DNA of 64,000 nt from Methanosarcina sp. MSH10X1. GTDB lineage: Archaea; Halobacteriota; Methanosarcinia; Methanosarcinales; Methanosarcinaceae. Below are positions 1 to 64,000 of the stretch, piece by piece. A program made the translations under genes and the position numbers. The notes under the pieces were generated by a model. It worked only from the letters and a program-made list of their open reading frames with translations. It was not told the origin of the DNA and ran no database searches. Within the stretch, counting starts at the first letter, position 1, and the number at the start of each line of letters is the position of its first letter. The DNA lies in assembly GCF_004099695.1 (NCBI RefSeq), contig NZ_SCHL01000017.1:1-64000 (forward strand). Direction: 5' to 3'.

Positions 1-899
1 TCGAAGCCGGCTGTTCGGATTATACCTCGGAATACCGGATTCTCACAAAATCGGGCGATATCCGCTGGGTTGACGAAAGAACGGTTATCCAGCGCAACGA
101 GGACGGCGAAATCCGCCTTCAGGGCATTATTCTCGATATAACCGAGCATAAGAAAGCCGAGGATGCGCTTCTCCAGATGGAAGAGATCCGCAAAAAAGAG
201 ATCCATCACCGCATCAAGAATAATTTGCAGGTGATTTCCACGCTTCTATACCTTGAGTCCGGAAATTTCACGGATAAAAATGTAATCGAAGCTTTCCGGG
301 ACAGCCAGCACAGGGTCAAGTCAATGGCACTTGTCCACGAAAAACTTTACCAGTCCGAGGATATGGTAAGTGTGGACTTTGCCGATTACATTAAGAACCT
401 TGCAGGTTACCTGTTCCAGTCGTATTCCCTTGACAGCGGAAAAGTGAGCCTGAAGCTGGATGTTGAAAAGGTCTTCCTGGGCATGGATACGGCGGTCCCT
501 CTCGGAATAATTGTCAATGAACTGGTCTCGAATTCCCTTAAACACGCTTTTCCTGAAGGCAAAACCGGAGGTAGGATAAGTGTCTGCCTTAAAAGGGAGG
601 AAAATGAAAAGCAAAGCTTCGGAAAGTCTTTTCCCGGTGCTGAGAGGGACGAAATCCCCAAAAAGAAGAGTGCCAGCGAAGCGAAAACAGGAAATATATC
701 CGAGCGTTTTTCACTTGTCGTCGCGGACAATGGTGCAGGCTTCCCTGAAGAAATAGACTTTAGAGAAACGGAGTCTCTGGGTCTGCAGCTTGTGACTAAC
801 CTTGTCGATCAGATCGAAGGCAGCGTTGAACTCTGTACAGGCAGGGGAACCGAATTCAGAATACGGTTTACAGAATTGAGGTCTAAAACAAGGGGTTAA
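1..899 (+). CDS. HisKA_2 sensor histidine kinase, 5' end outside window
   Basis: This is the C-terminal part of a histidine kinase; the reading frame is already open at base 3 and the start lies before the window. The visible protein begins in the end of a PAS fold (SGDIRWVDERTV, then DITEHKKAEDAL), followed by a HisKA_2 phosphoacceptor box (EIHHRIKNNLQVIS) and an HATPase_c domain with an N-box (VNELVSNSLKHAF) and G-boxes (DNGAGFPEE and SLGLQLVTNLVDQ). By family it should autophosphorylate on a His of the HH pair and pass phosphate to a receiver protein; the two single-domain response regulators downstream are candidates. Bases 1-551 match 5145-5695 of the next kinase at all but one position. 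Between N-box and G1-box there is a divergent charged linker, which marks where the two copies stop being alike. Confidence 0.93.
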   Translation, partial: EAGCSDYTSEYRILTKSGDIRWVDERTVIQRNEDGEIRLQGIILDITEHKKAEDALLQMEEIRKKEIHHRIKNNLQVISTLLYLESGNFTDKNVIEAFRDSQHRVKSMALVHEKLYQSEDMVSVDFADYIKNLAGYLFQSYSLDSGKVSLKLDVEKVFLGMDTAVPLGIIVNELVSNSLKHAFPEGKTGGRISVCLKREENEKQSFGKSFPGAERDEIPKKKSASEAKTGNISERFSLVVADNGAGFPEEIDFRETESLGLQLVTNLVDQIEGSVELCTGRGTEFRIRFTELRSKTRG

Positions 900-1537
900 A
901 GGAAAAGCGATTAAGTAAGTTCTGCAGGAACTGTGATAAAATTGTGATTCCTTGAGCCTGAAGTACCAGTGCAGGGTCGTGCCAGAGACAATAACCCTGC
1001 CTGGAGACTGTTATTTATTCTGGCAGTTTTAAATTGGGGTCTTCTTATTGGTGGGGTTTTCTGTTTGAATACCTCAGAACTGCACACATTTTTCCGTTTC
1101 TTTTTGATGAGTTCCCAAACTCATATCCCTTTAAGCACTCTTTTCTCGAACTGGAGTTTCCCAAACTCATATTGTTTTTAAATAAAACTACTCGCAGGTT
1201 GAGTTTATTTCCTGTGAAAACCTGCTTGCTTTCAGTATATACTGAGAATCTCAGTATTTCTGACAGCGTGATATATGAATTGGATATATTTAGCCCAATC
1301 TATGAAGTTTCTTCACCAGCTCCGGGTTATGGAACCGATCTCCGGATAATACCTATATCATTAGATTTTTTAATGGCTTAAAATATTACAAAACCAGAAA
1401 TTCAAATCATACATAGGTTGTCACAATTACCCGAAAAGCTTCGGAAAAACAAGCTGGCAATATGAAACAAAACGTAATAGAAGAAAAACAAAAGGAAAGA
1501 GCAGAAAGAGAACAGAAAAAGAGAAGGAATGAAGAAC

Positions 1538-1727
1538 GGAATGAAGAAAGAGATAAGGAATGAAGAAATAGATAAGGAATGAAGAAAGAGATGAGGAATG
1601 AAGAAAGAGATGAGGAATGAAGAAAGAGATGAGGAATGAAGAAAGAGATGAGGAATGTAGAAAGAGGTAAGGAATGAAGAAAGAGATAAGGAATGAAGAA
1701 AGAGATAAGGAATGAAGAAAGAGATAA
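1538..1727. repeat. Ten tandem copies of a 19-bp purine-rich unit
   Basis: Ten head-to-tail units of 19 bp with consensus ggaatgaagaaagagataa, covering exactly 190 bp. Copies differ at one to three positions, mainly a/g near the unit end (gataa or gatga). A partial unit precedes it at 1526. Since 19 is not a multiple of three the reading frame rotates from unit to unit, which explains overlapping spurious minus-strand ORFs rich in Ser, Phe and Leu. Confidence 0.9.
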
Positions 1728-2060
1728 GGAAAAAGGAAAGAAGAAAAAGTACAGAAGACTGAAAATATTCTTTTTGTTTCGAAAAAACGTGTCAGGTTTT
1801 GGAGGCACCCGAAAACTATGGCATTCCCACGTGCCACAGCTTTCAGGTACGTTTTTCATGCATTTGCAGGGGTTCGGAGTAGAGAAAATTTCCGCTTATC
1901 AAGCCTGAAATTCTCTTCTTTATTTTTTTCTCAGAGGTTTTCGAGTCAACGCTGTATTCCAGTATACAGCGACACAACCGCCTGAGTAATCTACACCTTT
2001 TTGAAGGATGCAGTAATTTTAGTATTTCTTAAGTTTTTACTTTTAACTCAAATTTGGTGA

Positions 2061-2243
2061 GCCATTTTGTTTCGTTTTTTATGCTGATTTTCTTATTGCC
2101 ATTTTAACAGTTTTACTGGTCATTTTAATCCGTTTTTGCCATTTTAGCCGGTTATTATTGCCATTTTAACCGGTCTTTTAACCCATTTTAATGACCAATT
2201 TAATTTTTTGCCATTTTTTTAATCGTTTTTAGTGCCATTTTTA
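2061..2243. repeat. Degenerate T-rich repeat field with gccatttta core
   Basis: The core gccattttaa(cc)ggt recurs irregularly every 20-40 bases (for example at 2061, 2098, 2138, 2160, 2210 and 2234), with variants such as ggtcattttaat and acccattttaat. It contains no ORF. It may be a decayed minisatellite. Confidence 0.6.
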
Positions 2244-2510
2244 TGCTTTAATTGCCTTTCTGAAATATTCATTATTTTTCAGGCAATTTCTTATGTTGGA
2301 TTTGTTTTTGTTTAGTGGTAAGTGATATATTCATAGTTTTGATAATATATAGCCCGATCCGCGTGGCTCTTTCAAAAGTTTCAGGTAAAAGAAAGGGCTA
2401 CATGCAGGTTCCAGAGTAAAGCGATTTTTTAATGCGATTGAAATTTTCAATAGAGCTCAATCAGACCCTGAGCTGTTTTCAAAGTCAGGATTTTAAGCTT
2501 TTACTTTTTA

Positions 2511-2522
2511 CTAAATATATTT
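2511..2522 (+). promoter_or_regulatory. TATA box of the FilR1-type regulator gene
   Basis: ctaaatatattt lies about 55-65 bases before the ATG at 2577. A TATA box here would put the transcript start near 2545 and leave a leader of about 30 nt. Confidence 0.5.
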
Positions 2523-2576
2523 CCTTATCTAACATAATCTTTTTATAAAAGTGTCTCCAATAAATATAGAGTAGCA

Positions 2577-3362
2577 ATGAACTCATCTTTATGCGATACC
2601 ATCTGGCTTTCTGAAAAAAGGAAAAATCTCCTCCTCCTGCTAATGGAAGGGTCCAGGGATATTGAGCAGATAAAAACTTCTCTCAATGTGACCTCAAAGG
2701 CAATGATGCCTCAGATTAAAATTCTTAAAAAACAGGGCCTGATCTTCCAGAAAGGGGACAGTTATATGCTTTCGGAGATTGGCAGACTTGTAGTAGGAAA
2801 TATGCTCCCTCTCCTGAACACACTCGAAGTCATCGAGGAAAATAAAGAATACTGGGCAAGTCGGGATACTGGCGTCATACCCGGTGAACAGTTTATGCGG
2901 CTTGGAGAACTGGGAGAATGCATGGTAATCGAACCTGACCTGAATCATCTTTTCGACCTTCCAAGGGAGTTTACAGAAAATCTCATAAAATCCAGATTCA
3001 TAATGAGTTCGCTTTCTTACTATCATCCTCTTTATCCTTCGCTTTATTCCAGGCTTGCAAAAAGCGGGGCTGAAATGGAAATCGTGCTAACGAAAGCCGT
3101 CTTCGAGAGGCTCAAAAACGATTGCAGGGATGAACTCGAAACCCTGCTCAACTCTGAAAATACGGTTTTTAAGGTCTGTAATGAAAATCTCCAGCTTCCG
3201 ACGATTGCTGTTACTGAAAAGTTTATGTATCTCTGCCTTTTCGACAGGCAGGGGAAATATGATCACAGGAAGGTAATGAGCTTTGATGCCAGTGCCCTTC
3301 GCTGGGGAAGGGAACTTTTCATGCATTATAAAGAATTGTCGCAAGAAGTGATCGAAACCTGA
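2577..3362 (+). CDS. HTH transcriptional regulator, FilR1/DUF1724 type
   Basis: A 261-residue regulator. Residues about 10-75 form a winged helix (EKRKNLLLLLMEGSRDIEQI, then VTSKAMMPQIKILKKQGLI). The rest resembles the FilR1/DUF1724 ligand or partner domain found in Methanosarcina Msr-type regulators, several of which control methyltransferase genes. That family link is from memory, not a search. It sits 74 bp upstream of a membrane sensor kinase on the same strand; published Methanosarcina pairs of an Msr regulator with a HisKA_2 kinase (such as MsmS/MsrG) have a similar layout, so partnership is a reasonable inference. The target genes cannot be told from this window. The start at ATG 2577 gives the expected length and lies close behind a TATA box. 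Confidence 0.82.
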   Translation: MNSSLCDTIWLSEKRKNLLLLLMEGSRDIEQIKTSLNVTSKAMMPQIKILKKQGLIFQKGDSYMLSEIGRLVVGNMLPLLNTLEVIEENKEYWASRDTGVIPGEQFMRLGELGECMVIEPDLNHLFDLPREFTENLIKSRFIMSSLSYYHPLYPSLYSRLAKSGAEMEIVLTKAVFERLKNDCRDELETLLNSENTVFKVCNENLQLPTIAVTEKFMYLCLFDRQGKYDHRKVMSFDASALRWGRELFMHYKELSQEVIET

Positions 3363-3436
3363 AAGCTGCCCGGTCTATTCAGGCAGAACAGGAACAAGCT
3401 TCCCATCACCCTTTATAACTGGCTGGAGTTTGAACT

Positions 3437-6031
3437 ATGCAATTTAAAAACTTTCCCCTGAAGTCAAAGCTGGTTATTTATATTGTTGTCGGGGTTTTTC
3501 TTGTACTTGCGGTCTCTACGGCTGTAATTATCAGTACGGTCACTTCCCAGGAAGAAAAGCTGGCTTACCAGAAATCAATCGAAATGGCAAGCAACTATGC
3601 AAACCAGTTTGATGCCGATATGAAGGCTAACAGTGCAATTGCAAAAACTCTTGCCCTTACGATGGAAAATTACGAGGCTTCCAACAGGACTGAGGTAATC
3701 GGCGTCCTTGAGAATATCCTTGAAAAAAATCCGAATCTTATAGGCGTTTATGTGGGATATGAGCCAAACGCGTTTGACGGCAGGGACGCGGAATATGTTA
3801 ACGCCCCCGGGCACGATGCAACAGGCAGGTTTGTCCCTTACTGCAATAAAATTGAAGGCCGGCTTATGGTTGCGCCCCTTTTGCATTACGATTCCTGGGA
3901 TTACTACCAGCTGCCCAAAGCCAGAGGGGAAGATGTCCTGACTGAGCCGTACTTTTATGAAGGGATATTCATAGTAAGTCAGGTCTCCCCGGTTTTCAGG
4001 GACGGGGAGTTTGTCGGAATAGGAGGAGTAGATGTCCCTCTTGAATATGTGGATGAAGTGGTAAGCGAGGTTCGGACTTTTGACACGGGATATGCCTTCA
4101 TGGTAAGTAATACAGGCGTTTTGCTTTCTCATCCTGTGCGCAAGGACTGGATCGGGAAAAAGAGTCTCTATGATTTTAATTCACAGGAAATAACCAGGGC
4201 AGCAGATGACATAAAAAACGGAACCGGCGGGTATATCGAGGTAAGAGATTCGACAACGGGCAAAACCGTTGTAATGTTCTATGAACCTGTGCAGACCGGG
4301 AATCTTGCTTTTGTGCTTGTAATTCCGAAAGAGGAAATGCTTGCAGGCGTTGTTGACCTTCAGAACAGGCTGCTGGTCATTTCCGCAATTTCCATCCTGT
4401 TTATGGCAGCCCTTGCTTATATGATCTCACGTTCCATCACCAGGCCAATAGATGAAATCGTTAAAGATTTCAAGAGCATTGCCCAGGATGCGGTTAAGGG
4501 AAGGCTCGATGTCAGGGCGGATACGGATGTAGAAATCGATTTCAGGGAGATCCCCACAGGCCTAAATGAGATTCTTAAAGCTGTCATTGTTCCTGTAAGG
4601 GAAACTATACGGGTGACCAATGCACTTGCAAAAGGAGAGTTGAAAGAAAGGGTAAATGCCGATGTGCAGGGAGAATTCAGGGAACTCGGAAATACGCTTG
4701 ACAAATTTTCTGAAACCTTAAACAGTATCATTGACGATTCAAATGCAGTCCTTACAGCCTTTCAGCAGAATGATTTTAAGCGGCAGATCCTTATACACGG
4801 GCAGGGGGATTTCAAGCTGCTGACAGATGGTATCGAAGAGACGCGCCAGGCTCTCGATAAGGTTACCACCCAGCGCAGAGAGGCGGAGAGAGCCCTGCTG
4901 GATTATGCAAAAGAGCTTGAGCGCTCCAACCAGCTTAAGGAAGAAATGGAAAAGGTTATCAATACAAGCCCTGTAATCGTGTTCCTGTGGAAGTATGAAC
5001 CAATGTGGCCTGCAGAATTTGTTTCGGAGAATATTACCAGGCTGGGCTATGACGTGGAGGATTTCACTTCGAAAAGGCTTCTTTACGGGAATATTGTGCA
5101 TTCCGAAGATGTAGAAAGGATGGCTGCCGAACTTGAGATGCACATCGAAGCCGGCTGTTCGGATTATACCTCGGAATACCGGATTCTCACAAAATCGGGC
5201 GATATCCGCTGGGTTGACGAAAGAACGGTTATCCAGCGCAACGAGGACGGCGAAATCCGCCTTCAGGGCATTATTCTCGATATAACCGAGCATAAGAAAG
5301 CCGAGGATGCGCTTCTCCAGATGGAAGAGATCCGCAAAAAAGAGATCCATCACCGCATCAAGAATAATTTGCAGGTGATTTCCACGCTTCTATACCTTGA
5401 GTCCGGAAATTTCACGGATAAAAATGTAATCGAAGCTTTCCGGGACAGCCAGCACAGGGTCAAGTCAATGGCACTTGTCCACGAAAAACTTTACCAGTCC
5501 GAGGATATGGTAAGTGTGGACTTTGCCGATTACATTAAGAACCTTGCAGGCTACCTGTTCCAGTCGTATTCCCTTGACAGCGGAAAAGTGAGCCTGAAGC
5601 TGGATGTTGAAAAGGTCTTCCTGGGCATGGATACGGCGGTCCCTCTCGGAATAATTGTCAATGAACTGGTCTCGAATTCCCTTAAACACGCTTTTGCCGG
5701 AGAGAAGGAAGGAGAGATTTATATCGGGCTGCACAGAAGTAAGGAGGAATCTACCTCGCAGGAAAAGAGTCCGGCGAATTCCGGGAATCGAAAAGTCAGG
5801 TGCCCGAATAATGAGGGGTCCGGGCTTAACGGCGCAGCGCGGAATTCCGAAGACCGGTTAACCCTTATAGTAAGGGATAATGGCAGGGGCTTCCCTGAAG
5901 AATTCGACTTCCGGGAGACGGCTTCCCTGGGACTTCAACTGGTGACAACGCTTGTGGACCAGATTGACGGGGAAATCGAACTTGACAGGAGTAGCGGAAC
6001 AGGTTTCAGAATTAGTTTTTTCAGGAGATGA
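3437..6031 (+). CDS. Membrane Cache-HAMP-PAS-HisKA_2 sensor histidine kinase
   Basis: An 864-residue membrane kinase. Transmembrane segments at about residues 12-34 and 311-331 bracket an extracytoplasmic double-Cache-like sensor domain (about 38-300). A HAMP linker follows (SRSITRPIDEIVKDFKSIA), apparently with a second HAMP-like stretch near 395-435, then a PAS fold (about 510-628). The HisKA_2 box is at about 629-700 with His638/His639 in EIHHRIKNN, and HATPase_c runs to the end (N-box VNELVSNSLKHAF; G-boxes DNGRGFPEE and SLGLQLVTTLVDQ). It probably senses a small extracellular molecule and phosphorylates the receiver protein encoded 21 bp downstream. The last third is almost identical in DNA to the kinase at the window start up to base 5695, then diverges in a charged linker before the G1-box. 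Confidence 0.92.
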   Translation: MQFKNFPLKSKLVIYIVVGVFLVLAVSTAVIISTVTSQEEKLAYQKSIEMASNYANQFDADMKANSAIAKTLALTMENYEASNRTEVIGVLENILEKNPNLIGVYVGYEPNAFDGRDAEYVNAPGHDATGRFVPYCNKIEGRLMVAPLLHYDSWDYYQLPKARGEDVLTEPYFYEGIFIVSQVSPVFRDGEFVGIGGVDVPLEYVDEVVSEVRTFDTGYAFMVSNTGVLLSHPVRKDWIGKKSLYDFNSQEITRAADDIKNGTGGYIEVRDSTTGKTVVMFYEPVQTGNLAFVLVIPKEEMLAGVVDLQNRLLVISAISILFMAALAYMISRSITRPIDEIVKDFKSIAQDAVKGRLDVRADTDVEIDFREIPTGLNEILKAVIVPVRETIRVTNALAKGELKERVNADVQGEFRELGNTLDKFSETLNSIIDDSNAVLTAFQQNDFKRQILIHGQGDFKLLTDGIEETRQALDKVTTQRREAERALLDYAKELERSNQLKEEMEKVINTSPVIVFLWKYEPMWPAEFVSENITRLGYDVEDFTSKRLLYGNIVHSEDVERMAAELEMHIEAGCSDYTSEYRILTKSGDIRWVDERTVIQRNEDGEIRLQGIILDITEHKKAEDALLQMEEIRKKEIHHRIKNNLQVISTLLYLESGNFTDKNVIEAFRDSQHRVKSMALVHEKLYQSEDMVSVDFADYIKNLAGYLFQSYSLDSGKVSLKLDVEKVFLGMDTAVPLGIIVNELVSNSLKHAFAGEKEGEIYIGLHRSKEESTSQEKSPANSGNRKVRCPNNEGSGLNGAARNSEDRLTLIVRDNGRGFPEEFDFRETASLGLQLVTTLVDQIDGEIELDRSSGTGFRISFFRR

Positions 6032-6052
6032 AATCCAGAAAAAGGTGTGAAA

Positions 6053-6466
6053 ATGGCGGAAGGAAGAAAAATGGCAGAAGGAAGAATTCTGGTCGTTGAG
6101 GACGAGCATATCGTCGCAATGGGAATTAAGAGAATGTTAAAAAGCCTGGGATATACGGTTACCGGGGTGGCCTCGTCGGGAGAGGATGCCATAAGCAAGG
6201 CAGAGAGCACCTTTCCTGATGTCGTGCTTATGGATATCATGTTGAAAGGCGATATTGACGGCGTGGAAGCTGCAAAAGAAATCAGGGAAAGATTTGATGT
6301 CCCGGTCGTTTACCTGACTGCTTATTCCGATAATAACATTCTTGAGCGTGCCAAGAAAACCGAACCCTTCGGTTATATCATAAAACCCTTTGACGAAAAA
6401 GACCTGTACAGCAGTATCGAAGTAGCCCTGCACAGGTACAGGAAGGAAAAAGAAATACCGGAATGA
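6053..6466 (+). CDS. Single-domain response regulator (CheY-like)
   Basis: A stand-alone receiver domain of about 138 residues: acidic pocket (VVEDEH), phosphoacceptor Asp in VVLMDIMLKG, Thr/Ser switch in VVYLTAYSD, and the conserved Lys in IIKPFDEKD. There is no output domain, so it probably works by protein contact or phosphotransfer. It follows the sensor kinase by 21 bp and is likely its partner. An 18-bp tandem duplication (atggcggaaggaagaaaa) gives two in-frame ATGs at 6053 and 6071, and GTG 6047 is also open. An aaaggtg site just before favours 6053, while the paralogue near 8.1 kb lines up better with the second ATG. Confidence 0.9.
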   Translation: MAEGRKMAEGRILVVEDEHIVAMGIKRMLKSLGYTVTGVASSGEDAISKAESTFPDVVLMDIMLKGDIDGVEAAKEIRERFDVPVVYLTAYSDNNILERAKKTEPFGYIIKPFDEKDLYSSIEVALHRYRKEKEIPE

Positions 6467-6921
6467 GTCAGGGAAAAAGCCGGAATAACTCAGGGAAAAA
6501 GAAAAATCAGAATAAACCAGCAAGAAAAAAGCCCGGAGCAATTTAAGCAGAATGAAATACAGGAATAATCCAGGGAAAAATATTCTATAGAATATTCCTT
6601 CCTGCGGGCTTTTTAAGAAATCCTGAAATTCTTTGCCGCCAGGTCACTTTTTTTCTTAGAGGCGCGGGAACTTTTTCTTTTATTCCTGTGCCTTTTTGTA
6701 ATTTATCTTCCTTTAATCTTTTATTCAATTTATTTGTTTTTAATGTTTGTCTATTTTTGAATCCATCTCTTAATAATTGTTTCCCGTGTTGAAATTAATA
6801 TCTTGGCTTTTTAAATATTAATCTAACTGATTTTAAACCAAGAGATCTATTTGTACTTAAAGTTATATCTAGTAAATCAAGTTTTATTTTCTATTCATAT
6901 AATGTTTATTAAGGAGATCCT
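6467..6921. other. Intergenic region with terminator-like repeat
   Basis: No gene is seen. The left part carries decayed purine-rich repeats (cagggaaaaagccggaataa-like) and the inverted repeat listed separately. The right part is AT-rich and ends in a strong ribosome binding site (aaggagat) for the small frame at 6922. Confidence 0.5.
6526..6614 (+). terminator. Long inverted repeat with inner 18-bp palindrome
   Basis: aaaaagcccg at 6526-6535 pairs perfectly with cgggcttttt at 6605-6614. Between the arms is a perfect palindrome, aatattctatagaatatt, at 6579-6596. The position 60 bases after the response regulator stop and the T-run on the outer arm suggest transcript termination. The inner palindrome could equally be a binding site. 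Confidence 0.45.
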
Positions 6922-7559
6922 ATGTCCTTTGAGTCTGATGAGCAGAGAAAAGCTGTAATGGCAACATTATATTATAATGGAATGTTATATGATAGAAGCT
7001 ATTTTGACAGTCCTGACTGGTCAAGCTATATATATGACTATAATTCAAAACTACTTCAAAAGAAATAGAAGAAACAAGAAAAAGATTAGAACGAGAAAGA
7101 AAAGAACTAAATTCTAAAGAGATTGAAAAAAAAATAAAAGCTTATCAAGAGACATGCCAAAAAAAACAAACTCTTACACTATTAAACGAAATCCAGCAAA
7201 TTCTTTCTCGTAAGGAACCAAAAGAGTATGAAGCGATTAAATTGCTTTCACTTGAATTCAATAATTTAATTAAAAAGGCAGTGCAAACTGGCATTGATAG
7301 GGAAATAAGATTGCTACTTAGAGAAAAACAGCAGCATTTGGCAAAGATCTTACTTGAACGTGCAGCTATAGAACGAGAAATTTCAGAAATTGATTTTCTA
7401 ATTAAATATTATGATATTAATGAATCGCTTTATTTTCTAATTGCTGATGTAATAATAAGAGCTGAACAGGCATACTTTGATAAAAGTACAATACTACAAC
7501 TGCAAGAAAAACTCAACCATGTAGCCAAGGTAATAATAAAACAGAAGTCACAAGAGTAA
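6922..7559 (+). pseudogene. Coiled-coil protein gene broken by a frameshift
   Basis: A strong aaggagat site precedes ATG 6922, which opens a 48-codon frame (MSFESDEQRKAVMATLYYNG...) ending at TAG 7066-7068. The -1 frame is open without a stop from 7044 to the TAA at 7559, yet has no ATG, GTG or TTG before 7242. Joined near 7044-7060, the two frames give a protein of about 212 residues whose middle is a charged coiled coil (KEIEETRKRLERERKELN). So this looks like one gene with a net -1 shift, from mutation, sequencing error or recoding. I see no classic slippery heptamer at the junction. The function is unknown. It lies between the two response regulator genes. Confidence 0.55.
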
Positions 7560-8089
7560 CAGAAAAATGTGTACTTTTCTGCACAGTATGAAAACAAAGA
7601 CGATTGTATATCTTTTCTATATTTACGAGTGACGGGAAGTAATTTCGATTAATTATATTACCTTTTTGACAATCTATTAATAATTAAAATGCATTATGAA
7701 TTGAGTAAAAAATATATTTTCATTTACTAAAATCTCATAGAACTCCTCAAAAAGGAATATGGAATGTATATATTTTTAATTTAATCAGGTATATTAGGAT
7801 AATTTTCAGCTTCTCATAAATTCAATTTTTCCTGACAGTGCGGTTAAAATTTTCAAATGAATAAAAATATCCCTTAGCCCTGGATAAAGCCTTTCACTTT
7901 TGCCTGGGACAGGGGGAGCATAAACTTCCCTTCCTGATGTATTTGCCATGATAGCGTGGGTTATATACCTTAATTTATATACAAATCCTTTAAAGGAATA
8001 GAAAAGAATTGACAGTAAACTCGGTTTAAGCTTAAGATAGACAGGAAACCTGATTAAAATCCGGCTTTTGGAAGTTGAAATAAGGTGTA
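7560..8089. other. Intergenic region, promoter side of second response regulator
   Basis: AT-rich. A possible TATA element (aatttatatac near 7971) lies about 115 bases before the response regulator start. The minus-strand ORF across the right half overlaps that gene and is its shadow. Confidence 0.4.
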
Positions 8090-8569
8090 ATGGTAATGGT
8101 GGAAGGAAAAATTCTGGTTGTTGAGGACGAACATATTGTTGCAATGGGAATACGGGCAATGTTAAGTAATCTGGGATATACGGTTACGGGTGTGGTTTCG
8201 ACGGGGGAGGAGGCAATTATCAAGGCTGAAAGCAACCTGCCTGACCTTGTGCTTATGGATATTATGCTAAAAGGCAACCTTGACGGCATAGAAGCGTCGA
8301 AAGAGATAATATCGCGCTTTGGGATTCCAGTCGTTTACCTTACTGCCTGTTCCGACCATAAGGTTCTTGAAAGAATCTGGGATACCGGATCCGGGTATAT
8401 TACGAAGCCTTTTGACGAAAAGGATCTGAAAAAAGGTATTGATTCCGTTCTTATGCAGCACAGGCTGGAGAAGAGAAACGTTAAAAGAAATCCGGGGAAA
8501 CCTCGGGAGGATTCTGAAAGGCTCAGAACTCCTTCCAGTTTCCTTCCTGGCTCTGACGGGCCAATGTAA
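8090..8569 (+). CDS. Single-domain response regulator, paralogue of the one at 6.05 kb
   Basis: A receiver domain (VVEDEH, VLMDIMLKG, VVYLTACSD, ITKPFDEKD) followed by a polar tail of about 35 residues without a recognisable output domain; 159 residues in total. It clearly shares ancestry with the receiver at 6053-6466, so the region holds a duplicated receiver. No kinase is adjacent, which makes it an orphan that could be served by the HisKA_2 kinases upstream. Two starts are possible, ATG 8090 and ATG 8096. The aaggtg site at 8082-8087 is better spaced for 8096. It converges with the PPK2 gene, leaving 23 bp between stops. Confidence 0.88.
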   Translation: MVMVEGKILVVEDEHIVAMGIRAMLSNLGYTVTGVVSTGEEAIIKAESNLPDLVLMDIMLKGNLDGIEASKEIISRFGIPVVYLTACSDHKVLERIWDTGSGYITKPFDEKDLKKGIDSVLMQHRLEKRNVKRNPGKPREDSERLRTPSSFLPGSDGPM

Positions 8570-8592
8570 ACTTTGAGAGCCTGTTGTTATTT

Positions 8593-10098
8593 TTATAACT
8601 CTTTTTCAAGAGTCTCAGCAACAGTTTTCAGGACTTTTATCCGGGAATATCGTTTATCGTTTGATTCTACGACAACCCACGGCGCATTCATTGTGCCTGT
8701 TTTCTGGAGCATCTCGTCGGCTGCGGTTTCATAATCCTCCCAGCGGCTCCGGTTTCGCCAGTCCTCGGCAGTAATTTTCCATTTCTTTTCCGGGTCGAGC
8801 TGACGGCTGTTAAAGCGTTCCAGCTGGGTTTCCTTATCGATATGAAGCCAGAACTTGAGTATAATTGCTCCGGCCTGTGTAAGGATTTCTTCAAATTCGT
8901 TGATCTCCCTGTAAGCTCTTTTCCATTCTTCCTCGCTGCAAAAGCCTTCGACCCTCTCTACCAGGACGCGGCCGTACCAGCTCCGGTCGAAAATTGTTAT
9001 ATTTCCGGCTTTAGGGATTGCTTCGCAGAAACGCCAGAGGTAATGATGGGCTTTTTCGGTGTCATTAGGCGAGCCAACTGGGACTACCCTGTAGAGCCTG
9101 GGGTTAAGATTTTCTACAAGGCGGTAAATGTCGCCTCCTTTGCCTGCAGCGTCCCAGCCTTCAAAGATCACAACCATGGGACGCTTTATCCTGAAAAGCT
9201 CGTACTGGAGAGTTGCAAGCTTTTGCTGGTAAAGCTTTTTTGATGCCTTATACTCATCGGCATTAATCTTTCGGGAAAGGTTAATTTGTTCCAGGATAGA
9301 ATTGTTAAGCTGAGGGATTCCCTGGGCTTCCAGATCCAGATATTTAAGTGTCTTTTCTGCTGGTGTCCGGGTTGCCTGTTCAATAGAGGCTTCCAGTGCA
9401 TGAATAACCGTCATCATGATTTTAAGAGTTGCAAAGTTCCTGTCATCAGCTTCCACGACTGTCCAGGGTGCGTAAGGCATATCAGTCTCTTCCAGCAGTT
9501 TTTCGACAGATGGGAGATACTTATTGTAATTGCCAATAAAATATAGGTCATGTATCATTTCCTTTCCGTATTCCTCAAATAGAAGCGGGATACCGGCTTT
9601 TTTGAGCTCTTTAAAACGTTCTTTATGTTCTTTTTCGCTTATATGAAGAAAAAATTTTATTATGAGATACCCATCATCGGCAAGCTGCCGCTCAAAATAG
9701 TTTATTTCTTCCAGGCATTTTTCCATTCTTCTTTCGGATTTTTCTTCTCCCAGGCATTCTGTTATCGATCTGCTGTACCAGCTCCTGTCAAAAACTCCAA
9801 TTTTTCCTCTCACGGGAATTCTGGACCAGAAGCGTACAATGAAAGGCTTGAGGAGTTCTTCGTAGCAGGGTCTTGTCATTGTATGGAAATTGTATCCTCT
9901 GGGATCCAGTGACAGAATAAACCTGTTGATATCCTCACACATCCCGGATACGTGCCAGCCCTCAAAAACGAGAATAACGGGAATTTTTAAGTCCCAGGCT
10001 TTTCGCTGCAGTTCTCCTAGCTTGGGTTTAAGCATTTTTTCGCTTTTCTTGTAATCGGCATTTGTTATTGTCTTTGAGAGATCAATTTTTTCTAGCAT
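8593..10098 (-). CDS. Two-domain PPK2-family polyphosphate phosphotransferase
   Basis: Two PPK2 domains in tandem, about 501 residues. The C-terminal domain has an intact Walker A (FEGWDAAGKGGDI) and Walker B/lid region (TIFDRSWYGRVLVERVEGF). The N-terminal domain keeps the fold but has lost the Walker lysine (FEGWHVSGMCEDI), as in known two-domain class II PPK2 enzymes (polyphosphate:AMP phosphotransferase), where the C-terminal half is catalytic. Predicted role: phosphate transfer between polyphosphate and adenine nucleotides in the cytoplasm. The substrate (AMP or ADP) is inferred from domain number only. The start at ATG 10098 has ggag seven bases upstream and gives MLEKIDLSK, the usual family start; an ATG 15 bases further upstream (10113) is also possible. 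It is a single-gene unit. Confidence 0.87.
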   Translation of the reverse strand: MLEKIDLSKTITNADYKKSEKMLKPKLGELQRKAWDLKIPVILVFEGWHVSGMCEDINRFILSLDPRGYNFHTMTRPCYEELLKPFIVRFWSRIPVRGKIGVFDRSWYSRSITECLGEEKSERRMEKCLEEINYFERQLADDGYLIIKFFLHISEKEHKERFKELKKAGIPLLFEEYGKEMIHDLYFIGNYNKYLPSVEKLLEETDMPYAPWTVVEADDRNFATLKIMMTVIHALEASIEQATRTPAEKTLKYLDLEAQGIPQLNNSILEQINLSRKINADEYKASKKLYQQKLATLQYELFRIKRPMVVIFEGWDAAGKGGDIYRLVENLNPRLYRVVPVGSPNDTEKAHHYLWRFCEAIPKAGNITIFDRSWYGRVLVERVEGFCSEEEWKRAYREINEFEEILTQAGAIILKFWLHIDKETQLERFNSRQLDPEKKWKITAEDWRNRSRWEDYETAADEMLQKTGTMNAPWVVVESNDKRYSRIKVLKTVAETLEKEL

Positions 10099-10113
10099 GA
10101 TGGAGCTCCGCAT

Positions 10114-12588
10114 TTATTCCTAAAAGAGATGATTATTTTAATATTATTAAATATTCAATCCGAAAGTATACAATTTATTCAAAGAAAGTATAACAATTTA
10201 TTCAATCAGAAATTATACAATTTTTACTTCGAAAATAATGATATAATGTATATGCACTGGATAATTATTTCAGTTTTTTGCCCCAATTTCTGGATACCGG
10301 TGATAAGATGGGTTATATATTTCTGGCGAACTATATATTTTTGCAGACTCAACTGATAAACTTTCATTTCATGACTCTATTAATATATTAATGTTAATTA
10401 TATTTATTTTATTTATTTTATTTTATTTTAACCATTTTATATTATTTCAACTATTTTATTTTATTTTGTTTATTTTATTCATTCAGATCATTTTGTAATC
10501 AATGTGTCTATAACTCAATTGTTTAATTCCATATCATAGTTTAAATTTAGTCCATCCAATGTAAAATTAGTAAACCTTTAATCTCAAAATCAAGTATTCT
10601 TTTTACAGACTTTTTGTTTCAGAGAGTCTATACGAAGCAGAGGAAAAACCATTTTATAAATATATCTTAATAATTATCTTTATTTTGGGGTCGTAAACAG
10701 TAATATTTGTACTCAGTGCAGTGTTTTGGTCCCTGTATTGTACATCTCATTGTATATTATATACGACGACTTAAACGAGTTGGTGAATTTCTCTCATAAT
10801 TATATTGAACAATAACTTATGTATAATTAAATGAATATATCCTATTCTGATTGTTTTATAGTTTCTTATTATTAAATAACTAATCAATTAAATCTACTTT
10901 TTAATATATGTTTTTTATTGCAACTAGTTAATTAAGACTTTCTGGTGTTACGTGCAGCTAATTATAATCTTTATAATATGTTTAATTTCATATTTATCAA
11001 AAAATTATCTGCTAATCTACTTATAATATACAATAGAATATGAGTTATTTCTTGATTAATTTATTATGTATCATTTTCACATATTAAATAAAACAGTGAA
11101 TGTTTGATAATATATTTATTTTAGTGAATGTTTTCAAGATGCTACGTAACAATATAATATCATAAAAGCATTTATTGAAATAGGTATAATTTATTACATG
11201 TTATATGTGCTTAATAGTAAGTTATTGTGTTGCACATTTTTTTATTGTTTAATATAGTAAGATGATTATAATGTACTCTTACAATTATTTACATTTCTTT
11301 AATATACAAAATCTGAGATGTATACACTTGAGGAATTATTTCTCATTTAAAAACTGTTCAGTTTGACATAAGGATATTTTTAGATTTTTAGCTTATTCTG
11401 CTAAGCAGTAGTGTTAAAATTCTTCTATATTTATAATATGTTTTTTCGATTAAATAGGGTAGACTACACAGTTGAAGTTTGGATAATAACATATAGCAAC
11501 AAATTATTCTCATTAGACATAAAAAATAACACTCTTTCTATTTAAAACAATATTTGATTTAAATTGAGAATGACCGAATTTATATATTGATATGGAATGT
11601 ATAAGTTATTCATATAGTCTATATGTATAGTTATATTTACTTTTTCAACCATTTTACTTTTAACCTCTTTTTGCATTAAAGTGTACAGTTATCGGCAGAA
11701 ACCTGCATATTCCTATAGTATCTGGAATAAACGACTTTACAAAATTGGAGCATAAATATTTTTTTGTACATCGTGATGAATCTATACCCATATCATATAG
11801 GAATAGATTTTATCCGTTCGCTTTTTAATTTTCGGACTTGTTCAAATAATGAAGAAATGGTTAAAAAAATAAAAAATAAGAGACAAACCCTGTAATATGC
11901 AGTTGGGTCATAAATAAACATATGATTTATTACAAAATTGGAGGTTTGTTCACACGAGTTAAAGGTTTTAGCCAGTATTATTTCTAACAGTGCCCCAGAC
12001 AGAAATAATTATCCAGAGAAAGTATTTTTGTAAAATTCGGATGAAAAAATTTCTCTGCCTTTCTCACTACTTTTTTACGGGATACTTCAGTTTATCTCAT
12101 CATTTATATGATAAAAAGGAGAAATTAATCAATTCACTGTTTTATGCTGGTATATTTATATTATATGATTTGATTCGAATAGTGTAGGCTTACTAAATTA
12201 AAAATATACAGCGACACATAGCTAAAAACAGCCAAGGAATTTCTACAGACAGCTCAATTTAGGTTAAAATTTTAAAATAAATATTGATAGATGAATATTT
12301 ATGGACATGGTTTTGTATTGCACTTACAAAAATTCGGACTGTCTAACAAATAAAAATTTTTAATTCAACATAACACATTTATATTATAAATATTATTTTT
12401 TAAAAATAATAATTCAAAAATTTTAAAGTTTAAATTATTAATCTTATTTTAATTAATTAAACACTATATGTTAAAAATAATATTATTCCTTATTTATTCG
12501 TACTAATATATTAGTACGAATAATAAATTCTGAATTAAAACCTCCCTGTACGCAGGAAATAAGTAAATAGAAAAAGTCCGTAACTAAA
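10114..12588. other. AT-rich gene desert of about 2.5 kb
   Basis: No frame here has a ribosome binding site and protein-like sequence together. Composition is strongly AT-rich with many short A/T palindromes and runs. Possible TATA-like strings are everywhere and so not informative. The frames at 10129-10356 and 11990-12187 read as random AT-rich translation. No tRNA, IS ends or CRISPR repeats were seen. Confidence 0.6.
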
Positions 12589-13053
12589 TTATAATGCAAG
12601 TTCGAGGTCAAATATCTCTTCAAAGAGTTTGTACTTTTTGCGGGCCCTGTAAAGGTACTGGCGGACAGGTGTTTCGTCCTTTGCCCTGGCAAAAAGGGCT
12701 TCGATTTCCCCTCTGGAGAAGACGGCTTCAAGCTTTTTTATGGGAATTGTCTCAAGCCCTTTCCAGTCGTCAACGACCTGGCTGCTTATGGGAATCGGAA
12801 TTGGAAGCAGGGATACCTTGACCTCATCTGCCCAATTCCATCCGGAATCATAAACATTTGCATAGAAAACCCCGCAAGAAACACATTTTGTTACGATTAC
12901 GGTTTTTTCACCTGCTCTGTGGTAACTGAGGCTTATAAGTATGGAATCGCAACTGGTGCAATTACCTATCTCATTTTCTTCCAGGCTGTAAGCAGGTATT
13001 CGGTTCTCTCCAATGTATAGATTGTTTCCTTTAAGGTCATAGCTATAATCCAT
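12589..13053 (-). CDS. Uncharacterised zinc-ribbon-like protein
   Basis: A 154-residue protein with two CxxC pairs (NCTSCDS near residue 33 and KCVSCGV near residue 57), about 24 residues apart, which suits a four-Cys zinc ribbon. The C-terminal half is helical and charged (KKLEAVFSRGEIEALFARAK). I do not recognise a named family. It stands alone, flanked by large gene-free stretches on both sides. Base composition returns to normal coding levels compared with the AT-rich desert next to it, which supports a real gene. A nucleic-acid-binding or regulatory role is only a guess from the zinc ribbon. Confidence 0.65.
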   Translation of the reverse strand: MDYSYDLKGNNLYIGENRIPAYSLEENEIGNCTSCDSILISLSYHRAGEKTVIVTKCVSCGVFYANVYDSGWNWADEVKVSLLPIPIPISSQVVDDWKGLETIPIKKLEAVFSRGEIEALFARAKDETPVRQYLYRARKKYKLFEEIFDLELAL

Positions 13054-13955
13054 ATTATATGCTCCTGGATGAGGCTGATAGGGTCGAAGCTACTGGTTTT
13101 CAGGATTTTCTCCTATTTCTTACTCTCTTTCTTTGTAAAGGTTATAACCCTATTAATATTAATCCCCTTTTTATGAAAGCTCCTGGCTTTCGGGCTACCC
13201 TATATTTCATTAATTTTTTTCTTTTCTTCTCTTCTTTTTTAGTTTAAAATTTATTGTACTCTGAAGCTTTTCTATTCTACCCTCATGCACTGAGATAATT
13301 CTACTCGTTTTTGAGATTTAATTATATACAGGAAGGATGCCGCAAGATTCATGAAGAATAGAACTTAAATACAGGCTTCCAAAAGCCTGTTACCTGAAAT
13401 ATTTGGGAATGAAAACAGCCCGCAAACGGAATGAATTTCCAGAAAAAACTTTCACTGTAAGACTAATACTTAACCTCAAGCTTACAGTGAGGTTTGAAAT
13501 CTCACAGTTTTTACTTTTTGATGTATATTAACTGGACAGTTTTAGTGGATTAAACGCAAACTTAATATATTTTCATAAGAAAATAATAGAGTATTTGAGT
13601 AAATATATTATGTAAGTATTCGAAATTTTCTCCCATGGAATAGAAGCTTTTTCGATTTATCTGAATATAAAGCTTTTATTAGGAATTAGAATTAAAAATA
13701 AAAATATAAAAGTTTGACATTTATAGTAAAAAGCTCTTGAAAGATTTGGGATTATATCCGGTGCGGATGAGGCATAAAAAACGATATATCAGAGAAAGAA
13801 TATATATGCATACAGGAACTGGATTTGAAGTAAAGTAAAATTGTTTAATGGGTATCAATTTTTTGTATCCATCCCCATCTGGACGAATAAATTTACAAAT
13901 CTATATATAGAGCTATAACTTACATAGTTTACTACATCAGTAGAGGTGGCAATTA
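13054..13955. other. Intergenic region, no gene seen
   Basis: AT-rich, with a T-rich plus-strand frame (13059-13247) that reads as noise. The right end has a possible TATA element (atctatatatagagc, near 13900) before the winged-helix gene. Confidence 0.5.
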
Positions 13956-14285
13956 ATGGTATCCATCCGAGCTAAAATTAAATCCAGGTTAGAGAAATTT
14001 CTTGAAGTTGATACCAGTGGATATCGAAGGGCAATCCTGTGCATCTTCATCAAGGTAAAAAAAGCGACCATTGACGAGTTACATGAAATGCTTACGAGTA
14101 ATTATAATGTATCCAGGAATACGGTCGCATCCATGGTAGGGTATATCCATTCGAAACTTGGAATTCTAAGGGCGCATAAAGAATCCTATAAAACCCCAAT
14201 GGTTTACCTTCTGAGAGAGGAGTATATAGATCTGCTCATGAAGATTGTATCCTCATCCAAGACACCGGCTGAGTTCTCGGTTTGA
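13956..14285 (+). CDS. Small winged-helix protein, DUF2551-like
   Basis: A 109-residue protein that looks like a compact winged helix: helical N-terminus (RAKIKSRLEKFLEV), a likely recognition region (NYNVSRNTVASMVGYIHSKL) and a wing ending in VYLLREEYIDLL. I associate it with the archaeal DUF2551 family from memory. The start ATG 13956 has gaggtgg six bases upstream. A second winged-helix-like gene follows after 45 bp on the same strand, so the two may be co-transcribed regulators. Targets are unknown. Confidence 0.7.
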   Translation: MVSIRAKIKSRLEKFLEVDTSGYRRAILCIFIKVKKATIDELHEMLTSNYNVSRNTVASMVGYIHSKLGILRAHKESYKTPMVYLLREEYIDLLMKIVSSSKTPAEFSV

Positions 14286-14330
14286 GATTTTTACTATTTC
14301 ACTATTTTACCCCCAGCTGCCTGATGGACA

Positions 14331-14732
14331 ATGTCACTCGTTAAAAACGCACCAAGAACAGCAACGACTATTGTGGTAAGGTCGGATGCAAATACTCGCA
14401 TAAGTAACTCAAGGGACCCTTATTATACCCTTATGCGGCGTATTTTTCAAGAGGATTCAACGGCTGTTCGAGGTCAAAAGTTTCTGACAATAATTGAAGA
14501 GCGCCAGGCTTCAGGAAACGCAATCAGGACTGATGAATGGAAGCTCCTTCTGGAAGAACTCCAGATAGGACGTGCCTCATTTTATGCGATGCGCAATAAA
14601 CTGCTTGGAGCCGGACTTATCTCGATAAAGGATAAAGAGTACAGGCTTTCAGGCCAGTTTTCAAAAGATCTCTTAGACATGGCCCGCTGGTGGTGGACTG
14701 CAGTTCTCAATCAGCCCGAAGAAAACCTTTGA
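14331..14732 (+). CDS. Hypothetical winged-helix-like protein
   Basis: A 133-residue protein. The N-terminal 35 residues are polar and probably flexible. The middle (TDEWKLLLEELQIGRASFYA, then MRNKLLGAGLISIKDKEYRLS) has the pattern of a winged helix: helix, turn, recognition helix, then a hairpin. A Trp-rich helix (MARWWWTAV) closes it. It lies 45 bp downstream of the other winged-helix gene and 134 bp before tRNA-Gln. The ribosome binding site at ATG 14331 is weak, which fits translation coupled to the gene upstream. I do not recognise the family. Confidence 0.65.
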   Translation: MSLVKNAPRTATTIVVRSDANTRISNSRDPYYTLMRRIFQEDSTAVRGQKFLTIIEERQASGNAIRTDEWKLLLEELQIGRASFYAMRNKLLGAGLISIKDKEYRLSGQFSKDLLDMARWWWTAVLNQPEENL

Positions 14733-14790
14733 AAAAATATTAAACTTTTTTCCCAATTCAATTTTGGAATTTCACCTCCTCAGCCGAAAG

Positions 14791-14800
14791 GTATATATAT
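14791..14800 (+). promoter_or_regulatory. TATA box of the tRNA-Gln gene
   Basis: gtatatatat preceded by a purine-rich BRE-like stretch (ccgaaag). It lies about 67 bases before the mature tRNA start, so the primary transcript should carry a 5' leader of about 40 nt. Confidence 0.5.
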
Positions 14801-14866
14801 GAGATCTTCCTTTAGAAGATACGCTTCAGGGCGAAAGAATTGCGCCCCGCAGCGAAAAATCATCGA

Positions 14867-14939
14867 AGCCCGGTAGTGTAGTGGTCAATCATGCGGGACT
14901 CTGGATCCTGCAACCTCGGTTCGAATCCGTGCCGGGCTA
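14867..14939 (+). tRNA. tRNA-Gln (anticodon CTG)
   Basis: A 73-nt cloverleaf. The acceptor stem agcccgg (14867-14873) pairs with ccgggct (14932-14938), with discriminator A. The anticodon stem is cggga/tcctg around loop ctctgga, giving anticodon CTG (Gln, CAG codons). The T-arm contains ggttcgaat. CCA is not encoded. The sequence resembles other archaeal tRNA-Gln genes. Confidence 0.93.
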
Positions 14940-15236
14940 TACACACTATGTAAGTAAAGCTCTTTTGTATTCAGGCAAAAAAAGAGTTTCTGTTTTTGTA
15001 TTTTTTATATCAAGTACTTTTCTAAATCTTATTATTGGGAGTCTCGAGACTTTCCAGATGCCCTTAAGATATACTTTTGGCACAAAGAGAAATTTCCTTC
15101 AGATGGCACAAAGAGAAATTTCCCTCAGATCCCGTTCCGGAAACATCTCCGGCTATCTACCCGAGAGACTGAGGATTAAAAGGATCTCGTTTTCTCAGCT
15201 CCTGTCCATGTACCTCTATCACACTCCATTTCCGGA

Positions 15237-16124
15237 TTATTCGCCCTCTGTTTGTGGTAACAGGATAGTTTGCGACCTGACGGCATCTCGCCAGCGCACC
15301 CAGAGCACATACAACCCGATAAATCCAACCACAGCCCAGGTTGTGATCGCACCCAGTCCCAGGCCAATAACTGGAGTGAGAACCAGTGACAAACCATTCC
15401 ACATTGCATGCAGGATAGAAACAAACAGGTATGCTCCAATTACCTGCAGGTTAACCCGGAAGCAGCAGTCCTTGCTTTCACGGAACAGTACACTGGCTAA
15501 AATTGCTGTCCAGGTTCCATGCCCAAGTGGGGAAAGCAGACCGCGGAATAAAGTCACTTCCACTGTTGCAGAAATACTCCCCGAACTCATCAGGAAGCTC
15601 GTAAAGGCATAACCGGTGCTTTCCAGAGCCGCAAACCCCATCCCCACCGCCGCGCCCAGGATCAGCCCATCCATTTCCAGATCATGCCGTCCGCGGCGTG
15701 CAATTACAAGTACGCCCAGGATTTTAGCAAATTCTTCAATTAGCCCTACTGCCAGAGACTCGCCCAGATTAAAAGGGATAATGAATAACGGCCCCAGATA
15801 AGAAGTAGCGATAATACCCACCAGCCCACCGTACAGGAAAGCCAGGGAGACAGTAGGCATTCTCAGGCGGCTAAAATGCCTTCGCTCATATAAGAACGCC
15901 ACATAGGCAACAGGTACCATAAAGTTGCCGACTAACACCAAACTTGGGAACAGGTTGGGATTGCCAGTCATCAGCAATGCCACAAGTAAGAGAATGTAGA
16001 AAGCTGTTGCGGATACTATAACTTTTAGCCAGGAGTTCCGTCGGGTAGCCGGTTTAGAGAACTGAGCTTTCGCCGGGCTATCTATACTTTCCTCCCTATC
16101 CAGTAACCCTGAATTATCTTCCAA
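15237..16124 (-). CDS. PrsW-family intramembrane metalloprotease
   Basis: A 295-residue polytopic membrane protein with about eight hydrophobic helices after a polar N-terminus. It carries the motifs of the PrsW family (PF13367): EEFAK near residue 136, GFAALES near residue 165, and HAMWNG near residue 245, which together give the Glu and His residues thought to bind metal. The family cleaves membrane proteins in regulated proteolysis; the substrate here is unknown. The start is TTG at 16124, supported by an aggaggcg site at the right spacing. It runs opposite to the tRNA-Gln gene, and its upstream side faces a gap with no clear gene. Confidence 0.85.
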   Translation of the reverse strand: MEDNSGLLDREESIDSPAKAQFSKPATRRNSWLKVIVSATAFYILLLVALLMTGNPNLFPSLVLVGNFMVPVAYVAFLYERRHFSRLRMPTVSLAFLYGGLVGIIATSYLGPLFIIPFNLGESLAVGLIEEFAKILGVLVIARRGRHDLEMDGLILGAAVGMGFAALESTGYAFTSFLMSSGSISATVEVTLFRGLLSPLGHGTWTAILASVLFRESKDCCFRVNLQVIGAYLFVSILHAMWNGLSLVLTPVIGLGLGAITTWAVVGFIGLYVLWVRWRDAVRSQTILLPQTEGE

Positions 16125-16704
16125 AATGCGCCTCCTAATGTAAAGAATTTACAGCTTGAACTCAGGCATTAGTTCAGGACAGTATGGATGAAGCATAATA
16201 TAAAATTGAGAACGGGCAGACAAAAGTCCCCTGTCTATCCGGATATTTCTCGATGACTTCATGCAAAAGCGACTTTCCCCCATTCGGAATTTTTGAACTG
16301 GTGCCATCAGCGAGTGACAGTATATTGACTCCTGAAACAAAATTTCATCAACTTGCCGGTCTCGGGATGGTTGAATTGCTCGTACCCGAAACATGGATCG
16401 ATAATTGCCTGCATCTCTTCAGTAGAGATCCCCAAACCAGGCTTAAACCCTTACCGATAAGGGTCTTGACGTATGAAAGCAAGAGAGCCTCAATACATAT
16501 TACCCACGTTACAGGTAATATTATGATTGGGAGCTTTAAATATTATCCCTCTGATGATATTCCGCTAATGCCAACCGGCAATTTTTTTCCTTTAACGGCT
16601 TTCTCTTCTTACAGGCAATACGGATCCCAGATACTTTGATGCAGGGTTTTATAGCCGAGGAGTTCAATAAGCCGGCTCCGGAGGTGAACAGCCTTATCTA
16701 TAGT
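16125..16704. other. Gap with possible degraded coding sequence
   Basis: Three frames overlap but none has a good start. On the minus strand a stop-to-stop frame reads GFKPGLGISTEEMQAI and onward for about 47 residues and looks protein-like, but is cut by stops on both sides. This may be a broken gene; I cannot name it. Confidence 0.35.
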
Positions 16705-17331
16705 TTATAGCTCTCCAGCTCTCAATTCTGCAATATACGGATCATAAGCGGCAGTTGAGCCGCCTGAAAAGCTTGCAACGTAATAATCTGCAACAATACA
16801 AGCCTGCTGCTCGCGGTTATATTCCCGGAAATGCTTTTTTGCGCCTGGTCTGTATGCGTATCCTTCCTTCACATGCGCACGAAATGCTTCAACCATATAT
16901 TGCGAACCTGTATGTTCCATCTGGGCGATATGGGTTAATTCGTGTACAAGCCACTTCATGTCGGAGTTGCCTGGAGCTGTGTTAAGCTTTCTTGTAAAGT
17001 TGATTGTATGGAAGGTCGTAACCCCCATTCCTGAACACCTCTTTAGCTTCGCTCTCGTCCAGGCGATGAACGAAGCTTCATCAATACGTACCTTCCGGTA
17101 ATCGATTCGATTTCCGAATATGCTTCGAGCTTCCTGTTCCTCCACTGCAGAAAGACCCCGGGTCTCAGGCTTAATAACCTGCCATAAGCGGTCCATAAGC
17201 TCAGGAAAGGCACAGAAGTCGAGAACTTTAGTGATAATCCATCCAATCCTCACAACAAGGAATAAAAGGCTGTGGGATATCACCTGAGATCTCAATTGAC
17301 TTCCCGAAAACTGAGGTTGTGTAGTTTTCAA
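16705..17331 (-). CDS. Putative zinc metallopeptidase with HELTH motif
   Basis: A 208-residue protein with a hydrophobic segment near residues 20-42 (LLFLVVRIGWIITKVLDF) and a zincin active site WLVHELTHIAQ near residue 130. The next helix contains YMVEAFRAHV and later REQQACIVADYYV, either of which may supply the third zinc ligand. It resembles short HExxH proteins related to the DUF4157 group, often annotated only as putative zinc peptidases. The substrate is unknown and the membrane segment suggests attachment at the inner face or export. It is separated from the PrsW gene by a gap, with both on the minus strand. Confidence 0.65.
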   Translation of the reverse strand: MKTTQPQFSGSQLRSQVISHSLLFLVVRIGWIITKVLDFCAFPELMDRLWQVIKPETRGLSAVEEQEARSIFGNRIDYRKVRIDEASFIAWTRAKLKRCSGMGVTTFHTINFTRKLNTAPGNSDMKWLVHELTHIAQMEHTGSQYMVEAFRAHVKEGYAYRPGAKKHFREYNREQQACIVADYYVASFSGGSTAAYDPYIAELRAGEL

Positions 17332-17506
17332 ACTGTCACCCGCTTCATAAGCAAGCTTCTTTTTCTTTATTTCTCAAAATCCTGCAAGCAAAGTTCCGGT
17401 TCAGGTGATATAATGATTAATTCGGAGACATATTAGTTTCAAAGTATATTAGCTTGTAACTGCATTATGTATCATTTCAATACGTCATCAAAAAGCTGCT
17501 TTTACT

Positions 17507-17659
17507 ATGAATTATTCTTTTGTCCAATACCAGAAACTTCTTTTTCGTTCCCTGAATGAATTGAGAATTAAGCCTGATGAGTTTGTGATACTGGCAAATT
17601 CGTTAATTCAGGTTTTAAAGCTTAAGAAACTTTCAGGGGAAAATGTTAGGATTCGATAA
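17507..17659 (+). CDS. Possible 50-residue small protein
   Basis: ATG 17507 opens 50 codons (MNYSFVQYQKLLFRSLNELR...) with a helical, protein-like pattern and a TAA at 17657. There is no good ribosome binding site and no recognised family, so it may be a real small gene or chance. Confidence 0.3.
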   Translation: MNYSFVQYQKLLFRSLNELRIKPDEFVILANSLIQVLKLKKLSGENVRIR

Positions 17660-18142
17660 CAAGATACTTCCCAGAGGGAATAAGCTCTTCTTCCTGAACT
17701 TCTCTATATTTACAGCATTACTATTCACATTAGAGCGTTCAGTATTAAACTTAGATTTGTTGGGCGGAAGGTCTTATAGAAAGAAGTAGTAGAGTTTTCT
17801 TTATACTAAAGGACCACATATTGTATTAATAGATCCTCAGTTAGAAAGGTTCTTGCTATATCTATTTCTAACCAGACTTTTTCCCAACCCCCTTAGCTTG
17901 TTTGATTAACTCGCACAAATATATTTATGAATAATATTAAATAACATTGAATACAATTATTAGGTCTAGTCAACATTTTATTACACACTTTGTTGAAGCC
18001 CAGCAAAGTGACTGATTGGGTGGGTATTATAAACTCATTGCTATTTAGTAATCACCAGATTATAGGTGATTCCAGAAACTGACCGAAAACTATGTTTTAC
18101 GAATAGTTGGCTGTATATCTCTACTGTACCCGCATTTTGGGT

Positions 18143-18153
18143 AAATATATATA
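18143..18153 (+). promoter_or_regulatory. TATA box of the glycosyltransferase/GH130 operon
   Basis: aaatatatata after a g-rich stretch (ttttgggt). It lies about 170 bases before the first start codon, so a leader of roughly 150 nt is expected. Confidence 0.5.
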
Positions 18154-18323
18154 GCTTTGATTCAAAACCCTAATAAACTTTATCAATACCGATTCTTTGC
18201 GTTAGTTTGCGGGTAATATTGTGTTAAAGGGGAATACTGGTATGTAATTGAGAAACTATATACAGAAAAAAAACGAAGAATAGAATTTAATGTGCTCAGT
18301 TGTTTTAGCTTGGGGGGTATTAA

Positions 18324-20717
18324 TTGAATAAGCAACTTAAAATATTATTTATAGGAACCTATGTTCCAAAAGAATGTGGGATTGCCACATTCACAGCCGA
18401 TCTTTTAAATTCAGTATCCGGGGAATATAATGACGTTCATTGTGAAGTAATCGCTTTGAACGATCCCTCTGAAACCTACAACTATCCTGAAGAAGTCGTT
18501 TTTCAAATCCAGAGGGACAGAATTGAGGACTATTACCGGGCTGCGGATTATATAAACCAGTCTGATATTGATCTCGTATGCCTTCAGCACGAATTCGGGC
18601 TTTTCTGGGGAAATGCGGGAGACTACATTTTTGCCCTGCTTTCAGGGATCAACAAGCCTGTAATAAGCACGATGCATACTGTAATCCGGGAACCTGAGCC
18701 TGAGTATCGTGTGTCCACGGAAAAACTCATCAGGTATTCCGAGAAACTGGTTGTAATGAGCCAGACTGCAGTCGATATGTTAAAAGATGTTTATAAGGCT
18801 CCAGAGGACAAGATAGAATTAATTTTTCATGGAGTGCCTGACTATCCGTTCAATAACTGCAGTAAGTATAAAAAAATGTTGAAGCTGAAGGGGGCTCCGC
18901 TTGTCCTTACTTTCGGCCTGCTGAGCCAGAACAAAGGTATCGAAAGTATGCTTGAGGCTCTTCCTGAAGTCGTAAGCCAGTACCCTGATCTTGTTTACCT
19001 TATACTGGGTGCCACGCATCCGACTATTAAAAAGAACTTCGGAGAAGCGTACAGGCAATACCTCAAGAACAAAGTTTCGGAACTCGGGCTCGAGAAAAAT
19101 GTAGTATTCCATGACAAATTTGTCGAAAAAGAGGAACTCTGCAACTACATCCTCGCCAGTGATATTTACGTATCTCCTTACCTTTCCAGAGAACAGATAG
19201 TAAGCGGGGCTCTGACCTATGCAATTGGCATGGGAAAGGCAATAGTTTCCACTCCTTACTGGTACGCCCAGGAAATGCTTTCCGACAATCGCGGGTTGCT
19301 TGTAGATTTCGGTGACACGAACGGTTTTAAAGAATCTCTCTTGCACCTGATTGAAAATCCAGAAGAGTGTGATATTATGCGCAAGAAGGCATATGATTTT
19401 GGTAGAAAAATGACATGGAAAAATGTAGGTAAGCAGTATAATACGGTTTTCACAAGAGCTTTAAAGAGCTACAATACCTACTCCAGTACCTCAAATAAAT
19501 TCAATTTCCTTCCAAGTCAGCTGCCTGAGGTAAAGCTTGATTACCTTAAATTGTTGACCGATGACGTGGGTATTATACAGCACAGCAATCTTGGAGTGCC
19601 GGCTCGTCATCACGGGTACAGTACTGATGATGTAGGTCGGGCTCTTGTTGCACTGACACAGTTGATCGATAGCCAGAAGAAGACCGAGGAATTCTGGAAG
19701 TTAATTACCACATACATGAGCTTCCTTGAACATGCCCAGACCGATACAGGACACTTCCACAACTTTATGAGTTATAAACGGGAATTTCTGGATGAAAAAG
19801 GCAGCGAAGACACGCTCGGGCGTGCCATTTACGGGCTTGGTCATGTGGTAAGCTGTCCTTACCTGTCAAAAAATATGCGCACTCTTGCTCATACCCTTAT
19901 AAGCAGGGCTATGCCTGAGATGGAGAAACTCAACTATCCCAGGGCAAAAGCCTATACCGTTTGTGGTTTGTACGAAATGCTCAGGGCAGGTGTGGAAGCC
20001 GACGAATTCGAATCGGTATTCAATTCGCGCAGGGATGCCGTGAAATCCATTGACTCCCTTGTAAGTAAAGATGCCCTTGAATCCGTATTTACCAGCCACG
20101 CAAATTCTCTGGTCGGGTTATATGAAGCCAATCATACCGAAGACTGGAACTGGTTCGAGCCTACAGTAACCTACAGCAACGCAAAATTGAGCGAATCCCT
20201 TTTACTGGCATATAATTACACTAAAGATCGGACTTACCGGAAGGTTGGGCTTGCTACGCTGGACTTTCTTACCGAGATACAGTGGAAAGGTGACTTTTTT
20301 GACATGGTTGGAAACGAGGGCTGGTACTCCTATAAAGGGGAAAAGCCGATCTTTGACCAGCAGCCTATTGAAGCAGGTTACCTGACCCAGGCTTATGTTT
20401 CGGCTTACGAGATTGTACGTGAGAATAAATATCTGGAACTTGCAAAATATTCTTTTGAATACTTCCTTGGAAGAAATCGATTGCGAACTGTTATGTATGA
20501 TTATTCCACAGGTGCAGTCTGTGACGGGCTCAACCGCGATGGTATGAACTGTAATCAGGGGGCGGAATCTGTAGTTTGCTTCCTTATGGCTTTGGGAGCT
20601 TTAAATAAACACATGGATAAGACATTAAGTACAATACTGCAATCCACAGCAAGCGACGAAGTGGATGAAACCCTGCAGAAAAGAAAGGGTCCTTTGTCAG
20701 CAAATCAAATGGAGTGA
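18324..20717 (+). CDS. GT4 glycosyltransferase fused to an alpha-helical C-terminal domain
   Basis: A 797-residue protein. Residues 1-about 385 form a GT-B glycosyltransferase of family 4: N-terminal Rossmann start (LKILFIGTYVPKECGIATF), and in the second Rossmann lobe VLTFGLLSQNKGIESMLEAL and SREQIVSGALTYAIGMGKA. Residues about 405-770 look like an (alpha/alpha) toroid with repeated helices and Trp/Tyr-rich motifs, as in carbohydrate-active enzymes (DDVGRALVALTQL, DWNWFEPTVTYSNAKL, DQQPIEAGYLTQAYV). It probably builds or binds a mannose-type glycan, inferred from the GH130 gene 9 bp downstream. The start is TTG 18324 with ggggggt six bases before it; no ATG fits the family N-terminus better. 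It is the first gene of a three-gene cassette. Confidence 0.85.
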   Translation: MNKQLKILFIGTYVPKECGIATFTADLLNSVSGEYNDVHCEVIALNDPSETYNYPEEVVFQIQRDRIEDYYRAADYINQSDIDLVCLQHEFGLFWGNAGDYIFALLSGINKPVISTMHTVIREPEPEYRVSTEKLIRYSEKLVVMSQTAVDMLKDVYKAPEDKIELIFHGVPDYPFNNCSKYKKMLKLKGAPLVLTFGLLSQNKGIESMLEALPEVVSQYPDLVYLILGATHPTIKKNFGEAYRQYLKNKVSELGLEKNVVFHDKFVEKEELCNYILASDIYVSPYLSREQIVSGALTYAIGMGKAIVSTPYWYAQEMLSDNRGLLVDFGDTNGFKESLLHLIENPEECDIMRKKAYDFGRKMTWKNVGKQYNTVFTRALKSYNTYSSTSNKFNFLPSQLPEVKLDYLKLLTDDVGIIQHSNLGVPARHHGYSTDDVGRALVALTQLIDSQKKTEEFWKLITTYMSFLEHAQTDTGHFHNFMSYKREFLDEKGSEDTLGRAIYGLGHVVSCPYLSKNMRTLAHTLISRAMPEMEKLNYPRAKAYTVCGLYEMLRAGVEADEFESVFNSRRDAVKSIDSLVSKDALESVFTSHANSLVGLYEANHTEDWNWFEPTVTYSNAKLSESLLLAYNYTKDRTYRKVGLATLDFLTEIQWKGDFFDMVGNEGWYSYKGEKPIFDQQPIEAGYLTQAYVSAYEIVRENKYLELAKYSFEYFLGRNRLRTVMYDYSTGAVCDGLNRDGMNCNQGAESVVCFLMALGALNKHMDKTLSTILQSTASDEVDETLQKRKGPLSANQME

Positions 20718-20726
20718 GAGGGTAAT

Positions 20727-21761
20727 ATGATCTGGAAAGACCATGGGGAGTTGTTTGTTAGATATAACAGGAATCCTATACTGACTGTTGAGGATTGGCC
20801 ATACAGGGCTCATTCGGTGTTTAACCCCGCGGCTGCGATAGTTGATGGCAAAACCCTGTTACTGGTGCGTGTTGAAGACCACCGGGGCTTTTCTCACTTT
20901 ACAATAGCAACAAGTGAGAATGGGATTGATGGCTGGGAAATTGATACTGAACCCACCTTTTCTCCGGATCCTGCAAACTATCCTGAAGAAATATACGGTA
21001 TTGAAGACCCACGCATAACTTATATAGATGAGCTGGAAAAATGGGCTGTGGCATATACGGCATTTTCGGATTCGGGTCCCTTAACGGCACTTGCCTTTAC
21101 GAAAGAATTCCGTAATTTTGATCGGGTAGGTGCTACTTTGCCTCCTGAAAACAAAGATGCTGCAGTTTTTCCTGTAAGATTTAATGGCAGGTGGGCAATG
21201 CTGCACAGGCCTGTATCTTTAATAAGCGGTGCAAAGGCAAATATCTGGATTTCCTTTTCCCCGGATATGAAATATTGGGGAGAGCATAATGTGCTTCTGT
21301 ACGCTAGGGAAGGGGGATGGTGGGACGCGAACAAAATCGGATTATCCCCACAGCCAATCCGTGTGCCTGACGGATGGCTGATCATGTACCACGGAGTACG
21401 CCAGACAACGGCTAAAGCAAGTTACAGGCTTGGGCTGGCTCTCCTTGATCTTGACGATCCCACAAAAGTGCTTCACAGGTCGGAAGGCTGGGTTTTCGGG
21501 CCGCGTGAAATGTATGAACGAAGCGGAGATGTCAACGATGTTGTTTTCCCCTGCGGGTGGGTTATGGTGGACGATGAAATCCGTATTTACTATGGAAGTG
21601 CCGATACCTCCGTATCGCTGGCCACTGCAAAAGTCCGCGATGTCATGAGATATATTCACTCATGCCCTGAAAAGCAGTGCCCGGATGAGTATTGCAGGTG
21701 GTTTGAGGAGGATATAGAAAGCTCAACTGATCCGAAAAGAGGGTATTCAAAATTAAAATAA
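20727..21761 (+). CDS. GH130-family glycoside phosphorylase/hydrolase-like protein
   Basis: A 344-residue five-bladed beta-propeller protein of the GH130 type (PF04041). Family-like motifs include RYNRNPIL near the start, VFNPAAAI, RVEDHRGFSH, YGIEDPRITY (the conserved catalytic Asp region), and KIGLSPQPIRVPDGWLIMYH. GH130 enzymes are phosphorylases or hydrolases acting on beta-mannosides. Which of the two this is depends on phosphate-binding residues that cannot be settled by eye. It lies between two glycosyltransferase genes (9 bp after the first, about 130 bp before the second), so it may trim, recycle or condense the same glycan. The start ATG 20727 follows a gagaggg site. Confidence 0.86.
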   Translation: MIWKDHGELFVRYNRNPILTVEDWPYRAHSVFNPAAAIVDGKTLLLVRVEDHRGFSHFTIATSENGIDGWEIDTEPTFSPDPANYPEEIYGIEDPRITYIDELEKWAVAYTAFSDSGPLTALAFTKEFRNFDRVGATLPPENKDAAVFPVRFNGRWAMLHRPVSLISGAKANIWISFSPDMKYWGEHNVLLYAREGGWWDANKIGLSPQPIRVPDGWLIMYHGVRQTTAKASYRLGLALLDLDDPTKVLHRSEGWVFGPREMYERSGDVNDVVFPCGWVMVDDEIRIYYGSADTSVSLATAKVRDVMRYIHSCPEKQCPDEYCRWFEEDIESSTDPKRGYSKLK

Positions 21762-21894
21762 GAAGTAAAGTTAAAGGAAAATGGATACAGGTTAAAAAAG
21801 CCAGAAGTTAAAGGTTCAGGTAAAAAGCCTGAGATTAAAAGTTAAGACTCAAAAAGCCGAAAATTGAGTGTGGGGATGATTTGGGGGTATTAGT

Positions 21895-23247
21895 ATAAGA
21901 ATTGCGATGTTATCTCCGATTGCCTGGAGTACGCCACCTAAAAAATATGGTCCCTGGGAATCTATAGTATCTTTATTAACCGAAGGCCTGGTAAAAAGGG
22001 GTATTGACGTTACATTATTTGCAACAGCGGATTCCCATACGGCAGCGAAACTTCATGCTGTGGCTCCGAGACCCTATGAAGAAGATAAGGATATGATCGT
22101 GAAGGTTTATGAAGGCATGCACATATCAGAAGTCTTCGAGAAAGCAAATGAATTCGATATAATTCATAACCATTACGATTATCTTCCTCTGACCTACAGT
22201 GCGCTTGTAGATACGCCTGTCGTAACAACAATCCACGGCATTTCTTCAAGGAAAATTTTGCCTGTTTATAAGAAGTACAATAACAGAACTTTTTATGTAT
22301 CGATAAGTGATGCTTACAGGTGCCGCGATCTTGATTATATAGCAACGGTCCGGCATGGGATCGACATAGAAAGTTTCCATTTCAACGAGAACCCGCAGGA
22401 CTATCTTCTCTTTTTATCGCGCCTGCATAAAGACAAGGGCGTAAGGGAAGCGATAGAAGTTGCAAGAAAGACCGGCAGAAAACTCAGAATAGCCGGCTTC
22501 GTTGCGGATCAGGCTTATTTTGAAAAAGAAGTCCAGCCCTTTATAGATAATGAGCAGATTATTTTCGAAGGGCATGTTGATCCTGAATATAAGAAAGAAC
22601 TCCTGTCGAATGCATCTGCTCTGCTGCACATGATCAATTATGATGAGGCTTTCGGGATTGGTATCGTTGAGGCTATGGCAAGCGGCACGCCGGTAATTGC
22701 AATGAACAGGGGTTCAATGCCTGAGCTCATTCGGGATGGGGAAACCGGGTTTTTGATCAATAGCGTTGATGAAGCTGCAGAAGCTGTGCAAAAGCTCGGC
22801 TCCGTATCCCGCAAGGCCTGCAGGGAAAGTGTTGAAAAGCGTTTTTCTGTTGACAGAATGGTGGATGACTATATCAAAGTGTATGAGACCATTCTTGAAA
22901 AGCGCAAACGTGAGGACAAAAGACCGTGGGGTTTTTACGAAGTGCTTATGGAGAAACCAGGATATAAAGTCAAAAGCCTTACTGTCCTCCCGCAGAGTGA
23001 AATTTCACTCCAGCGCCATGCTCATAGAAGTGAGCACTGGCACATAGTCAGTGGAGAGGGGCTTGTAACTAAAAACGGGAGTAAGATCAGGGTGCTTCCC
23101 GGGGATTCGGTTGATCTTCCGGTAAACGGGATCCATCGGATTACAAATATAGGCGGTCAGAATCTTGTCTTCATTGAGGTTTCGCGCGGAGACTACCTGG
23201 GAGAAGACGATATCGAAAGGCTTGAAGATAGATACGGGAGGACGTGA
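21895..23247 (+). CDS. GT4 glycosyltransferase fused to a cupin domain
   Basis: About 450 residues. Residues 1-about 335 are a GT4 glycosyltransferase (SPIAWSTPPKKYGPWE at the N-terminus, LLFLSRLHKDKGVREAIEVA, EAFGIGIVEAMASGTPVIAM). Residues about 340-445 are a cupin like the C-terminal domain of type II mannose-6-phosphate isomerase (RPWGFYEVL, then HAHRSEHWHIVSGEG). The fusion could couple mannose-phosphate handling to transfer. The family N-terminus is usually MRIAMLSP; here that Met position is an ATA codon (21895), seven bases after a ggggg site, while the first ATG (21907) lies 19 bases away. I therefore place the start tentatively at ATA. Using ATG would drop four residues from the first beta strand. 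Confidence 0.85.
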   Translation: MRIAMLSPIAWSTPPKKYGPWESIVSLLTEGLVKRGIDVTLFATADSHTAAKLHAVAPRPYEEDKDMIVKVYEGMHISEVFEKANEFDIIHNHYDYLPLTYSALVDTPVVTTIHGISSRKILPVYKKYNNRTFYVSISDAYRCRDLDYIATVRHGIDIESFHFNENPQDYLLFLSRLHKDKGVREAIEVARKTGRKLRIAGFVADQAYFEKEVQPFIDNEQIIFEGHVDPEYKKELLSNASALLHMINYDEAFGIGIVEAMASGTPVIAMNRGSMPELIRDGETGFLINSVDEAAEAVQKLGSVSRKACRESVEKRFSVDRMVDDYIKVYETILEKRKREDKRPWGFYEVLMEKPGYKVKSLTVLPQSEISLQRHAHRSEHWHIVSGEGLVTKNGSKIRVLPGDSVDLPVNGIHRITNIGGQNLVFIEVSRGDYLGEDDIERLEDRYGRT

Positions 23248-23504
23248 GCAGAACTGCATGAGCAGAAATCTGCATAAGGATTGGAGCGCTGTGCAGGTTC
23301 TCACAGACTTATAATACTACAGGCTTAAGCAGATATAATTTTCCAGTTTATGAAACAGAATTACAATTCTCCAATTTATGATTCTGCTTTAGCCTGTCTG
23401 AGTCATAAGCCCTGCCCGATTTCTCTTTACCATTTTTTGTTTCAGTTTCTTGCCTTACTGTTCTTTTTACTGTTTTCGTTCATAAATTTTTTAAATCTTT
23501 ATTT

Positions 23505-23849
23505 TTAATCCGGGCATTCTGAAGTGTTATAGGAATCCCTTACCTGAGTCGCCACTTCCTCACCCAGTCTCTCGGATACGTTCTGGATAAAAAGCTCGAT
23601 GTACTCGAAGGGTACGCAGCCGAGGCTTTCCTCTCCTGACAGGATAAGCCTGACAAGGTATTCCAGGTCATATCTGGATAGCAGCTTTATCCTCCTCAGG
23701 AAATCCTGAGCATCTTTTGCATAATGATTTGCCAGGGGAGGGAGTATGGAACGATAAGCCATTCCTGAGCCTGAACAGAGATACCCCTCGCACTCCGGGG
23801 CAACGGTTTTCAGAATCCCGATATCCGTTTCTGAGAGTAGTCTTGCCAT
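23505..23849 (-). CDS. Hypothetical protein of about 114 residues
   Basis: A small soluble, mainly helical protein (MARLLSETDIGILKTVAPEC..., YDLEYLVRLILSGEESLG, EYIELFIQNVSERLGEEV). I do not recognise the family. An upstream ATG at 23861 would add four residues, but ggtgat precedes ATG 23849 at suitable spacing. It converges with the glycosyltransferase-cupin gene. The conserved-looking pattern of charged helices supports a real gene. Confidence 0.6.
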   Translation of the reverse strand: MARLLSETDIGILKTVAPECEGYLCSGSGMAYRSILPPLANHYAKDAQDFLRRIKLLSRYDLEYLVRLILSGEESLGCVPFEYIELFIQNVSERLGEEVATQVRDSYNTSECPD

Positions 23850-23861
23850 GATGATCACCAT

Positions 23862-24389
23862 TGATAAAAGTATGCAGCCTTTGCTTCCGAGATAGTGAAT
23901 ATATACGATTTACATCTCAGAAATAATAAACGTATGCAATTAAGGTACAAGGATGGATGCGGTCTGGGATATGAGAACTGGATATAAGGTTAAGCGGTTA
24001 AGATAAGCATGCAAGATATGCATATAAGAAGCATGTAAAAAGTATGTATAAGAGAATCAGTTATGAGTCAAAGAATCAGTTATGAGTCAAAGAGTCATTT
24101 ATGAGTCAAGTTCTGTTTTCAGCAAGCGTGAAGTGTAAAGTCTGAGGATTGCCGAAGAATTTGAAGCTATTCTTCGGATTTCTCTCGTTTTACAATACAG
24201 GCTTGTTTTATGTATTTGGAATTTCACTTTATGTCCGGGTCTTTTTATGCTTCACACGGGCTTTTTTATGTTTCATAAGGGCTTTTTATGCTTCATAAGG
24301 GCTTTTTTACTTTACAAGGGTTTTTTATGCTTCATAAGGGCTTTTTTACTTTACAAGGGTTTTTATGCTTCATAATTCACTCCGTGCCT
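23862..24389. other. Intergenic region with tandem repeats
   Basis: The left half shows repeated purine-rich phrases (gagtcaaagaatcagttat) near 24050-24110. The right end is the gggcttttttatgcttcata array listed separately. No gene is supported. Confidence 0.5.
24237..24372. repeat. Seven imperfect 19-21-bp tandem repeats
   Basis: Units such as gggcttttttatgcttcata alternate with gggcttttttactttacaa. Each carries a six- or seven-T run after ggg(c/t). The array lies directly behind the stop of the minus-strand beta-lactamase-fold gene. Confidence 0.8.
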
Positions 24390-25145
24390 TCATAACTCAA
24401 GTTTCATCAGGTCTTCGGCAAGAATCACCTCTCCTTCAAAGTACCTTTTAAGGCGGTTTACGGTTTCCTTTTCATGCCCCTGCATTTCCGGGTAAAAATG
24501 TGTAAGGCAGATGCTTCCTATTTCTATACCTGACTCTTCCAGGAGGCCTGCGAGTGTGCCTGGTGTGGTATGGTTTGTGACTTTCATGCCTGAGGGAAAG
24601 GAGCACTCATGAATCAGGAGATCGGCGTCGGCTGCAAGCCCCATTATCTCCCTGGAGGGCTCGGTGTCTCCGGAGTAAACGAATTCCCCATCCTCTCCGG
24701 TCACGCGGTAAGCCAGAGTCGGAACGCTGTGCGCGGCTGCCATGCAGCTGATCTCACAGTCGAAACCGTCAGGAGTGAATTCTTTTCCCGGGGAGAGCTC
24801 TATAACATCCACATCCACTTCTTCCTGAAGATATTCATAAGCGTCAAGCACTTTCGAAAACCATTCTTCGGTTCCTTCAGGCCCGTATACCTTCATACTG
24901 GTACTTCCGCGGAGCCAGTTTGCCTTGATCAGGGGAAGCAGGTCAGCCACGTGGTCAAGATGAAGGTGTGAGAGCAATACCGTATCTACTTCGGTATGGG
25001 AAACCCCAGCCTCAGGAAACCTGCTCAATACACCGCTTCCGCAGTCGATTAGTAGCGGCTTTTCCTCAAGCCTGACAAGCACTCCTGACTGTACCCGATT
25101 CCTCTGAGGGATCGCAACTCCAGTGCCAAGAAATGTAATTTCCAT
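24390..25145 (-). CDS. Metallo-beta-lactamase-fold hydrolase, RNase Z-like
   Basis: A 251-residue protein with the full MBL metal motifs: HLHLDH near residue 60, AAHSVPTLAYRV near residue 138, YSGDTEPS near residue 157 and THFYPEM near residue 216. The N-terminus MEITFLGTGVAIPQRNR is typical of the RNase Z/ElaC and arylsulfatase-like branch. True tRNase Z has a longer exosite arm that I do not see, so a general phosphodiesterase-like hydrolase is safer. It reads away from tRNA-Leu. The plus-strand frame across it is a shadow. Confidence 0.82.
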   Translation of the reverse strand: MEITFLGTGVAIPQRNRVQSGVLVRLEEKPLLIDCGSGVLSRFPEAGVSHTEVDTVLLSHLHLDHVADLLPLIKANWLRGSTSMKVYGPEGTEEWFSKVLDAYEYLQEEVDVDVIELSPGKEFTPDGFDCEISCMAAAHSVPTLAYRVTGEDGEFVYSGDTEPSREIMGLAADADLLIHECSFPSGMKVTNHTTPGTLAGLLEESGIEIGSICLTHFYPEMQGHEKETVNRLKRYFEGEVILAEDLMKLEL

Positions 25146-25242
25146 GGGTTAAAGAATAAACTTTAAATAATTTAACTTTATTTAAAGCATGTCCGCATAA
25201 GGAATCTTTGCGGCTCAAAAAAATCCTGCTTTTTTTCAAAGC

Positions 25243-25327
25243 GCGAGGGTTGCCCAGCCCGGTCAAAGGCGCCGGACTTAAGATCCGGTATCGAAGGATT
25301 TCGTGGGTTCGAATCCCACCCCTCGCA
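25243..25327 (+). tRNA. tRNA-Leu (anticodon TAA)
   Basis: An 85-nt type II tRNA. Acceptor gcgaggg (25243-25249) pairs with ccctcgc (25320-25326), discriminator A. Anticodon stem ccgga/tccgg surrounds loop cttaaga, giving anticodon TAA. There is a long variable arm before the T-arm gggttcgaatccc. CCA is not encoded. A damaged copy of its 3' two-thirds lies 7.8 kb downstream in the same orientation. Confidence 0.95.
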
Positions 25328-25627
25328 TTAGATTTTTGGGTAATAGGTAAGTCAAATTTTTTGTACGCTAGTGCAAGAGTTATGCACAACCGATTATTTT
25401 AGAAAGTTGTTTTAACCAAAATAAATTACTATATTTCTATAATATAGGTCAAATAAAAAATCCTCTTTTTGCACTTTTTGTATCAAATTAATGAATAGCT
25501 AATTTTGCCAAGAGGATGAAAACATTCAAATGATTCAATTTAATCGAGAATGTTAATAGTGTAAAGAGTTGCTTTCAGTTAACCTTATTTTCGTTTCTGA
25601 ATTCTTCGATTGCATTTTCTATCAACT

Positions 25628-28339
25628 CTATGATCTCAGTGCATTCACATTCTCTAAGCTCGGGTTTTTTATTATCTCTAAAATTTCCTCAAATACATCT
25701 ACTGTCAATCTTGACATATAAGAATACTTTTTCTTAAGACGTTTTAAACTGTCTACTAATTGCCTTAATTCATGATACTCTATTAGATTATGTTTCAAAG
25801 ACAGGATTGCTAATCTATGAAATGATTCAAAGACCTCTTCTACCATCCAATATAAGCATTCTTCACTTTCCGGCTTATCGCTGTCGTCTGAATATTTGAA
25901 GTCGTAGACTAGAAAATTTGCTCTGGAGAAAAGGAACGGTAGAAAAATATTATTCAACGAAAATTTGTTCCGAAGATGAATTGATATAATTCCAAAATTT
26001 TCGAAACATTTAATTATCATAGTAAAAGGTTTTAGCGTTTCGAAGGTTGGTGAATTTTGCGCATAATTTAGTATAGGATCAGCAAGTTTTCCTAATGAAT
26101 TGGGTATTTCATAATATGCCTTCTTAGATTTTTCAATAACTCCTATTTTAAAGATTTTTAAATTAGATGCAAAGTGTTTGCCTTCTATATCATTAAGGTG
26201 AAATGCCTTTATATTTTTGTCTTTTACATTATTTATTAACAGCGCATTGTCTTCATCATTTCTATCGGTTATTTCTAATGAAAAAGAAAGATTTGAATTA
26301 TTTTTATCCTCAACTGTTATTGTCCACCAACTGGTAAAATATATCTGCGAGTCTTCCTCATCTAGATGTGCATTATACTCTTCATTTAGAAACTCAATTA
26401 TTTTACTTTTATCTATATCCCATTCAAACAAATAACCAAAATGAAGTATTCCGATTGAATATAAAGTTTTAATTATGTCTTCGACTAAGGGAAAAGTTTT
26501 TTCTTTATTTATGGCTTTCTGTCCAATATTTTCTATATTCTGACAAATAATTCTGGATTGGGTGCCGCTTCTAAGAATTCTGTCAATAATTTCTAGCGAT
26601 TTAAGGCATTGTTTTGGTGCATCTAAAAGGTTATTTTCAACGGCGTTTTCCCCTATAGAAGCTATATAAGCTGAAATATCTATTATATCAATGAGCACTT
26701 TTTGATGTAGTTTTTCCAATGAATTCTTTGCTCTGGGTGCATATTTATAGTTTGATTTAATATGGTCATAATATTCAACGACCTGATATTGTGTTTCGTC
26801 GGAAAGTTCTTTTGAATGGCAATCTATTTTGAATGCTAAGTTTTCTAAGCACTTCACTATTTGCACAGTTGAATATTCAATTTCAGTTCCTCTTTTTGTG
26901 GATTCTTTACCGATGATCCATAGGTTTTTCAGAATGTGGGATACACTATGTATAAGATTATTATCAATTGCTCTTTCTCCAATATAAGTGAGAGTTTTAA
27001 TAACTTCATCTAACGCATTTTTTGAGTCTGAGTTAATTGCAGCGATTCCTATATCACCTAAAAAATATGATAACTCGGATATCGAACCCTCGAGTTTTTC
27101 AAAAATTTTTATTTGCTCATTTATTTTGATTTCATTTCGCCTGATAAAAGTATTTTTTGCAATTTTTTGAATCTGCTTTATTAAATATATCGATAATTCG
27201 GCAAATTCTTCTTCTTTTATTTTTATAATTGATTTAAAAGCTTCTTTTAAATAATACTCAGACAAAAAAGTAGTATATAAAAAATCTTTTTGCGTTACTT
27301 TTTCTTCTACCTCGGGCGTACCGATGGCGTTGTGTAATGTGATCAAAACTTTTGTTTTTAATTTTGAAACAAAATCAGTATTTAAATCTGATTCATTTAC
27401 GAGATAAGTGCATTCTCGACCAATGAAGCAACATTCTATCAGTATCATTTTGATTAATCTAAGATCATTATCTCTCAAAGCTAACTTCCAAATTTCTAAA
27501 ATACGATTGAATACATGTCCTGATATTCGTTCTTCATCAGTTGGGTTTTTTATAAGAATAATAAAAAGGCTATTTGTTACTTCTCCAAGAGCATATCTTG
27601 CGGTAGCGTAATCATATCGCTTAATTGAAGTCTGTATGATGTCAATTATCGGTAAAAAAGGATCCTTCTCATCATCGTCTAGACTTATAATAGTCCTATT
27701 AATTCTAGGCTCGTCTTCGAAAATTTTACTTTTGTATTCGCCTATTTCATATAAAGAGCTTGATAAATTTTTTATGTCAATTTTTTCAGATAAAACGTCA
27801 ATTATTGAGCTTGGTTTCATCATTTTTAAGATATATGGAATATAGGCAACGAGTGAAATATATGCGGAAACTGAGAGTAAAAGAGCTAGAGTATAGAAGA
27901 TTTCTAAATACTTGATACCCAGGTATAATACAGTATAAAACACTTCTAAATATTTGATATCGAAGTACGGATAATCATTAATTGAGGCATTTATTAACCT
28001 GATGACAATAAGAGAAAAAATTATTGAAGAGCCATTAAAGAATATAAGCGCTTGCAGTCTCAAGTCATTCTTAAAAATATCAACAACTCTTGCTGAATAG
28101 GTTGACGCAGAATACTGTATCACTAATAAGCTCAGACTTATAACGATGGCTACAATAGAAGCACTAATTTGAACAATAGTTGTCAACAAATATAATGCAC
28201 TATCTGGATCTGTAAATATAAAACAAGAAAACCCCGCATATATAAGGCAAAATAAAGTGAAAAAAAAGATAAGTAGTGATAACCAAATTTCTTTTGTTTG
28301 CTGAAAAAAATAATGAATTACTTTTCTAAACTTGTTCAT
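25628..28339 (-). CDS. Large membrane-anchored alpha-solenoid protein
   Basis: A 903-residue protein. The N-terminal about 180 residues hold four or five hydrophobic helices (WLSLLIFFFTLFCLIYAGF, IVAIVISLSLLVIQYSAS), with the segment SLLVIQYSASTYSARVVDIF resembling DUF2254-type membrane proteins. A tandem repeat of about 14 residues occurs within the membrane part (KYLEVFYTVLYL / KYLEIFYTLALL). The remainder is a long, Lys/Glu/Ile-rich helical solenoid. The function is unknown; membrane anchor plus large cytoplasmic solenoid in a mobile context would suit a defence or stress effector, but that is speculation. In-frame A_AAA_AAC at 25670-25664 precedes the TAG, and the -1 frame stays open to 25575, giving a 921-residue alternative product. 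The gene is more AT-rich than its neighbours. Confidence 0.7.
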   Translation of the reverse strand: MNKFRKVIHYFFQQTKEIWLSLLIFFFTLFCLIYAGFSCFIFTDPDSALYLLTTIVQISASIVAIVISLSLLVIQYSASTYSARVVDIFKNDLRLQALIFFNGSSIIFSLIVIRLINASINDYPYFDIKYLEVFYTVLYLGIKYLEIFYTLALLLSVSAYISLVAYIPYILKMMKPSSIIDVLSEKIDIKNLSSSLYEIGEYKSKIFEDEPRINRTIISLDDDEKDPFLPIIDIIQTSIKRYDYATARYALGEVTNSLFIILIKNPTDEERISGHVFNRILEIWKLALRDNDLRLIKMILIECCFIGRECTYLVNESDLNTDFVSKLKTKVLITLHNAIGTPEVEEKVTQKDFLYTTFLSEYYLKEAFKSIIKIKEEEFAELSIYLIKQIQKIAKNTFIRRNEIKINEQIKIFEKLEGSISELSYFLGDIGIAAINSDSKNALDEVIKTLTYIGERAIDNNLIHSVSHILKNLWIIGKESTKRGTEIEYSTVQIVKCLENLAFKIDCHSKELSDETQYQVVEYYDHIKSNYKYAPRAKNSLEKLHQKVLIDIIDISAYIASIGENAVENNLLDAPKQCLKSLEIIDRILRSGTQSRIICQNIENIGQKAINKEKTFPLVEDIIKTLYSIGILHFGYLFEWDIDKSKIIEFLNEEYNAHLDEEDSQIYFTSWWTITVEDKNNSNLSFSLEITDRNDEDNALLINNVKDKNIKAFHLNDIEGKHFASNLKIFKIGVIEKSKKAYYEIPNSLGKLADPILNYAQNSPTFETLKPFTMIIKCFENFGIISIHLRNKFSLNNIFLPFLFSRANFLVYDFKYSDDSDKPESEECLYWMVEEVFESFHRLAILSLKHNLIEYHELRQLVDSLKRLKKKYSYMSRLTVDVFEEILEIIKNPSLENVNALRS

Positions 28340-28438
28340 TGTATTGCTACTGAGATATTTTCACTTATAAACATTGTTTTTTGTAGCTGATTTTCATATC
28401 TTAATAATGATAGTGCTTGCCGCCTTTTGCTATTTTAC

Positions 28439-28515
28439 TGTAAAATTTACAATTTCTTCTGGTACTGTTTTATAATTTTACTATAAATTTTACATTTCTA
28501 CAATTTACATGTAAA
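28439..28515. promoter_or_regulatory. Cluster of TTTACA/TGTAAA inverted repeats
   Basis: tgtaaaatttaca (28439-28451, 6-1-6 palindrome), tataaattttaca, and the perfect palindrome tttacatgtaaa (28504-28515) lie 100-175 bases upstream of the large minus-strand gene. They could be operators for a repressor; AT richness makes chance palindromes more likely than usual. Confidence 0.3.
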
Positions 28516-28517
28516 AC

Positions 28518-29009
28518 TTACACATTTTTACTTTGACTTGAAACCAGAGCTTCCCACTTATTCACTCTTTCCAGAACATTAGCATTAAGAGTAAACGGCT
28601 TATCTGATTTTGCATTCTGCTTCATATAATGCAAAGTACCTTTAGAAAACCCTAGTTTCTTCCAGTCAACATAAGAAATATTAAGAATCTTCTGCCTTAT
28701 GTCATATGAATCAATTCTTTCAATTTCATACTCAGGCTTAACAAAATCCAGTTTCTCCTTTTTGCTTATGAGGTATTGGGCTAATCCTCTTACCTTCAGA
28801 AAGATAATATAACTCCATGTGCTTTCTTTACCCTGAAAACTTACTTTTTTATTCAGCATATTGGAGTACTCATTAACAACCTTCCTGGCTCCTGTAGGTT
28901 TTAGCCCGAGATTGTAATTCTCAGTCCTTATGAAATCCTTAGTTTCCATAGCTTCGCTTTCAATCAGACTAATAGCTGCAAAACAAGAAACCTGAAAGGT
29001 TCCTGAAGG
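28518..29009 (-). pseudogene. C-terminal fragment of a Cas1-family integrase (CRISPR Cas1 or casposase)
   Basis: The frame is open from an in-frame TGA (29010-29012) to the stop at 28518; the first ATG is at 28949 (143 residues). The pattern SLIESEAMETKDFIRTENY, then LGLKPTGARKVVNEYSNML, matches the Cas1 C-terminal region where helices follow the catalytic His/Asp part. It ends with a helix-turn-helix-like tail (WKKLGFSKGTLHYMKQNA). An HTH tail is described for casposase Cas1 proteins; I also recall similar tails in Methanosarcina CRISPR Cas1, so both stay open. The N-terminal two thirds, with the catalytic Glu, are missing, so it cannot be an active integrase. No CRISPR repeats, cas2 or other cas genes are nearby. 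Confidence 0.55.
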
Positions 29010-29211
29010 TCACAGGAATCATTCAATCCTTGAGCTGTCCCACCTTCAGATAAATACGAAAAGAAAAATGTAAGTGTAATGAAAGAATAATTCTCATATA
29101 TATACAATTTTCCTGGGAATGAGATAATTTTTGACATCAAATTCAGAGTTTAATTGGATAATTCTATAGAAAGTATCCGGAGCTGAAAAATAAGATCTGA
29201 GGTTTTGCACA

Positions 29212-29606
29212 TGAAATATTTGATGATCAATGGAAAAAAAGAAGAGATCCCTCCTTTTCCGCATCATAAGGCTTTCATCTACAGGAGTAAGCAGTTCTTT
29301 TTTGCTAAAGGAATGTCAACTCGTTTAACAATGGGCAATTTCATTACTCTGAAAGAAGCTCTACCGTTGATTTAAAAATAAATATTTCATTCCAAAAGGG
29401 CTCTTCTGGTAGACCCGACCAGTAATTGTAATTTGAAGTGTAAAGGGTGCTGGTCTAAGGATTATGAGAGTGGTCATGGCATTTCGCATGAAAAACTTGA
29501 TGCTGCGATTTTCCCGCCTGACGAAATCAAAATCAACCCTGCCTTATGCATATTTGCTAGTTTTCTGTTAATACCGGGTTCCTATCCTGAAAGCGCATAT
29601 ATCTAG
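29212..29606 (+). pseudogene. Degraded and truncated radical SAM gene
   Basis: ATG 29212, preceded by gagg nine bases upstream, opens MKYLMINGKKEEIPPFPHH... for 54 codons to a TAA. After two close stops and at least one frame change the sequence continues as LLVDPTSNCNLKCKGCWSKD, which contains the radical SAM cluster motif CxxxCxxC, and runs to a TAG at 29604. The SAM-binding and C-terminal parts of a normal 300-350-residue enzyme are absent. The gene is therefore truncated as well as interrupted. The intact relatives I recall are uncharacterised radical SAM proteins of methanogens and clostridia. Confidence 0.65.
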
Positions 29607-29850
29607 AAGCTAATCTGGAAGAAACCAAAAATTTGATACTGATATAAAATTCCAAACAATTATATTCATTTTGTCTAATATCATATTGTGATATATATTA
29701 ACATATTATAATTTAGGTATTATATTAATAATAAATAATAATATACCCGGATTGTATTGATAAATTTATTTTAAAACTCTTTTAAAACTCAAACCTTGTT
29801 CCTGGAGTTTTAACTATTTAAAACGGTTGAGTTGTGACGAGGGGACAGAT

Positions 29851-31743
29851 ATGCTTGAAAACCTGCGAAAAGTAGAGCAACAGAGAAAAGCTTCTCAAAG
29901 GTATTATAGCCGGCAGAAAGCTGCTGAAGCGGGGGGACCGGGCGAGAGATTAAGACATGAAATCACCAGGTCCTTGAGGGAGGCACAATCTATAGAGAAG
30001 CGCCTGATCTTTCTTGAACCAGGGGATGGCATGGCACTGGAGAGGATCAGGGGAAAGAGCGATCTCGTCGGTATCTCCTATCTGGAGCTTGGACTGCTTG
30101 CTGCCAGACCTGTCTGCAGGATCCAGATCGTGAATACCTTTGGCAGGTCAGAGGGTTACGGTACGGGTTTTCTTGTCGGCCCAAATCTGCTGCTGACGAA
30201 TAACCATATCCTCGATACAGCAGAACTGGCAAAGAAGAGTTTTGCAGAGTTTGAATTCGAACAGGATATAAAAGGTCGACGGAAGACATCCAGGTCCTTC
30301 GACCTCCGGCCCGACGAGATCTTCGTCACTGATCCGGACCTGGACTTCACACTGGTATCCGTAGCCCCGGTTGCCACAGAAGGGACAGAGCTTAGCGATT
30401 ACGGATTTTTGCATCTTGTGGAAGACACCGGCAAGATCTTGACCGGCGAACACATTTCCATAATTCAGCATCCCGATGGCGGTTTCAAGCATTGCTGCCT
30501 GCGGGAAAACGAAGTTGTAGATATCTTCGGCAACTGGCTGTACTATCTGACCGACACTCAGCCTGCAGCTTCAGGCTCACCCGTATTCAACGATCAGTGG
30601 CTGGTTGTAAGCCTGCAACACTCAGGAGTGCCGATGAAAGATGCACAGGGGAACATCCTTAAAACAGATGGTCAGCCTTATCGTGAAGGCATAGATAATG
30701 CCAGCACTCTAGCCTGGGTAGCCAATGAGAGCGTGCGCATCAGCTGCATCATCCAGGCACTGGAGTCGCGCAGCGAGAACGAGCCGATGGCAGTGGAAGC
30801 TCTGTGCAGGCTTCGAAGCCATGTCACTGGTCCGGCCGGACCTGCAGTCATAACCGCCCCAGAGTCAATCCACGGAGCAGCAATGAAGCTGGGAGAATTG
30901 CCCGCGGAACACTACCTCCTGGCGGATGGCTACAACCCCGATTTCCTGGGTTCTCTGCATCCTGTGCCTCTTCCAAAGCTGGCAGATAATCTTCAGTCCA
31001 GAGTCGCAAAGCTCAAAGACGGGAGAGAGGTTCTCACCTACCTGCATTTCTCGATTGTGATGAATGCGGATAGAAGGCTGGCCTTCTACACCGCAGTCAA
31101 TATTGACGGCAAGAAGCTGGAGAACATCAAACGCGGCCGCGACAGATGGTACTTTGATCCGCGTCTCGACCAGAAATTTCAAGCCGGACCCAAATTGTAT
31201 GAAGGCAATCCACTTGACCGCGGACATCTGGTTCGCCGGCTGGATCCCTGCTGGGGATCAAATGCCAGGGAAGCGGGAGAGGATACATTCCATTTTACAA
31301 ACTGCTCACCTCAGCACGAGCGCCTCAACCAGCGTGATTGGCTCGAAGTGGAAGATTACATACTGAAGACCGCAGATAATACCAATGAGCGGATAGCGGT
31401 ATTCACCGGTCCGGTCTTTCGTGAAGACGATATGATTTACCGCAATGAGTACCTCCTGCCTGCCGATTTCTGGAAGGTGGTGGCATTCATCAATAAGAAC
31501 GGCAAGCTCAGCGCCACTGCCTACCTGCGCACGCAGAAGAATTATCTGGAGAGCTTGAAGTTCTTCGACGATGAGTTCAAGACCTGGCAAGTACCGGTAG
31601 CGCAGGTTGAGGCGCTGACAGGCCTGTCATTCGGCTTGCCTGCAGATGCCGATCCTATGGCGCGGGCAGCAACCGGAAAAGATCTGGAAAGCCAGAGAAG
31701 AAATATCCGAAGGATTCGCTCTGCTGCGGATATAATGCTCTGA
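29851..31743 (+). CDS. Trypsin-like serine protease fused to DNA/RNA non-specific endonuclease
   Basis: About 630 residues. After a charged N-terminal helix (to about residue 75) comes a trypsin-like fold: GTGFLVGPNLLLTNNHIL with His119, DPDLDFTLVSV with Asp165, and AASGSPVFND with Ser241, the full triad. A linker follows, then a NUC1-type (PF01223) endonuclease from about residue 380, with the DRGH catalytic motif at 456-459 (LDRGHLVRRLDP) and the metal-ligand Asn in FTNCSPQHERLNQ. There is no signal peptide, so it should act in the cytoplasm or be released conditionally. Protease-nuclease fusions are known among bacterial conflict systems; a defence or suicide role is inferred. G+C content and codon choice (cgc, ctg, gcg) are higher than its neighbours, suggesting transfer from bacteria. 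ATG 29851 has gagggg at good spacing; TTG 29827 is an alternative. Confidence 0.85.
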   Translation: MLENLRKVEQQRKASQRYYSRQKAAEAGGPGERLRHEITRSLREAQSIEKRLIFLEPGDGMALERIRGKSDLVGISYLELGLLAARPVCRIQIVNTFGRSEGYGTGFLVGPNLLLTNNHILDTAELAKKSFAEFEFEQDIKGRRKTSRSFDLRPDEIFVTDPDLDFTLVSVAPVATEGTELSDYGFLHLVEDTGKILTGEHISIIQHPDGGFKHCCLRENEVVDIFGNWLYYLTDTQPAASGSPVFNDQWLVVSLQHSGVPMKDAQGNILKTDGQPYREGIDNASTLAWVANESVRISCIIQALESRSENEPMAVEALCRLRSHVTGPAGPAVITAPESIHGAAMKLGELPAEHYLLADGYNPDFLGSLHPVPLPKLADNLQSRVAKLKDGREVLTYLHFSIVMNADRRLAFYTAVNIDGKKLENIKRGRDRWYFDPRLDQKFQAGPKLYEGNPLDRGHLVRRLDPCWGSNAREAGEDTFHFTNCSPQHERLNQRDWLEVEDYILKTADNTNERIAVFTGPVFREDDMIYRNEYLLPADFWKVVAFINKNGKLSATAYLRTQKNYLESLKFFDDEFKTWQVPVAQVEALTGLSFGLPADADPMARAATGKDLESQRRNIRRIRSAADIML

Positions 31744-31947
31744 TACGATCGCTTGATGGTTGTTGCCTCGGATCAGACAATGAAACACAATCTGTCTGAC
31801 AGACTAAAAGGGCTAAGCCGACAGCCATTTTTTGTGTGTCAGTTTCATTTTGCGTGCAAGCTCAATGACTGGTAGCTTCATATCTTCCAGAAATCAAAGT
31901 TATGCTGGCAATTTACTGGCAACGATGACTGAATTCCAGAATCGGAT

Positions 31948-32103
31948 TCAATCCCTGGAAAACATTACTTTTATAGCTTTTTCTAATTCCTCGTCAGACA
32001 TATCATTTACATGCGTAACAAGCAAACAGTGGTGACCGAATTTTCCCCACCCACAGAGAGCTTCCCCCAGAGTTCGTCTACTTATTCCTGCGTCTCGCAG
32101 CAT
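31948..32103 (-). CDS. Small 51-residue protein of unknown function
   Basis: ATG 32103 opens 51 codons (MLRDAGISRRTLGEALCGWG..., ending DMSDEELEKAIKVMFSRD) to TGA 31948. It reads as a short helical protein with a GISRRTLGEAL segment like a helix-turn-helix, then a Cys/His cluster (GHHCLLVTHV). The upstream frame is open for eight more codons without a canonical start; aggttg lies nine bases before the ATG. It could be a complete small gene or the 3' end of a lost longer one. Confidence 0.45.
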   Translation of the reverse strand: MLRDAGISRRTLGEALCGWGKFGHHCLLVTHVNDMSDEELEKAIKVMFSRD

Positions 32104-32670
32104 AGCTTTTTCAACCTGTAAAATTTTAAATTAACTTTCCAATTTTATACGGGACGCAAAGATAATTTTAAAGTATGCATTACTGCAACAGATCAACAGC
32201 ACCTTCTTTTTAATAAATTGCCCTATAAAGAAAAACAGGTTCTGTTGCAAAAGATGATAAATAAAAAAACAGAATGTCTCTCAGCTAACGTCCGGATTTA
32301 AATATTATTTTGAATAACTTATTCAGGCTTTGTTGAAATTCTCAGAATTAACTGATCTCGATTTATTTGAACTGAATAATATGATCCTTTTCACACATTT
32401 AGATTTCAGCTTCTTGATGCTGCTTTAGACATGTTTTTTACAGGGCCGGATTTTCTTCGCCATCGTTGCAAAAATCTTTTCATAAGATCTATCTATATAG
32501 AAAAGATAAAGAAGAACAGGTTATTTTTTCAGAAAAGTCAATAATAAATCGGAATTTATGAATGAATACTTATCTTAGCCTCAAACATGTCGGCCAATTT
32601 TTAGAAAAATTAAACAGATTTTAAATAATTTATATTTTGCTAATATATGATATATAAAACTGGAGAGTAG
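32104..32670. other. Intergenic region within the tRNA-Leu island
   Basis: AT-rich with no supported gene; several minus-strand fragments have no start or binding site. Confidence 0.45.
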
Positions 32671-32739
32671 TTATTCCTCTCCCATTTCTTTTCTAAATTC
32701 TATGTAATCTCTTTCCACTTCTTCGAGTTCGTATTCCAT
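32671..32739 (-). CDS. 22-residue acidic microprotein
   Basis: ATG 32739 is preceded by a strong gggggat site with correct spacing and opens 22 codons, MEYELEEVERDYIEFRKEMG plus EE, then TAA. The peptide is a single acidic helix. The strong binding site is the main reason to believe it. Confidence 0.45.
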   Translation of the reverse strand: MEYELEEVERDYIEFRKEMGEE

Positions 32740-32760
32740 TTTTATCCCCCAATTTTAAAT

Positions 32761-32802
32761 TCTTCATGTAGTATTCTTCATGTAGTATTCTTCATGTAGT
32801 AT
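32761..32802. repeat. Three exact tandem copies of a 14-bp unit
   Basis: tcttcatgtagtat occurs three times without spacing between the two tiny minus-strand genes. It contains no start site and probably arose by slippage. Confidence 0.85.
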
Positions 32803-32804
32803 TC

Positions 32805-32945
32805 TTATCCGAAAATCATTATTGAATCAAGTCTCGCGGTGCCTGCTTTTGTCCAGTAGCTGCAAATACTACAATACTGGGTCTCGCCATCCGAGTGCAT
32901 TTTAAGACTAGCCTGGCATTTTGGACATGTTTTTAGATGTTTCAT
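32805..32945 (-). CDS. 46-residue zinc-ribbon protein
   Basis: ATG 32945 has gaggga at six-base spacing. The product MKHLKTCPKCQASLKM... carries CPKC and, 14 residues later, CSIC: a compact four-Cys zinc ribbon, followed by a short tail rich in Ala and Ile. An upstream in-frame ATG at 32960 is possible but lacks a site. Such mini zinc fingers are common among methanogen small proteins. It may bind nucleic acid or a partner protein, and it sits in tandem with the acidic microprotein downstream, so the two could be co-translated. Confidence 0.6.
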   Translation of the reverse strand: MKHLKTCPKCQASLKMHSDGETQYCSICSYWTKAGTARLDSIMIFG

Positions 32946-33129
32946 AATTAAATCCCTCATAATTTGGAAAAGAGTCAGTAATCTCTGGAACTTTTTGTTT
33001 TAATATATCCTAACTCAAGAACATAGTAATATCATAAAATATATTAAATAAATGATATCAAAATTTGTATTCAAGCGAAAAATTGTTTGACGTAAAAAAT
33101 TTCAGGTTCATTATAGAGTGAAACTTACC

Positions 33130-33181
33130 CGAAATTAAGATCCGGTATTAAAAGGTTTTCGGGTTCGAACCCCACACGCAC
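33130..33181 (+). pseudogene. Decayed 3' part of tRNA-Leu(TAA), attachment-site-like
   Basis: Aligned with tRNA-Leu positions 25272-25327. It keeps ttaagatccggtat exactly (anticodon loop, 3' anticodon stem and start of the variable arm), then a shortened variable arm and gggttcgaacccc. The 5' half of the tRNA is absent and the anticodon stem is mismatched (ccgaa against tccgg), so it cannot be functional. It is in direct orientation with the intact gene, as expected for an attR-type remnant. Confidence 0.65.
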
Positions 33182-33559
33182 AAATATTTGATTCCATTTA
33201 ACTCTAATTTTTCGTTAAGGATCCTGGTTGTATTGCCGGTGGAGATATTGCACACATAGAATTTTTCCTTCGGACAGCAAATCTTGCCATATGCGGTGCT
33301 GATACTGGCTTTCTCCCATATTATTGTACTATCGTAGACAGATGTATAAATTATGGTACTTATACAGGCAGAATGAGATCATAAAAAGTATACAGGCAGA
33401 ATGAGATCATAAAAAGTATACAGACAGAATGAGATCATAAAGGGAATACGGACAAAAATAAACAAAAATAAAAAGTATTTAATAAAAAGAATATATAGAC
33501 CTGGAGCTTAGATCTGGCTCCATTTTCTGAACTGTTTTATCTTATTTATGTGCATTACC
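33182..33559. other. Intergenic region after tRNA remnant
   Basis: It holds the 28-bp triple repeat and the 3' flank of the PKD gene. No gene is seen. Confidence 0.5.
33361..33444. repeat. Three tandem copies of a 28-bp unit
   Basis: Units start at 33361, 33389 and 33417, beginning tatacaggcagaatgagat and ending with an a-run. The third copy differs at a few bases. There are no spacers, so this is not a CRISPR array. Confidence 0.85.
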
Positions 33560-35413
33560 TTAATTCCGTCTTAATAAAAACACCACCGATAGCATTAGTA
33601 CCAGGTCCGGTACTCCAAACCCGGACACGACATTGCGGGTCTCTGGAGCAGGCTCAGGCTGAATATCTGGAATATCGGGAGCTTCTTCTACCTGAATAGG
33701 AAGATTAAAAGCGTAATCTTCTGCATCCTGTTTGTTCTCGCCAAAATAATAAACTACCCTTCCGTTAACATTAAAGTTTCCAGCTTGATTGGCTACGATC
33801 TTCACTTCGATATCTCTACCCGTTCCGGGTTCCAGATAATATTTTGCCATATACTGTCCGGCACCGGACTCAGCAAATCCTGTAGAAGAAACGCTCATTC
33901 CCGAAGGCGGGATAATGATAACCTGAACGTGCATGGCAGGTTTTGTTATAAGGTTTACTACTGAAAGCTTGAGAAGAACTTCTTCACCATTTACTACGTT
34001 TGTTTTCTCACCATAGAGACTGACACTTGAAGAGGGTAGAGCGGATCTTTCTGTTGATATGTTTTCACCTTGCTCTGTAAATGGGCTACTATTATAATTA
34101 TTTACATTGGTTATTTGATAGTTATTATTTACAGTAGTGGTTTGACGGTTATCATTCACAGAGTTCGTCTGGTGATTATTATTTACAGAATCTGTCTGTG
34201 TGTCAGCAGGCTGTTCTTTTACACTGGTTAATACATAATAAGGCCTGGATATTGTATTACTTCCAGCATCATTACTTACTGTCAATTTAATAGAGTAACT
34301 ACCAGCTTCAACATATGTGTGAACTGGATTCTGATTGGTCGATGTTTCACCATCTCCAAAGTCCCAGAGCCAGGTAGCCGGTGAACCTGTACTGCAATCG
34401 ATAAATGATACAGTCGCCGGTACGCTGAGCGATTTGCCGGATGTAATTGCCTGCTGTACCTGCGTGGAATAGAAATTCGCGATTGGTGCCTTTAGTGCTG
34501 AAGATGCCTTTATATAGCCGGTAATACTTTCCGTATCACTACCAGCATCGTTAGTTACCGTTAAAGTAACTGTATACGTACCAGGACTGGTAAAGGTATG
34601 AGTAGCTGTTTTTGCATCCGTTGAATGAGTACCGTCTCCGAAATTCCAGTACCATGATGCAGGTGCCCCTCCGGTACCGGTATCAGCGAATCTAACTTCT
34701 AATGGGACTTTTCCGCTTGTTACGTCGGCAGTAAAGGAAGCTGCTGGTTTTTGCGCTGGCACGGGCGCTGCCGGATCCAGAACAGTGATATAATCAGGTT
34801 CCGTCACTGTATAGCTACCTGCGGAATTGGTTACAACCAGGCTAACAGTGTAAACGCCAGGCTTTTTGAATGTGTGAACAGCTGTAACAGGGTGGCGAGA
34901 GTTCCAATCGTTGCTCGTCTCGGGCTCGAAAATCCAGTAGTATGAGGTTGGGTTACCAGTTGTTTCACTTTTAAACTGAACACCCAATGGGGCATATCCT
35001 GCTGTTACGTCAGATGTAAATGTAGCAGTCGGCTTTTCCGGGTGCTCAGAGACCTCGGGCGCTTCCGGCGTTGATAATACCGTTATATAATCCGTCTTAC
35101 TTACCGTGTCGCTGCCTGCTCCATTAGTTACCGTCAGGGAGACAGTATATACACCTGGCTTTGTAAATGTGTGAGTTGCATTCATGGCATGTTTAGAGTA
35201 AATCCCGTCTCCAGTGTCCCAATTCCAGGAAGCTGGTACTCCTCCGGTGCCGGTATCAGTAAATCGCACGACTAAAGGCGCAGGACCGGAAGTTATATCG
35301 GCAGTAAATGCAGCTACAGGCTTTATTGAATCTGATAATGCCTCATCCGTTGCAGATGCAGTTGATATAAAAAATAAAAAAACTAAAATTAATAAGAAAA
35401 CTTTGCTACTCAA
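33560..35413 (-). CDS. Secreted surface protein with four PKD domains
   Basis: A 617-residue protein. It has a signal peptide (VFLLILVFLFFISTASA), then four PKD beta-sandwich repeats at about residues 31-112, 125-212, 222-303 and 312-395, each with the WxFGDG-type core (WNWDTGDGIYS, YYWIFEPE, WYWNFGDGTHS, WLWDFGDGETS) and HTFTKPGVYTVSL-like strands. The second repeat has a degenerate core. An Asn-rich low-complexity linker follows, then a beta-rich domain and a C-terminal hydrophobic anchor ending in RRN (FGVPDLVLMLSVVFLL), which resembles a CTERM sorting tail. It is likely an S-layer-associated or adhesive protein. The start is TTG 35413 with a ggggagat site. Confidence 0.88.
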   Translation of the reverse strand: MSSKVFLLILVFLFFISTASATDEALSDSIKPVAAFTADITSGPAPLVVRFTDTGTGGVPASWNWDTGDGIYSKHAMNATHTFTKPGVYTVSLTVTNGAGSDTVSKTDYITVLSTPEAPEVSEHPEKPTATFTSDVTAGYAPLGVQFKSETTGNPTSYYWIFEPETSNDWNSRHPVTAVHTFKKPGVYTVSLVVTNSAGSYTVTEPDYITVLDPAAPVPAQKPAASFTADVTSGKVPLEVRFADTGTGGAPASWYWNFGDGTHSTDAKTATHTFTSPGTYTVTLTVTNDAGSDTESITGYIKASSALKAPIANFYSTQVQQAITSGKSLSVPATVSFIDCSTGSPATWLWDFGDGETSTNQNPVHTYVEAGSYSIKLTVSNDAGSNTISRPYYVLTSVKEQPADTQTDSVNNNHQTNSVNDNRQTTTVNNNYQITNVNNYNSSPFTEQGENISTERSALPSSSVSLYGEKTNVVNGEEVLLKLSVVNLITKPAMHVQVIIIPPSGMSVSSTGFAESGAGQYMAKYYLEPGTGRDIEVKIVANQAGNFNVNGRVVYYFGENKQDAEDYAFNLPIQVEEAPDIPDIQPEPAPETRNVVSGFGVPDLVLMLSVVFLLRRN

Positions 35414-35711
35414 TTATCTCCCCTTTCCCAGGCAGGCTTACATTTCAAAGTCCGGAAGTAACCCTGATGACAATCTGTGTTCTCAGGCATAATACTGACA
35501 ATTTGTATTCTCAGGCATAATACTGACAATAGCCTGTACTGACAATGTCCTATTTTTCAGCTCACAATTTTTAGTTCACAAGAGAAATCTTATCAGTAAT
35601 ACATATAAAACACAAAGCATTTAAAATTTTTTGAATGTTTACCTTAAATGAATACTTCTGAGGAAACATCTGATACCTTAATGAGTATTATTTCATGCAA
35701 GATAATGCAGG

Positions 35712-36023
35712 ATAAAAATCATCCGGATTCTCGAAAAGAACTCTCCTATTGATGAGATAACTATAGTTGAAAATGGGAATGCCAGGGAATTCAGTGACTG
35801 GGATCAGGAAATTTTTGAGGAGTGCTAGAACGAACTTAAAATGGAAATCGGAACGAATAAAAGCTATTGGATAACTTCTATATTTACATACGGGTATGAA
35901 CCGATGCCTGCACTTAGCGCAATTGCCTTTAAAATGCTTGAGGGCGCGGGTACATCGATTCTATCCCGATATCTTAAAGTGTTTTACTACCAGAATCTTA
36001 GAGAAAACAGGCTTATAAAATGA
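35712..36023 (+). pseudogene. Interrupted small frame with in-frame TAG before the APC permease
   Basis: One reading frame runs from a stop at 35703 to TGA 36021-36023, with a single internal TAG at 35826-35828. Both sides look protein-like (SPIDEITIVENGNAREFSDW before it; SYWITSIFTYGYEPMPALSA after it). There is no ATG, GTG or TTG before the TAG; the first candidate is ATA 35712. ATG 35841 after the TAG gives 60 residues but has no ribosome binding site nearby. The end overlaps the permease start as atga, a typical coupling signal. In Methanosarcina TAG can encode pyrrolysine, so read-through is possible. A decayed gene is the simpler reading. The family is not recognised. Confidence 0.35.
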
Positions 36024-37366
36024 CCGGGCTCCAAAAAACAATCACCTTAAAGAGAGGTATAGGGCTTGCAATCTGCATGCTCATAGGTACAGGAATTCTT
36101 GCATTGCCAGGCCTGGCTCTAAGTGTGGGAAACGTCCATGAAGCAATTCTTGGATGGTTCCTTATAACTTTTGTTACCATTCCGAGAATTCAGATCTGCT
36201 CAAGGCTTGGCCTGAGATTCCCTTCGACCGCCGGGCTTGCCGGCTACGCAGAAGAAGCAGTCGGGCCCTGGGGCAGGTATTCGGTCTCTTATCTTGTAAG
36301 CGGCTCTTACCTTTTTGGGCTTCCTGCTATTGCTTTTATTGGCAGTGAATATATGCGGCAGTTTTTTAATCTCTCCGAATTAGGAGGAGCCCTTTGTGCC
36401 ATCCTTCTTGTAAGCCTGATGTTTATTTCAAACCTGTTCGGGATAAGAGCCATCACTCTGATCAACTACCTGGCGCTGACCGTACTTTTTCTGCTTATAG
36501 GACTGATTATTGTCTTTAATATCGATTTTATCGATTCCGGGCTGAGGATTGCCGGAGAAGCTCTGAGTAACCGCGGAAATGCGGACCCAAACATAGTATG
36601 GAATGTTACAGCCCTGCTTTTCTGGGCTTTTCTTGGCTGGGAGAATCTTTCTTTTTTCCTTGGAGAGATGAAGGATCCCGAAAAAAACGTTCCCCGGCTA
36701 TACTGGCTGAGCTTTGTTCTGGTTGCTGCTATCTATGTTTTACTTGCCCTGATAAGCGTAGGAGCCAGTGCTACGGGAGTTTCCCTTAAAGGAGCTGCCG
36801 GGCTCTCCAGTCTGGTTCTTCTTATACCGGGCGGAAATTTTCTGATATGGCTCATAATAATAGTGCTTGCAGCAAATGCCTGTTCCTGGAACTTTACGGC
36901 AAGCCGCCTGCTCTATGCATCTGGCAGGACAGATGTTTTTCCTGCCGTATTCGGGAAGCTCTCAAAAAGGAATATTCCTCTATCCAGCCTTGTTATTCTA
37001 TATGCCCTATCAGTTTCACTTATTACAGGATGCTATTTCTTCAAGGTTCCTGTTACCGCTATGATGCTGCTAGTAAACCAGAACTTTATTTTCCTTTGCG
37101 GCTTCATTATAATTGCTTACTGGAAAACCGAAACTGGATGGCAGAAGTGGATCTTTTCGGTTCTTTCACTTCTGTCTTTGAGCTTTCTTGCTTCAGGATT
37201 TACCTGGAAGGTTATATATCCGCTCTTTCTGATGGGGCTTGGTTATTTCAGGTTTATCGTAAAAAAGGAAGATAAGTTGTCTGTGCAGTCAGTAGATTCA
37301 CAGTCGAGGCAGGAACTCGCAGCCTTTGAAGACTCCCAGGAACTCTCCCAGCCTGCAAAGCAGTAG
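36020..37366 (+). CDS. APC-superfamily amino acid permease
   Basis: A 448-residue integral membrane protein with about 12 helices. The first helix carries the APC unwound motif (GIGLAICMLIGTGILALPG), followed by SVGNVHEAILGWFL and a loop with FPSTAGLAGYAEEAVGP. Helix 6 contains LLFWAFLGWENLSFFLGEMKDPEKN in the expected position. The family exchanges or imports amino acids or polyamines with H+ or Na+; the closest type I can suggest is the YjeH-like branch. The substrate is not known. The start overlaps the stop of the small interrupted frame upstream (atga). Confidence 0.88.
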   Translation: MTGLQKTITLKRGIGLAICMLIGTGILALPGLALSVGNVHEAILGWFLITFVTIPRIQICSRLGLRFPSTAGLAGYAEEAVGPWGRYSVSYLVSGSYLFGLPAIAFIGSEYMRQFFNLSELGGALCAILLVSLMFISNLFGIRAITLINYLALTVLFLLIGLIIVFNIDFIDSGLRIAGEALSNRGNADPNIVWNVTALLFWAFLGWENLSFFLGEMKDPEKNVPRLYWLSFVLVAAIYVLLALISVGASATGVSLKGAAGLSSLVLLIPGGNFLIWLIIIVLAANACSWNFTASRLLYASGRTDVFPAVFGKLSKRNIPLSSLVILYALSVSLITGCYFFKVPVTAMMLLVNQNFIFLCGFIIIAYWKTETGWQKWIFSVLSLLSLSFLASGFTWKVIYPLFLMGLGYFRFIVKKEDKLSVQSVDSQSRQELAAFEDSQELSQPAKQ

Positions 37367-37458
37367 GAGCAATCCGCTGGCAGTAGTTCCGGGCGCCAGG
37401 ATGATATACATAACCTTGTAAATAAGGTTAAATAAGAGTTTAATCAGGGGAGATATAT

Positions 37459-37950
37459 TTGAGTTCCAGGGATAATCTCAAAGCTGCATTTACTGGCGAA
37501 TCGATGGCAAACAGGACATACCTGGCTTTTGCGAAAAAAGCCGATGAGGAAGGGTATCACCAGATAGCAAAACTTTTTAGGGCAGCGGCTGCTGCGGAAA
37601 CGGTCCATGCTTTCAACCATTTTCAGCGGATGGGCGGGATCGGAACTACAATGGACAACCTGAAAGATGCTATCGGCGGCGAAACATATGAATTTATGAC
37701 GATGTACCCCGAGTTTATAGAGGAAGCAAAGAAAGAAGGGGACAAAAGAGCCCTCTGGAGCTTTGAGGTGGCAAATAAAGTGGAAAAAATCCATGCCGCA
37801 CTCTATGAAAAAGCCCTGAACGAAATCGGCCAGAACGAGGAGGTTGATTACCACGTCTGCAGTGTCTGTGGATATACGGTAGAAGGTGAACCTGAAGGAA
37901 ACTGTCCAATTTGCGGGGCGCCTCCGTCCAGATTTGATAAAATCGACTGA
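37459..37950 (+). CDS. Rubrerythrin
   Basis: A 163-residue protein with an N-terminal ferritin-like diiron domain (FTGESMANRTYLAFAKKA with its Glu ligand, then AAAAAETVHAFNHF, and EVANKVEKIHAALY) and a C-terminal rubredoxin domain with two CxxC pairs (HVCSVCGYTV and NCPICGAP). It reduces hydrogen peroxide in anaerobes using electrons from rubredoxin or an NAD(P)H oxidoreductase, in the cytoplasm. The start is TTG 37459 with aggggaga upstream. It is about 90 bp behind the permease and could be transcribed with it or alone. Confidence 0.95.
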   Translation: MSSRDNLKAAFTGESMANRTYLAFAKKADEEGYHQIAKLFRAAAAAETVHAFNHFQRMGGIGTTMDNLKDAIGGETYEFMTMYPEFIEEAKKEGDKRALWSFEVANKVEKIHAALYEKALNEIGQNEEVDYHVCSVCGYTVEGEPEGNCPICGAPPSRFDKID

Positions 37951-38844
37951 AAGCCGATTAAGAGAATAAAGTTTCCAGGGTAAACGGAAGGTATTCCGAG
38001 CTAACAAATTGAGAGCTAAAAAATTCCAAGAAGCTCTCTAAATTACTTTTTGCTATCATATTTCATAACGTATCTCATCAATGCTCCTCATCTATCATGG
38101 CTAGCAAAATCCGGCTTTTTTGCCTGGTTCATAACAAAATCAGGGTAAGTATTTAAGGTAAAAACGTTAATATATGCCAGATTTAATATAAAATACTAAA
38201 ATTGCTATGTAGACAGATTATTTTTCTAAAATGTAGCAAATAGTATTCTATGTACCATTATAAGGATATTTTCTTGCCTCAGAAAAAAAAATAGTATTCT
38301 ATGTACCATTATAAGGATATTTTCTTGCCTCAGAATAAAATTATCTATATAACAAGGTTTTTTTATTAATTCTTTAAAATCGCACTAGATCATTAGAGAA
38401 AAATGCCACTCGAATCTAAACTGAGAAAGTCTTTATTTCTGATATCAATATAAACGGACGTGATCCGGGAAACACATTTTTGCTAATTCTATCAGACTAA
38501 AGAAGATTCTATGCCACTTTTCATTCATACTCCATAGCAGGGTTTAACAGGACTGGAAAATAATGAATTTTGTACCCGAACACACAGGCTTCGGAAGAAA
38601 AAGAGACAGAGCCACCCTTAAAAAGTTCTTCCAAAAGCCATTCCTGATCCTGATATTTGCCTGGGGAAGGGCAAATTTAAAGTACTTTCCACAATAACTA
38701 TGCAAGGGAGTAGAACAGTGGATTCATCGATCGGCTAAGAATTGGTGAGAAAATCGGATGAATAAACCGGATAAGAAAGTTGGACATAAAAGTTGAGAAA
38801 GAAATAGGAACACAGTCAATTTCTGAGCTGAAGGGGAGCATTAA
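37951..38844. other. Intergenic region before the kai operon
   Basis: About 0.9 kb with no gene supported. It holds a 47-bp direct repeat (separate entry). The kaiC ribosome binding site is aagggga at 38831. Confidence 0.5.
38238..38335. repeat. Two 47-bp direct repeats four bases apart
   Basis: 38238-38284 and 38289-38335 are the same sequence (core tagtattctatgtaccatta, then taaggatattttcttgcctc). Perfect conservation over 47 bp suggests recent duplication or a regulatory pair upstream of kaiC. Confidence 0.85.
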
Positions 38845-40566
38845 ATGGTCGAAGAGAGGAATAAGACTTTAGAGGAAAAAATCCTGAAGAAAACCCCAAC
38901 CGGTATAAAAGGTCTGGATGATATTACTTATGGAGGGCTGCCAAAGGGTCGTCCGACCCTGATAGCGGGAAGCGCAGGATCAGGAAAAACCCTGATTTCC
39001 ATGGAATTTCTGGTAAAGGGAGCCAGAGAATATGGTGAGCCCGGGGTTTTCATGGCGTTTGAAGAGACCGAAGAAGAGCTGGTTAAGAATTTCGCTTCCC
39101 TGGGATTCGACCTTGACAGCCTGGAGGCAGAAAACAAGCTTGCAGTTGATTATGTCCACATTGACAAGAGCGAGTATGAGGAGACAGGCGACTACGACCT
39201 GGAAGGTCTGTTCATAAGGCTTGGGCTGGCTATAGATTCCATAGGCGCTAAACGTGTGGCTCTTGATACGTTAGAGGTTCTGTTTTCAGGGTTTAAGAGT
39301 GAAGCCATACTGCGTTCCGAACTTCGCAGACTCTTCCGCTGGCTTAAAGATAAAGGTGTAACCGCTATAGTTACCGGTGAACGGGGAGAGGCATCCCTTA
39401 CAAGATACGGGCTTGAGGAGTACGTTGCAGACTGTGTTATTCTCCTTGATAACAGGATGGAAGAGCAGATCGCTACCAGGCGCCTGAGGATAATTAAGTA
39501 CAGGGGCTCAAGGCACGGCACCAATGAGTATCCCTTCCTGATAGAAGAAGACGGTATATCAGTCCTGCCCATTACTTCCCTGGGTCTGGAACATGATGTA
39601 TCGAGTGAGAGGGTATCGACAGGCATAGAACGCCTTGATACAATGCTTGGAGGCAGGGGTTACTACCGCGGAAGCTCTATCCTGATCTCAGGCACTGCAG
39701 GCACAGGCAAGACCAGCTTTGCAGCCCAGTTTGTAAAAGCTGCCTGCGAGAGAGGAGAACGCTGCCTGTATTTTGCATTCGAAGAGTCGCCAGACCAGAT
39801 AATAAGGAACATGAGATCCATAGGCATAGACCTCCAGCCTTATATTGATGCCGGGCTTATGCAAATTAACGCTACACGTCCAATGGCTTACGGCCTGGAG
39901 ATGCATTTGATAGGGATGCGCAGGCTCATAGACCGCTTCGAGCCCGAAATTGTGATACTGGATCCCATATCCAACCTTACTAATGTGGGTACTCAGATTG
40001 ATGTCAGGGCTACGCTTACCAAGCTCATCGATTACCTGAAATCCAATACAATTACAGCAGTATGCACAAGCCTTGTAGAAGAAGAGAGTATAGAAGGTAT
40101 AGGTGCGAATGCCCAGGGCGTGTCTTCTATCATAGATACCTGGATCAACCTTCGCTTCTTTGAGCATAACGGCGAGCGCAACCGCGGTATTTCCGTAATC
40201 AAATCAAGGGGTATGGGACACTCCAACCAGATCAGGGAATACCTGCTGACCGATCATGGCATAGAAATCCAGGATGTATACCTTGGACCCTCCGGAAACC
40301 TGCTCATGGGATCAGCGAGAGCTGCCCAGGAGGAAAAAGAGATGGCTGAGGCTATAGCTGAAAGCCAGAGGGTGGAGCGGAAGAAAAGAGAACTGGAGAC
40401 CAGGCTCAGAGCCCTGGATGCCCAGATAGCAGCATTGAACTCGGAGTTTGAGACACAAAAAGAGGAACTTGATCTGCTAATTACCGAGGATGAATTTAAA
40501 GCCGGGGCACTGGAGAAAAGCAAAAACAGAATGGCTCTTATGAGAAAGGCTGATGAGCCTGAATAA
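38845..40566 (+). CDS. kaiC: KaiC-family ATPase
   Basis: 573 residues with two RecA-like KaiC domains. CI has Walker A GSAGSGKT at residues 42-49 and the catalytic Glu pair in FEETEEE (73-74). CII has GTAGTGKTSF near residue 289 and FEESPDQ. The CII segment GVSSIIDTWINL aligns with the phosphorylation site of cyanobacterial KaiC, giving Ser427-Ser428 as candidate sites in place of Ser-Thr. A charged coiled coil of about 75 residues (residues 490-565) extends the C-terminus, longer than in the clock protein. It heads an operon with two kaiB genes and a PAS histidine kinase. Phosphorylation or timing is inferred, not shown. Confidence 0.88.
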   Translation: MVEERNKTLEEKILKKTPTGIKGLDDITYGGLPKGRPTLIAGSAGSGKTLISMEFLVKGAREYGEPGVFMAFEETEEELVKNFASLGFDLDSLEAENKLAVDYVHIDKSEYEETGDYDLEGLFIRLGLAIDSIGAKRVALDTLEVLFSGFKSEAILRSELRRLFRWLKDKGVTAIVTGERGEASLTRYGLEEYVADCVILLDNRMEEQIATRRLRIIKYRGSRHGTNEYPFLIEEDGISVLPITSLGLEHDVSSERVSTGIERLDTMLGGRGYYRGSSILISGTAGTGKTSFAAQFVKAACERGERCLYFAFEESPDQIIRNMRSIGIDLQPYIDAGLMQINATRPMAYGLEMHLIGMRRLIDRFEPEIVILDPISNLTNVGTQIDVRATLTKLIDYLKSNTITAVCTSLVEEESIEGIGANAQGVSSIIDTWINLRFFEHNGERNRGISVIKSRGMGHSNQIREYLLTDHGIEIQDVYLGPSGNLLMGSARAAQEEKEMAEAIAESQRVERKKRELETRLRALDAQIAALNSEFETQKEELDLLITEDEFKAGALEKSKNRMALMRKADEPE

Positions 40567-40748
40567 ACATTACTGCTCTATTTATAAAGGCGGGATAAGT
40601 GAACATTTTTTGCCACGTAGCCTGTATAGTTATAATCTATGGATTATTATAATCTATGGATTGTTATTTATCTATGGATTCCAAAAGTTGTATGGAAAGA
40701 GCCTGTCAGGAAGAGGGGTACTTCTCAGGTTCAAGTGGTGGATATTTA

Positions 40749-41096
40749 ATGAAAGAAGCAGCGCAAAATTGTGATGGACCCAATGCTCTTGAGTCCGAAA
40801 ATATGTCTGATGAGGATATTTACATTTTGAGATTATACGTGGCCGGGCAGACCAAGAAAAGCCTGGCAGCTTTTGCTAACTTAAAAAAAATCTGCGAGGA
40901 ACACCTGGGCGGTAAGTACAGGATTGAGATTGTGGATCTTGTAGAGAATCCGCAGCTAGCCAAAGGAGATCAGATACTGGCTGTCCCGACATTAGTCAGG
41001 AGGCTCCCTCCACCCATAAAGAAAATAATAGGGGATCTCTCGAATACCGAACGCGTTCTGGTTGGACTGGATTTGCTTCCTGAGAGGTGCGCATAA
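40749..41096 (+). CDS. kaiB: KaiB-like protein 1
   Basis: About 115 residues with the thioredoxin-like KaiB fold: [18 protein letters not shown], then [34 protein letters not shown] and [10 protein letters not shown]. By family it binds the CI ring of KaiC after phosphorylation, in a fold-switched form. I chose ATG 40749, which has a ggtgga site six bases before; the frame is open upstream to 40656, but those 31 residues lie outside the normal KaiB length. It is followed directly by the second kaiB (taatg overlap). Confidence 0.9.
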
Positions 41097-41479
41097 TGAC
41101 CCGGAATGAAGAGACAGGGGCTGAAGAAACCAGAATCTCGGATTCCGAAGAGCTCAAAACTTCTTTTGAGGAAGCCCTGGAGAAAACCGAAGATGGAAAA
41201 TATATTCTGCATCTCTATGTTGCGGGCATGGGTCCCAAATCCGTACAGGCGATCGAGAATATCAAGCGGATATGCGAAGAATACCTTCCAGGCAGGTACG
41301 AGCTGGAAGTCATTGATATTTACCAGTATCCGATTCTTGCCAAAGATGGGCAGATAGTGGCAGCCCCAACACTGATAAAGGAGCTCCCTCCACCCTTAAA
41401 AAAACTCATCGGGAGCATGGCGGATACCGAAAGGGTTCTCGTTGGAATGGATCTGAAATTCAAAAATGATAAAGAATAA
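41096..41479 (+). CDS. kaiB: KaiB-like protein 2
   Basis: 127 residues. After an acidic extension of about 35 residues it has the KaiB pattern YILHLYVAGMGPKSVQAI, RYELEVIDIYQYP, IVAAPTLIKELPPPLKKLIG and VLVGMDLKF. ATG 41096 overlaps the upstream stop as taatg, so translation is coupled. It is about half identical to KaiB 1 by eye, probably an old tandem duplicate. The two may bind KaiC in different states or one may serve the neighbouring kinase; this is inference. Confidence 0.9.
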   Translation: MTRNEETGAEETRISDSEELKTSFEEALEKTEDGKYILHLYVAGMGPKSVQAIENIKRICEEYLPGRYELEVIDIYQYPILAKDGQIVAAPTLIKELPPPLKKLIGSMADTERVLVGMDLKFKNDKE

Positions 41480-41499
41480 TCGACTTCTTGAAGGACCGT

Positions 41500-42756
41500 A
41501 TGAATATGAGCTCTAAAGCGGAAAAAAGCCGGGAGCCCGTACCATATAAGGCTTTGCTGGATGAGAATCATGCCTTAAAAAACGAGGTAGAAAGCCTGAA
41601 AGCAAGTCTGGAAGAAGCTGAGGAACTCAGGCGTGCCATCAGCGAGGGGGATCTTGATGCCCTGGTACTGCCAGGTCCTGAAGGGAAAATGGTTTTCACA
41701 CTGGATAGTGCGGATTACGCATATCGTGTCCTGGTGGAGACCATGAATGAGGGCACTGCCACCCTGGCTTTTGATGGCACCATCCTCTACTGCAACCGCC
41801 ATTTCGCAGAACTCCTGAGGATGCCCCTTCCTGCCATAGTAGGCACATCTATCTATCGATTTATTGTACCTGATAGCATAAACACTTTTAAGGCAATCCT
41901 GGGGCGTGAGAGGGGCAAAGGGGAAATCAATCTCCAGGCTGAGGGAGGCAAAGCTTTGCCTGTGTATCTGTCCATCAGCTTATTGCAGACAAGGGGGTTT
42001 TCGAATGCCTGGTGCCTCGTAATCTCAGACCTGACCGAGCAGAAGAGAAATGAGGAGATGCTCGCAAATATCGAAACTGCCCGCAAAAAAGAGATTCACC
42101 ACAGGATAAAGAATAACCTGCAGGTAATTTCCTCCCTGCTTGACCTCCAGGCTGAAAGATTCAGTGACCGGGGGTGTATTAAGGATTCGGAAATCCTTGA
42201 GGCTTTCAGGGTGAGCCAGGACAGGGTCATATCAATGGCGCTTATCCATGAAGAACTGCATGAAGGTGGAGAAGTCGATGCCCTTAACTTTTCGCCGTAT
42301 CTGGAGAGACTCGCTGAAAATCTTCTCCGGACTTACAGGCTTGGAGATTCCAGTATTAGCTTAAATATGGAGCTTGAAGAGGATATTTTCTTTGATATGG
42401 ATACAGCAGTGCCTTTAGGACTGATTGTCAACGAACTTGTTTCCAATTCCTTAAAATATGCCTTCCCAGGCATGAATAAAGGGGAAATCCGGATCAAACT
42501 CTTCAGTCAGGAGACTGGAAACGAGTTGAATAAAAAGGAGCCTGACGGAAAAAGTAGCAGGTATACTCTCGTGGTCTCTGATAACGGAACCGGCATTCCC
42601 GACAGTGTCGATCTTGAAAACCCGGATACGCTTGGTCTGCAGCTTGTGTCCATTCTTGTGGACCAGCTGGATGGGGAAATGGAGCTAAAAAGGGATAACG
42701 GAACGGAATTCATTATAAAACTCAGCACGGGAGAAAAATTATCAAACAAACTCTAA
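41500..42756 (+). CDS. PAS/HisKA_2 histidine kinase in the kai operon
   Basis: About 418 residues, soluble. A coiled-coil start (LLDENHALKNEVESLKASLE) is followed by a PAS domain (residues about 75-190: EGTATLAFDGTILYCNRHFA), a HisKA_2 box (KKEIHHRIKNNLQVISSLLD) and an HATPase_c domain with N-box VNELVSNSLKYAF and G-boxes DNGTGIP and TLGLQLVSILVDQ. It follows kaiB 2 by 20 bp. ATG 41500 has aaggacc just upstream; a TTG at 41488 is also possible. In cyanobacteria SasA and CikA read out KaiC; this kinase is a different type but holds the same operon position, so it is a plausible output or input partner. It is a paralogue of the kinases in the first 6 kb. Confidence 0.88.
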   Translation: MNMSSKAEKSREPVPYKALLDENHALKNEVESLKASLEEAEELRRAISEGDLDALVLPGPEGKMVFTLDSADYAYRVLVETMNEGTATLAFDGTILYCNRHFAELLRMPLPAIVGTSIYRFIVPDSINTFKAILGRERGKGEINLQAEGGKALPVYLSISLLQTRGFSNAWCLVISDLTEQKRNEEMLANIETARKKEIHHRIKNNLQVISSLLDLQAERFSDRGCIKDSEILEAFRVSQDRVISMALIHEELHEGGEVDALNFSPYLERLAENLLRTYRLGDSSISLNMELEEDIFFDMDTAVPLGLIVNELVSNSLKYAFPGMNKGEIRIKLFSQETGNELNKKEPDGKSSRYTLVVSDNGTGIPDSVDLENPDTLGLQLVSILVDQLDGEMELKRDNGTEFIIKLSTGEKLSNKL

Positions 42757-42888
42757 TTTTTTACGCGTTTCCTATTCTCTAATAAGCTTTCTAATTCTCT
42801 CTTTCTCAAGGAACTTTCAATCTTTCACTAAAGGAAGAACCCTTTTAGATAAATGACCTTTGAGAAGCTCTCTTTTATAAAAACGATT

Positions 42889-43311
42889 TTAAAATTCCCC
42901 GAGAACCTGAAGCATTATTCTTCTTACCTTCTCAATCCTGTCAAAATTAATATATACAATCTGCTGCCAGGTCCCAAGGGTCAGGCTCCTTTCAACGAAA
43001 GGAACAGTAAGGCTCGGGCCGATGAGCAGGGCTCTTAAATGGGAACCTCCGTTGTAATCGCCCCAGGTTTTATGGTGGTGATAGTCCTTATCCAGAGGGA
43101 TTAGCCTATCAAGGGTTTCAGAAACATCTTTTGAGAGATTTGGCTCAAATTCCACCGTAGTTATTGCTCCGGTTGACCCAATGCAAAAGATTGTAACCGT
43201 CCCATTTCTTATTTTTGACTGTCTGAGTTCCTCGGAGACTATTTCCGTAATATCAACAATTCCACAGTCTTCTTTTCCAATTACTGAGATTTCCCTCGTT
43301 TCTACAGGCAT
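42889..43311 (-). CDS. YjbQ-family (UPF0047) protein
   Basis: A 140-residue protein of the YjbQ/UPF0047 family: VTIFCIGSTGAITTVEFEPN, then DYHHHKTWGDYNGGSHLRAL, with the conserved His/Asp cluster, and LTLGTWQQIVYINFD near the end. Members have weak thiamine phosphate synthase activity in vitro; the in vivo role is unsettled. It converges with the kai-operon kinase and stands alone. Its length matches the family. Confidence 0.92.
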   Translation of the reverse strand: MPVETREISVIGKEDCGIVDITEIVSEELRQSKIRNGTVTIFCIGSTGAITTVEFEPNLSKDVSETLDRLIPLDKDYHHHKTWGDYNGGSHLRALLIGPSLTVPFVERSLTLGTWQQIVYINFDRIEKVRRIMLQVLGEF

Positions 43312-43478
43312 AGTTGAATATTAGAAATTACAATTGATAAATTCTTTTAAGTCTTTAAAGACTATCCAAGATTCTGGCTGGTTTCTATATTGTTTCGTGA
43401 CTTATAAAGGCATAATTGCAGCGAAATCCGGAAAAGAAGTGCAAAAATATTCCTTTCTGGTTTTAAACAATAATCGCC

Positions 43479-43991
43479 TTAATTGTCGCTTCTGTAGCTG
43501 ATTTCTCGGGGACGGCTGGGTCCGGCGAATCGGCTGGTTTCATTATCCCGGCCAGTTTCCTGATTCTGGTCAGTTACGTGGCTCAGATTGGTTTCGTTAT
43601 TCTGTCCAGCTTGAGGTTCCTGATCAGCTTCGAGCTTCGGACTGGTTGTGCGTTCCTGGCTGATTGCCCTGTCTACCTGCCCGTCAGGATAGCCTTCATC
43701 ATAGCCGTGTACGTAGCCGTCGTTGTAGACACGGTTTTCTGCCAGGCCGGCTTTGACATTATAATTTTCGCCCTCGAAAGCAGCCTGGTAACTGGCTCGA
43801 TAGCCGTCTTCGCAGCCCTGCTGGTAGCCTGGAGGTTTCACACCGCAAAAGCCTGCTACCAGGACTGTCAGGGCTATTATGAAAAAGATAGCTAGCAGAA
43901 CAGTGAACATCTTTTTTAATCTGTCAAATGGCCGCTGGCTCTCTAAACTCTCGAACAGTCTAAGTAAGTTTTTATATGTTTGGCTTACCAA
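43479..43991 (-). CDS. Membrane-anchored hypothetical protein with Tyr/Gly repeats
   Basis: A 170-residue protein with a single membrane helix (residues about 29-50, FTVLLAIFFIIALTVLVAGF), then a region with spaced Gly-Tyr/Asp pairs (GYQQGCEDGYRASYQ, VYNDGYVHGYDEGYPDG) as in many small GY repeat proteins, and a polar Asn/Gln/Glu-rich tail that is probably disordered. The topology suggests the tail lies outside. I do not recognise a named family. Confidence 0.55.
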   Translation of the reverse strand: MVSQTYKNLLRLFESLESQRPFDRLKKMFTVLLAIFFIIALTVLVAGFCGVKPPGYQQGCEDGYRASYQAAFEGENYNVKAGLAENRVYNDGYVHGYDEGYPDGQVDRAISQERTTSPKLEADQEPQAGQNNETNLSHVTDQNQETGRDNETSRFAGPSRPREISYRSDN

Positions 43992-44569
43992 TTAACTTCC
44001 CCTCAGCAGATTCTTACTAATTAAATACTCTCATATTTTCAGCAGATAATTCTTGTATTACTGGTATTGTCGTAGCTACTGGTATTGTTTTAATTCTAAG
44101 ATTTTTGTAACTGGTGGCAAGTTCTCTTCACACCATGTGCAGATTATTTATGCACTATTTCAGGGGTTTTGTTTGTCCTGTGTTACTTCTTAAAGTGTAT
44201 ATTTCTTTTGATTTAATCTTACGAGGAGATGCCTGTTCCCGGCGTAAATTCCATTTATTCACGGAATCTGTCAAATACCTTTATCCTGCAGGATGCAAAG
44301 GGAATTTGAGAGGAGTATCTACTGTATAGAAGAGTATCTACTGTATATTACATGCGTTCTATTCCAAAAATTTTAATTCCCGAAAAGTAAAGAATAAGCA
44401 AAACTTTCAGTTTCAGACGAAAAGATATTATGTAAGTACAGCAGGACTGTATGCCAGTATGGCAGGCTTCTATATCAGTAAAAGGGAGGCTTCTATATCA
44501 GTAAAAGGGAGGCTTCTATATCAGTAAAAGGGAGGCTTGTGTCGGTTCAGCAGACCCAGGGAGGAAGAT
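43992..44569. other. Intergenic region before the HAD phosphatase
   Basis: No gene is supported; the frame at 44114-44329 looks random. The right end contains the 23-bp triplicate repeat. Confidence 0.5.
44465..44533 (+). repeat. Three exact 23-bp tandem copies upstream of a start
   Basis: The unit starts ggcttctatatcagtaaaag and ends gga. Copies run 44465-44487, 44488-44510 and 44511-44533. Each carries an aaagggagg Shine-Dalgarno-like core, but the nearest good ATG is at 44570 with its own site. Confidence 0.9.
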
Positions 44570-45211
44570 ATGAGATACAGTACTATCCTTTTTGATTTTG
44601 ACTATACGCTTGCCGATGCGACGAAAGGTATTGTATCAAGTTTCAACTACGCCTTCAGCAGGCTGGATCTTCCCGAATGTAACCCTGAAAGCATAAAAAA
44701 GACCGTCGGATTACCGCTCGATAAAGCATTTATCCAGCTGACAAACAGCAGAAATGAGGCTTTGACAAACCGTTTTCTGAGCTTGTTCCGGGAGAAAGCT
44801 AATAAGGTAATGTCCAGAGACACTGTGCTGTATGCCGATACGGTAAATACATTAAGGTATCTGAAAAGGAGCGGGATTAATACAGGTATCGTAACCACAA
44901 AACATCATTTCAGGATAGTTGAGACCTTAAACCTGCATGGTGCCCTGGACTTAATAGACATTATTGTTGGGGGGGAAGATGTGAAAGTACCAAAGCCGTC
45001 CCCTGAAGGATTACTGCTTGCAATTGACAGCCTTAAAGAAGAACGGAGTAATGTTCTATACATTGGAGATAGTCTGATAGATGCTAAAACCGCATTGGCA
45101 GCAAATGTCGATTTTGCAGCAGTGACCACAGGAACGACAGAAAAAGCCGAGTTTTTTCAATGTCCATGTGTAAAAATAATAAAGAATTTGTCGGAACTTT
45201 TGAACGAATAA
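44570..45211 (+). CDS. HAD-family phosphatase (phosphoglycolate phosphatase-like)
   Basis: A 213-residue HAD hydrolase. Motif I is FDFDYTLAD with the nucleophile Asp, a helical cap follows (residues about 15-75), then motif II VTTKHH, motif III Lys in VKVPKPSPEG, and motif IV IGDSLIDAK. This cap type is shared by phosphoglycolate phosphatase and beta-phosphoglucomutase-like enzymes; the substrate is not defined. ATG 44570 has ggagg five bases upstream. An upstream TTG (44537) would add 11 residues outside the fold. Confidence 0.88.
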   Translation: MRYSTILFDFDYTLADATKGIVSSFNYAFSRLDLPECNPESIKKTVGLPLDKAFIQLTNSRNEALTNRFLSLFREKANKVMSRDTVLYADTVNTLRYLKRSGINTGIVTTKHHFRIVETLNLHGALDLIDIIVGGEDVKVPKPSPEGLLLAIDSLKEERSNVLYIGDSLIDAKTALAANVDFAAVTTGTTEKAEFFQCPCVKIIKNLSELLNE

Positions 45212-45638
45212 AACCGAATTTTCTTTTAACATTCCTCCCTTAAATTTGCTTTTTGAGAATCTATCCATTGAAGCCAGTTCTTCTAATGCCTTTTTCTTTA
45301 CGGAACATAATTGTTAAGGGTAGAAACCTTATTGCTCTGACTGTAATTTAACTTAATGAAATCTAACTTAATGAAATCCTGACGACGATTGCTACCGGAA
45401 AAGCAAAGAAAGCTACAGTTTCAATCCGGAAACGCCGAACATAATTTGAAACCCTTAGATAAAATTCTGTAACAAATATATAGATTCAAGTGGTTTTTAT
45501 AAAAGTAGCTATTATAAAATAGCAGTTTAAACTTATTCTTATAGAGGTTACTCTGCATTTTAAGGGTTAAATTAGCTAGTTATGAAAACATTTATAGAAA
45601 AATGACAGGGGAACTTCATAGGGTTGTGGGGTGGTATC
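45212..45638. other. Intergenic region before the alcohol dehydrogenase
   Basis: AT-rich; a possible TATA (caaatatatag, near 45474) lies about 160 bases before the start. No gene is seen. Confidence 0.45.
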
Positions 45639-46979
45639 ATGAAAGCTGTTGTTTACAAAGGACCGAATAAGGTTGCTGTAGAAGATGTAGACGATCCGGA
45701 GATAGAACATCCTGGAGATGCTATAATCAGGCTCACTTCCAGTGGAATATGTGGAAGTGACCTTCATATGTATGAGGGAAGAACAGTTGTAAAGCCGGGA
45801 AGAGTGCTTGGACATGAGCCTTTAGGGGTTATAGAGAAAGTTGGAGATGCCGTAACCTCTTTTAAGAAAGGAGATCGAGTAGTCGTCACCTTCAATGTTG
45901 CCTGCGGGCACTGCATGAACTGTGTCCGGGGCTTTCCCAGTGCTTGCCTGACCGTAAATCCCGAGATGGCTGGCGGAGCTTTCGGTTATGCCAAGATGGG
46001 CCCATATAAAGGCGCACAGGCTGAACTGCTTCGAGTACCTTTTGCGGATTTTAACTGTACCAAACTTCCGGGATCGCCTGGAGACCAATGGGAGGACGAT
46101 TTTCTCCTGCTGTCTGATGTCTTTCCCACCGGCTTCTTCGCTACCATGCTGGCGATGGTAATGCCGGGATTACCCGTAGCAGTCTTTGGTGCGGGCCCGG
46201 TAGGTTTGCTTTCGGCTTACTCGGCTATCCTGCAGGGCGCAGGTCAGGTCTTTGTGGTTGATTATATCCCGGACAGACTGGAACTGGCAAGGAGTATAGG
46301 TGCTATACCCATTGATTTTACCATAAGCGATCCGGTAGCCCAGATCGAAGCATTAAGGTCTCAGTATTCTGCTGTAGATACGCTGCTGCCTGGAGATAAG
46401 AAAATTCAGGAAGTCGTATCAGATGTACAAAACCTGGCTGGACGTGCAGGCGTTCCTATTGACATTACAAGGAGTGACCCCGTAGCCATGATTCAGTTGA
46501 TGAGGGCTATGAACCCGGCAATCGTGCAGTCACTCCTGCCGGGTGAGGAGAAAATGAAGGGCGTTATGTCCGGCATAGACGCTGTCGGCTATCAGGCAAG
46601 AGACAGGAATAATCCCTCAAAAGAAAACCCGACCCAGGTGATAAGCGACCTGGTAAGGTTAGTCAACCCAACAGGACATCTCGGAATCATAGGGGTCTTC
46701 ACGGCGGATGACCCCGGCGGCTCCGATGAGCACGCTAAGAAGGGAGAATACATTCTTCCCTTTGGACAGTTGTGGGAAAAAGGGTTAACCGTGGGGACCG
46801 GCCAGACACCAGTGAAAAAAGTCATTTTGATGCTCAGGGATATGATAATTGCAGGTGCGGCAAAGCCGGGTTTCATAGTAAGTCACAGAATCTCCATTGA
46901 AGACGCTCCTGCTGCCTATAAAGAGTTCTCTCAACGTGCGGATGGCTATACAAAGGTAATAATAGAATTTGAAAAATGA
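45639..46979 (+). CDS. Zinc-dependent alcohol/formaldehyde dehydrogenase-like protein
   Basis: 446 residues of the medium-chain dehydrogenase family. The catalytic zinc site is in GICGSDLHMYEGR and GHEPLG; the structural zinc loop is CGHCMNCVRGFPSAC. The NAD-binding Rossmann motif is VFGAGPVGLLSAYSAI. Overall it resembles glutathione-independent formaldehyde dehydrogenases, but those are about 400 residues. The extra residues form an insert in the cofactor domain that contains a duplicated motif: PIDFTISDPVAQIEALRSQ, then PIDITRSDPVAMIQLMRAM about 58 residues later. The start ATG 45639 follows a ggggtggt site. Confidence 0.85.
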   Translation: MKAVVYKGPNKVAVEDVDDPEIEHPGDAIIRLTSSGICGSDLHMYEGRTVVKPGRVLGHEPLGVIEKVGDAVTSFKKGDRVVVTFNVACGHCMNCVRGFPSACLTVNPEMAGGAFGYAKMGPYKGAQAELLRVPFADFNCTKLPGSPGDQWEDDFLLLSDVFPTGFFATMLAMVMPGLPVAVFGAGPVGLLSAYSAILQGAGQVFVVDYIPDRLELARSIGAIPIDFTISDPVAQIEALRSQYSAVDTLLPGDKKIQEVVSDVQNLAGRAGVPIDITRSDPVAMIQLMRAMNPAIVQSLLPGEEKMKGVMSGIDAVGYQARDRNNPSKENPTQVISDLVRLVNPTGHLGIIGVFTADDPGGSDEHAKKGEYILPFGQLWEKGLTVGTGQTPVKKVILMLRDMIIAGAAKPGFIVSHRISIEDAPAAYKEFSQRADGYTKVIIEFEK

Positions 46980-47210
46980 AGAACTTACAAGCTTAATTAA
47001 CTATCAGGGGAACCTGATACTTTTTTTATTTCAATTCTCACAAATAATAAATATAGTATGATATTATTTGATAATTCTATGTGTTAATTCCATGATGAGT
47101 TTTGAATAACGATTTTTCTTTGTGCTTAATAATCTGTCTGGAACGGAACAGATGAGACAAGAGCGAGCAAAATAAATATATTAGTGAAGTTACAACTTAT
47201 TGATTATATT

Positions 47211-47636
47211 ATGCCAGTTGAAAACTCGAATGAGATTGTGTGCCCAAACCCCAAATGTGAATATTATCTCAGGGCGGAAGGGAAAGCTATCATAAAGCGG
47301 GGAAAGTATAAGACAGGACACCAGAGGTACTACTGTAAACATTGTGGGAAATTCTTTATGGATACTATTGGTACCGCCGTTTATCGCAAACATCTGCCCG
47401 GAGATGAGATAAAGCTGATATATCGGCTTTTTCTTGAAAAAAACGGGATTCGGAGCATTGAAAGGATAACAGGGCATCACAGGGATACGATAAGCCATCT
47501 TATCAAAGATACGGTAAGGAACCAGAAAACGGAAGAATACCTGGTAAAACAGATCGGGCTGACTGCCAGTGAATGTGACAAATTATGGGCACTTCTGGAA
47601 AAGAAGAGAGAAACATCCCGAAAGCCATCCGAGTAA
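47211..47636 (+). CDS. IS1-like zinc-ribbon/HTH protein, InsA type
   Basis: 141 residues. A zinc ribbon (VCPNPKCEYY, then RYYCKHCGKFF) is followed by an HTH region (NGIRSIERITGHHRDTISHL). This is the architecture of the N-terminal part of IS1-family transposases (InsA). No DDE catalytic domain follows in any frame that I can see, and no inverted repeats flank it. It may be a domesticated regulator or an IS remnant. ATG 47211 begins near the zinc ribbon; GTG 47184 would add nine residues. Confidence 0.65.
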   Translation: MPVENSNEIVCPNPKCEYYLRAEGKAIIKRGKYKTGHQRYYCKHCGKFFMDTIGTAVYRKHLPGDEIKLIYRLFLEKNGIRSIERITGHHRDTISHLIKDTVRNQKTEEYLVKQIGLTASECDKLWALLEKKRETSRKPSE

Positions 47637-48239
47637 GATAGCATCAGGCTTACTTTCCGGGTATGAGCGACCGATGCACGGTAGCCAAAAGTATATACCC
47701 CTCTAAAAAAAGAATGTCCTGGGAGAGAGAAATTAAAAATATGCAATAAAATGGGTATTGCATAGAGGGACACTCATCTGATTCAAGAAAAACCCTGTAA
47801 AGGGGATATTTACCCGGGAGTTATCCGGGGACATTTAACGAGATAAATGAATTCATACTTAAGTAAACTCTTTTTATACTGTGTTACTGGTTAAAAATAT
47901 TTAAAGCTATTCCCTCGTCAGACTTAATATAATTTTTCTGACTTTTGATCTGGAGAATTCGAGAAGTCGGTCCGGATAATTTGTTAAATAATACGAGTTT
48001 TCAGTCTCGATTTGCAGGCATCTTCCGGATTTTACAGTTTTAGTAAGTTGCATAAGTATTTTATAGCGGGTCATATAATGAACTTATGCACATTGTAAAA
48101 AATATCCACCCTTATACGCGGTTTAAAAATTATATCCATTCATACAGGATTTTATGCTGATATCTTGCAGAGGGCTGGAGATCCCTAGTGCGTCGATTAG
48201 GAAAATCTAATTCCTTACCAGAAGAAAGGAGCCAGAAAC
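47637..48239. other. Intergenic region, no gene seen
   Basis: AT-rich with no supported frame. The 3' end holds a gaaaggag binding site for the secreted protein gene. Confidence 0.45.
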
Positions 48240-49529
48240 ATGAATAAGAGTATAGCATTGAAAGCAGTATCTCAGTTTTTAAGTATACTGATTTGCCTGG
48301 TACTGATACCGGCGGCATTTGCTCAGCCCGAGGAGCTTAGCGGAAGTATAATTTATGAAGACGAAATTCCTGAGGCTGGATTAGATAACGGGAATTATAC
48401 AGTACACTTAATAGACCCGACCTATTATTCCGCATTTCTCCTGCCGGGGGAAAGTGAAACTTTTGATGTCAGTTTCAGGAACGAAGGTAGTGAAATACTG
48501 AATATAGCTCCTAAAGTCGTGGCTGTACCTTACGGTTATGATAATGTGAATGAGAGCTGGATTACAATTTCCCCGGCAAACACAACAGTAAGCCCTGGCA
48601 AAGAACAGGATTTTGCCATTGAAGTAACCGTTCCTGCAGATGCGGAAAGCGGGGAATATCAGGCTCAGATAGCTTTTACAGATGATATTTATCCTGTGTA
48701 CGACGACCCTGTATATGATCAAGAATATACCGATGCCCAGTATGTTAATACAATGTATCTCGGAATTTCAGTGCCGGTCCGTCCGAAACTTGAGCTTCAG
48801 GCAGATTACATTTCTGATATCATTGAGCCTGGAAGGGAATATGTATACGCTATAAAAATCAAAAATGTGGCAGAGAAGGATATCAATATCGATCCGGAAG
48901 TAATAAGTCCTGACCTGTATGACTATTCAGCTGACGAGCCTGCTTTCAGTAACGATGCAATAGAAATCACTGCACCTTCAACTATAAAAGCCGGTGAGAT
49001 CACAAATATGACCATTCTGGTGCCTGTCCCTGAAAATGCAAGCGGAAGTTATAACGGGTTCATAGAATTTAATGCTGACGGAGAAGAGTATGACGGATCA
49101 GTCCCGGAAATAAGCCTGAGCTTTGCGGTTAATAAACAGCCTTATGCTCCTTACGTAAAAACCTTTAACACTTCAACCACTGACCCTATAAAGATTGAAG
49201 TTTCCACCGTAACTAACGACCCTGACGTATCGCGTATCTTACCCCAGAAGGAAATGCCAGCTTTTGAGATGAACTTGAAATGCAATTCAAGCCCTGTTAA
49301 TCTGACCCTTGTAAAGACTATTGAGAGCGGCACTGTATACTCTACGGGATATAATTTCCCGATCTGGATAGTGGAAGACTCAAGCTATAACAGCTACAGT
49401 AGGCAGTACCTCGAAACTTATAAAGCATCCGGGGCAATCGGAGCCTGGGAGCTTACAATTCTTCCGAAAAACACAAATAATTTCGACTACTCAATAACCG
49501 TAGAGGACTCCGAGAAAAAACTGAAATAA
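48240..49529 (+). CDS. Secreted protein with Ig-like/NEW3-type domains
   Basis: A 429-residue protein with a signal peptide (ALKAVSQFLSILICLVLIPA to FAQ) and two or three Ig-like beta domains resembling the NEW3/CARDB group (GESETFDVSFRNEGSEILNI, and EPGREYVYAIKIKNVAEKDI). A motif of the form ENASGSYNGFIEF recurs in the second domain, as SGEYQAQIAF does in the first. No C-terminal membrane anchor is seen, so it is secreted or bound by other means. ATG 48240 follows gaaaggag at suitable distance. Confidence 0.78.
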   Translation: MNKSIALKAVSQFLSILICLVLIPAAFAQPEELSGSIIYEDEIPEAGLDNGNYTVHLIDPTYYSAFLLPGESETFDVSFRNEGSEILNIAPKVVAVPYGYDNVNESWITISPANTTVSPGKEQDFAIEVTVPADAESGEYQAQIAFTDDIYPVYDDPVYDQEYTDAQYVNTMYLGISVPVRPKLELQADYISDIIEPGREYVYAIKIKNVAEKDINIDPEVISPDLYDYSADEPAFSNDAIEITAPSTIKAGEITNMTILVPVPENASGSYNGFIEFNADGEEYDGSVPEISLSFAVNKQPYAPYVKTFNTSTTDPIKIEVSTVTNDPDVSRILPQKEMPAFEMNLKCNSSPVNLTLVKTIESGTVYSTGYNFPIWIVEDSSYNSYSRQYLETYKASGAIGAWELTILPKNTNNFDYSITVEDSEKKLK

Positions 49530-49869
49530 ACGTCAATATCAGAGAAATATAAGTAACTGACAGATCTGGTTTTCAACTATTCCAGAATCTGTCTCTACTC
49601 TTTAATTTTTAGATTTATTTTACTAATGTGATTCTATTTCTTTTAATGTTATAATTCGAATTCCTATTTCACTACAATTTTATTCTTTTTTGCTGTCACA
49701 ATGTCACAATTTCACTTCTTTAATGGTTATCTGAAAGATTCGATTTTTCATAAAAAATATGAGCTATGCGGTATATGTTAGATAGAAAGGCATCTGCAAT
49801 ACGTGGAAAGTTATCATATAACGTACAGGTTATCATACAACGTATAGAATAGATTGGAGGGGGTTTAGC
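49530..49869. other. Intergenic region, no gene seen
   Basis: AT-rich. The right end carries ggaggggg, the ribosome binding site of the next gene, and a doubled phrase (gttatcatataacgta / gttatcatacaacgta) near 49810-49846. Confidence 0.45.
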
Positions 49870-51240
49870 TTGAAATTCGAACGCATTAAATCGGAAGGCC
49901 TGGCTCACCTTTCTTATTTCATTGGCTCGAAAAATGAAGCAATAGTCATCGACCCGCGCAGGGACTGTCAGGTATATGCCGATCTTGCCAGAAAAGAGGG
50001 CATGAGTATAAAACATATCTTTGAAACCCACAGAAACGAAGATTACGTAATCGGTTCCCTGGAACTGGAGAAGCTTACGGGCGCAGAGATTTATCACGGC
50101 CGGGGTGTGGATTTCGAATATGGAAACTATTTGAGTGAGGGTGATGAATTCGATTTTGGCTCTATGAGACTGGCTGCTTTACATACGCCTGGCCATACTG
50201 ACGAGAGCATGTCCTATACCCTGACTGACCTTGATACGGGAAAAGAACCGGTAATGGTTTTTACAGGAGATGCCCTGTTTATAGGGGACGCAGGAAGAAC
50301 CGATCTCTATGGACCTGAGGAAGCTCCGAGGCTGGCAGCAAACCTTTATGACAGTATTTTTAATAAAATCCTTCCACTCGGGGACTGGGTCATACTGTGC
50401 CCTGCGCATGGTGCAGGCTCGGTCTGCGGGGGAGCTATCGCAAAGCGGGACTACAGCACCCTCGGACTTGAACGTATCCAGAATCCTCTTCTGCAGAAAA
50501 CGGATAGGGAAGAGTTTATCAAATTCAAACTGGAAGAAAAGCTTGAGTTACCTCCTTACTTCAGGAAAATGGAGCAATATAACAGGCAGGGTCCCCCTCT
50601 GCTACAGGGTCTGCCAATTCCGAAGCAGCTATCACCCGGAGCTTTCAGAGCAGAAATGGAAAAAGGGGCAGTAGTCGTGGATATGCGCATGCCTCACTCT
50701 TTTGCCGGGGTGCATATAAAAGGTAGCTACAGCATCTGGCTCGGAGGAATAGCTTCATTTGCAGGATGGATGCTCCCTTATGATAAGCCCATACTTCTTG
50801 TGCTGGAAGAAAAGGAACAGCTTGAAACTGCGGTAAGGTATCTGGTTCGCCTGGGTTATGACAATATAGCGGGTTTCTTAAATGGGGGAATTGCAGCCTG
50901 GTACATGAAAGCCTTGCCAGTAGACGGGTATAGTTTCGTATCCGTCCATGACCTGAAACATAAACTGGAGAAGCAAGAGAAGATGACACTTCTGGACGTG
51001 AGAAAGGAAAAGGAATGGAAAGAAGGGCACATTCAAGGAGCTGAACATGTATATGTTGGCGAGCTTGAAGAAAATCTGGATAAAGTGCCTAAGGAGTCTC
51101 CGGTAGTTGTTTATTGCGATAGTTCCCGGCGTTCCAGCATAGCAGCTTCAATTCTGAAAAAGCATGGCTATAAGAACGTATACAACGTGCTTGGCAGCAT
51201 GACAGCATGGAAAAATGCCGGATATGCCGTAGTAAAGTAA
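49870..51240 (+). CDS. MBL-fold protein with two rhodanese domains, first metal motif lost
   Basis: 456 residues. The N-terminal MBL domain (about 1-240) has the second and third metal motifs (HTPGHTDESM, FTGDALFIGDAGRTDL and CPAHGAGS) but reads THRNEDY where HxHxDH is expected, so three metal ligands are missing. Two rhodanese domains follow. The first (about 255-350) has no active-site Cys (ILLVLEEKE). The second (about 365-455) has it, in VVYCDSSRRS. Relatives of the ETHE1/persulfide dioxygenase type use an intact HxHxDH to bind iron, so this one is probably not a normal dioxygenase. A sulfur-transfer or persulfide-binding role is inferred. The start is TTG 49870 with a strong ggaggggg site. 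Confidence 0.85.
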   Translation: MKFERIKSEGLAHLSYFIGSKNEAIVIDPRRDCQVYADLARKEGMSIKHIFETHRNEDYVIGSLELEKLTGAEIYHGRGVDFEYGNYLSEGDEFDFGSMRLAALHTPGHTDESMSYTLTDLDTGKEPVMVFTGDALFIGDAGRTDLYGPEEAPRLAANLYDSIFNKILPLGDWVILCPAHGAGSVCGGAIAKRDYSTLGLERIQNPLLQKTDREEFIKFKLEEKLELPPYFRKMEQYNRQGPPLLQGLPIPKQLSPGAFRAEMEKGAVVVDMRMPHSFAGVHIKGSYSIWLGGIASFAGWMLPYDKPILLVLEEKEQLETAVRYLVRLGYDNIAGFLNGGIAAWYMKALPVDGYSFVSVHDLKHKLEKQEKMTLLDVRKEKEWKEGHIQGAEHVYVGELEENLDKVPKESPVVVYCDSSRRSSIAASILKKHGYKNVYNVLGSMTAWKNAGYAVVK

Positions 51241-51316
51241 CTTTAATTTTTACTTTATTTATACTAAGAAAAGGAGATTAGAAATCTTTATATTCTCTCT
51301 CTTTTTTTAATTTACC

Positions 51317-52501
51317 ATGGTTTTACATGTTCCTCGCATTCTTCTTCCAAAGGACAACTGGGAAAAATGGGCAGTAATTGCCTGTGATCAGCATACTCAG
51401 GATCTGGAATACTGGAAAAGAATTGAAAAATTTATTGGAGATGCCCCTTCCACTTTTAAACTTATTTATCCTGAAATATATCTTCCTTTAGATGAAAATA
51501 GAGTGAATAAGATCCATAAAACTCTAAGTGACTACAAAGAAATTCTTGTTGACCACGGTTCATGCTTTATTCTTGTGAAGCGTTCGGTCTCAGGCGGGGA
51601 AAGAACCGGACTTGTGGTTGCAGTCGACCTGGAAAAATATCAGTTCAACGGATCAGATTCATTTATCAGACCAACGGAAGGTACTATTAGAGCAAGGCTT
51701 CCTGCAAGAGTCAGAATAAGGGAAAATGCGGAACTGGAACTCTCGCATATCCTGGTATTATATGACGATCCGGATTTCATGGTTATTCCCGGTAACCCGG
51801 ATGATCTTGTTTGTGAAGATAATCAGGTCTATGATTTTGACCTGATGGAAAACGGCGGCCATATCACAGGTTACAGAATCAGTGACGGAAAGATCATTAA
51901 AGAAATCTCGGATAAAATCCTTAACCTGGGAACCCTTCTTGTCGGCGATGGAAACCATAGTCTTGCTGCCGCAAAGAGTTTCTGGGAAAAAATTAAAGGG
52001 ACGGTAAATGCCGACCATCCTGCACGGTATGCCATGGTCGAACTTGTAAACATTCACGACCCGGGACTTTCCTTTGAGCCGATTCACAGGGTTGTAAGCG
52101 GAATTGACCCTGGGGAACTGCTCAGGAAATTCGATGCAAGGATCGAGAAAGTTCAGTCCTGCCCCTCAAACATGGATTTTCAAGCTATGGGACACTCAAT
52201 CGGCTTTATCACAAAGGATAGCTGCGGTATTATGGTTTTTGAGAATCCTGCGCACGAGCTTGAGGTCGAAACCCTTGATGAGATTATTGATAATTATTCA
52301 ATCGAATATGAACATGATCCTGAAGTCGTAGAAAAACTCGGAAGGGAACAGGGAAATACAGGTTTCTTCCTTCCCCCGCTAAAGAAAAGCGAATTCTTCT
52401 CTCTTATAAAAAAGAAAGGAGTCCTCCCGAGAAAATCATTTTCCCTTGGGAAGGAAAACGAGAAAAGATATTACATTGAGGTCAGAAAGATTACTCCATA
52501 A
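51317..52501 (+). CDS. DUF1015-family protein
   Basis: 394 residues. I recognise the DUF1015 pattern: N-terminal WAVIACDQHTQDLEYWKRIE, the core GNPDDLVCEDNQVYDFD, LLVGDGNHSLAAAKSFWE, then YEHDPEVVEKLG and a C-terminal phrase FFLPPLKKSEFFSLIKK. The role of the family is not established. The catalytic-looking GDGNHSLAAAK is conserved. It lies 76 bp after the rhodanese gene on the same strand. There is no Shine-Dalgarno near ATG 51317, so it may be leaderless with its own promoter. Confidence 0.82.
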   Translation: MVLHVPRILLPKDNWEKWAVIACDQHTQDLEYWKRIEKFIGDAPSTFKLIYPEIYLPLDENRVNKIHKTLSDYKEILVDHGSCFILVKRSVSGGERTGLVVAVDLEKYQFNGSDSFIRPTEGTIRARLPARVRIRENAELELSHILVLYDDPDFMVIPGNPDDLVCEDNQVYDFDLMENGGHITGYRISDGKIIKEISDKILNLGTLLVGDGNHSLAAAKSFWEKIKGTVNADHPARYAMVELVNIHDPGLSFEPIHRVVSGIDPGELLRKFDARIEKVQSCPSNMDFQAMGHSIGFITKDSCGIMVFENPAHELEVETLDEIIDNYSIEYEHDPEVVEKLGREQGNTGFFLPPLKKSEFFSLIKKKGVLPRKSFSLGKENEKRYYIEVRKITP

Positions 52502-52504
52502 GGC

Positions 52505-52905
52505 TTCCTACCCCGAAACATCTTGCAGTTTTTCATTTCTTTCTTCTCCCTCTCTTTTTTCCTTCCTTCTCCTGCCTCGCTTTTACTTCCTTCCCCCTAT
52601 TTTTTTCCTTTCTTCTCCCTCTCTCTTTTCTCTTTCTCATTTTTTTCCTTTCTTTTCCCTATTTTTTCCTTTCTTTTGCTATCTCTTTCTTTTTTCCTTT
52701 CTTTTCCTTTCTTCCCCCTATTTTTTCCTTTCTTTTGCTATCTCTTTCTTTTTTTCCTTTCTTATCCCTATATTTTTTTCCTTTCTTTTCCTTCCTTCCC
52801 CCTATTTTTTCCTTTCTTTTGCTATCTCTTTCTTTTTTTCCTTTCTTGTCCCTATCTTTTTTTTCTCTTTCTTCTCCTGCCTCGCTTATCTTTTTTATTT
52901 TTCTA
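52505..52905. repeat. Pyrimidine-rich low-complexity tract with imperfect long repeat
   Basis: Almost pure C/T over about 380 bases. Phrases such as ccttttcttttgctatctct and cccctattttttcctttctt recur, and a unit of roughly 85-90 bp is repeated at about 52710-52800 and 52800-52870. All three frames stay open for long stretches, giving Phe/Ser/Leu-rich spurious ORFs. It resembles the minus-strand sense of the purine tract at 1.4-1.75 kb. It could form a triplex or be a transcript end. Confidence 0.8.
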
Positions 52906-53144
52906 ATTCACCATTCCTTGAACTTTTCATTTTTCAGGTGAGATAAATACTCATTTTTGTGAATCCCGGATTTGAACAATTATCATTTCATTCTGCTAAT
53001 TGCTTTCTATTGCTTTAGTCCGCACTCAATGAGCTTTAATTGTGATAAGCAGGAAGGACTTGGAATACTTACATGCAATCTTAAAAAGGACGATTTCAAT
53101 TATAAAGAGTAAATTTATGAAAAGGCGACTTACTTCGACAGTCA

Positions 53145-53156
53145 AATTATAAATAC
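53145..53156 (+). promoter_or_regulatory. TATA box of the DUF1328 gene
   Basis: aattataaatac lies about 40 bases before ATG 53194. A start near 53178 would leave a leader of 15-30 nt. Confidence 0.5.
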
Positions 53157-53193
53157 CTTCAATCTAATAATTGATTTATTAATTAAATAATCA

Positions 53194-53364
53194 ATGGGGG
53201 AGTTAAACATACCGGATTTGATAGGACTTGCTGTGGTCTTTCTAATATTAGCATTGATCGCATATATTCTGGGTGCACGGGGGATTGCTGGCTTCTCAAT
53301 GGAGATTGCAAAGTGGCTCGTTATAATCTTTATTATACTTGCAATCATATCGTTGTTCTTATGA
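53194..53364 (+). CDS. Small DUF1328-family membrane protein
   Basis: 56 residues, with two hydrophobic helices joined by a Gly-rich turn ([20 protein letters not shown], then [20 protein letters not shown]), matching the short DUF1328/YtjA inner membrane family. Both halves show the family motif of an Ala/Gly-rich turn with GIAG. The strong gggggag site lies inside the first codons of the ATG 53194 frame and points instead at ATA 53209, six bases downstream, which would give about 51 residues. Both starts are possible. It is bounded by large gaps. Confidence 0.75.
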
Positions 53365-53953
53365 CGAGAGCTCTATGATGTGAGCGCTGGTTCAGAATAC
53401 TTTATGCAGGTCGGGGTGATAAATAATATATTGGAGTCAATACATTAAAATTCAGAACCAGTTTAATTTTTCCTTACATTTTTGCCTGACAACTATTCAT
53501 CAGGCTAGTTGAAAAATAATGTATTTAGTTTTCTTTTCATTTGAGGTAGAATTACTGCTAACCGATGCCATCAAAAAACCGATGCCATAAAACTTACTTT
53601 TATATTTTAAATAGAGAGCTTTATATATCTGGCAGGTTTTATGGGGTTTCAGAATTTCCTGTAACAGGTAATCCTGCAAAACTTTAAAAACTTGAGTTCG
53701 ATATTGAAGCCCGATTTTCTAAGTTAGTCTTTGAACCGGTCTTTATAACATGATTAACTTAAACTTAAACTCATTAGTTCTAATTGAATCATTTAATAGC
53801 TGATAGTAGCTGACGATCAAAGTATCGTTTACGATCTAGATTTATAGAGCTAGTCCAATATAATTTGTACCAATATATTTATATTACTTTATATGAATTC
53901 CCGGATAACTAATCGAAGTACCATCCATACTTTGCATGTACCGGGGAATCAAA
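53365..53953. other. Intergenic region, no gene seen
   Basis: AT-rich, with no supported frame. A short repeated phrase (accgatgccat) occurs near 53560 and 53578. The right end has the ggggaa binding site of the next gene. Confidence 0.45.
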
Positions 53954-55519
53954 TTGAACAGGTTAATCATTTTATTGGCAACTTTTCTTTTCTTAATACT
54001 AAGCTCGGGTATTGGAAATGCGGCTGAGATCCATGTCCAGCCGGAAGATTCAATACAAACCGCAGTGGATAATGCAATCTCAGGGGATGCGATTCTCTTA
54101 AAACCCGGAATTTATACAGAGAACGTAAAAATAAGTAAGGATAACCTTACAATAATTTCGGAATCCGGGAATCCTGAGGATACGGTAATTATGTCCAGAA
54201 ACTCAAGCGATCATGTAATTACTCTGCAGGCTGATAACGTCAAAGTAAGCGGGCTTGGGATTACAGGAGCTATAGACAGTTATGCAGGAATCTATCTCTC
54301 TGAATGTAATAACTGCATCCTTGAGCAAAACAAAATCCTGAATAATGGGTATGGAGCTTATCTCCTGCTTTCAAAAGGCAATACACTTTCAGGCAATGTT
54401 ATTTCTTCAAATGGCGTTTATGGGCTTTTTGTTTGCCCCAGGAGCGACAATAATCTGGTTTTTAATAACTATTTCAATAACTCTGTAAATGCAGAGATCA
54501 AAAATGGAATCGGAAATGCCTACAATATTGTGAAGGCTGAAGGCTTAAATATTGTAGGGGGTTCCCACCTTGGAGGCAATTTCTGGGCAGAACCTGATGG
54601 TACAGGGTTTTCAGAAACTGCAGTCGATGCGGATGAAGATGGAATTGCAGATTCTGCATACAGGCTCACAAACAGCATCTATTCGGATGAGTTGCCCCTC
54701 GTCCCGGCAGGAGAGCCGCAGCAGCCTGCGCTTTTGGCATCAGATTTTGAGATTGACAGTACCAGCGAAAGCAGCATCCGCAGCATCAACGAAGGTGAGA
54801 ACGATGGAAGTACGGAAGTATCCCCTGAACCTGCAAGCAATGTAGAGAGTAAAGAAATTTCGGAGGCCTTTATTACAAACGACAAAGAGGTGAAGTTTGA
54901 CTTCGAAAAGAACGAGACCTGCATTGCTTATCTGACTTTTGGTTCAAAAAAGACCGTGGGTAAGATAACCGCCACAGTCGAGGAGTTAAAAGCAAAGTCC
55001 TCACTTGTTTCAGTGCCGGTTTCAGGTGAGGTCTACAAGTATTTTAATATCGGGATTGGAAACGGAGGATATGCGACTTTAGATAATATGGATAACCCGG
55101 TTGTGTGTTTCAGGGTTGAAAAGGCCTGGATAGAGGATAAAAATATCAATGAGGCTTCTATCACCCTCAGCAGGTTTAATGCCGGGAGATGGGAACAGCT
55201 GCCAGCAAACCTTTCCGGAGAAGATGACAGCTTCCTCTATTTCACAGCACAAATCCCGGAACTCTCATTCTTTGCAATAACCGGTGAGAGTAAGATTGGA
55301 GAAGTTTCGGCTAAGGACCTGGAGTCTGAACAACAGCCTTATTCGCAGTCCGGTCCGGGAGCGAAGATCTTTAGAGGAGAAAATCCTGGCGCGATAAATA
55401 ATACAAATGTTGAGATCGCACTTGAGAAAAAAGCAACTGCACCAGGATTTGAGACTGTTTATTTAATTGTTTCAATGCTTGTCCTGTTCCTGTACAGAAA
55501 AATGAAGCCGGAAAATTAA
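53954..55519 (+). CDS. Beta-helix surface protein with PGF-CTERM-like tail
   Basis: About 521 residues. A signal peptide (RLIILLATFLFLILSSGIGN) precedes a right-handed beta-helix of the NosD type (residues about 30-240: repeated ISGDAILLKPGIYTENVKIS, ISKDNLTIIS, NNCILEQNKILNNGYGAYLL). A domain like the archaeal PGF-pre-PGF type follows (VYKYFNIGIGNGGYATLD, VVCFRVEKAWIEDKNINEAS), then a linker and a PGF-type tail (APGFETVYLIVSMLVLFLYR). This suggests processing by an archaeosortase with lipid anchoring. The start is TTG 53954 with ggggaa five bases before; the ATG at 53936 lacks a site. Confidence 0.85.
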   Translation: MNRLIILLATFLFLILSSGIGNAAEIHVQPEDSIQTAVDNAISGDAILLKPGIYTENVKISKDNLTIISESGNPEDTVIMSRNSSDHVITLQADNVKVSGLGITGAIDSYAGIYLSECNNCILEQNKILNNGYGAYLLLSKGNTLSGNVISSNGVYGLFVCPRSDNNLVFNNYFNNSVNAEIKNGIGNAYNIVKAEGLNIVGGSHLGGNFWAEPDGTGFSETAVDADEDGIADSAYRLTNSIYSDELPLVPAGEPQQPALLASDFEIDSTSESSIRSINEGENDGSTEVSPEPASNVESKEISEAFITNDKEVKFDFEKNETCIAYLTFGSKKTVGKITATVEELKAKSSLVSVPVSGEVYKYFNIGIGNGGYATLDNMDNPVVCFRVEKAWIEDKNINEASITLSRFNAGRWEQLPANLSGEDDSFLYFTAQIPELSFFAITGESKIGEVSAKDLESEQQPYSQSGPGAKIFRGENPGAINNTNVEIALEKKATAPGFETVYLIVSMLVLFLYRKMKPEN

Positions 55520-56692
55520 GGTGAACCTCAAATGAAGGTTTAAAACCTTCAGTTCTATTTTTTAAGGATTATTAATTGGAAAATTTGAGAGTATGGGGTA
55601 TTTCTGTTACTTTTGACATACAAATCATTTTATTTATGGTTTATTAATGAAAAAATATTTATATAAAATTATTATTATAATAACTCATGCGGGAAGTAAT
55701 ACGGGATTTTCGGGAAAAAGATAATTGCGTAATTAAAAATAATTGCGTAATTAATAACGGTCTTTAAAAAGTTCCGTTTCTATTAATCTTTACTTCGGAA
55801 ATAGCTTCTCTAGCCTGCCTGCACGCTAATATATTTGCAATAACTCCTTTAAATCAGGTTTATACCTGACCGAATAAAAGAAATCAGAATTATCCGGAAA
55901 AGGCAAGCCGATTTTTCAGGTTAGATTCAAGCCACTTAAAGGCTTTTTTCCTGAATTAGGAACTTCTAATTGCCTTGGATTGTTTGAGGTCAATAACTGC
56001 AAAAGTCAGGACCTGGCATCCAGCCAGAGCTATGGCAGGAGACATATCAAATCAATTTTCCCTCAGGCAGTTATCTTGCCTCATAATGATAAGTACAGGA
56101 TGATTCCAAAAAGCTTTTATACTTAGTCGGGCAGGTACATCATAGAAATCTTGGGGGAAGCCTAAAAGGAGTTTAATAAGTGGGGTTTCTTCAAGTTTCA
56201 AAGAAATAACAATCCAGAGTTTGCTTCGCCATCAATGAGATGGCTAAATGATTACGAGGGCTTCTTGAGTTAAAAAGGCTCAATGCAATTCGTAAGAAGA
56301 TTTACTGGTGCAAAAACAGATTCCCAGCTTCGAAGAGCAGGCAGGAAGCCTGACGAATTCGTAAGCAAATCACAATTACACTTAAGGCGGGTATACCCAG
56401 ACCTGCCTTACATAACCCAACCCTGAATCTTACCCAGGATTCACCCTGAAATTCACAGAGATCCTGCCTGGGATCCAACTAACCCAACCCAACCTGCGAT
56501 CCAATAGGGGTCCTCCCGGATTCAACCCAAAATCCAGCTCGAAGCGTCGGCACCCAACCGAGGATTAACCCAAAATCCATATTCGAGCCATTTCGGGACC
56601 CAGCCAGGATTCAACCCATGATCCAACCTGGCAATTGACCCCGGGATCCAATCAAAGACTACCTACGATCCAACCCAAGGTCGAAAGAAATC
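55520..56692. other. Intergenic region with C-rich repeat field
   Basis: About 1.2 kb. A 26-residue frame at 55687 (MREVIRDFREKDNCVI...) has a repeated attgcgtaatta and is probably chance. A stop-to-stop frame at about 56170-56270 reads KWGFFKFQRNNNPEFA without a start. From about 56395 the sequence becomes rich in ccaaccc (see repeat entry). No gene is supported. Confidence 0.45.
56395..56690. repeat. Degenerate ggatccaaccca repeat field
   Basis: About fifteen variants of ggat(c/t)caaccca, with ggattcaaccc and gatccaacctg, spaced every 15-25 bases. The plus strand is C-rich and nearly free of T runs, unlike the surrounding AT-rich DNA. Confidence 0.65.
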
Positions 56693-57055
56693 ATGCAGCT
56701 TATCAAGAAACCCTACATAGACCTTGTCTTGAAAGCTCATAACGGGGCAGCCAGACAAGCAGTTGAGCAAAAAGAAAGATCCGACAAACTTAAAATTCAC
56801 AGCTGTTTGAAGGAATTTGAAACAGCAAATTTTGAAACCCTGAACCCTAAAATGAGATTTTTAATCCCATCCAGTACCAGTACCCTATCTGGTAATACCT
56901 GCAAGGTTGAAGAGCAAGACCTGGCTTTCCTGCAAACTGCAAAGAAAAGCTATCCGGGATTTAACCTGCAGTTGACTGAGAACCGTTTACAGACTGTCAG
57001 TGGTCAGGCAACAGAAGCTTGCTCCTGCCCGTTGACCCCGGAAGTCGGGAACTAG
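56693..57055 (+). CDS. Possible hypothetical protein upstream of flippase
   Basis: A 120-codon frame (MQLIKKPYIDLVLKAHNGAA...) that ends 21 bases before the flippase start. The N-terminal third is helical and looks genuine (RQAVEQKERSDKLKIHSCL). The remainder is Ser/Thr rich, with two Cys near the end (ACSCPL). It has no recognised family, and the upstream binding site (aaggtcgaaag) is weak. It may be a small gene or an accidental frame in C-rich DNA. Confidence 0.35.
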   Translation: MQLIKKPYIDLVLKAHNGAARQAVEQKERSDKLKIHSCLKEFETANFETLNPKMRFLIPSSTSTLSGNTCKVEEQDLAFLQTAKKSYPGFNLQLTENRLQTVSGQATEACSCPLTPEVGN

Positions 57056-57076
57056 CCGCAATAAAACGGAGTTAAC

Positions 57077-58624
57077 ATGTCAGTTAACGACTCGGTCAAC
57101 CGGATAGTTGCGGGTTCCGGCATAATACTCGCAGGAACCTTCATCGGAATGCTTCTCGACATCATTACTAAAAAGGTACTTACATCACATCTCACACCAG
57201 CCGATTTCGGTACATACTCCCTTGCACTTACCGTTATCTCGATTACAGGTGCATTTGCGACCCTGGGACTCAACGAAGGCGTGCCAAGGTATATTGCGTT
57301 CTTCAGGGGAAGGCACGAAGAACAAAAGGTACATGAATTAATAATTTCAGCCATGCTTATGGGCTTGCTTGCAGGTTTGCTTGCAATTCTTGTCTCGCCT
57401 TCCCTGTTCCGTAGTCTGGCTGGAAATGGCTTTGATGCAGATGGCCATATCCTGTCCGTTGTGAAGATCCTGATCTTTGCAGTTCCGTTCACAATACTCC
57501 TGAACCTGACAGTAGCAATCTACAGAGGATTCGACCGCACGAATGTTAACATGTATTTCTATAACATTATAAGGCCGGTATCCATGCTAGGGTTTGCTTT
57601 AGGTTCCGTGTTTATCGGAGCTTCCCTGAAAGGAATCGTCTTCGCGGACTTGCTTTCAATGGTCTTTACCTTCAGTATAATGGCAGTTTACTTCATAAAG
57701 AAGCCACCATTTAAGCAGGAATGGAAAATTAAATTCAGCGAGCCTACAAAGCAGCTGATAAGGTACTCATTCCCGCTTTTAATAACCGCAACCATACTCA
57801 ATCTCATGAGCTGGATAGACACAATAATGCTCGGCTACTTCAAGCCGGCTGAAGTCGTTGGGGTTTACAATGCAGTATACCCTCTTGTAGGGTTTCTGTC
57901 CCTGGTAATTGCTTCCATGGGCTTTGTGTATGTCCCTGTAACAGCCAAGCTCTGGGGTCAGAACAATACCGCACCTCTCGGCTCAATTTATGCGGTAATG
58001 ACCAAATGGTGCTTCCTGCTCACATTCCCTCTCTTTGCACTGATCTTCGTATACCCTGAGTACTTCATTACGAAGCTCTACGGAGCGGAATATGTAAGCG
58101 GCGCCACAGCCCTGAGGATCCTTGCCCTGGGGTTCATAACAAACTCATACTTCGGGTTTAACTACCACACCCTGTTAGCCTCCGGGGATTCAGACTTCCT
58201 GATGAAGTGCTCGGTAGCAAGTGCAGGCATTAATGCCGTCATCAACTTCATGCTTATACCTGAGTATGGCATGGTGGGTGCAGCAATAGGAACTGCAGTA
58301 TCGTATGCATCAATCGAAGTCCTTATGACTTTAAGGGCCTGGAGGAAGCAGAACATGCATCCGTTCACCTCAATGTACAGGAAATTGACCTGCATCGTTG
58401 TCCTGATGGTCGGAGTCATGCTCGCAGCTAAAAACGTACATCTGCTTACCGGAGCAACCTGGGAATACGCAGTCTTCATAGCAGGGTATTTCACGATTGT
58501 TCACAGGGCAAAAGTACTGGATAACACTGAAATTGAGATGCTGGGCGAGATCCGGAAGGCTATCAGAGTCAACATTAGCCCCCGTATCCCCGAAATGGTC
58601 AGAACCCTTGCAGCCGTAATCTGA
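57077..58624 (+). CDS. Polysaccharide/lipid-linked oligosaccharide flippase (MATE-like, Wzx type)
   Basis: A 515-residue membrane protein with about 14 helices of the MOP superfamily: an N-terminal amphipathic start, then GSGIILAGTFIGMLLDIITK, TPADFGTYSLALTVISITGA, and in the second half YSFPLLITATILNLMSWIDT and PEYGMVGAAIGTAVSYASIE. These match Wzx/RfbX O-antigen and exopolysaccharide flippases. It probably moves a lipid-linked glycan across the membrane. It has a clear terminator just downstream. No glycosyltransferase is adjacent; those in the window are 34 kb away. Confidence 0.88.
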   Translation: MSVNDSVNRIVAGSGIILAGTFIGMLLDIITKKVLTSHLTPADFGTYSLALTVISITGAFATLGLNEGVPRYIAFFRGRHEEQKVHELIISAMLMGLLAGLLAILVSPSLFRSLAGNGFDADGHILSVVKILIFAVPFTILLNLTVAIYRGFDRTNVNMYFYNIIRPVSMLGFALGSVFIGASLKGIVFADLLSMVFTFSIMAVYFIKKPPFKQEWKIKFSEPTKQLIRYSFPLLITATILNLMSWIDTIMLGYFKPAEVVGVYNAVYPLVGFLSLVIASMGFVYVPVTAKLWGQNNTAPLGSIYAVMTKWCFLLTFPLFALIFVYPEYFITKLYGAEYVSGATALRILALGFITNSYFGFNYHTLLASGDSDFLMKCSVASAGINAVINFMLIPEYGMVGAAIGTAVSYASIEVLMTLRAWRKQNMHPFTSMYRKLTCIVVLMVGVMLAAKNVHLLTGATWEYAVFIAGYFTIVHRAKVLDNTEIEMLGEIRKAIRVNISPRIPEMVRTLAAVI

Positions 58625-58640
58625 TCCCGGCGCAGGAAAA

Positions 58641-58681
58641 GCCGGCATCCTTCTTATCGAAGGTTCCGGCAACTCTTTTTT
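58641..58681 (+). terminator. GC-rich hairpin with T-run after the flippase gene
   Basis: gccgg (58641-58645) and ccttc (58649-58653) pair with gaagg (58659-58663) and ccggc (58666-58670), loop ttatc, followed by aactctttttt. It starts 16 bases after the flippase stop. Confidence 0.75.
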
Positions 58682-58788
58682 ACATTTATTGCAATTTTAA
58701 ATAAAAAATCCCATATTCAGGCGTCAAAAACCATTCAACAGAATTACACGGAGCTTTAAGGCTTCATACGCAGTTCAGGTTTTCAAAA

Positions 58789-59145
58789 TTACTGTCTATT
58801 CAATAGGGATTCCAGGTATTCCTTCAGAACTGTAGCGTTATTTAAAGTCTCATCTTTTGCAGCATAGAGCAGGGTTATATCGGTCTTTCTCGCTCTCTCA
58901 AGAAGTTCATAAACATATTTTTCTTTATGCTCCAGCTCATTAAGGTAGCATTTCCTGAATTCCTCCCATCTTTCCGGCTCATGAGAAAACCATTTCCTGA
59001 GCCTGTTTTCAGGAGCGATTTCCTTCATCCAGAGATCAAAACTTGCTTCATTTTTCCTGAGTCCCCTGGGCCAGAGCCTGTCCACAAGTACCCGGAATCC
59101 GTCCTGGTCGGACGGCTGTTCATATACTCTTTTTGTTCGAATCAA
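58789..59145 (-). CDS. DUF488-family protein
   Basis: A 118-residue protein of the DUF488/YeaO-like family: IRTKRVYE, GFRVLVDRLWPRGLRK, the basic-aromatic motif WMKEIAPENRLRKWFSHEPE, and LLYAAKDETLNNATVLKEYL at the end. The biochemical role is unknown. It stands alone on the minus strand between the flippase and the YihY gene. Confidence 0.88.
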   Translation of the reverse strand: MIRTKRVYEQPSDQDGFRVLVDRLWPRGLRKNEASFDLWMKEIAPENRLRKWFSHEPERWEEFRKCYLNELEHKEKYVYELLERARKTDITLLYAAKDETLNNATVLKEYLESLLNRQ

Positions 59146-59467
59146 CTGCTACCCCCCTTTTAACCAGTTTACCCTTTATAACGAGTTAATCCGTGTAAAC
59201 CAGTTAATATATCTTCAAATATGTTTCAGGCTTTTATATCCATTTTTAATTAAGTCCTGTTCCAGCCTTCTGGTTTATTTTTCCTTTCTGAACAGTCCTT
59301 TGCTTTTTATTACGCCAAAGTTTACTTTTAGTTACCTGAAAGGATTTCGTTATCCTGATATTCTTTGATATACCATTTTATCCACCTGTATGAAAAAAAT
59401 AAAGTTTGCAATAATTTGATAATAGGTGTTTAATAAAAGCGCAATATATTATATATCGGGGAAAAAT
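59146..59467. other. Divergent intergenic region
   Basis: AT-rich promoter region for two divergent genes. No gene is seen. Confidence 0.45.
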
Positions 59468-60322
59468 ATGAGTCGGGGGTACGTAAAAAATCTGATTACC
59501 GGAACGATAGGGGAATGGCAGGACGACGATGCAATGACTTACAGCGCTGCGCTGGCGTTTTACTTTGTACTGAGTCTTCCTGCCCTCCTGCTGCTTTCGG
59601 TATCCATAGGTAGTATTTTTCTGATGTCAGGAGGCATTCAGGAGAAAATACTCGATTATCTGGAAGGGGTAGTTGATGAAAGCATAATCCGCATGATAAC
59701 CTTACTTTTTGAGCGTATTCCAGATATTGATTCTCTATCAATAAGTGCACTGATAGGATTTGCACTTCTTCTCTGGAGTGCAAGCAATATTTTCAGGCAA
59801 TTAAAGAATTTCCTTGAAAGAGCCTGGGGCATAAAGCCTTCTGAGCCAAATACTATCAAGGATTTTGTAAAGGATGCTATGGTATCTTTTGTTATTGTTA
59901 TTTTCTTCGGAGGGCTGCTCGTACTGAGCATACTTGTTGAAGGGCTTGTTTATACGGTTACAAGATTTTTTCAGGATTATCTGCCTTTCTCACCTTCCAT
60001 TGCAGATTACGCAGGTTCCATAGTCAGTTTCCTGATGCTTGTACTTTTTTTTATCCTTGTGTATAGATTGCTCCCGGATGCGAGTTTTGATTTGAAATCG
60101 GTATTTGTGGGGTCCCTGATAACAGTAATCCTGATAACCATAGGCAAATATGCTATGGGGCTTTATTTCCTGTACGCCAACCCCGCAAGTGTATACGGAG
60201 CAATAGGGTCGATTATAGGGCTGTTTCTTCTGATCTATTATTCCTCGATCATGATTACTATCGGTGCGGAGTTTACAAAAGTTTATTCTGAATCTAAGGG
60301 TCCGGACCTCCGTAAGAAATGA
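59468..60322 (+). CDS. YihY/BrkB-family membrane protein
   Basis: 284 residues, about six membrane helices, of the YihY/virulence factor BrkB family, once called ribonuclease BN. Family marks are DDDAMTYSAALAFYFVLSLP at the start, LLWSASNIFRQLKNFLERAW, and SVYGAIGSIIGLFLLIYYSS with the C-terminal ITIGAEFTKVY. The function is not settled; transport or envelope roles have been proposed. I chose ATG 59468 with a gggga site six bases before; the frame runs upstream to 59426. Confidence 0.88.
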   Translation: MSRGYVKNLITGTIGEWQDDDAMTYSAALAFYFVLSLPALLLLSVSIGSIFLMSGGIQEKILDYLEGVVDESIIRMITLLFERIPDIDSLSISALIGFALLLWSASNIFRQLKNFLERAWGIKPSEPNTIKDFVKDAMVSFVIVIFFGGLLVLSILVEGLVYTVTRFFQDYLPFSPSIADYAGSIVSFLMLVLFFILVYRLLPDASFDLKSVFVGSLITVILITIGKYAMGLYFLYANPASVYGAIGSIIGLFLLIYYSSIMITIGAEFTKVYSESKGPDLRKK

Positions 60323-60469
60323 TCTGATTTTAGTAAATCGGAACTTTGAATGAAAGAATGCCAGATCGATATTTCAAGCCAGAGGCACTCCGAAGTCAAA
60401 ATAAATAAAAGAGGAAGTGAATTGCTTAACTTAAAGATCAGGTTTTGCTGGTTATAATTATTCCATTTT

Positions 60470-60775
60470 TCACTTTTTCTCTACTTTTTCCTCTTTAAGA
60501 ACCTTCTTTGCAATGAGGAAAACCACAAATGCAATAATAATGAAGTTTATTAATTCTGCCACAAAAGGTCCCCAGCTTATCACTACAGATCCTAGCTCAA
60601 GGGTTGCTGTTTTCCAGGCTCCGCCGGGAATAAAAGGCGTAATTAACGGCATGATTACATTATCCACAAGGGATTTTATAAGAGCTGTGGATGCAATACC
60701 CATAATGAAGGCAATCGCAAGCGGGATTACCTTATATTCATAAAGGAAATCTTTAAATTCACCTAGAAGCCCCAT
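60470..60775 (-). CDS. mscL: Large-conductance mechanosensitive channel MscL
   Basis: A 101-residue two-helix channel subunit. It keeps the MscL pattern: FKDFLYEYKVIPLAIAFIMG for TM1, a short periplasmic loop (PFIPGGAWKT), and TM2 (PFVAELINFIIIAFVVFLIA) followed by a basic-acidic tail. It opens under membrane tension to release osmolytes during hypo-osmotic shock. Length suits the smaller archaeal members. The pocket residues and Gly spacing of TM1 look conserved. Confidence 0.93.
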   Translation of the reverse strand: MGLLGEFKDFLYEYKVIPLAIAFIMGIASTALIKSLVDNVIMPLITPFIPGGAWKTATLELGSVVISWGPFVAELINFIIIAFVVFLIAKKVLKEEKVEKK

Positions 60776-60961
60776 TTAGTCCTCCTATTAACAGATATAC
60801 CTGAAATGAGCAGATATACAAAATAAATAGATATACTTCAGTTGTTAATTAAGTTCTTAAAAATATGAGAAACATTATTCAGAAGTATAGACAGAAAAAT
60901 TATCATAAGACATTGATAAAGCAATGTCACAAAAAAGGATCATAGCAGAATTTGAAGAAAG

Positions 60962-61090
60962 CTTGACCGCAAGCCTTTTCAAAAAATCCTTGACCGCAAG
61001 CCTTTTCAAAAAAGGCTTGAGCGAAAACAACGTAGCGGCGTGATAGACCGGCGCAACGGTTTCAACGCAAACTTTTTAAAAAAAAGTTTG
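60962..61090. repeat. Doubled 25-bp repeat and two perfect hairpins
   Basis: cttgaccgcaagccttttc plus an a-run occurs twice (60962-60986 and 60989-61013). Two hairpins follow: aagcctttt/aaaaggctt (60998-61018, 3-nt loop) and caaacttttt/aaaaagtttg (61068-61090, 3-nt loop). They lie 76-200 bases after the stop of the minus-strand gene and probably end its transcript. Similar short hairpins occur behind many Methanosarcina genes. Confidence 0.7.
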
Positions 61091-61165
61091 ATCAAAAACG
61101 CATGCTTTATCTAAACCGATGTAACCGGGGCGGGCTCAAGCGACGCCACGCTTGCGGGTCAACGG

Positions 61166-62446
61166 TTAGTGCCAGCGTTCCATATGTCTGGCATGGGTTT
61201 CAAGGTAGGCTCCTTTTTCATAGAAATGGTCATAGAAGTCAGGGTCCAGGTGCTGGGCCTGCAGATAGGGCATGACAAGGATACTTGGAACCGTGCCAGG
61301 GAATTTTCCGAAGCGGTCATAAATGTGTTGAGCCTGCAAAGCAACACACGCCCTGAACTCTTCATTGTGGTGCTTTGCCCTGCTCCGGACTGCCCCCGTG
61401 TCTTTATAATAACCCGGAGTTTCCGGATTGAAAGGGCCGTCGGGGCCGAACTTCCTTTCGGTGAGGGCTTCTACGGCGTGTTGCATATTCACATAATGAG
61501 GAGGCGTATAACCCTCAAACACGCCAGGAAGTCCGGTAGGATTGGGAAGCGCCCAGCGCTCATCCGTATCATACCTGAAGCCAAGGCCAGGCACGTCAGG
61601 ATTCCCGCTTGCTCCGAGAACTGAAAAAGGGTCCATACCGTTAAACATCCAGCCACCCAGTCCCATTGCCTGCAGCATAAGCATTCCTGCGTAGCAGGTG
61701 ATTGAAAGCTCGGCAGTGGCTTCCGAGAACGACCACAGTTCAAGGAAACTTAAAGGTAATGGATTTTCGATATCAACAAGCTTCTTGAATTCCTCAAGCC
61801 CCTCTATCTTTTCCCCATGCACGTCATCAAAAAAACAAACTCCGTTCTGAGTATAATAACAGAGTCCTGCAAGCACATGCTGGGCAAGGTCGGCAACGGG
61901 AATAATCAGGGTTGTGCCCGGATGGTTAACGACCCAGGTATTATGGGCTTCGACATAAGGAGTCTCAGGAGGGATTTTCAACCTTCCGTCCGCGATTTTT
62001 CGGATTCTTGCCCTGTGTGCCCTGAGCAATTCTTCGGTTTCGAAAGTTCCGCTTTCCGAACGTCTGGCAAGTTCGGGCGCATCTCGAGTTTCAAAAAAGT
62101 AAACGCCGCTATCATCCGTGAAAAAGAGCTCACTTGTATGGAAACCGGCAGCCGATGGAAAAGTACGTCCTCCTGCACTGCAAGCGTAGTTAGAGAGGTC
62201 AGGCGCATATCTCTCCCCCCGCATAATCAGGTTATGCCACCCGGTATTGCCTCCTGCTGCCGAAAGTACCAGCATCTGTTCCTCTTCGGTTAAAGGCAGG
62301 GGGTCATGCTTCGATTTATATTTGAAATATCCGTCCGGAATGGAAGCCCCCATAAAGAAACGGCGTGCTCTTCTGCCGAAAAGTGCGTCTATAAACTTGA
62401 AGTCAAGAACATCCTTAAAACCCGGTGGAAGGTTTTCTCTATCCAT
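61166..62446 (-). CDS. Uncharacterised protein, possibly nitroreductase-like
   Basis: A 426-residue soluble protein. The first third looks like a nitroreductase start (FIDALFGRRARRFFMGASIP, then LTEEEQMLVLSAAGGNTGWH), where RR and the following helix would bind FMN. The rest does not match a family I know well: an internal HPGTTLIIPVADLAQHVLAG segment, a Trp-rich MGLGGWMFNGMDPFS part, and a His-rich end (HLDPDFYDHFYEKGAYLETH). The length is almost twice that of typical nitroreductases. It is followed by hairpin repeats. Confidence 0.5.
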   Translation of the reverse strand: MDRENLPPGFKDVLDFKFIDALFGRRARRFFMGASIPDGYFKYKSKHDPLPLTEEEQMLVLSAAGGNTGWHNLIMRGERYAPDLSNYACSAGGRTFPSAAGFHTSELFFTDDSGVYFFETRDAPELARRSESGTFETEELLRAHRARIRKIADGRLKIPPETPYVEAHNTWVVNHPGTTLIIPVADLAQHVLAGLCYYTQNGVCFFDDVHGEKIEGLEEFKKLVDIENPLPLSFLELWSFSEATAELSITCYAGMLMLQAMGLGGWMFNGMDPFSVLGASGNPDVPGLGFRYDTDERWALPNPTGLPGVFEGYTPPHYVNMQHAVEALTERKFGPDGPFNPETPGYYKDTGAVRSRAKHHNEEFRACVALQAQHIYDRFGKFPGTVPSILVMPYLQAQHLDPDFYDHFYEKGAYLETHARHMERWH

Positions 62447-62616
62447 GTCCGATTCCCCATAATATAGATTATCTAAAAACAGGTATAAGACTTATGGCTC
62501 CGGAGCCGGTTCGAAGATAACTAACAGGATACATCGGTTAAACTTAACGGGATGCTTTCTTTTACCCGATCTGAAAATCCAGCGAAACAGAACCTTGCTG
62601 GCTGACTGTAGCAATG

Positions 62617-62940
62617 TTATCCCATGTACTCATCTCTTCTGGGGGAAAATACCTCAATAGCTATGGAATCCTCCAGAATTTCAACAGCATGAGTTACGCC
62701 GCCCGGAATAGTCCAGGAATCCCCGGGCTCCACGTCAAAAGTCTCTTCCCCGATGGTTAGAATAATTTTACCTGAAACAAGGTAACCGGTCTGTTCATGA
62801 ATATGGTCATGGGTCGGAAGGGCACTGCCACATTTAAGAAAAAATTCGCTCATCAGAGTTTTTTCTCCATAGACCATAGCTTTCATTCTAATTCCAGGAA
62901 GAACTTCCCTGTAGCCATTTGCATCACTCTTGTAAAACAT
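62617..62940 (-). CDS. Small cupin-domain protein
   Basis: A 107-residue single cupin. Motif 1 is PTHDHIHEQTGYLVSGK with the His, His and Glu ligands, and motif 2 is PGDSWTIPGGVTHAVE with the last His. This is the usual metal-binding mono-cupin, of unknown substrate; relatives include sugar isomerase-like and quercetinase-like proteins. The start ATG 62940 gives the normal length. It is the upstream neighbour of the nitroreductase-like gene on the same strand, about 170 bases apart. Confidence 0.88.
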   Translation of the reverse strand: MFYKSDANGYREVLPGIRMKAMVYGEKTLMSEFFLKCGSALPTHDHIHEQTGYLVSGKIILTIGEETFDVEPGDSWTIPGGVTHAVEILEDSIAIEVFSPRRDEYMG

Positions 62941-63703
62941 GATACCTCAAATCTTTTATTGCTACCAGATTTATACAAAATAAACATTATAAGTCCAGGC
63001 CGAATTAGTCTTTATATTATTTTTTCTATTACTTTAAGATTTTTGTAACATGTTCCGGGATTAAAAAGCTAACCTGTAATTTACTATTTTACCAAGGGTT
63101 TAAGAAAAGTATCTGGAAAATAATTACAATATATCTGGTTTTTTGCCACATCTTCCATATAAAATTCGACGAAATAGTATTATAACAATAATTTTATATA
63201 TTATTAGCTAATATTAGTATGTAAGGCATCTGATAAACGCTTTTCTTATACACCCAACCAGTTTTATACCCCCCAAAATCCCAACTATTCCCTTATCAGA
63301 TGCCTACTCCCCACAATATCAGGTGCCTACTCTCCACAATATCAGGTGCCTACTCTCCACAATATCAGGTGCCTACTCTCCACAATTTTTTGATTATCTA
63401 GAACTCCTATCTTTTATCTTTTTAAATTATATGTCTTTTTAAATCTCTTATCTTCTTATTTCTGTTTTCCAGTAAGTTTTTCGGCCTTTCCAGTCAGTTT
63501 GATTTCTTTATCTTAACAACTTCTTAATTGTTTTTATTTGCTTTTCTATTGACTTAATTAAGAGCGAACAAATCCTCTAGATTGAAATAATCTTCTACTT
63601 CACTGTTTGATTGTGTTTTTCCACTTAAAGAATCACAGATCTGAGTTACTTTAAGATTCTGTCATCAAAAAGATTATGTAAAAGTAGCTCCAAACTCAAA
63701 TAT
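62941..63703. other. Intergenic region with hairpin and tandem repeat
   Basis: AT-rich, no gene supported. It contains the inverted and direct repeats listed next. Confidence 0.5.
63224..63386. repeat. 13-bp inverted repeat joined to four 23-bp tandem copies
   Basis: aggcatctgataa (63224-63236) is the exact reverse complement of ttatcagatgcct (63293-63305). The second arm overlaps the first unit of a four-copy tandem array, 63295-63386, with unit atcaggtgcctactctccac plus aat. Unit 1 differs slightly (atcagatgcctactccccac). Confidence 0.85.
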
Positions 63704-64000
63704 ATGCCTACCATCGTATCCCCAATCCGTACCGAACGTTTGTACCTGTTTCCTGCTACTTCGAAGCTGTATCTTCTTGAGCTGCATGACCTTCAGGCTT
63801 TTGCTTCGACTCTCAATGTTCGTGTTCCTGAGGAGTGGCCTCCTGACCAGATAACTCCTGAAGTAATCGAAGATTTTATAGGGCGGATTCAGGCAAAGGA
63901 AAGAAAAGTCTGGAGTTTTTACTGGATTCTCCTTCAGAAAGGCTCCGAAAAGCCGGTTTTAGTAGGCAATGGAGGTTTTCTTGTCCATAAGAACGGGACA
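63704..64000 (+). CDS. GNAT-family acetyltransferase, 3' end outside window
   Basis: The first 99 codons of a GNAT protein of the RimJ/RimL-like type: PIRTERLYLFPATSKLYLLE, then a helical segment and WSFYWILLQKGSEKPVLVGN, which begins the central acetyl-CoA-binding strands. The catalytic and CoA motifs lie past the window end, so substrate cannot be judged. No clear Shine-Dalgarno precedes ATG 63704. Confidence 0.75.
   Translation, partial: MPTIVSPIRTERLYLFPATSKLYLLELHDLQAFASTLNVRVPEEWPPDQITPEVIEDFIGRIQAKERKVWSFYWILLQKGSEKPVLVGNGGFLVHKNGT

Follow-up and report, generated by a model that had tools for sequence, protein, structure and literature searches.

The DNA analysed here, called the window below, is a 64,000-nt stretch of Methanosarcina sp. 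MSH10X1 (contig NZ_SCHL01000017.1, positions 1 to 64,000). It carries, in this order, a tRNA-Leu gene, a target-like 14-mer, a casposon terminus, the gene for a 903-aa DUF2254-like protein, remnants of ~43-bp repeats and a truncated casposase gene, referred to as the stub (Table 1). The 14-mer CGCATTAGATTTTT lies directly 3' of the tRNA-Leu gene, its first bases being the last bases of the tRNA, and the terminus begins right after it with GGGTAATAGGTAAGTCAAATTTTTTGTACGC. Such a terminus pattern is expected 0.01 times by chance in the window. Alignment with both ends of a casposon from the congeneric genome G006 (L065) extended beyond the terminus itself. Array calling on the window did not pick up the repeat remnant.

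Table 1. Features of the casposon remnant and its surroundings (positions in the window).
Feature	Position	Strand	Remarks
tRNA-Leu (taa), insertion target	25243..25327	+	
CGCATTAGATTTTT, 14-base target-site position at tRNA 3' end	25324..25337	+	
Casposon terminus and subterminal sequence	25338..25440	+	homologous to both L065 casposon ends and one G012 end
DUF2254-like membrane protein, probable casposon cargo	25628..28339	-	intact, 903 aa, DUF2254 E 3.2e-11
~43-bp repeat remnant	28420..28517	-	~2 degenerate units, ~98 bases
Casposase stub ORF	28518..28949	-	143 aa; casposase residues 267-406 plus 3 extra codons
Casposase continuation, other frame	28950..29015	-	~residues 246-266, includes DLQEPFRFLV
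Degenerate tRNA-Leu 3' part	33129..33185	+	~7.8 kb from intact gene

The Cas1/casposase-related C-terminal fragment placed at 28518-29009 by the initial annotation is real. The Methanosarcina mazei casposase 6opm_A was matched with E 1.4e-80 (query 1-140, chain 283-422), and identity to the 406-aa casposases of congeneric genomes was 91-92%, which excludes a chance match. Alignment to full-length casposases indicated that the ORF comprises the tail of the catalytic domain and the complete helix-turn-helix (HTH) domain (residues 342-406, wholly inside the ORF). Its three extra codons result from a 1-base loss ahead of the old stop, and a 4-base loss just upstream of the ORF start breaks the frame. 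Casposase homology runs on past that start in another frame and stops near 29015, in keeping with the upper limit of 29009 proposed earlier. The catalytic residues, named E162, H232 and E247 in PMC6977970 (163, 233 and 248 in the 406-aa query), are not encoded in the ORF; of the three codons, that of E247 alone survives, in a frame other than that of the stub. A working integrase is not expected from the stub because the active site is missing.

A profile search with Pfam Cas1 (PF01867) gave no match in the stub, and the NCBIfam Cas1 model matched its tail weakly (E 0.0047; 16 bits, cut-off 71.7). PF01867 did match a full-length relative (E 5.8e-67). The Cas1 models miss the stub or match it weakly because the remaining part lies almost wholly beyond the Cas1 core. 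The suggestion that the region after the core and an HTH tail had been kept, with the catalytic part gone, was thus borne out. The best matches were casposases, not members of an unrelated family. As judged from sequence homology, the stub is a fragment of a family-2 casposase and a non-working member of that family. Full-length 406-aa copies occur in other genomes alongside short casposase relatives, which vary in their truncation point rather than forming a complete short homologue, and many of which carry stops.

Private changes across 140 codons of the stub numbered 0 synonymous and 7 nonsynonymous, or 0 and 6 without codon 140, which was dropped in a recount as its change was produced by the end indel. 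In a comparison of low power, with few changes and counts that are not tree-based, five full-length casposases showed 12 synonymous and 5 nonsynonymous changes (Fisher p 0.0046 against the stub either way), and eight other fragments were intermediate, at 12 and 21 with one stop in addition (p 0.036 versus the full-length copies). Within that low power, the private-change counts gave no indication of purifying selection on the stub ORF. They point to a loss of constraint, as in a pseudogene. The 143 codons are nonetheless stop-free, which counts against reading the stub as a relic. This, the complete HTH, the adjoining 43-bp repeat remnants and the numerous C-terminal fragments across the family, some of them stop-free, would suit a domesticated DNA-binding HTH protein, for example a casposon repressor that binds the neighbouring repeats. 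Truncated transposases elsewhere act as repressors of incoming elements. We consider domestication improbable: the private-substitution test disfavours it, the changes fitting neutral drift, unlike those of full-length copies, and the start residues of the fragments vary widely, with many stops. In the experiments of PMC6977970 concerning the isolated HTH domain, the domain was purified and an interaction with DNA could not be confirmed. The stub is most likely without any function.

Searches of the 64,000-nt window found no casposase N-terminus, no PolB match and no far terminus. Four terminus patterns returned only the known terminus at 25338, and a loose search gave 3 matches against 3.46 expected, one being the known terminus. 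The failure to find the far terminus leaves the insertion delimited on one side only. A second copy of the 14-base site was not detected above chance in the window. By eye, no HNH nuclease was recognised among ORFs of at least 50 aa at 25000-33000 or at least 100 aa at 33000-46000; at 16000-25000 ORFs were listed from 120 aa, and an HNH-sized gene could be missed there. Searching the source genome with a full-length casposase revealed no intact copy, only two further, poorer casposase fragments on contig C17. PolB gave a single weak match in that genome, outside the window (E 3.8e-4, 40% identity, aa 831-881). The degenerate tRNA-Leu piece is possibly the far border of an inserted region, perhaps of another integrated element.

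Two further observations concern the DNA beyond the stub. A 638-aa fusion of a trypsin-like peptidase (Pfam E 3.5e-17) and a DNA/RNA non-specific endonuclease (9.3e-54) is encoded at 29827-31743 and is possibly a defence gene. Between it and the stub lies a frame-broken piece (29205-29520) which by eye resembles the start of a radical-SAM protein and includes a CNLKCKGCW motif.

Intact relatives were located by searching 30 genomes of the genus Methanosarcina with a full-length casposase. Eight full-length casposases, one of them the query itself, were present in 4 genomes (G002, G006, G007 and G029) at 74-100% identity to the query. The casposons of these genomes (L065-L069 and L115) belong to the same casposase family as the stub and, unlike the window, have full-length casposases together with PolB, split or frame-broken in some. 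Full-length casposase, full-length PolB and a pair of inward-facing termini occur together in L066 and L069, two casposons of the stub's subfamily. The G006 casposon L065, of the same subfamily, has paired termini and a PolB split by insertion. Its terminus at 1637 is followed by cargo and an inserted transposase gene, ~43-bp repeats (~5793-5932), cas1 (-) and a 294-aa protein (-), then on the opposite strand the genes for a 212-aa protein, an HNH-like protein (by eye) and PolB; the second terminus ends at 14705, beside tRNA-Leu. The tRNA-Leu here adjoins the PolB side and not the cas1-3' side, so the orientation of a casposon relative to the tRNA is not fixed. In L067 and L115 tRNA-Leu is on the cas1-3' side, as in the window.

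Immediately after the casposase gene, M. mazei-like casposons have a ~43-bp tandem array (L065 5793-5932; L066 11928-12014; L067 5448-5574 and 15729-15868, after both casposase copies) that is possibly a binding site. L069 has short partial repeats only, and ~43-bp repeats were not reported for the more distant casposons L068 and L115. Their presence in L065-L067 and not in L068 or L115 led us to treat the repeats as a subfamily trait and to reject them as a conserved casposon element.

Casposons, their tRNA-Leu target, CGCA motif and 14-base target duplications, and tandem insertions are already known from PMC10359463, PMC6977970 and PMC9939771, the CGCA motif from the first two. The stub aligns end to end with residues 267-406 of the MetMaz-C1 casposase (6opm), and the window shares with MetMaz-C1 a tRNA-Leu 3' target, the 14-base target-site length and a GGGnnATAGGTA-type terminus, as these are given in PMC10359463 and PMC6977970. 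In contrast to MetMaz-C1, the window remnant is without the catalytic part, has a frameshift, has one terminus found and PolB not found, and holds an intact DUF2254-like gene between terminus and stub. MetBur-C3 is decayed like the window remnant and is described in PMC9939771 as probably inactive from amber mutations; it retains its genes, with stops, whereas the window remnant is without its core.

We conclude that the locus is very probably a decayed family-2 casposon at tRNA-Leu(UAA) whose core was deleted, leaving a non-functional casposase 3' stub. A casposon whose cargo gene lay between the casposase 3' end and the terminus next to the tRNA would have inserted at the 3' end of the tRNA gene, and a later deletion would have taken the first ~246 casposase codons together with PolB and the far terminus. 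What stayed would be the terminus beside the tRNA, the cargo gene (presumably that of the DUF2254-like protein), some of the 43-bp repeats and the stub. The stub may then have acquired the 4-base frameshift, the 1-base loss at its end and its amino-acid changes. This order of events presumes a single casposon and a single deletion. The earlier description of an orphan fragment therefore holds as to the fragment and not as to the orphan, since the stub is part of a larger casposon remnant reaching 25338.

The orthologous site in congeneric genomes was located via the gene next to tRNA-Leu. In G012 (L112) a deleted casposon of 3.8 kb occupies the site. Both its termini are present, the 14-base duplication CGCATATCTAATGT can be read in the sequence directly, and its casposase C-terminal fragment is oriented as in the window. 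The tRNA-side terminus of the window resembles the distal end of the G012 element, not its tRNA-side end, so terminus and stub could derive from two successive casposons at the same tRNA. In G002 genes for a full-length casposase and PolB lie downstream of that tRNA; a terminus of the window type was not found in that stretch. By eye, terminus-like traces follow the tRNA in G001, G015 and G017, no recognisable terminus follows it in G018, and no casposon gene was recognised at the G014 site among ORFs of at least 110 aa. A short element with inverted ends is also present twice at the G012 locus (L112 ~4960-5150 and 6800-6960).

The G012 element, having both termini and the duplication at the same tRNA but no core, raises a second alternative, that the window remnant is a non-autonomous, internally deleted casposon movable by a casposase in trans. 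Mini-casposons flanked by termini and target sites do move in M. mazei, as described in PMC10359463. We regard mobility in trans as very improbable for the window, where one terminus only was found, in a source genome without an intact casposase. In G012 itself one of the short inverted-end elements lies, by eye, at the break of the casposase gene, so that the deletion may postdate insertion. A remnant of a CRISPR-Cas cas1 gene, for which only the weak tail matches to Cas1 models speak, can be dismissed: it is refuted by the casposase match, the ~90% identity to full-length casposases, an HTH tail described as a C-terminal extension of family-2 casposases absent from CRISPR Cas1 (PMC6977970 and PMC9939771), the lack of a meaningful match of the stub to the CRISPR Cas1 encoded in the same genome, and the lack of a CRISPR-like array in the window. 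The array search covered direct repeats of at least 24 bases within 120 bases and saw only tandem repeats, and the sole PF01867 match of the genome is a CRISPR cas1 on contig C48. The initial annotation had likewise reported no CRISPR array or cas neighbours and favoured a casposase origin over CRISPR Cas1, which the HTH tail, the casposase identity and the terminus beside tRNA-Leu support.

On the decayed-casposon reading the stub is an ordinary relic, a further decayed example of an element type that is already known. Of more interest is the pattern of retained ends. From the search of the 30 genomes we set aside the eight full-length copies, one 42% near-full copy in G020 and all matches below 40% identity, which include CRISPR Cas1 proteins and some weak fragments. 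There remained 128 fragments in 26 genomes, 111 of them with their midpoint in the C-terminal half; at 70% identity or more this held for 53 of 59. A strict recount (at least 70% identity, at least 50 aa, merged by place) was made on account of the 90% identity of residues 351-400 between two casposase subfamilies, which makes short matches in that stretch more likely, and of the similar HTH that casposon PolB carries according to PMC9939771. It gave 38 loci in 16 of the 30 genomes: 31 held the last third only, 4 the first third only, one both and two neither. Residues 1-50 were present in none of the 38 and part of the C-terminal third in 32. Since genomes can share one and the same decayed copy, the loci are not all independent, and the binomial p (3e-6) gives no more than an indication. 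Between the two subfamilies identity over the first 150 residues is 74-84%, so N-terminal pieces should be readily found. Detection bias was rejected as the cause of the C-terminal excess, given this N-terminal conservation and the persistence of the excess in the strict recount.

PolB fragments in the 30 genomes were likewise 3'-only, none starting before residue 475 when split or frame-broken near-full copies were excluded. The two genes, cas1 and polB, are divergently transcribed, so what remains after loss of the core is the 3' end of each. A simple symmetric internal deletion is not enough, however, since PolB 3' fragments are fewer than casposase stubs. The surplus of cas1 stubs may arise because the cas1-side cargo is retained, often along with a tRNA.

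Fifteen fragment loci were scanned for a terminus (the window, L112, L123-L126, L129-L134 and L161-L163), a non-random choice made by hand, mostly from among the better-preserved fragments. Nine of them (the window, L112, L124, L130-L134 and L161) had a terminus with no more than one mismatch, and in all nine one faced inward on the casposase-3' side. Only L112 among them had one on the other side too; in the seven besides L112 and the window, ~6 to 9 kb of the 5' side was fetched, so a farther terminus would be missed. L161 gave one three-mismatch match on the other side. L129 had one two-mismatch match, on the 3' side, L162 three-mismatch matches only (5 against 1.18 expected), and L123, L125, L126 and L163 none in the scan. 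Exact terminus patterns, the only ones applied to L127 and L128, gave no match. A tRNA adjoined the 3'-side terminus in five of the nine: Leu(taa) in the window, L112 and L124, Met(cat) in L132 and Leu(cag) in L161. None was found at the terminus in the other four.

Between terminus and stub, seven of the nine loci carried an ORF above 400 aa that was not transposase-like (903, 585, 463, 426, 406, 461 and 861 aa). L124 had a 241-aa ORF and a transposase-like ORF, and L112 only a 130-aa restriction-endonuclease piece. The in-between genes differ among loci by eye; family libraries were searched for the window gene and the L112 piece. In a search of 88 genomes, homologues matching most of the 903-aa protein were found in G020, G021, G022, G024 and G028 (47-53% identity), with partial homologues in G008 and G010 (44-47%). 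Those of G021 (L161), G024 (~0.2 kb) and G028 (~3.7 kb) lie near casposase fragments, in an orientation or on a side that differs from the window; no casposase fragment was listed near those of G020, G022, G008 and G010. This distribution favours, but does not prove, the view that the DUF2254-like gene travels with casposons. PADLOC gave no match for the protein at E 0.01.

We tentatively propose, as a possibility short of an even chance, that Methanosarcina casposons are recurrently 'cored', losing the transposition module and keeping one terminus and the cas1-3'-side cargo. Coring could arise because the host benefits from the cargo and cannot afford to lose an adjacent tRNA gene, where one is present. 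On this view the 3' stubs of casposases would be markers of casposon-delivered gene islands, which would include undescribed defence-type genes, perhaps that of the DUF2254-like protein. If confirmed, the pattern would offer a simple tag (casposase 3' stub, terminus and often a tRNA) for methanogen genes brought by casposons, and would suggest a role for casposons in delivering genes, beyond their kinship with the CRISPR ancestor. A limited literature search found no paper announcing systematic casposase 3' stubs, and we make no claim that the pattern is unreported. For annotation, short 'Cas1' calls in this family may be casposase tails.

Two loci from the survey deserve separate mention. At L123 (G006:C1:1873801-1877942) several short casposase pieces, mostly C-terminal, lie within ~4 kb on one strand; neither terminus nor tRNA was found there, and the locus resembles a graveyard of successive casposons. 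In G029, a reverse-transcriptase-like ORF of at least 442 aa, recognised by eye (L004 2101-3429, minus strand), reaches the end of the locus and sits directly downstream of a full-length casposase gene, in the cargo position.

What the first reader, a model, noticed from the sequence alone, without database searches (positions are those of the whole stretch)
29851..31743. Trypsin-like protease fused to NUC1 endonuclease, probably transferred
Full Ser protease triad and full DRGH nuclease motif on one chain, with no secretion signal, in a mobile-looking setting and with composition unlike neighbours. An attractive model is self-cleavage releasing a toxic nuclease in response to infection. The linker between domains would hold the cleavage site.
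Basis: partly seen in the sequence, partly recalled or inferred. Interest (0 to 1): 0.6.

Follow-up and report, generated by a model that had tools for sequence, protein, structure and literature searches.

The report
Archaeal protease–nuclease fusion, probable suicide enzyme
A methane-making archaeon carries, in a DNA-insertion hotspot beside a tRNA gene, an intracellular protein that joins a protein-cutter to a DNA/RNA-cutter; it belongs to a predicted but untested family of bacterial anti-invader (cell-suicide) proteins, so it is a worthwhile new member rather than a new kind of system.

Summary
One open frame (ATG 29851 to 31743, 630 aa) holds a Trypsin_2 protease and a complete Endonuclease_NS (NucA/EndoG) nuclease. 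All six catalytic residues are invariant in 96 homologues, and none of the 96 has an N-terminal hydrophobic segment. Both domains are under purifying selection in Methanosarcina and the linker less so. The window's own copy is the only one of 96 with Ala instead of Gly at the oxyanion-hole position.

"Probably transferred" is supported. The gene sits between an intact tRNA-Leu with a decayed casposon end and a decayed second tRNA-Leu piece; a truncated casposase lies beside it. Related genomes carry it at the same tRNA or have the site empty. The Methanosarcina copies nest within a mainly bacterial tree.

The architecture is not new: Kaur et al. 2020 (PMC7159879) described NucA-trypsin systems, fused or in operons, and predicted proteolytic deployment of the nuclease. 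Bacterial relatives here show the same partners (EAD-trypsins, subtilases, NACHT, CHAT). Tuck et al. 2025 proved the principle for an unrelated nuclease. Best reading: a stand-alone archaeal member, a latent nuclease set free by its own FAM111A-like protease. Cleavage, toxicity and defence are untested.

The parts
29851..31743 (+). Trypsin_2-Endonuclease_NS fusion gene, 630 aa
   Evidence: ORF, Pfam, 96-member alignment
29851..30015 (+). N-terminal helical hairpin (residues 1-55; helices 5-27 and 30-52), polar, no signal peptide
   Evidence: AlphaFold2 model; hydropathy
30031..30816 (+). Trypsin-like protease domain (residues 61-322); H119 at 30205-30207, D165 at 30343-30345, S241 at 30571-30573
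   Evidence: Pfam, invariance, best structural match FAM111A protease domain Z 23.1
30565..30567 (+). Codon 239, Ala in place of the oxyanion-hole Gly found in the other 95 homologues
30817..30888 (+). Variable linker (residues 323-346; 326-342 under pLDDT 50), candidate cleavage region
   Evidence: linker (residues 301-358) dN/dS 0.19-0.52 against about 0.12-0.24 in the catalytic domains
30925..31650 (+). NucA/EndoG-type nuclease domain (residues 359-600); DRGH 456-459, N493, E501
   Evidence: Pfam, matches to EndoG and Serratia nuclease at Z about 20-21
25243..25327 (+). Intact tRNA-Leu (TAA), left edge of the inserted region
   Evidence: ARAGORN, Rfam RF00005
25324..25337 (+). CGCATTAGATTTTT, matches the casposon target-site form (CGCA + AT-rich, last 4 bp of tRNA-Leu)
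25338..25368 (+). Decayed casposon terminal repeat directly after the target site (20 of 31 bases to the M. mazei repeat; a few mismatches to the G093 right repeat)
28518..28949 (-). Truncated casposase (Cas1-solo), matching residues 283-422 only
   Evidence: PDB 6OPM, E 1.4e-80
25628..28339 (-). DUF2254-type membrane protein, 30% GC, inside the inserted region; no evidence of partnership
33129..33178 (+). Decayed 3' copy of tRNA-Leu ending in CGCA + AT-rich, right edge of the inserted region

Best explanation
This is a stand-alone, intracellular archaeal member of the predicted NucA-trypsin conflict family. Proposed mechanism: (1) the chain is made as a latent nuclease; (2) an infection or DNA-stress cue, perhaps clustering through the N-terminal helices and the short helix before the protease barrel, activates the FAM111A-like protease; (3) the protease cuts its own chain or a neighbour's in the disordered linker (about residues 323-346); (4) the freed NucA/EndoG-type nuclease degrades DNA and RNA, killing or arresting the cell and stopping the invader. 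Shown here: fusion, intact catalytic residues, no secretion signal, purifying selection, mobile patchy distribution, conflict-type neighbours in bacterial relatives. Inferred: steps 1 to 4.
For: Domains and residues conserved in 96 homologues, none with a signal-like N-terminus. dN/dS in Methanosarcina about 0.15-0.21 for the protease, 0.12-0.24 for the nuclease, 0.19-0.52 for the linker. Kaur et al. 2020 define this domain pair as a conflict system and predict proteolytic deployment. Relatives share its partners: EAD5-trypsin plus a second trypsin in one Bradyrhizobium operon, EAD1-trypsin beside another EAD1 protein in a same-class archaeon, subtilase (5 of 44), NACHT (2), CHAT (2) and AAA neighbours. 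Patchy and broken copies in the genus; tRNA-Leu insertion with empty sites. Disordered linker. Protease fold closest to FAM111A, which dimerises through an N-terminal helix, autocleaves and restricts viruses. Precedent: trypsin-activated pro-nucleases in Hachiman and Avs (Tuck et al. 2025).
Against: No cleavage, toxicity or defence data. No sensor, EAD or antitoxin recognised next to the Methanosarcina gene. No conserved cleavage motif in the linker. The window copy has Ala239, which may weaken its protease. NucA/EndoG domains need no proteolysis in several known enzymes, so latency of the nuclease is assumed. PADLOC gives only weak hits to other trypsin domains.
Confidence: 0.55

Rival explanations
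1. DNA-protein-crosslink or stalled-fork repair enzyme: the FAM111A-like protease removes the protein and the nuclease trims the DNA, with no cell killing.
For: The best structural match of the protease is FAM111A (Z 23.1, 213 residues, 2.6 A), which acts at DNA-protein crosslinks; the nuclease resembles EndoG and EXOG, the latter a repair enzyme.
Against: Patchy distribution, decay in some genomes, plasmid and tRNA-island location, and conflict-type neighbours are unusual for a repair enzyme. HtrA, DegS and V8 proteases match the fold nearly as well (Z 21-22).
Confidence: 0.15
2. Selfish or stabilising cargo of a mobile element: the enzyme destroys competing elements or kills cells that lose the element, rather than serving host immunity.
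For: Located at a casposon-targeted tRNA-Leu with a casposase remnant; the cassette travels as about 2.3-2.9 kb with little else; relatives on conjugative plasmids.
Against: No antitoxin-like partner recognised; long retention at 82-85% identity under purifying selection.
Confidence: 0.15
3. Toxin delivered to other cells in inter-microbial conflict, with the protease domain as an autoprocessing module.
For: Nucleases with processing peptidases are common among polymorphic toxins (general knowledge; not tested here).
Against: No signal peptide, transmembrane segment, trafficking domain or immunity gene found with the Methanosarcina gene; the family is protease-first with a helical N-terminus.
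Confidence: 0.05
4. In this particular genome the protease is impaired and the gene is on its way to decay, as in G133 and G087.
For: Ala239 unique among 96; G133 copy interrupted, G087 only a 43-residue remnant.
Against: The frame is intact, all six catalytic residues are kept, and dN/dS remains low.
Confidence: 0.15

Closest known systems
NucA-trypsin conflict systems ('System 3', Kaur et al. 2020, eLife, PMC7159879)
   Same: Endonuclease_NS plus trypsin-like peptidase, fused or in one operon; subtilase, EAD and STAND partners found in relatives here
   Different: Reported mostly in alphaproteobacteria; the Methanosarcina form stands alone, lacks membrane segments and an EAD, and sits in a tRNA-Leu/casposon site
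Trypsin-like protease with gated MBL pro-nuclease in Hachiman, Avs, Lamassu, DRT; canu (Tuck et al. 2025, Science, PMC12799240)
   Same: A protease coupled to a DNA-destroying nuclease for defence
   Different: There the nuclease is an MBL-fold protein from a separate gene with gating loops, and the protease is fused to an immune sensor; here it is an unrelated NucA/EndoG fold on the same chain with no sensor
FAM111A (human antiviral and replication protease)
   Same: Closest protease fold, including the region of the dimerising N-terminal helix; profile match E 1.1e-9
   Different: No nuclease; chymotrypsin-like; eukaryotic
Tryp-Endonuclease_NS protein of Fusobacterium nucleatum (NP_604177.1, PMC2605481, 2008)
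   Same: Same two Pfam-level domains noted in 2008
   Different: Single bacterial example annotated as nucleic acid metabolism; not compared in sequence here

Membership tests
NucA-trypsin conflict system (Kaur et al. 2020) | NucA (Endonuclease_NS) domain with catalytic residues | tested here: met
   Pfam E 9.1e-54; H459, N493, E501 invariant in 96 homologues
NucA-trypsin conflict system (Kaur et al. 2020) | Trypsin-like peptidase fused to it or in the same operon | tested here: met
   Trypsin_2 on the same chain; H119, D165, S241 invariant
NucA-trypsin conflict system (Kaur et al. 2020) | Optional partners (EAD proteins, subtilase, STAND NTPase) in a subset of systems | tested here: inconclusive
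   Found beside relatives; none recognised beside the window gene; EAD1 search of the own genome found nothing but its controls did not ring
NucA-trypsin conflict system (Kaur et al. 2020) | Proteolytic deployment of the nuclease | not testable with these tools
   A prediction also for the published members
MBL pro-nuclease/trypsin pairs (Tuck et al. 2025) | Nuclease of the metallo-beta-lactamase fold, separate gene | tested here: not met
   Nuclease is Endonuclease_NS on the same chain; the MBL gene at 24390-25145 is conserved with or without the fusion
MBL pro-nuclease/trypsin pairs (Tuck et al. 2025) | Protease fused to an immune sensor (HamA, Avs1, LmuA) | tested here: not met
   No such domain in Pfam or PADLOC scans
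Secreted Serratia/Anabaena-type nucleases or digestive proteases | N-terminal signal peptide | tested here: not met
   0 of 96 homologues with an N-terminal hydrophobic segment
FAM111A-like protease | Protease fold including the dimerising N-terminal helix region | tested here: met
   8S9K chain C aligned to residues 65-325, Z 23.1, rmsd 2.6, 213 residues
FAM111A-like protease | Activity dependent on dimerisation | not testable with these tools
   No oligomer test available
Casposon cargo | Gene lies between two casposon terminal repeats with target duplications | tested here: inconclusive
   Left repeat and target site found at 25324-25368, casposase remnant at 28518-28949; no convincing right repeat

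The most novel reading that the evidence does not exclude
A single-chain, self-activating suicide enzyme: a FAM111A-like protease that on sensing infection or abnormal DNA cuts its own linker and frees an EndoG-like nuclease, an archaeal counterpart of caspase-triggered DNA fragmentation, carried between methanogens at casposon-targeted tRNA-Leu sites.
Probability: 0.3. Interest if true: 0.7.

Novelty: new member of a known kind. Interest (0 to 1): 0.42.

Why it matters
The NucA-trypsin family is widespread (at least 569 relatives in one capped scan), yet I found no experimental study of it in the papers searched. A compact one-gene version in a genetically tractable archaeal genus would make the predicted proteolytic release of a nuclease directly testable without an unknown sensor complex. 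It would also link a FAM111A-like protease and an EndoG-like nuclease, both with roles in eukaryotic antiviral defence or cell death, on one prokaryotic chain.

Tried and rejected
MBL gene at 24390-25145 as the partner nuclease of a Tuck-type pair: rejected, because it lies next to tRNA-Leu in 28 of 31 Methanosarcina genomes whether or not the fusion is present.

Natural splitting of the fusion on plasmids as evidence of domain independence: in Rhizobium sp. 007 the break falls inside the nuclease and looks like a frameshift; Mesorhizobium huakuii is ambiguous; not used.

Conserved operon partner: neighbours clustered over 87 loci gave no universal partner; only subtilase recurs across phyla.

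Viral carriage: two IMG/VR scans found no relative; phage records give only weak nuclease-domain matches.

Casposon boundaries around the 2.8 kb cassette in M. spelaei and G202: no right terminal repeat found.

S1-pocket specificity from D235: not claimed, since the loop differs in length between trypsin, HtrA and V8-type enzymes and FAM111A is chymotrypsin-like.

Literature: no experimental paper on Endonuclease_NS-trypsin fusions found; the library lacks most subscription journals.

Full report
WHAT IS THERE. The frame 29851-31743 (+) encodes 630 residues. Pfam finds Trypsin_2 at 104-253 (E 3.4e-17) and Endonuclease_NS at 383-595 (E 9.1e-54), both far above their cut-offs. The AlphaFold2 model from a 51-sequence alignment has mean pLDDT 86.8. 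It shows an N-terminal helical hairpin, a protease barrel ending about residue 322, a disordered stretch at 326-342 and a nuclease domain from about 359. pTM is only 0.55, so the placement of the two domains relative to each other is not known. The protease part alone gives pLDDT 92.3 and pTM 0.90.

CONSERVATION. In an alignment of 96 mostly full-length fusions, H119, D165, S241, H459, N493 and E501 are identical in all. None has an N-terminal hydrophobic segment. Within Methanosarcinaceae the orthologues are 82-85% identical. Nei-Gojobori dN/dS against the window copy is 0.15-0.21 for the protease and 0.12-0.24 for the nuclease, against 0.19-0.52 for the linker. Both enzymatic activities therefore appear to be under selection while the linker drifts. 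One warning: the window copy has PAASGSP where relatives have a Gly as the second of these residues. The Ala replaces the oxyanion-hole Gly of 95 other sequences. Whether this is a real change or a sequencing error cannot be told here; from general knowledge such a change would be expected to weaken, not necessarily abolish, activity.

SETTING AND TRANSFER. The gene is intact in nine other Methanosarcinaceae genomes of the class sample, interrupted in G133, reduced to a 43-residue remnant in G087 and absent from most. A metallo-beta-lactamase gene followed by tRNA-Leu(TAA) is conserved in 28 of 31 genus genomes, three showing only tRNA-type matches. In G044, G116, G101, G124 and G200 a PKD-repeat surface protein follows; in several of these it lies about 1 kb beyond the tRNA. 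In the window about 7.9 kb lies between this tRNA (25243-25327) and a decayed 3' copy of it at 33129-33178. The tRNA ends in CGCATTAGATTTTT, the form of a casposon target site (CGCA plus AT-rich). It is followed at once by GGGTAATAGGTAAGTC..., a decayed casposon terminal repeat. This was the only full-length match at 11 or fewer mismatches on its strand in 64 kb; five shuffled sequences gave 12-13 at best. The ORF at 28518-28949 is the last third of a Methanosarcina casposase (PDB 6OPM, E 1.4e-80). Casposons of M. mazei are known to enter tRNA-Leu genes.

EMPTY SITE. M. spelaei (G130) and G202 carry the fusion at the same tRNA-Leu. G116 aligns on both sides at about 91-94% but lacks 2,779 bp relative to M. 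spelaei and 2,860 bp relative to G202, at one and the same junction. G101 lacks the stretch from the tRNA end onward. Elsewhere the gene lies near a tRNA-Leu or a piece of one in G066, G064 (both sides), G101 and G166. No right-hand terminal repeat was found, so the fusion is in or beside a decayed casposon region but not proven to be its cargo.

PHYLOGENY. In a quick maximum-likelihood tree the Methanosarcina copies form one clade (100) with a Methylococcales MAG as neighbour (93), inside a set dominated by Bacillota, Chloroflexota and Pseudomonadota. The only other archaeal row is one Bathyarchaeota MAG. This favours acquisition from bacteria; the root and the donor are not established.

CONTEXT IN RELATIVES. 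Bacterial relatives sit beside subtilases (5 of 44 scanned neighbours), NACHT (2), CHAT (2), AAA proteins, metallopeptidases and a C92 peptidase. The 44 were chosen partly because they looked like candidates, so these counts are not frequencies. A Bradyrhizobium operon holds the fusion, an EAD5-trypsin and another trypsin. A same-class archaeon has a related trypsin with a sub-threshold EAD1 match next to a clear EAD1 protein. This matches 'System 3' of Kaur et al. 2020, whose text says the NucA and trypsin domains may be fused and that the nuclease is probably deployed by a proteolytic cascade. The immediate Methanosarcina neighbourhood shows no such partner.

MECHANISM. The protease is of the V8/Spl/HtrA type; its best structural match is human FAM111A (Z 23.1, 213 residues, rmsd 2.6), ahead of HtrA1 and V8 by 1-2 Z units, with profile support at E 1.1e-9. 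FAM111A dimerises through a helix at the start of its protease domain, which orders the oxyanion hole; it autocleaves and restricts viruses. The aligned range includes that helix region (model residues 65 onward). I therefore propose cue-driven clustering, cleavage in the disordered linker and release of the nuclease. Each of these steps is inference. Tuck et al. 2025 show that trypsin-like proteases do activate nucleases in Hachiman and Avs and that forced dimerisation of the protease suffices for toxicity. Their nuclease is an unrelated MBL fold on a separate gene, so this is a parallel, not membership.

VERDICT. Observation confirmed; transfer supported and made concrete; self-release model plausible, previously published in outline, untested. 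New member of a known kind.

Noticed in passing
window 28518-28949 (-): Truncated casposase (Cas1-solo), matching residues 283-422 of the M. mazei enzyme (6OPM, E 1.4e-80); an 88% copy lies at the same tRNA in G093, which has two casposon terminal repeats around it.
   Followed up: partly
L138 (G124), downstream of tRNA-Leu(TAA): Five extra tRNA-Leu copies or fragments spread over about 19 kb after the MBL gene, suggesting repeated insertions at this site in Methanosarcina.
   Followed up: partly
window 25628-28339 (-): A 903-residue DUF2254-type membrane protein of 30% GC inside the inserted region; no relative found in the ten tRNA-Leu loci compared.
   Followed up: no
window 29015-29585: Decayed stretch with a radical-SAM-like cysteine-motif coding remnant; 90% identical pieces occur in the tRNA-Leu hotspot of G044.
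   Followed up: no
window 33361-33457 and 32759-32806: Short tandem repeats (28-base and 14-base units) between the fusion gene and the PKD protein.
   Followed up: no
L012 1195-3313: An archaeal gene pair: trypsin with a weak N-terminal EAD1 match, followed by a second EAD1 protein with an unassigned C-terminal region.
   Followed up: partly
L110 (G124) 6608-6922: A detached C-terminal fragment of the fusion gene next to the intact copy, a partial duplication.
   Followed up: no
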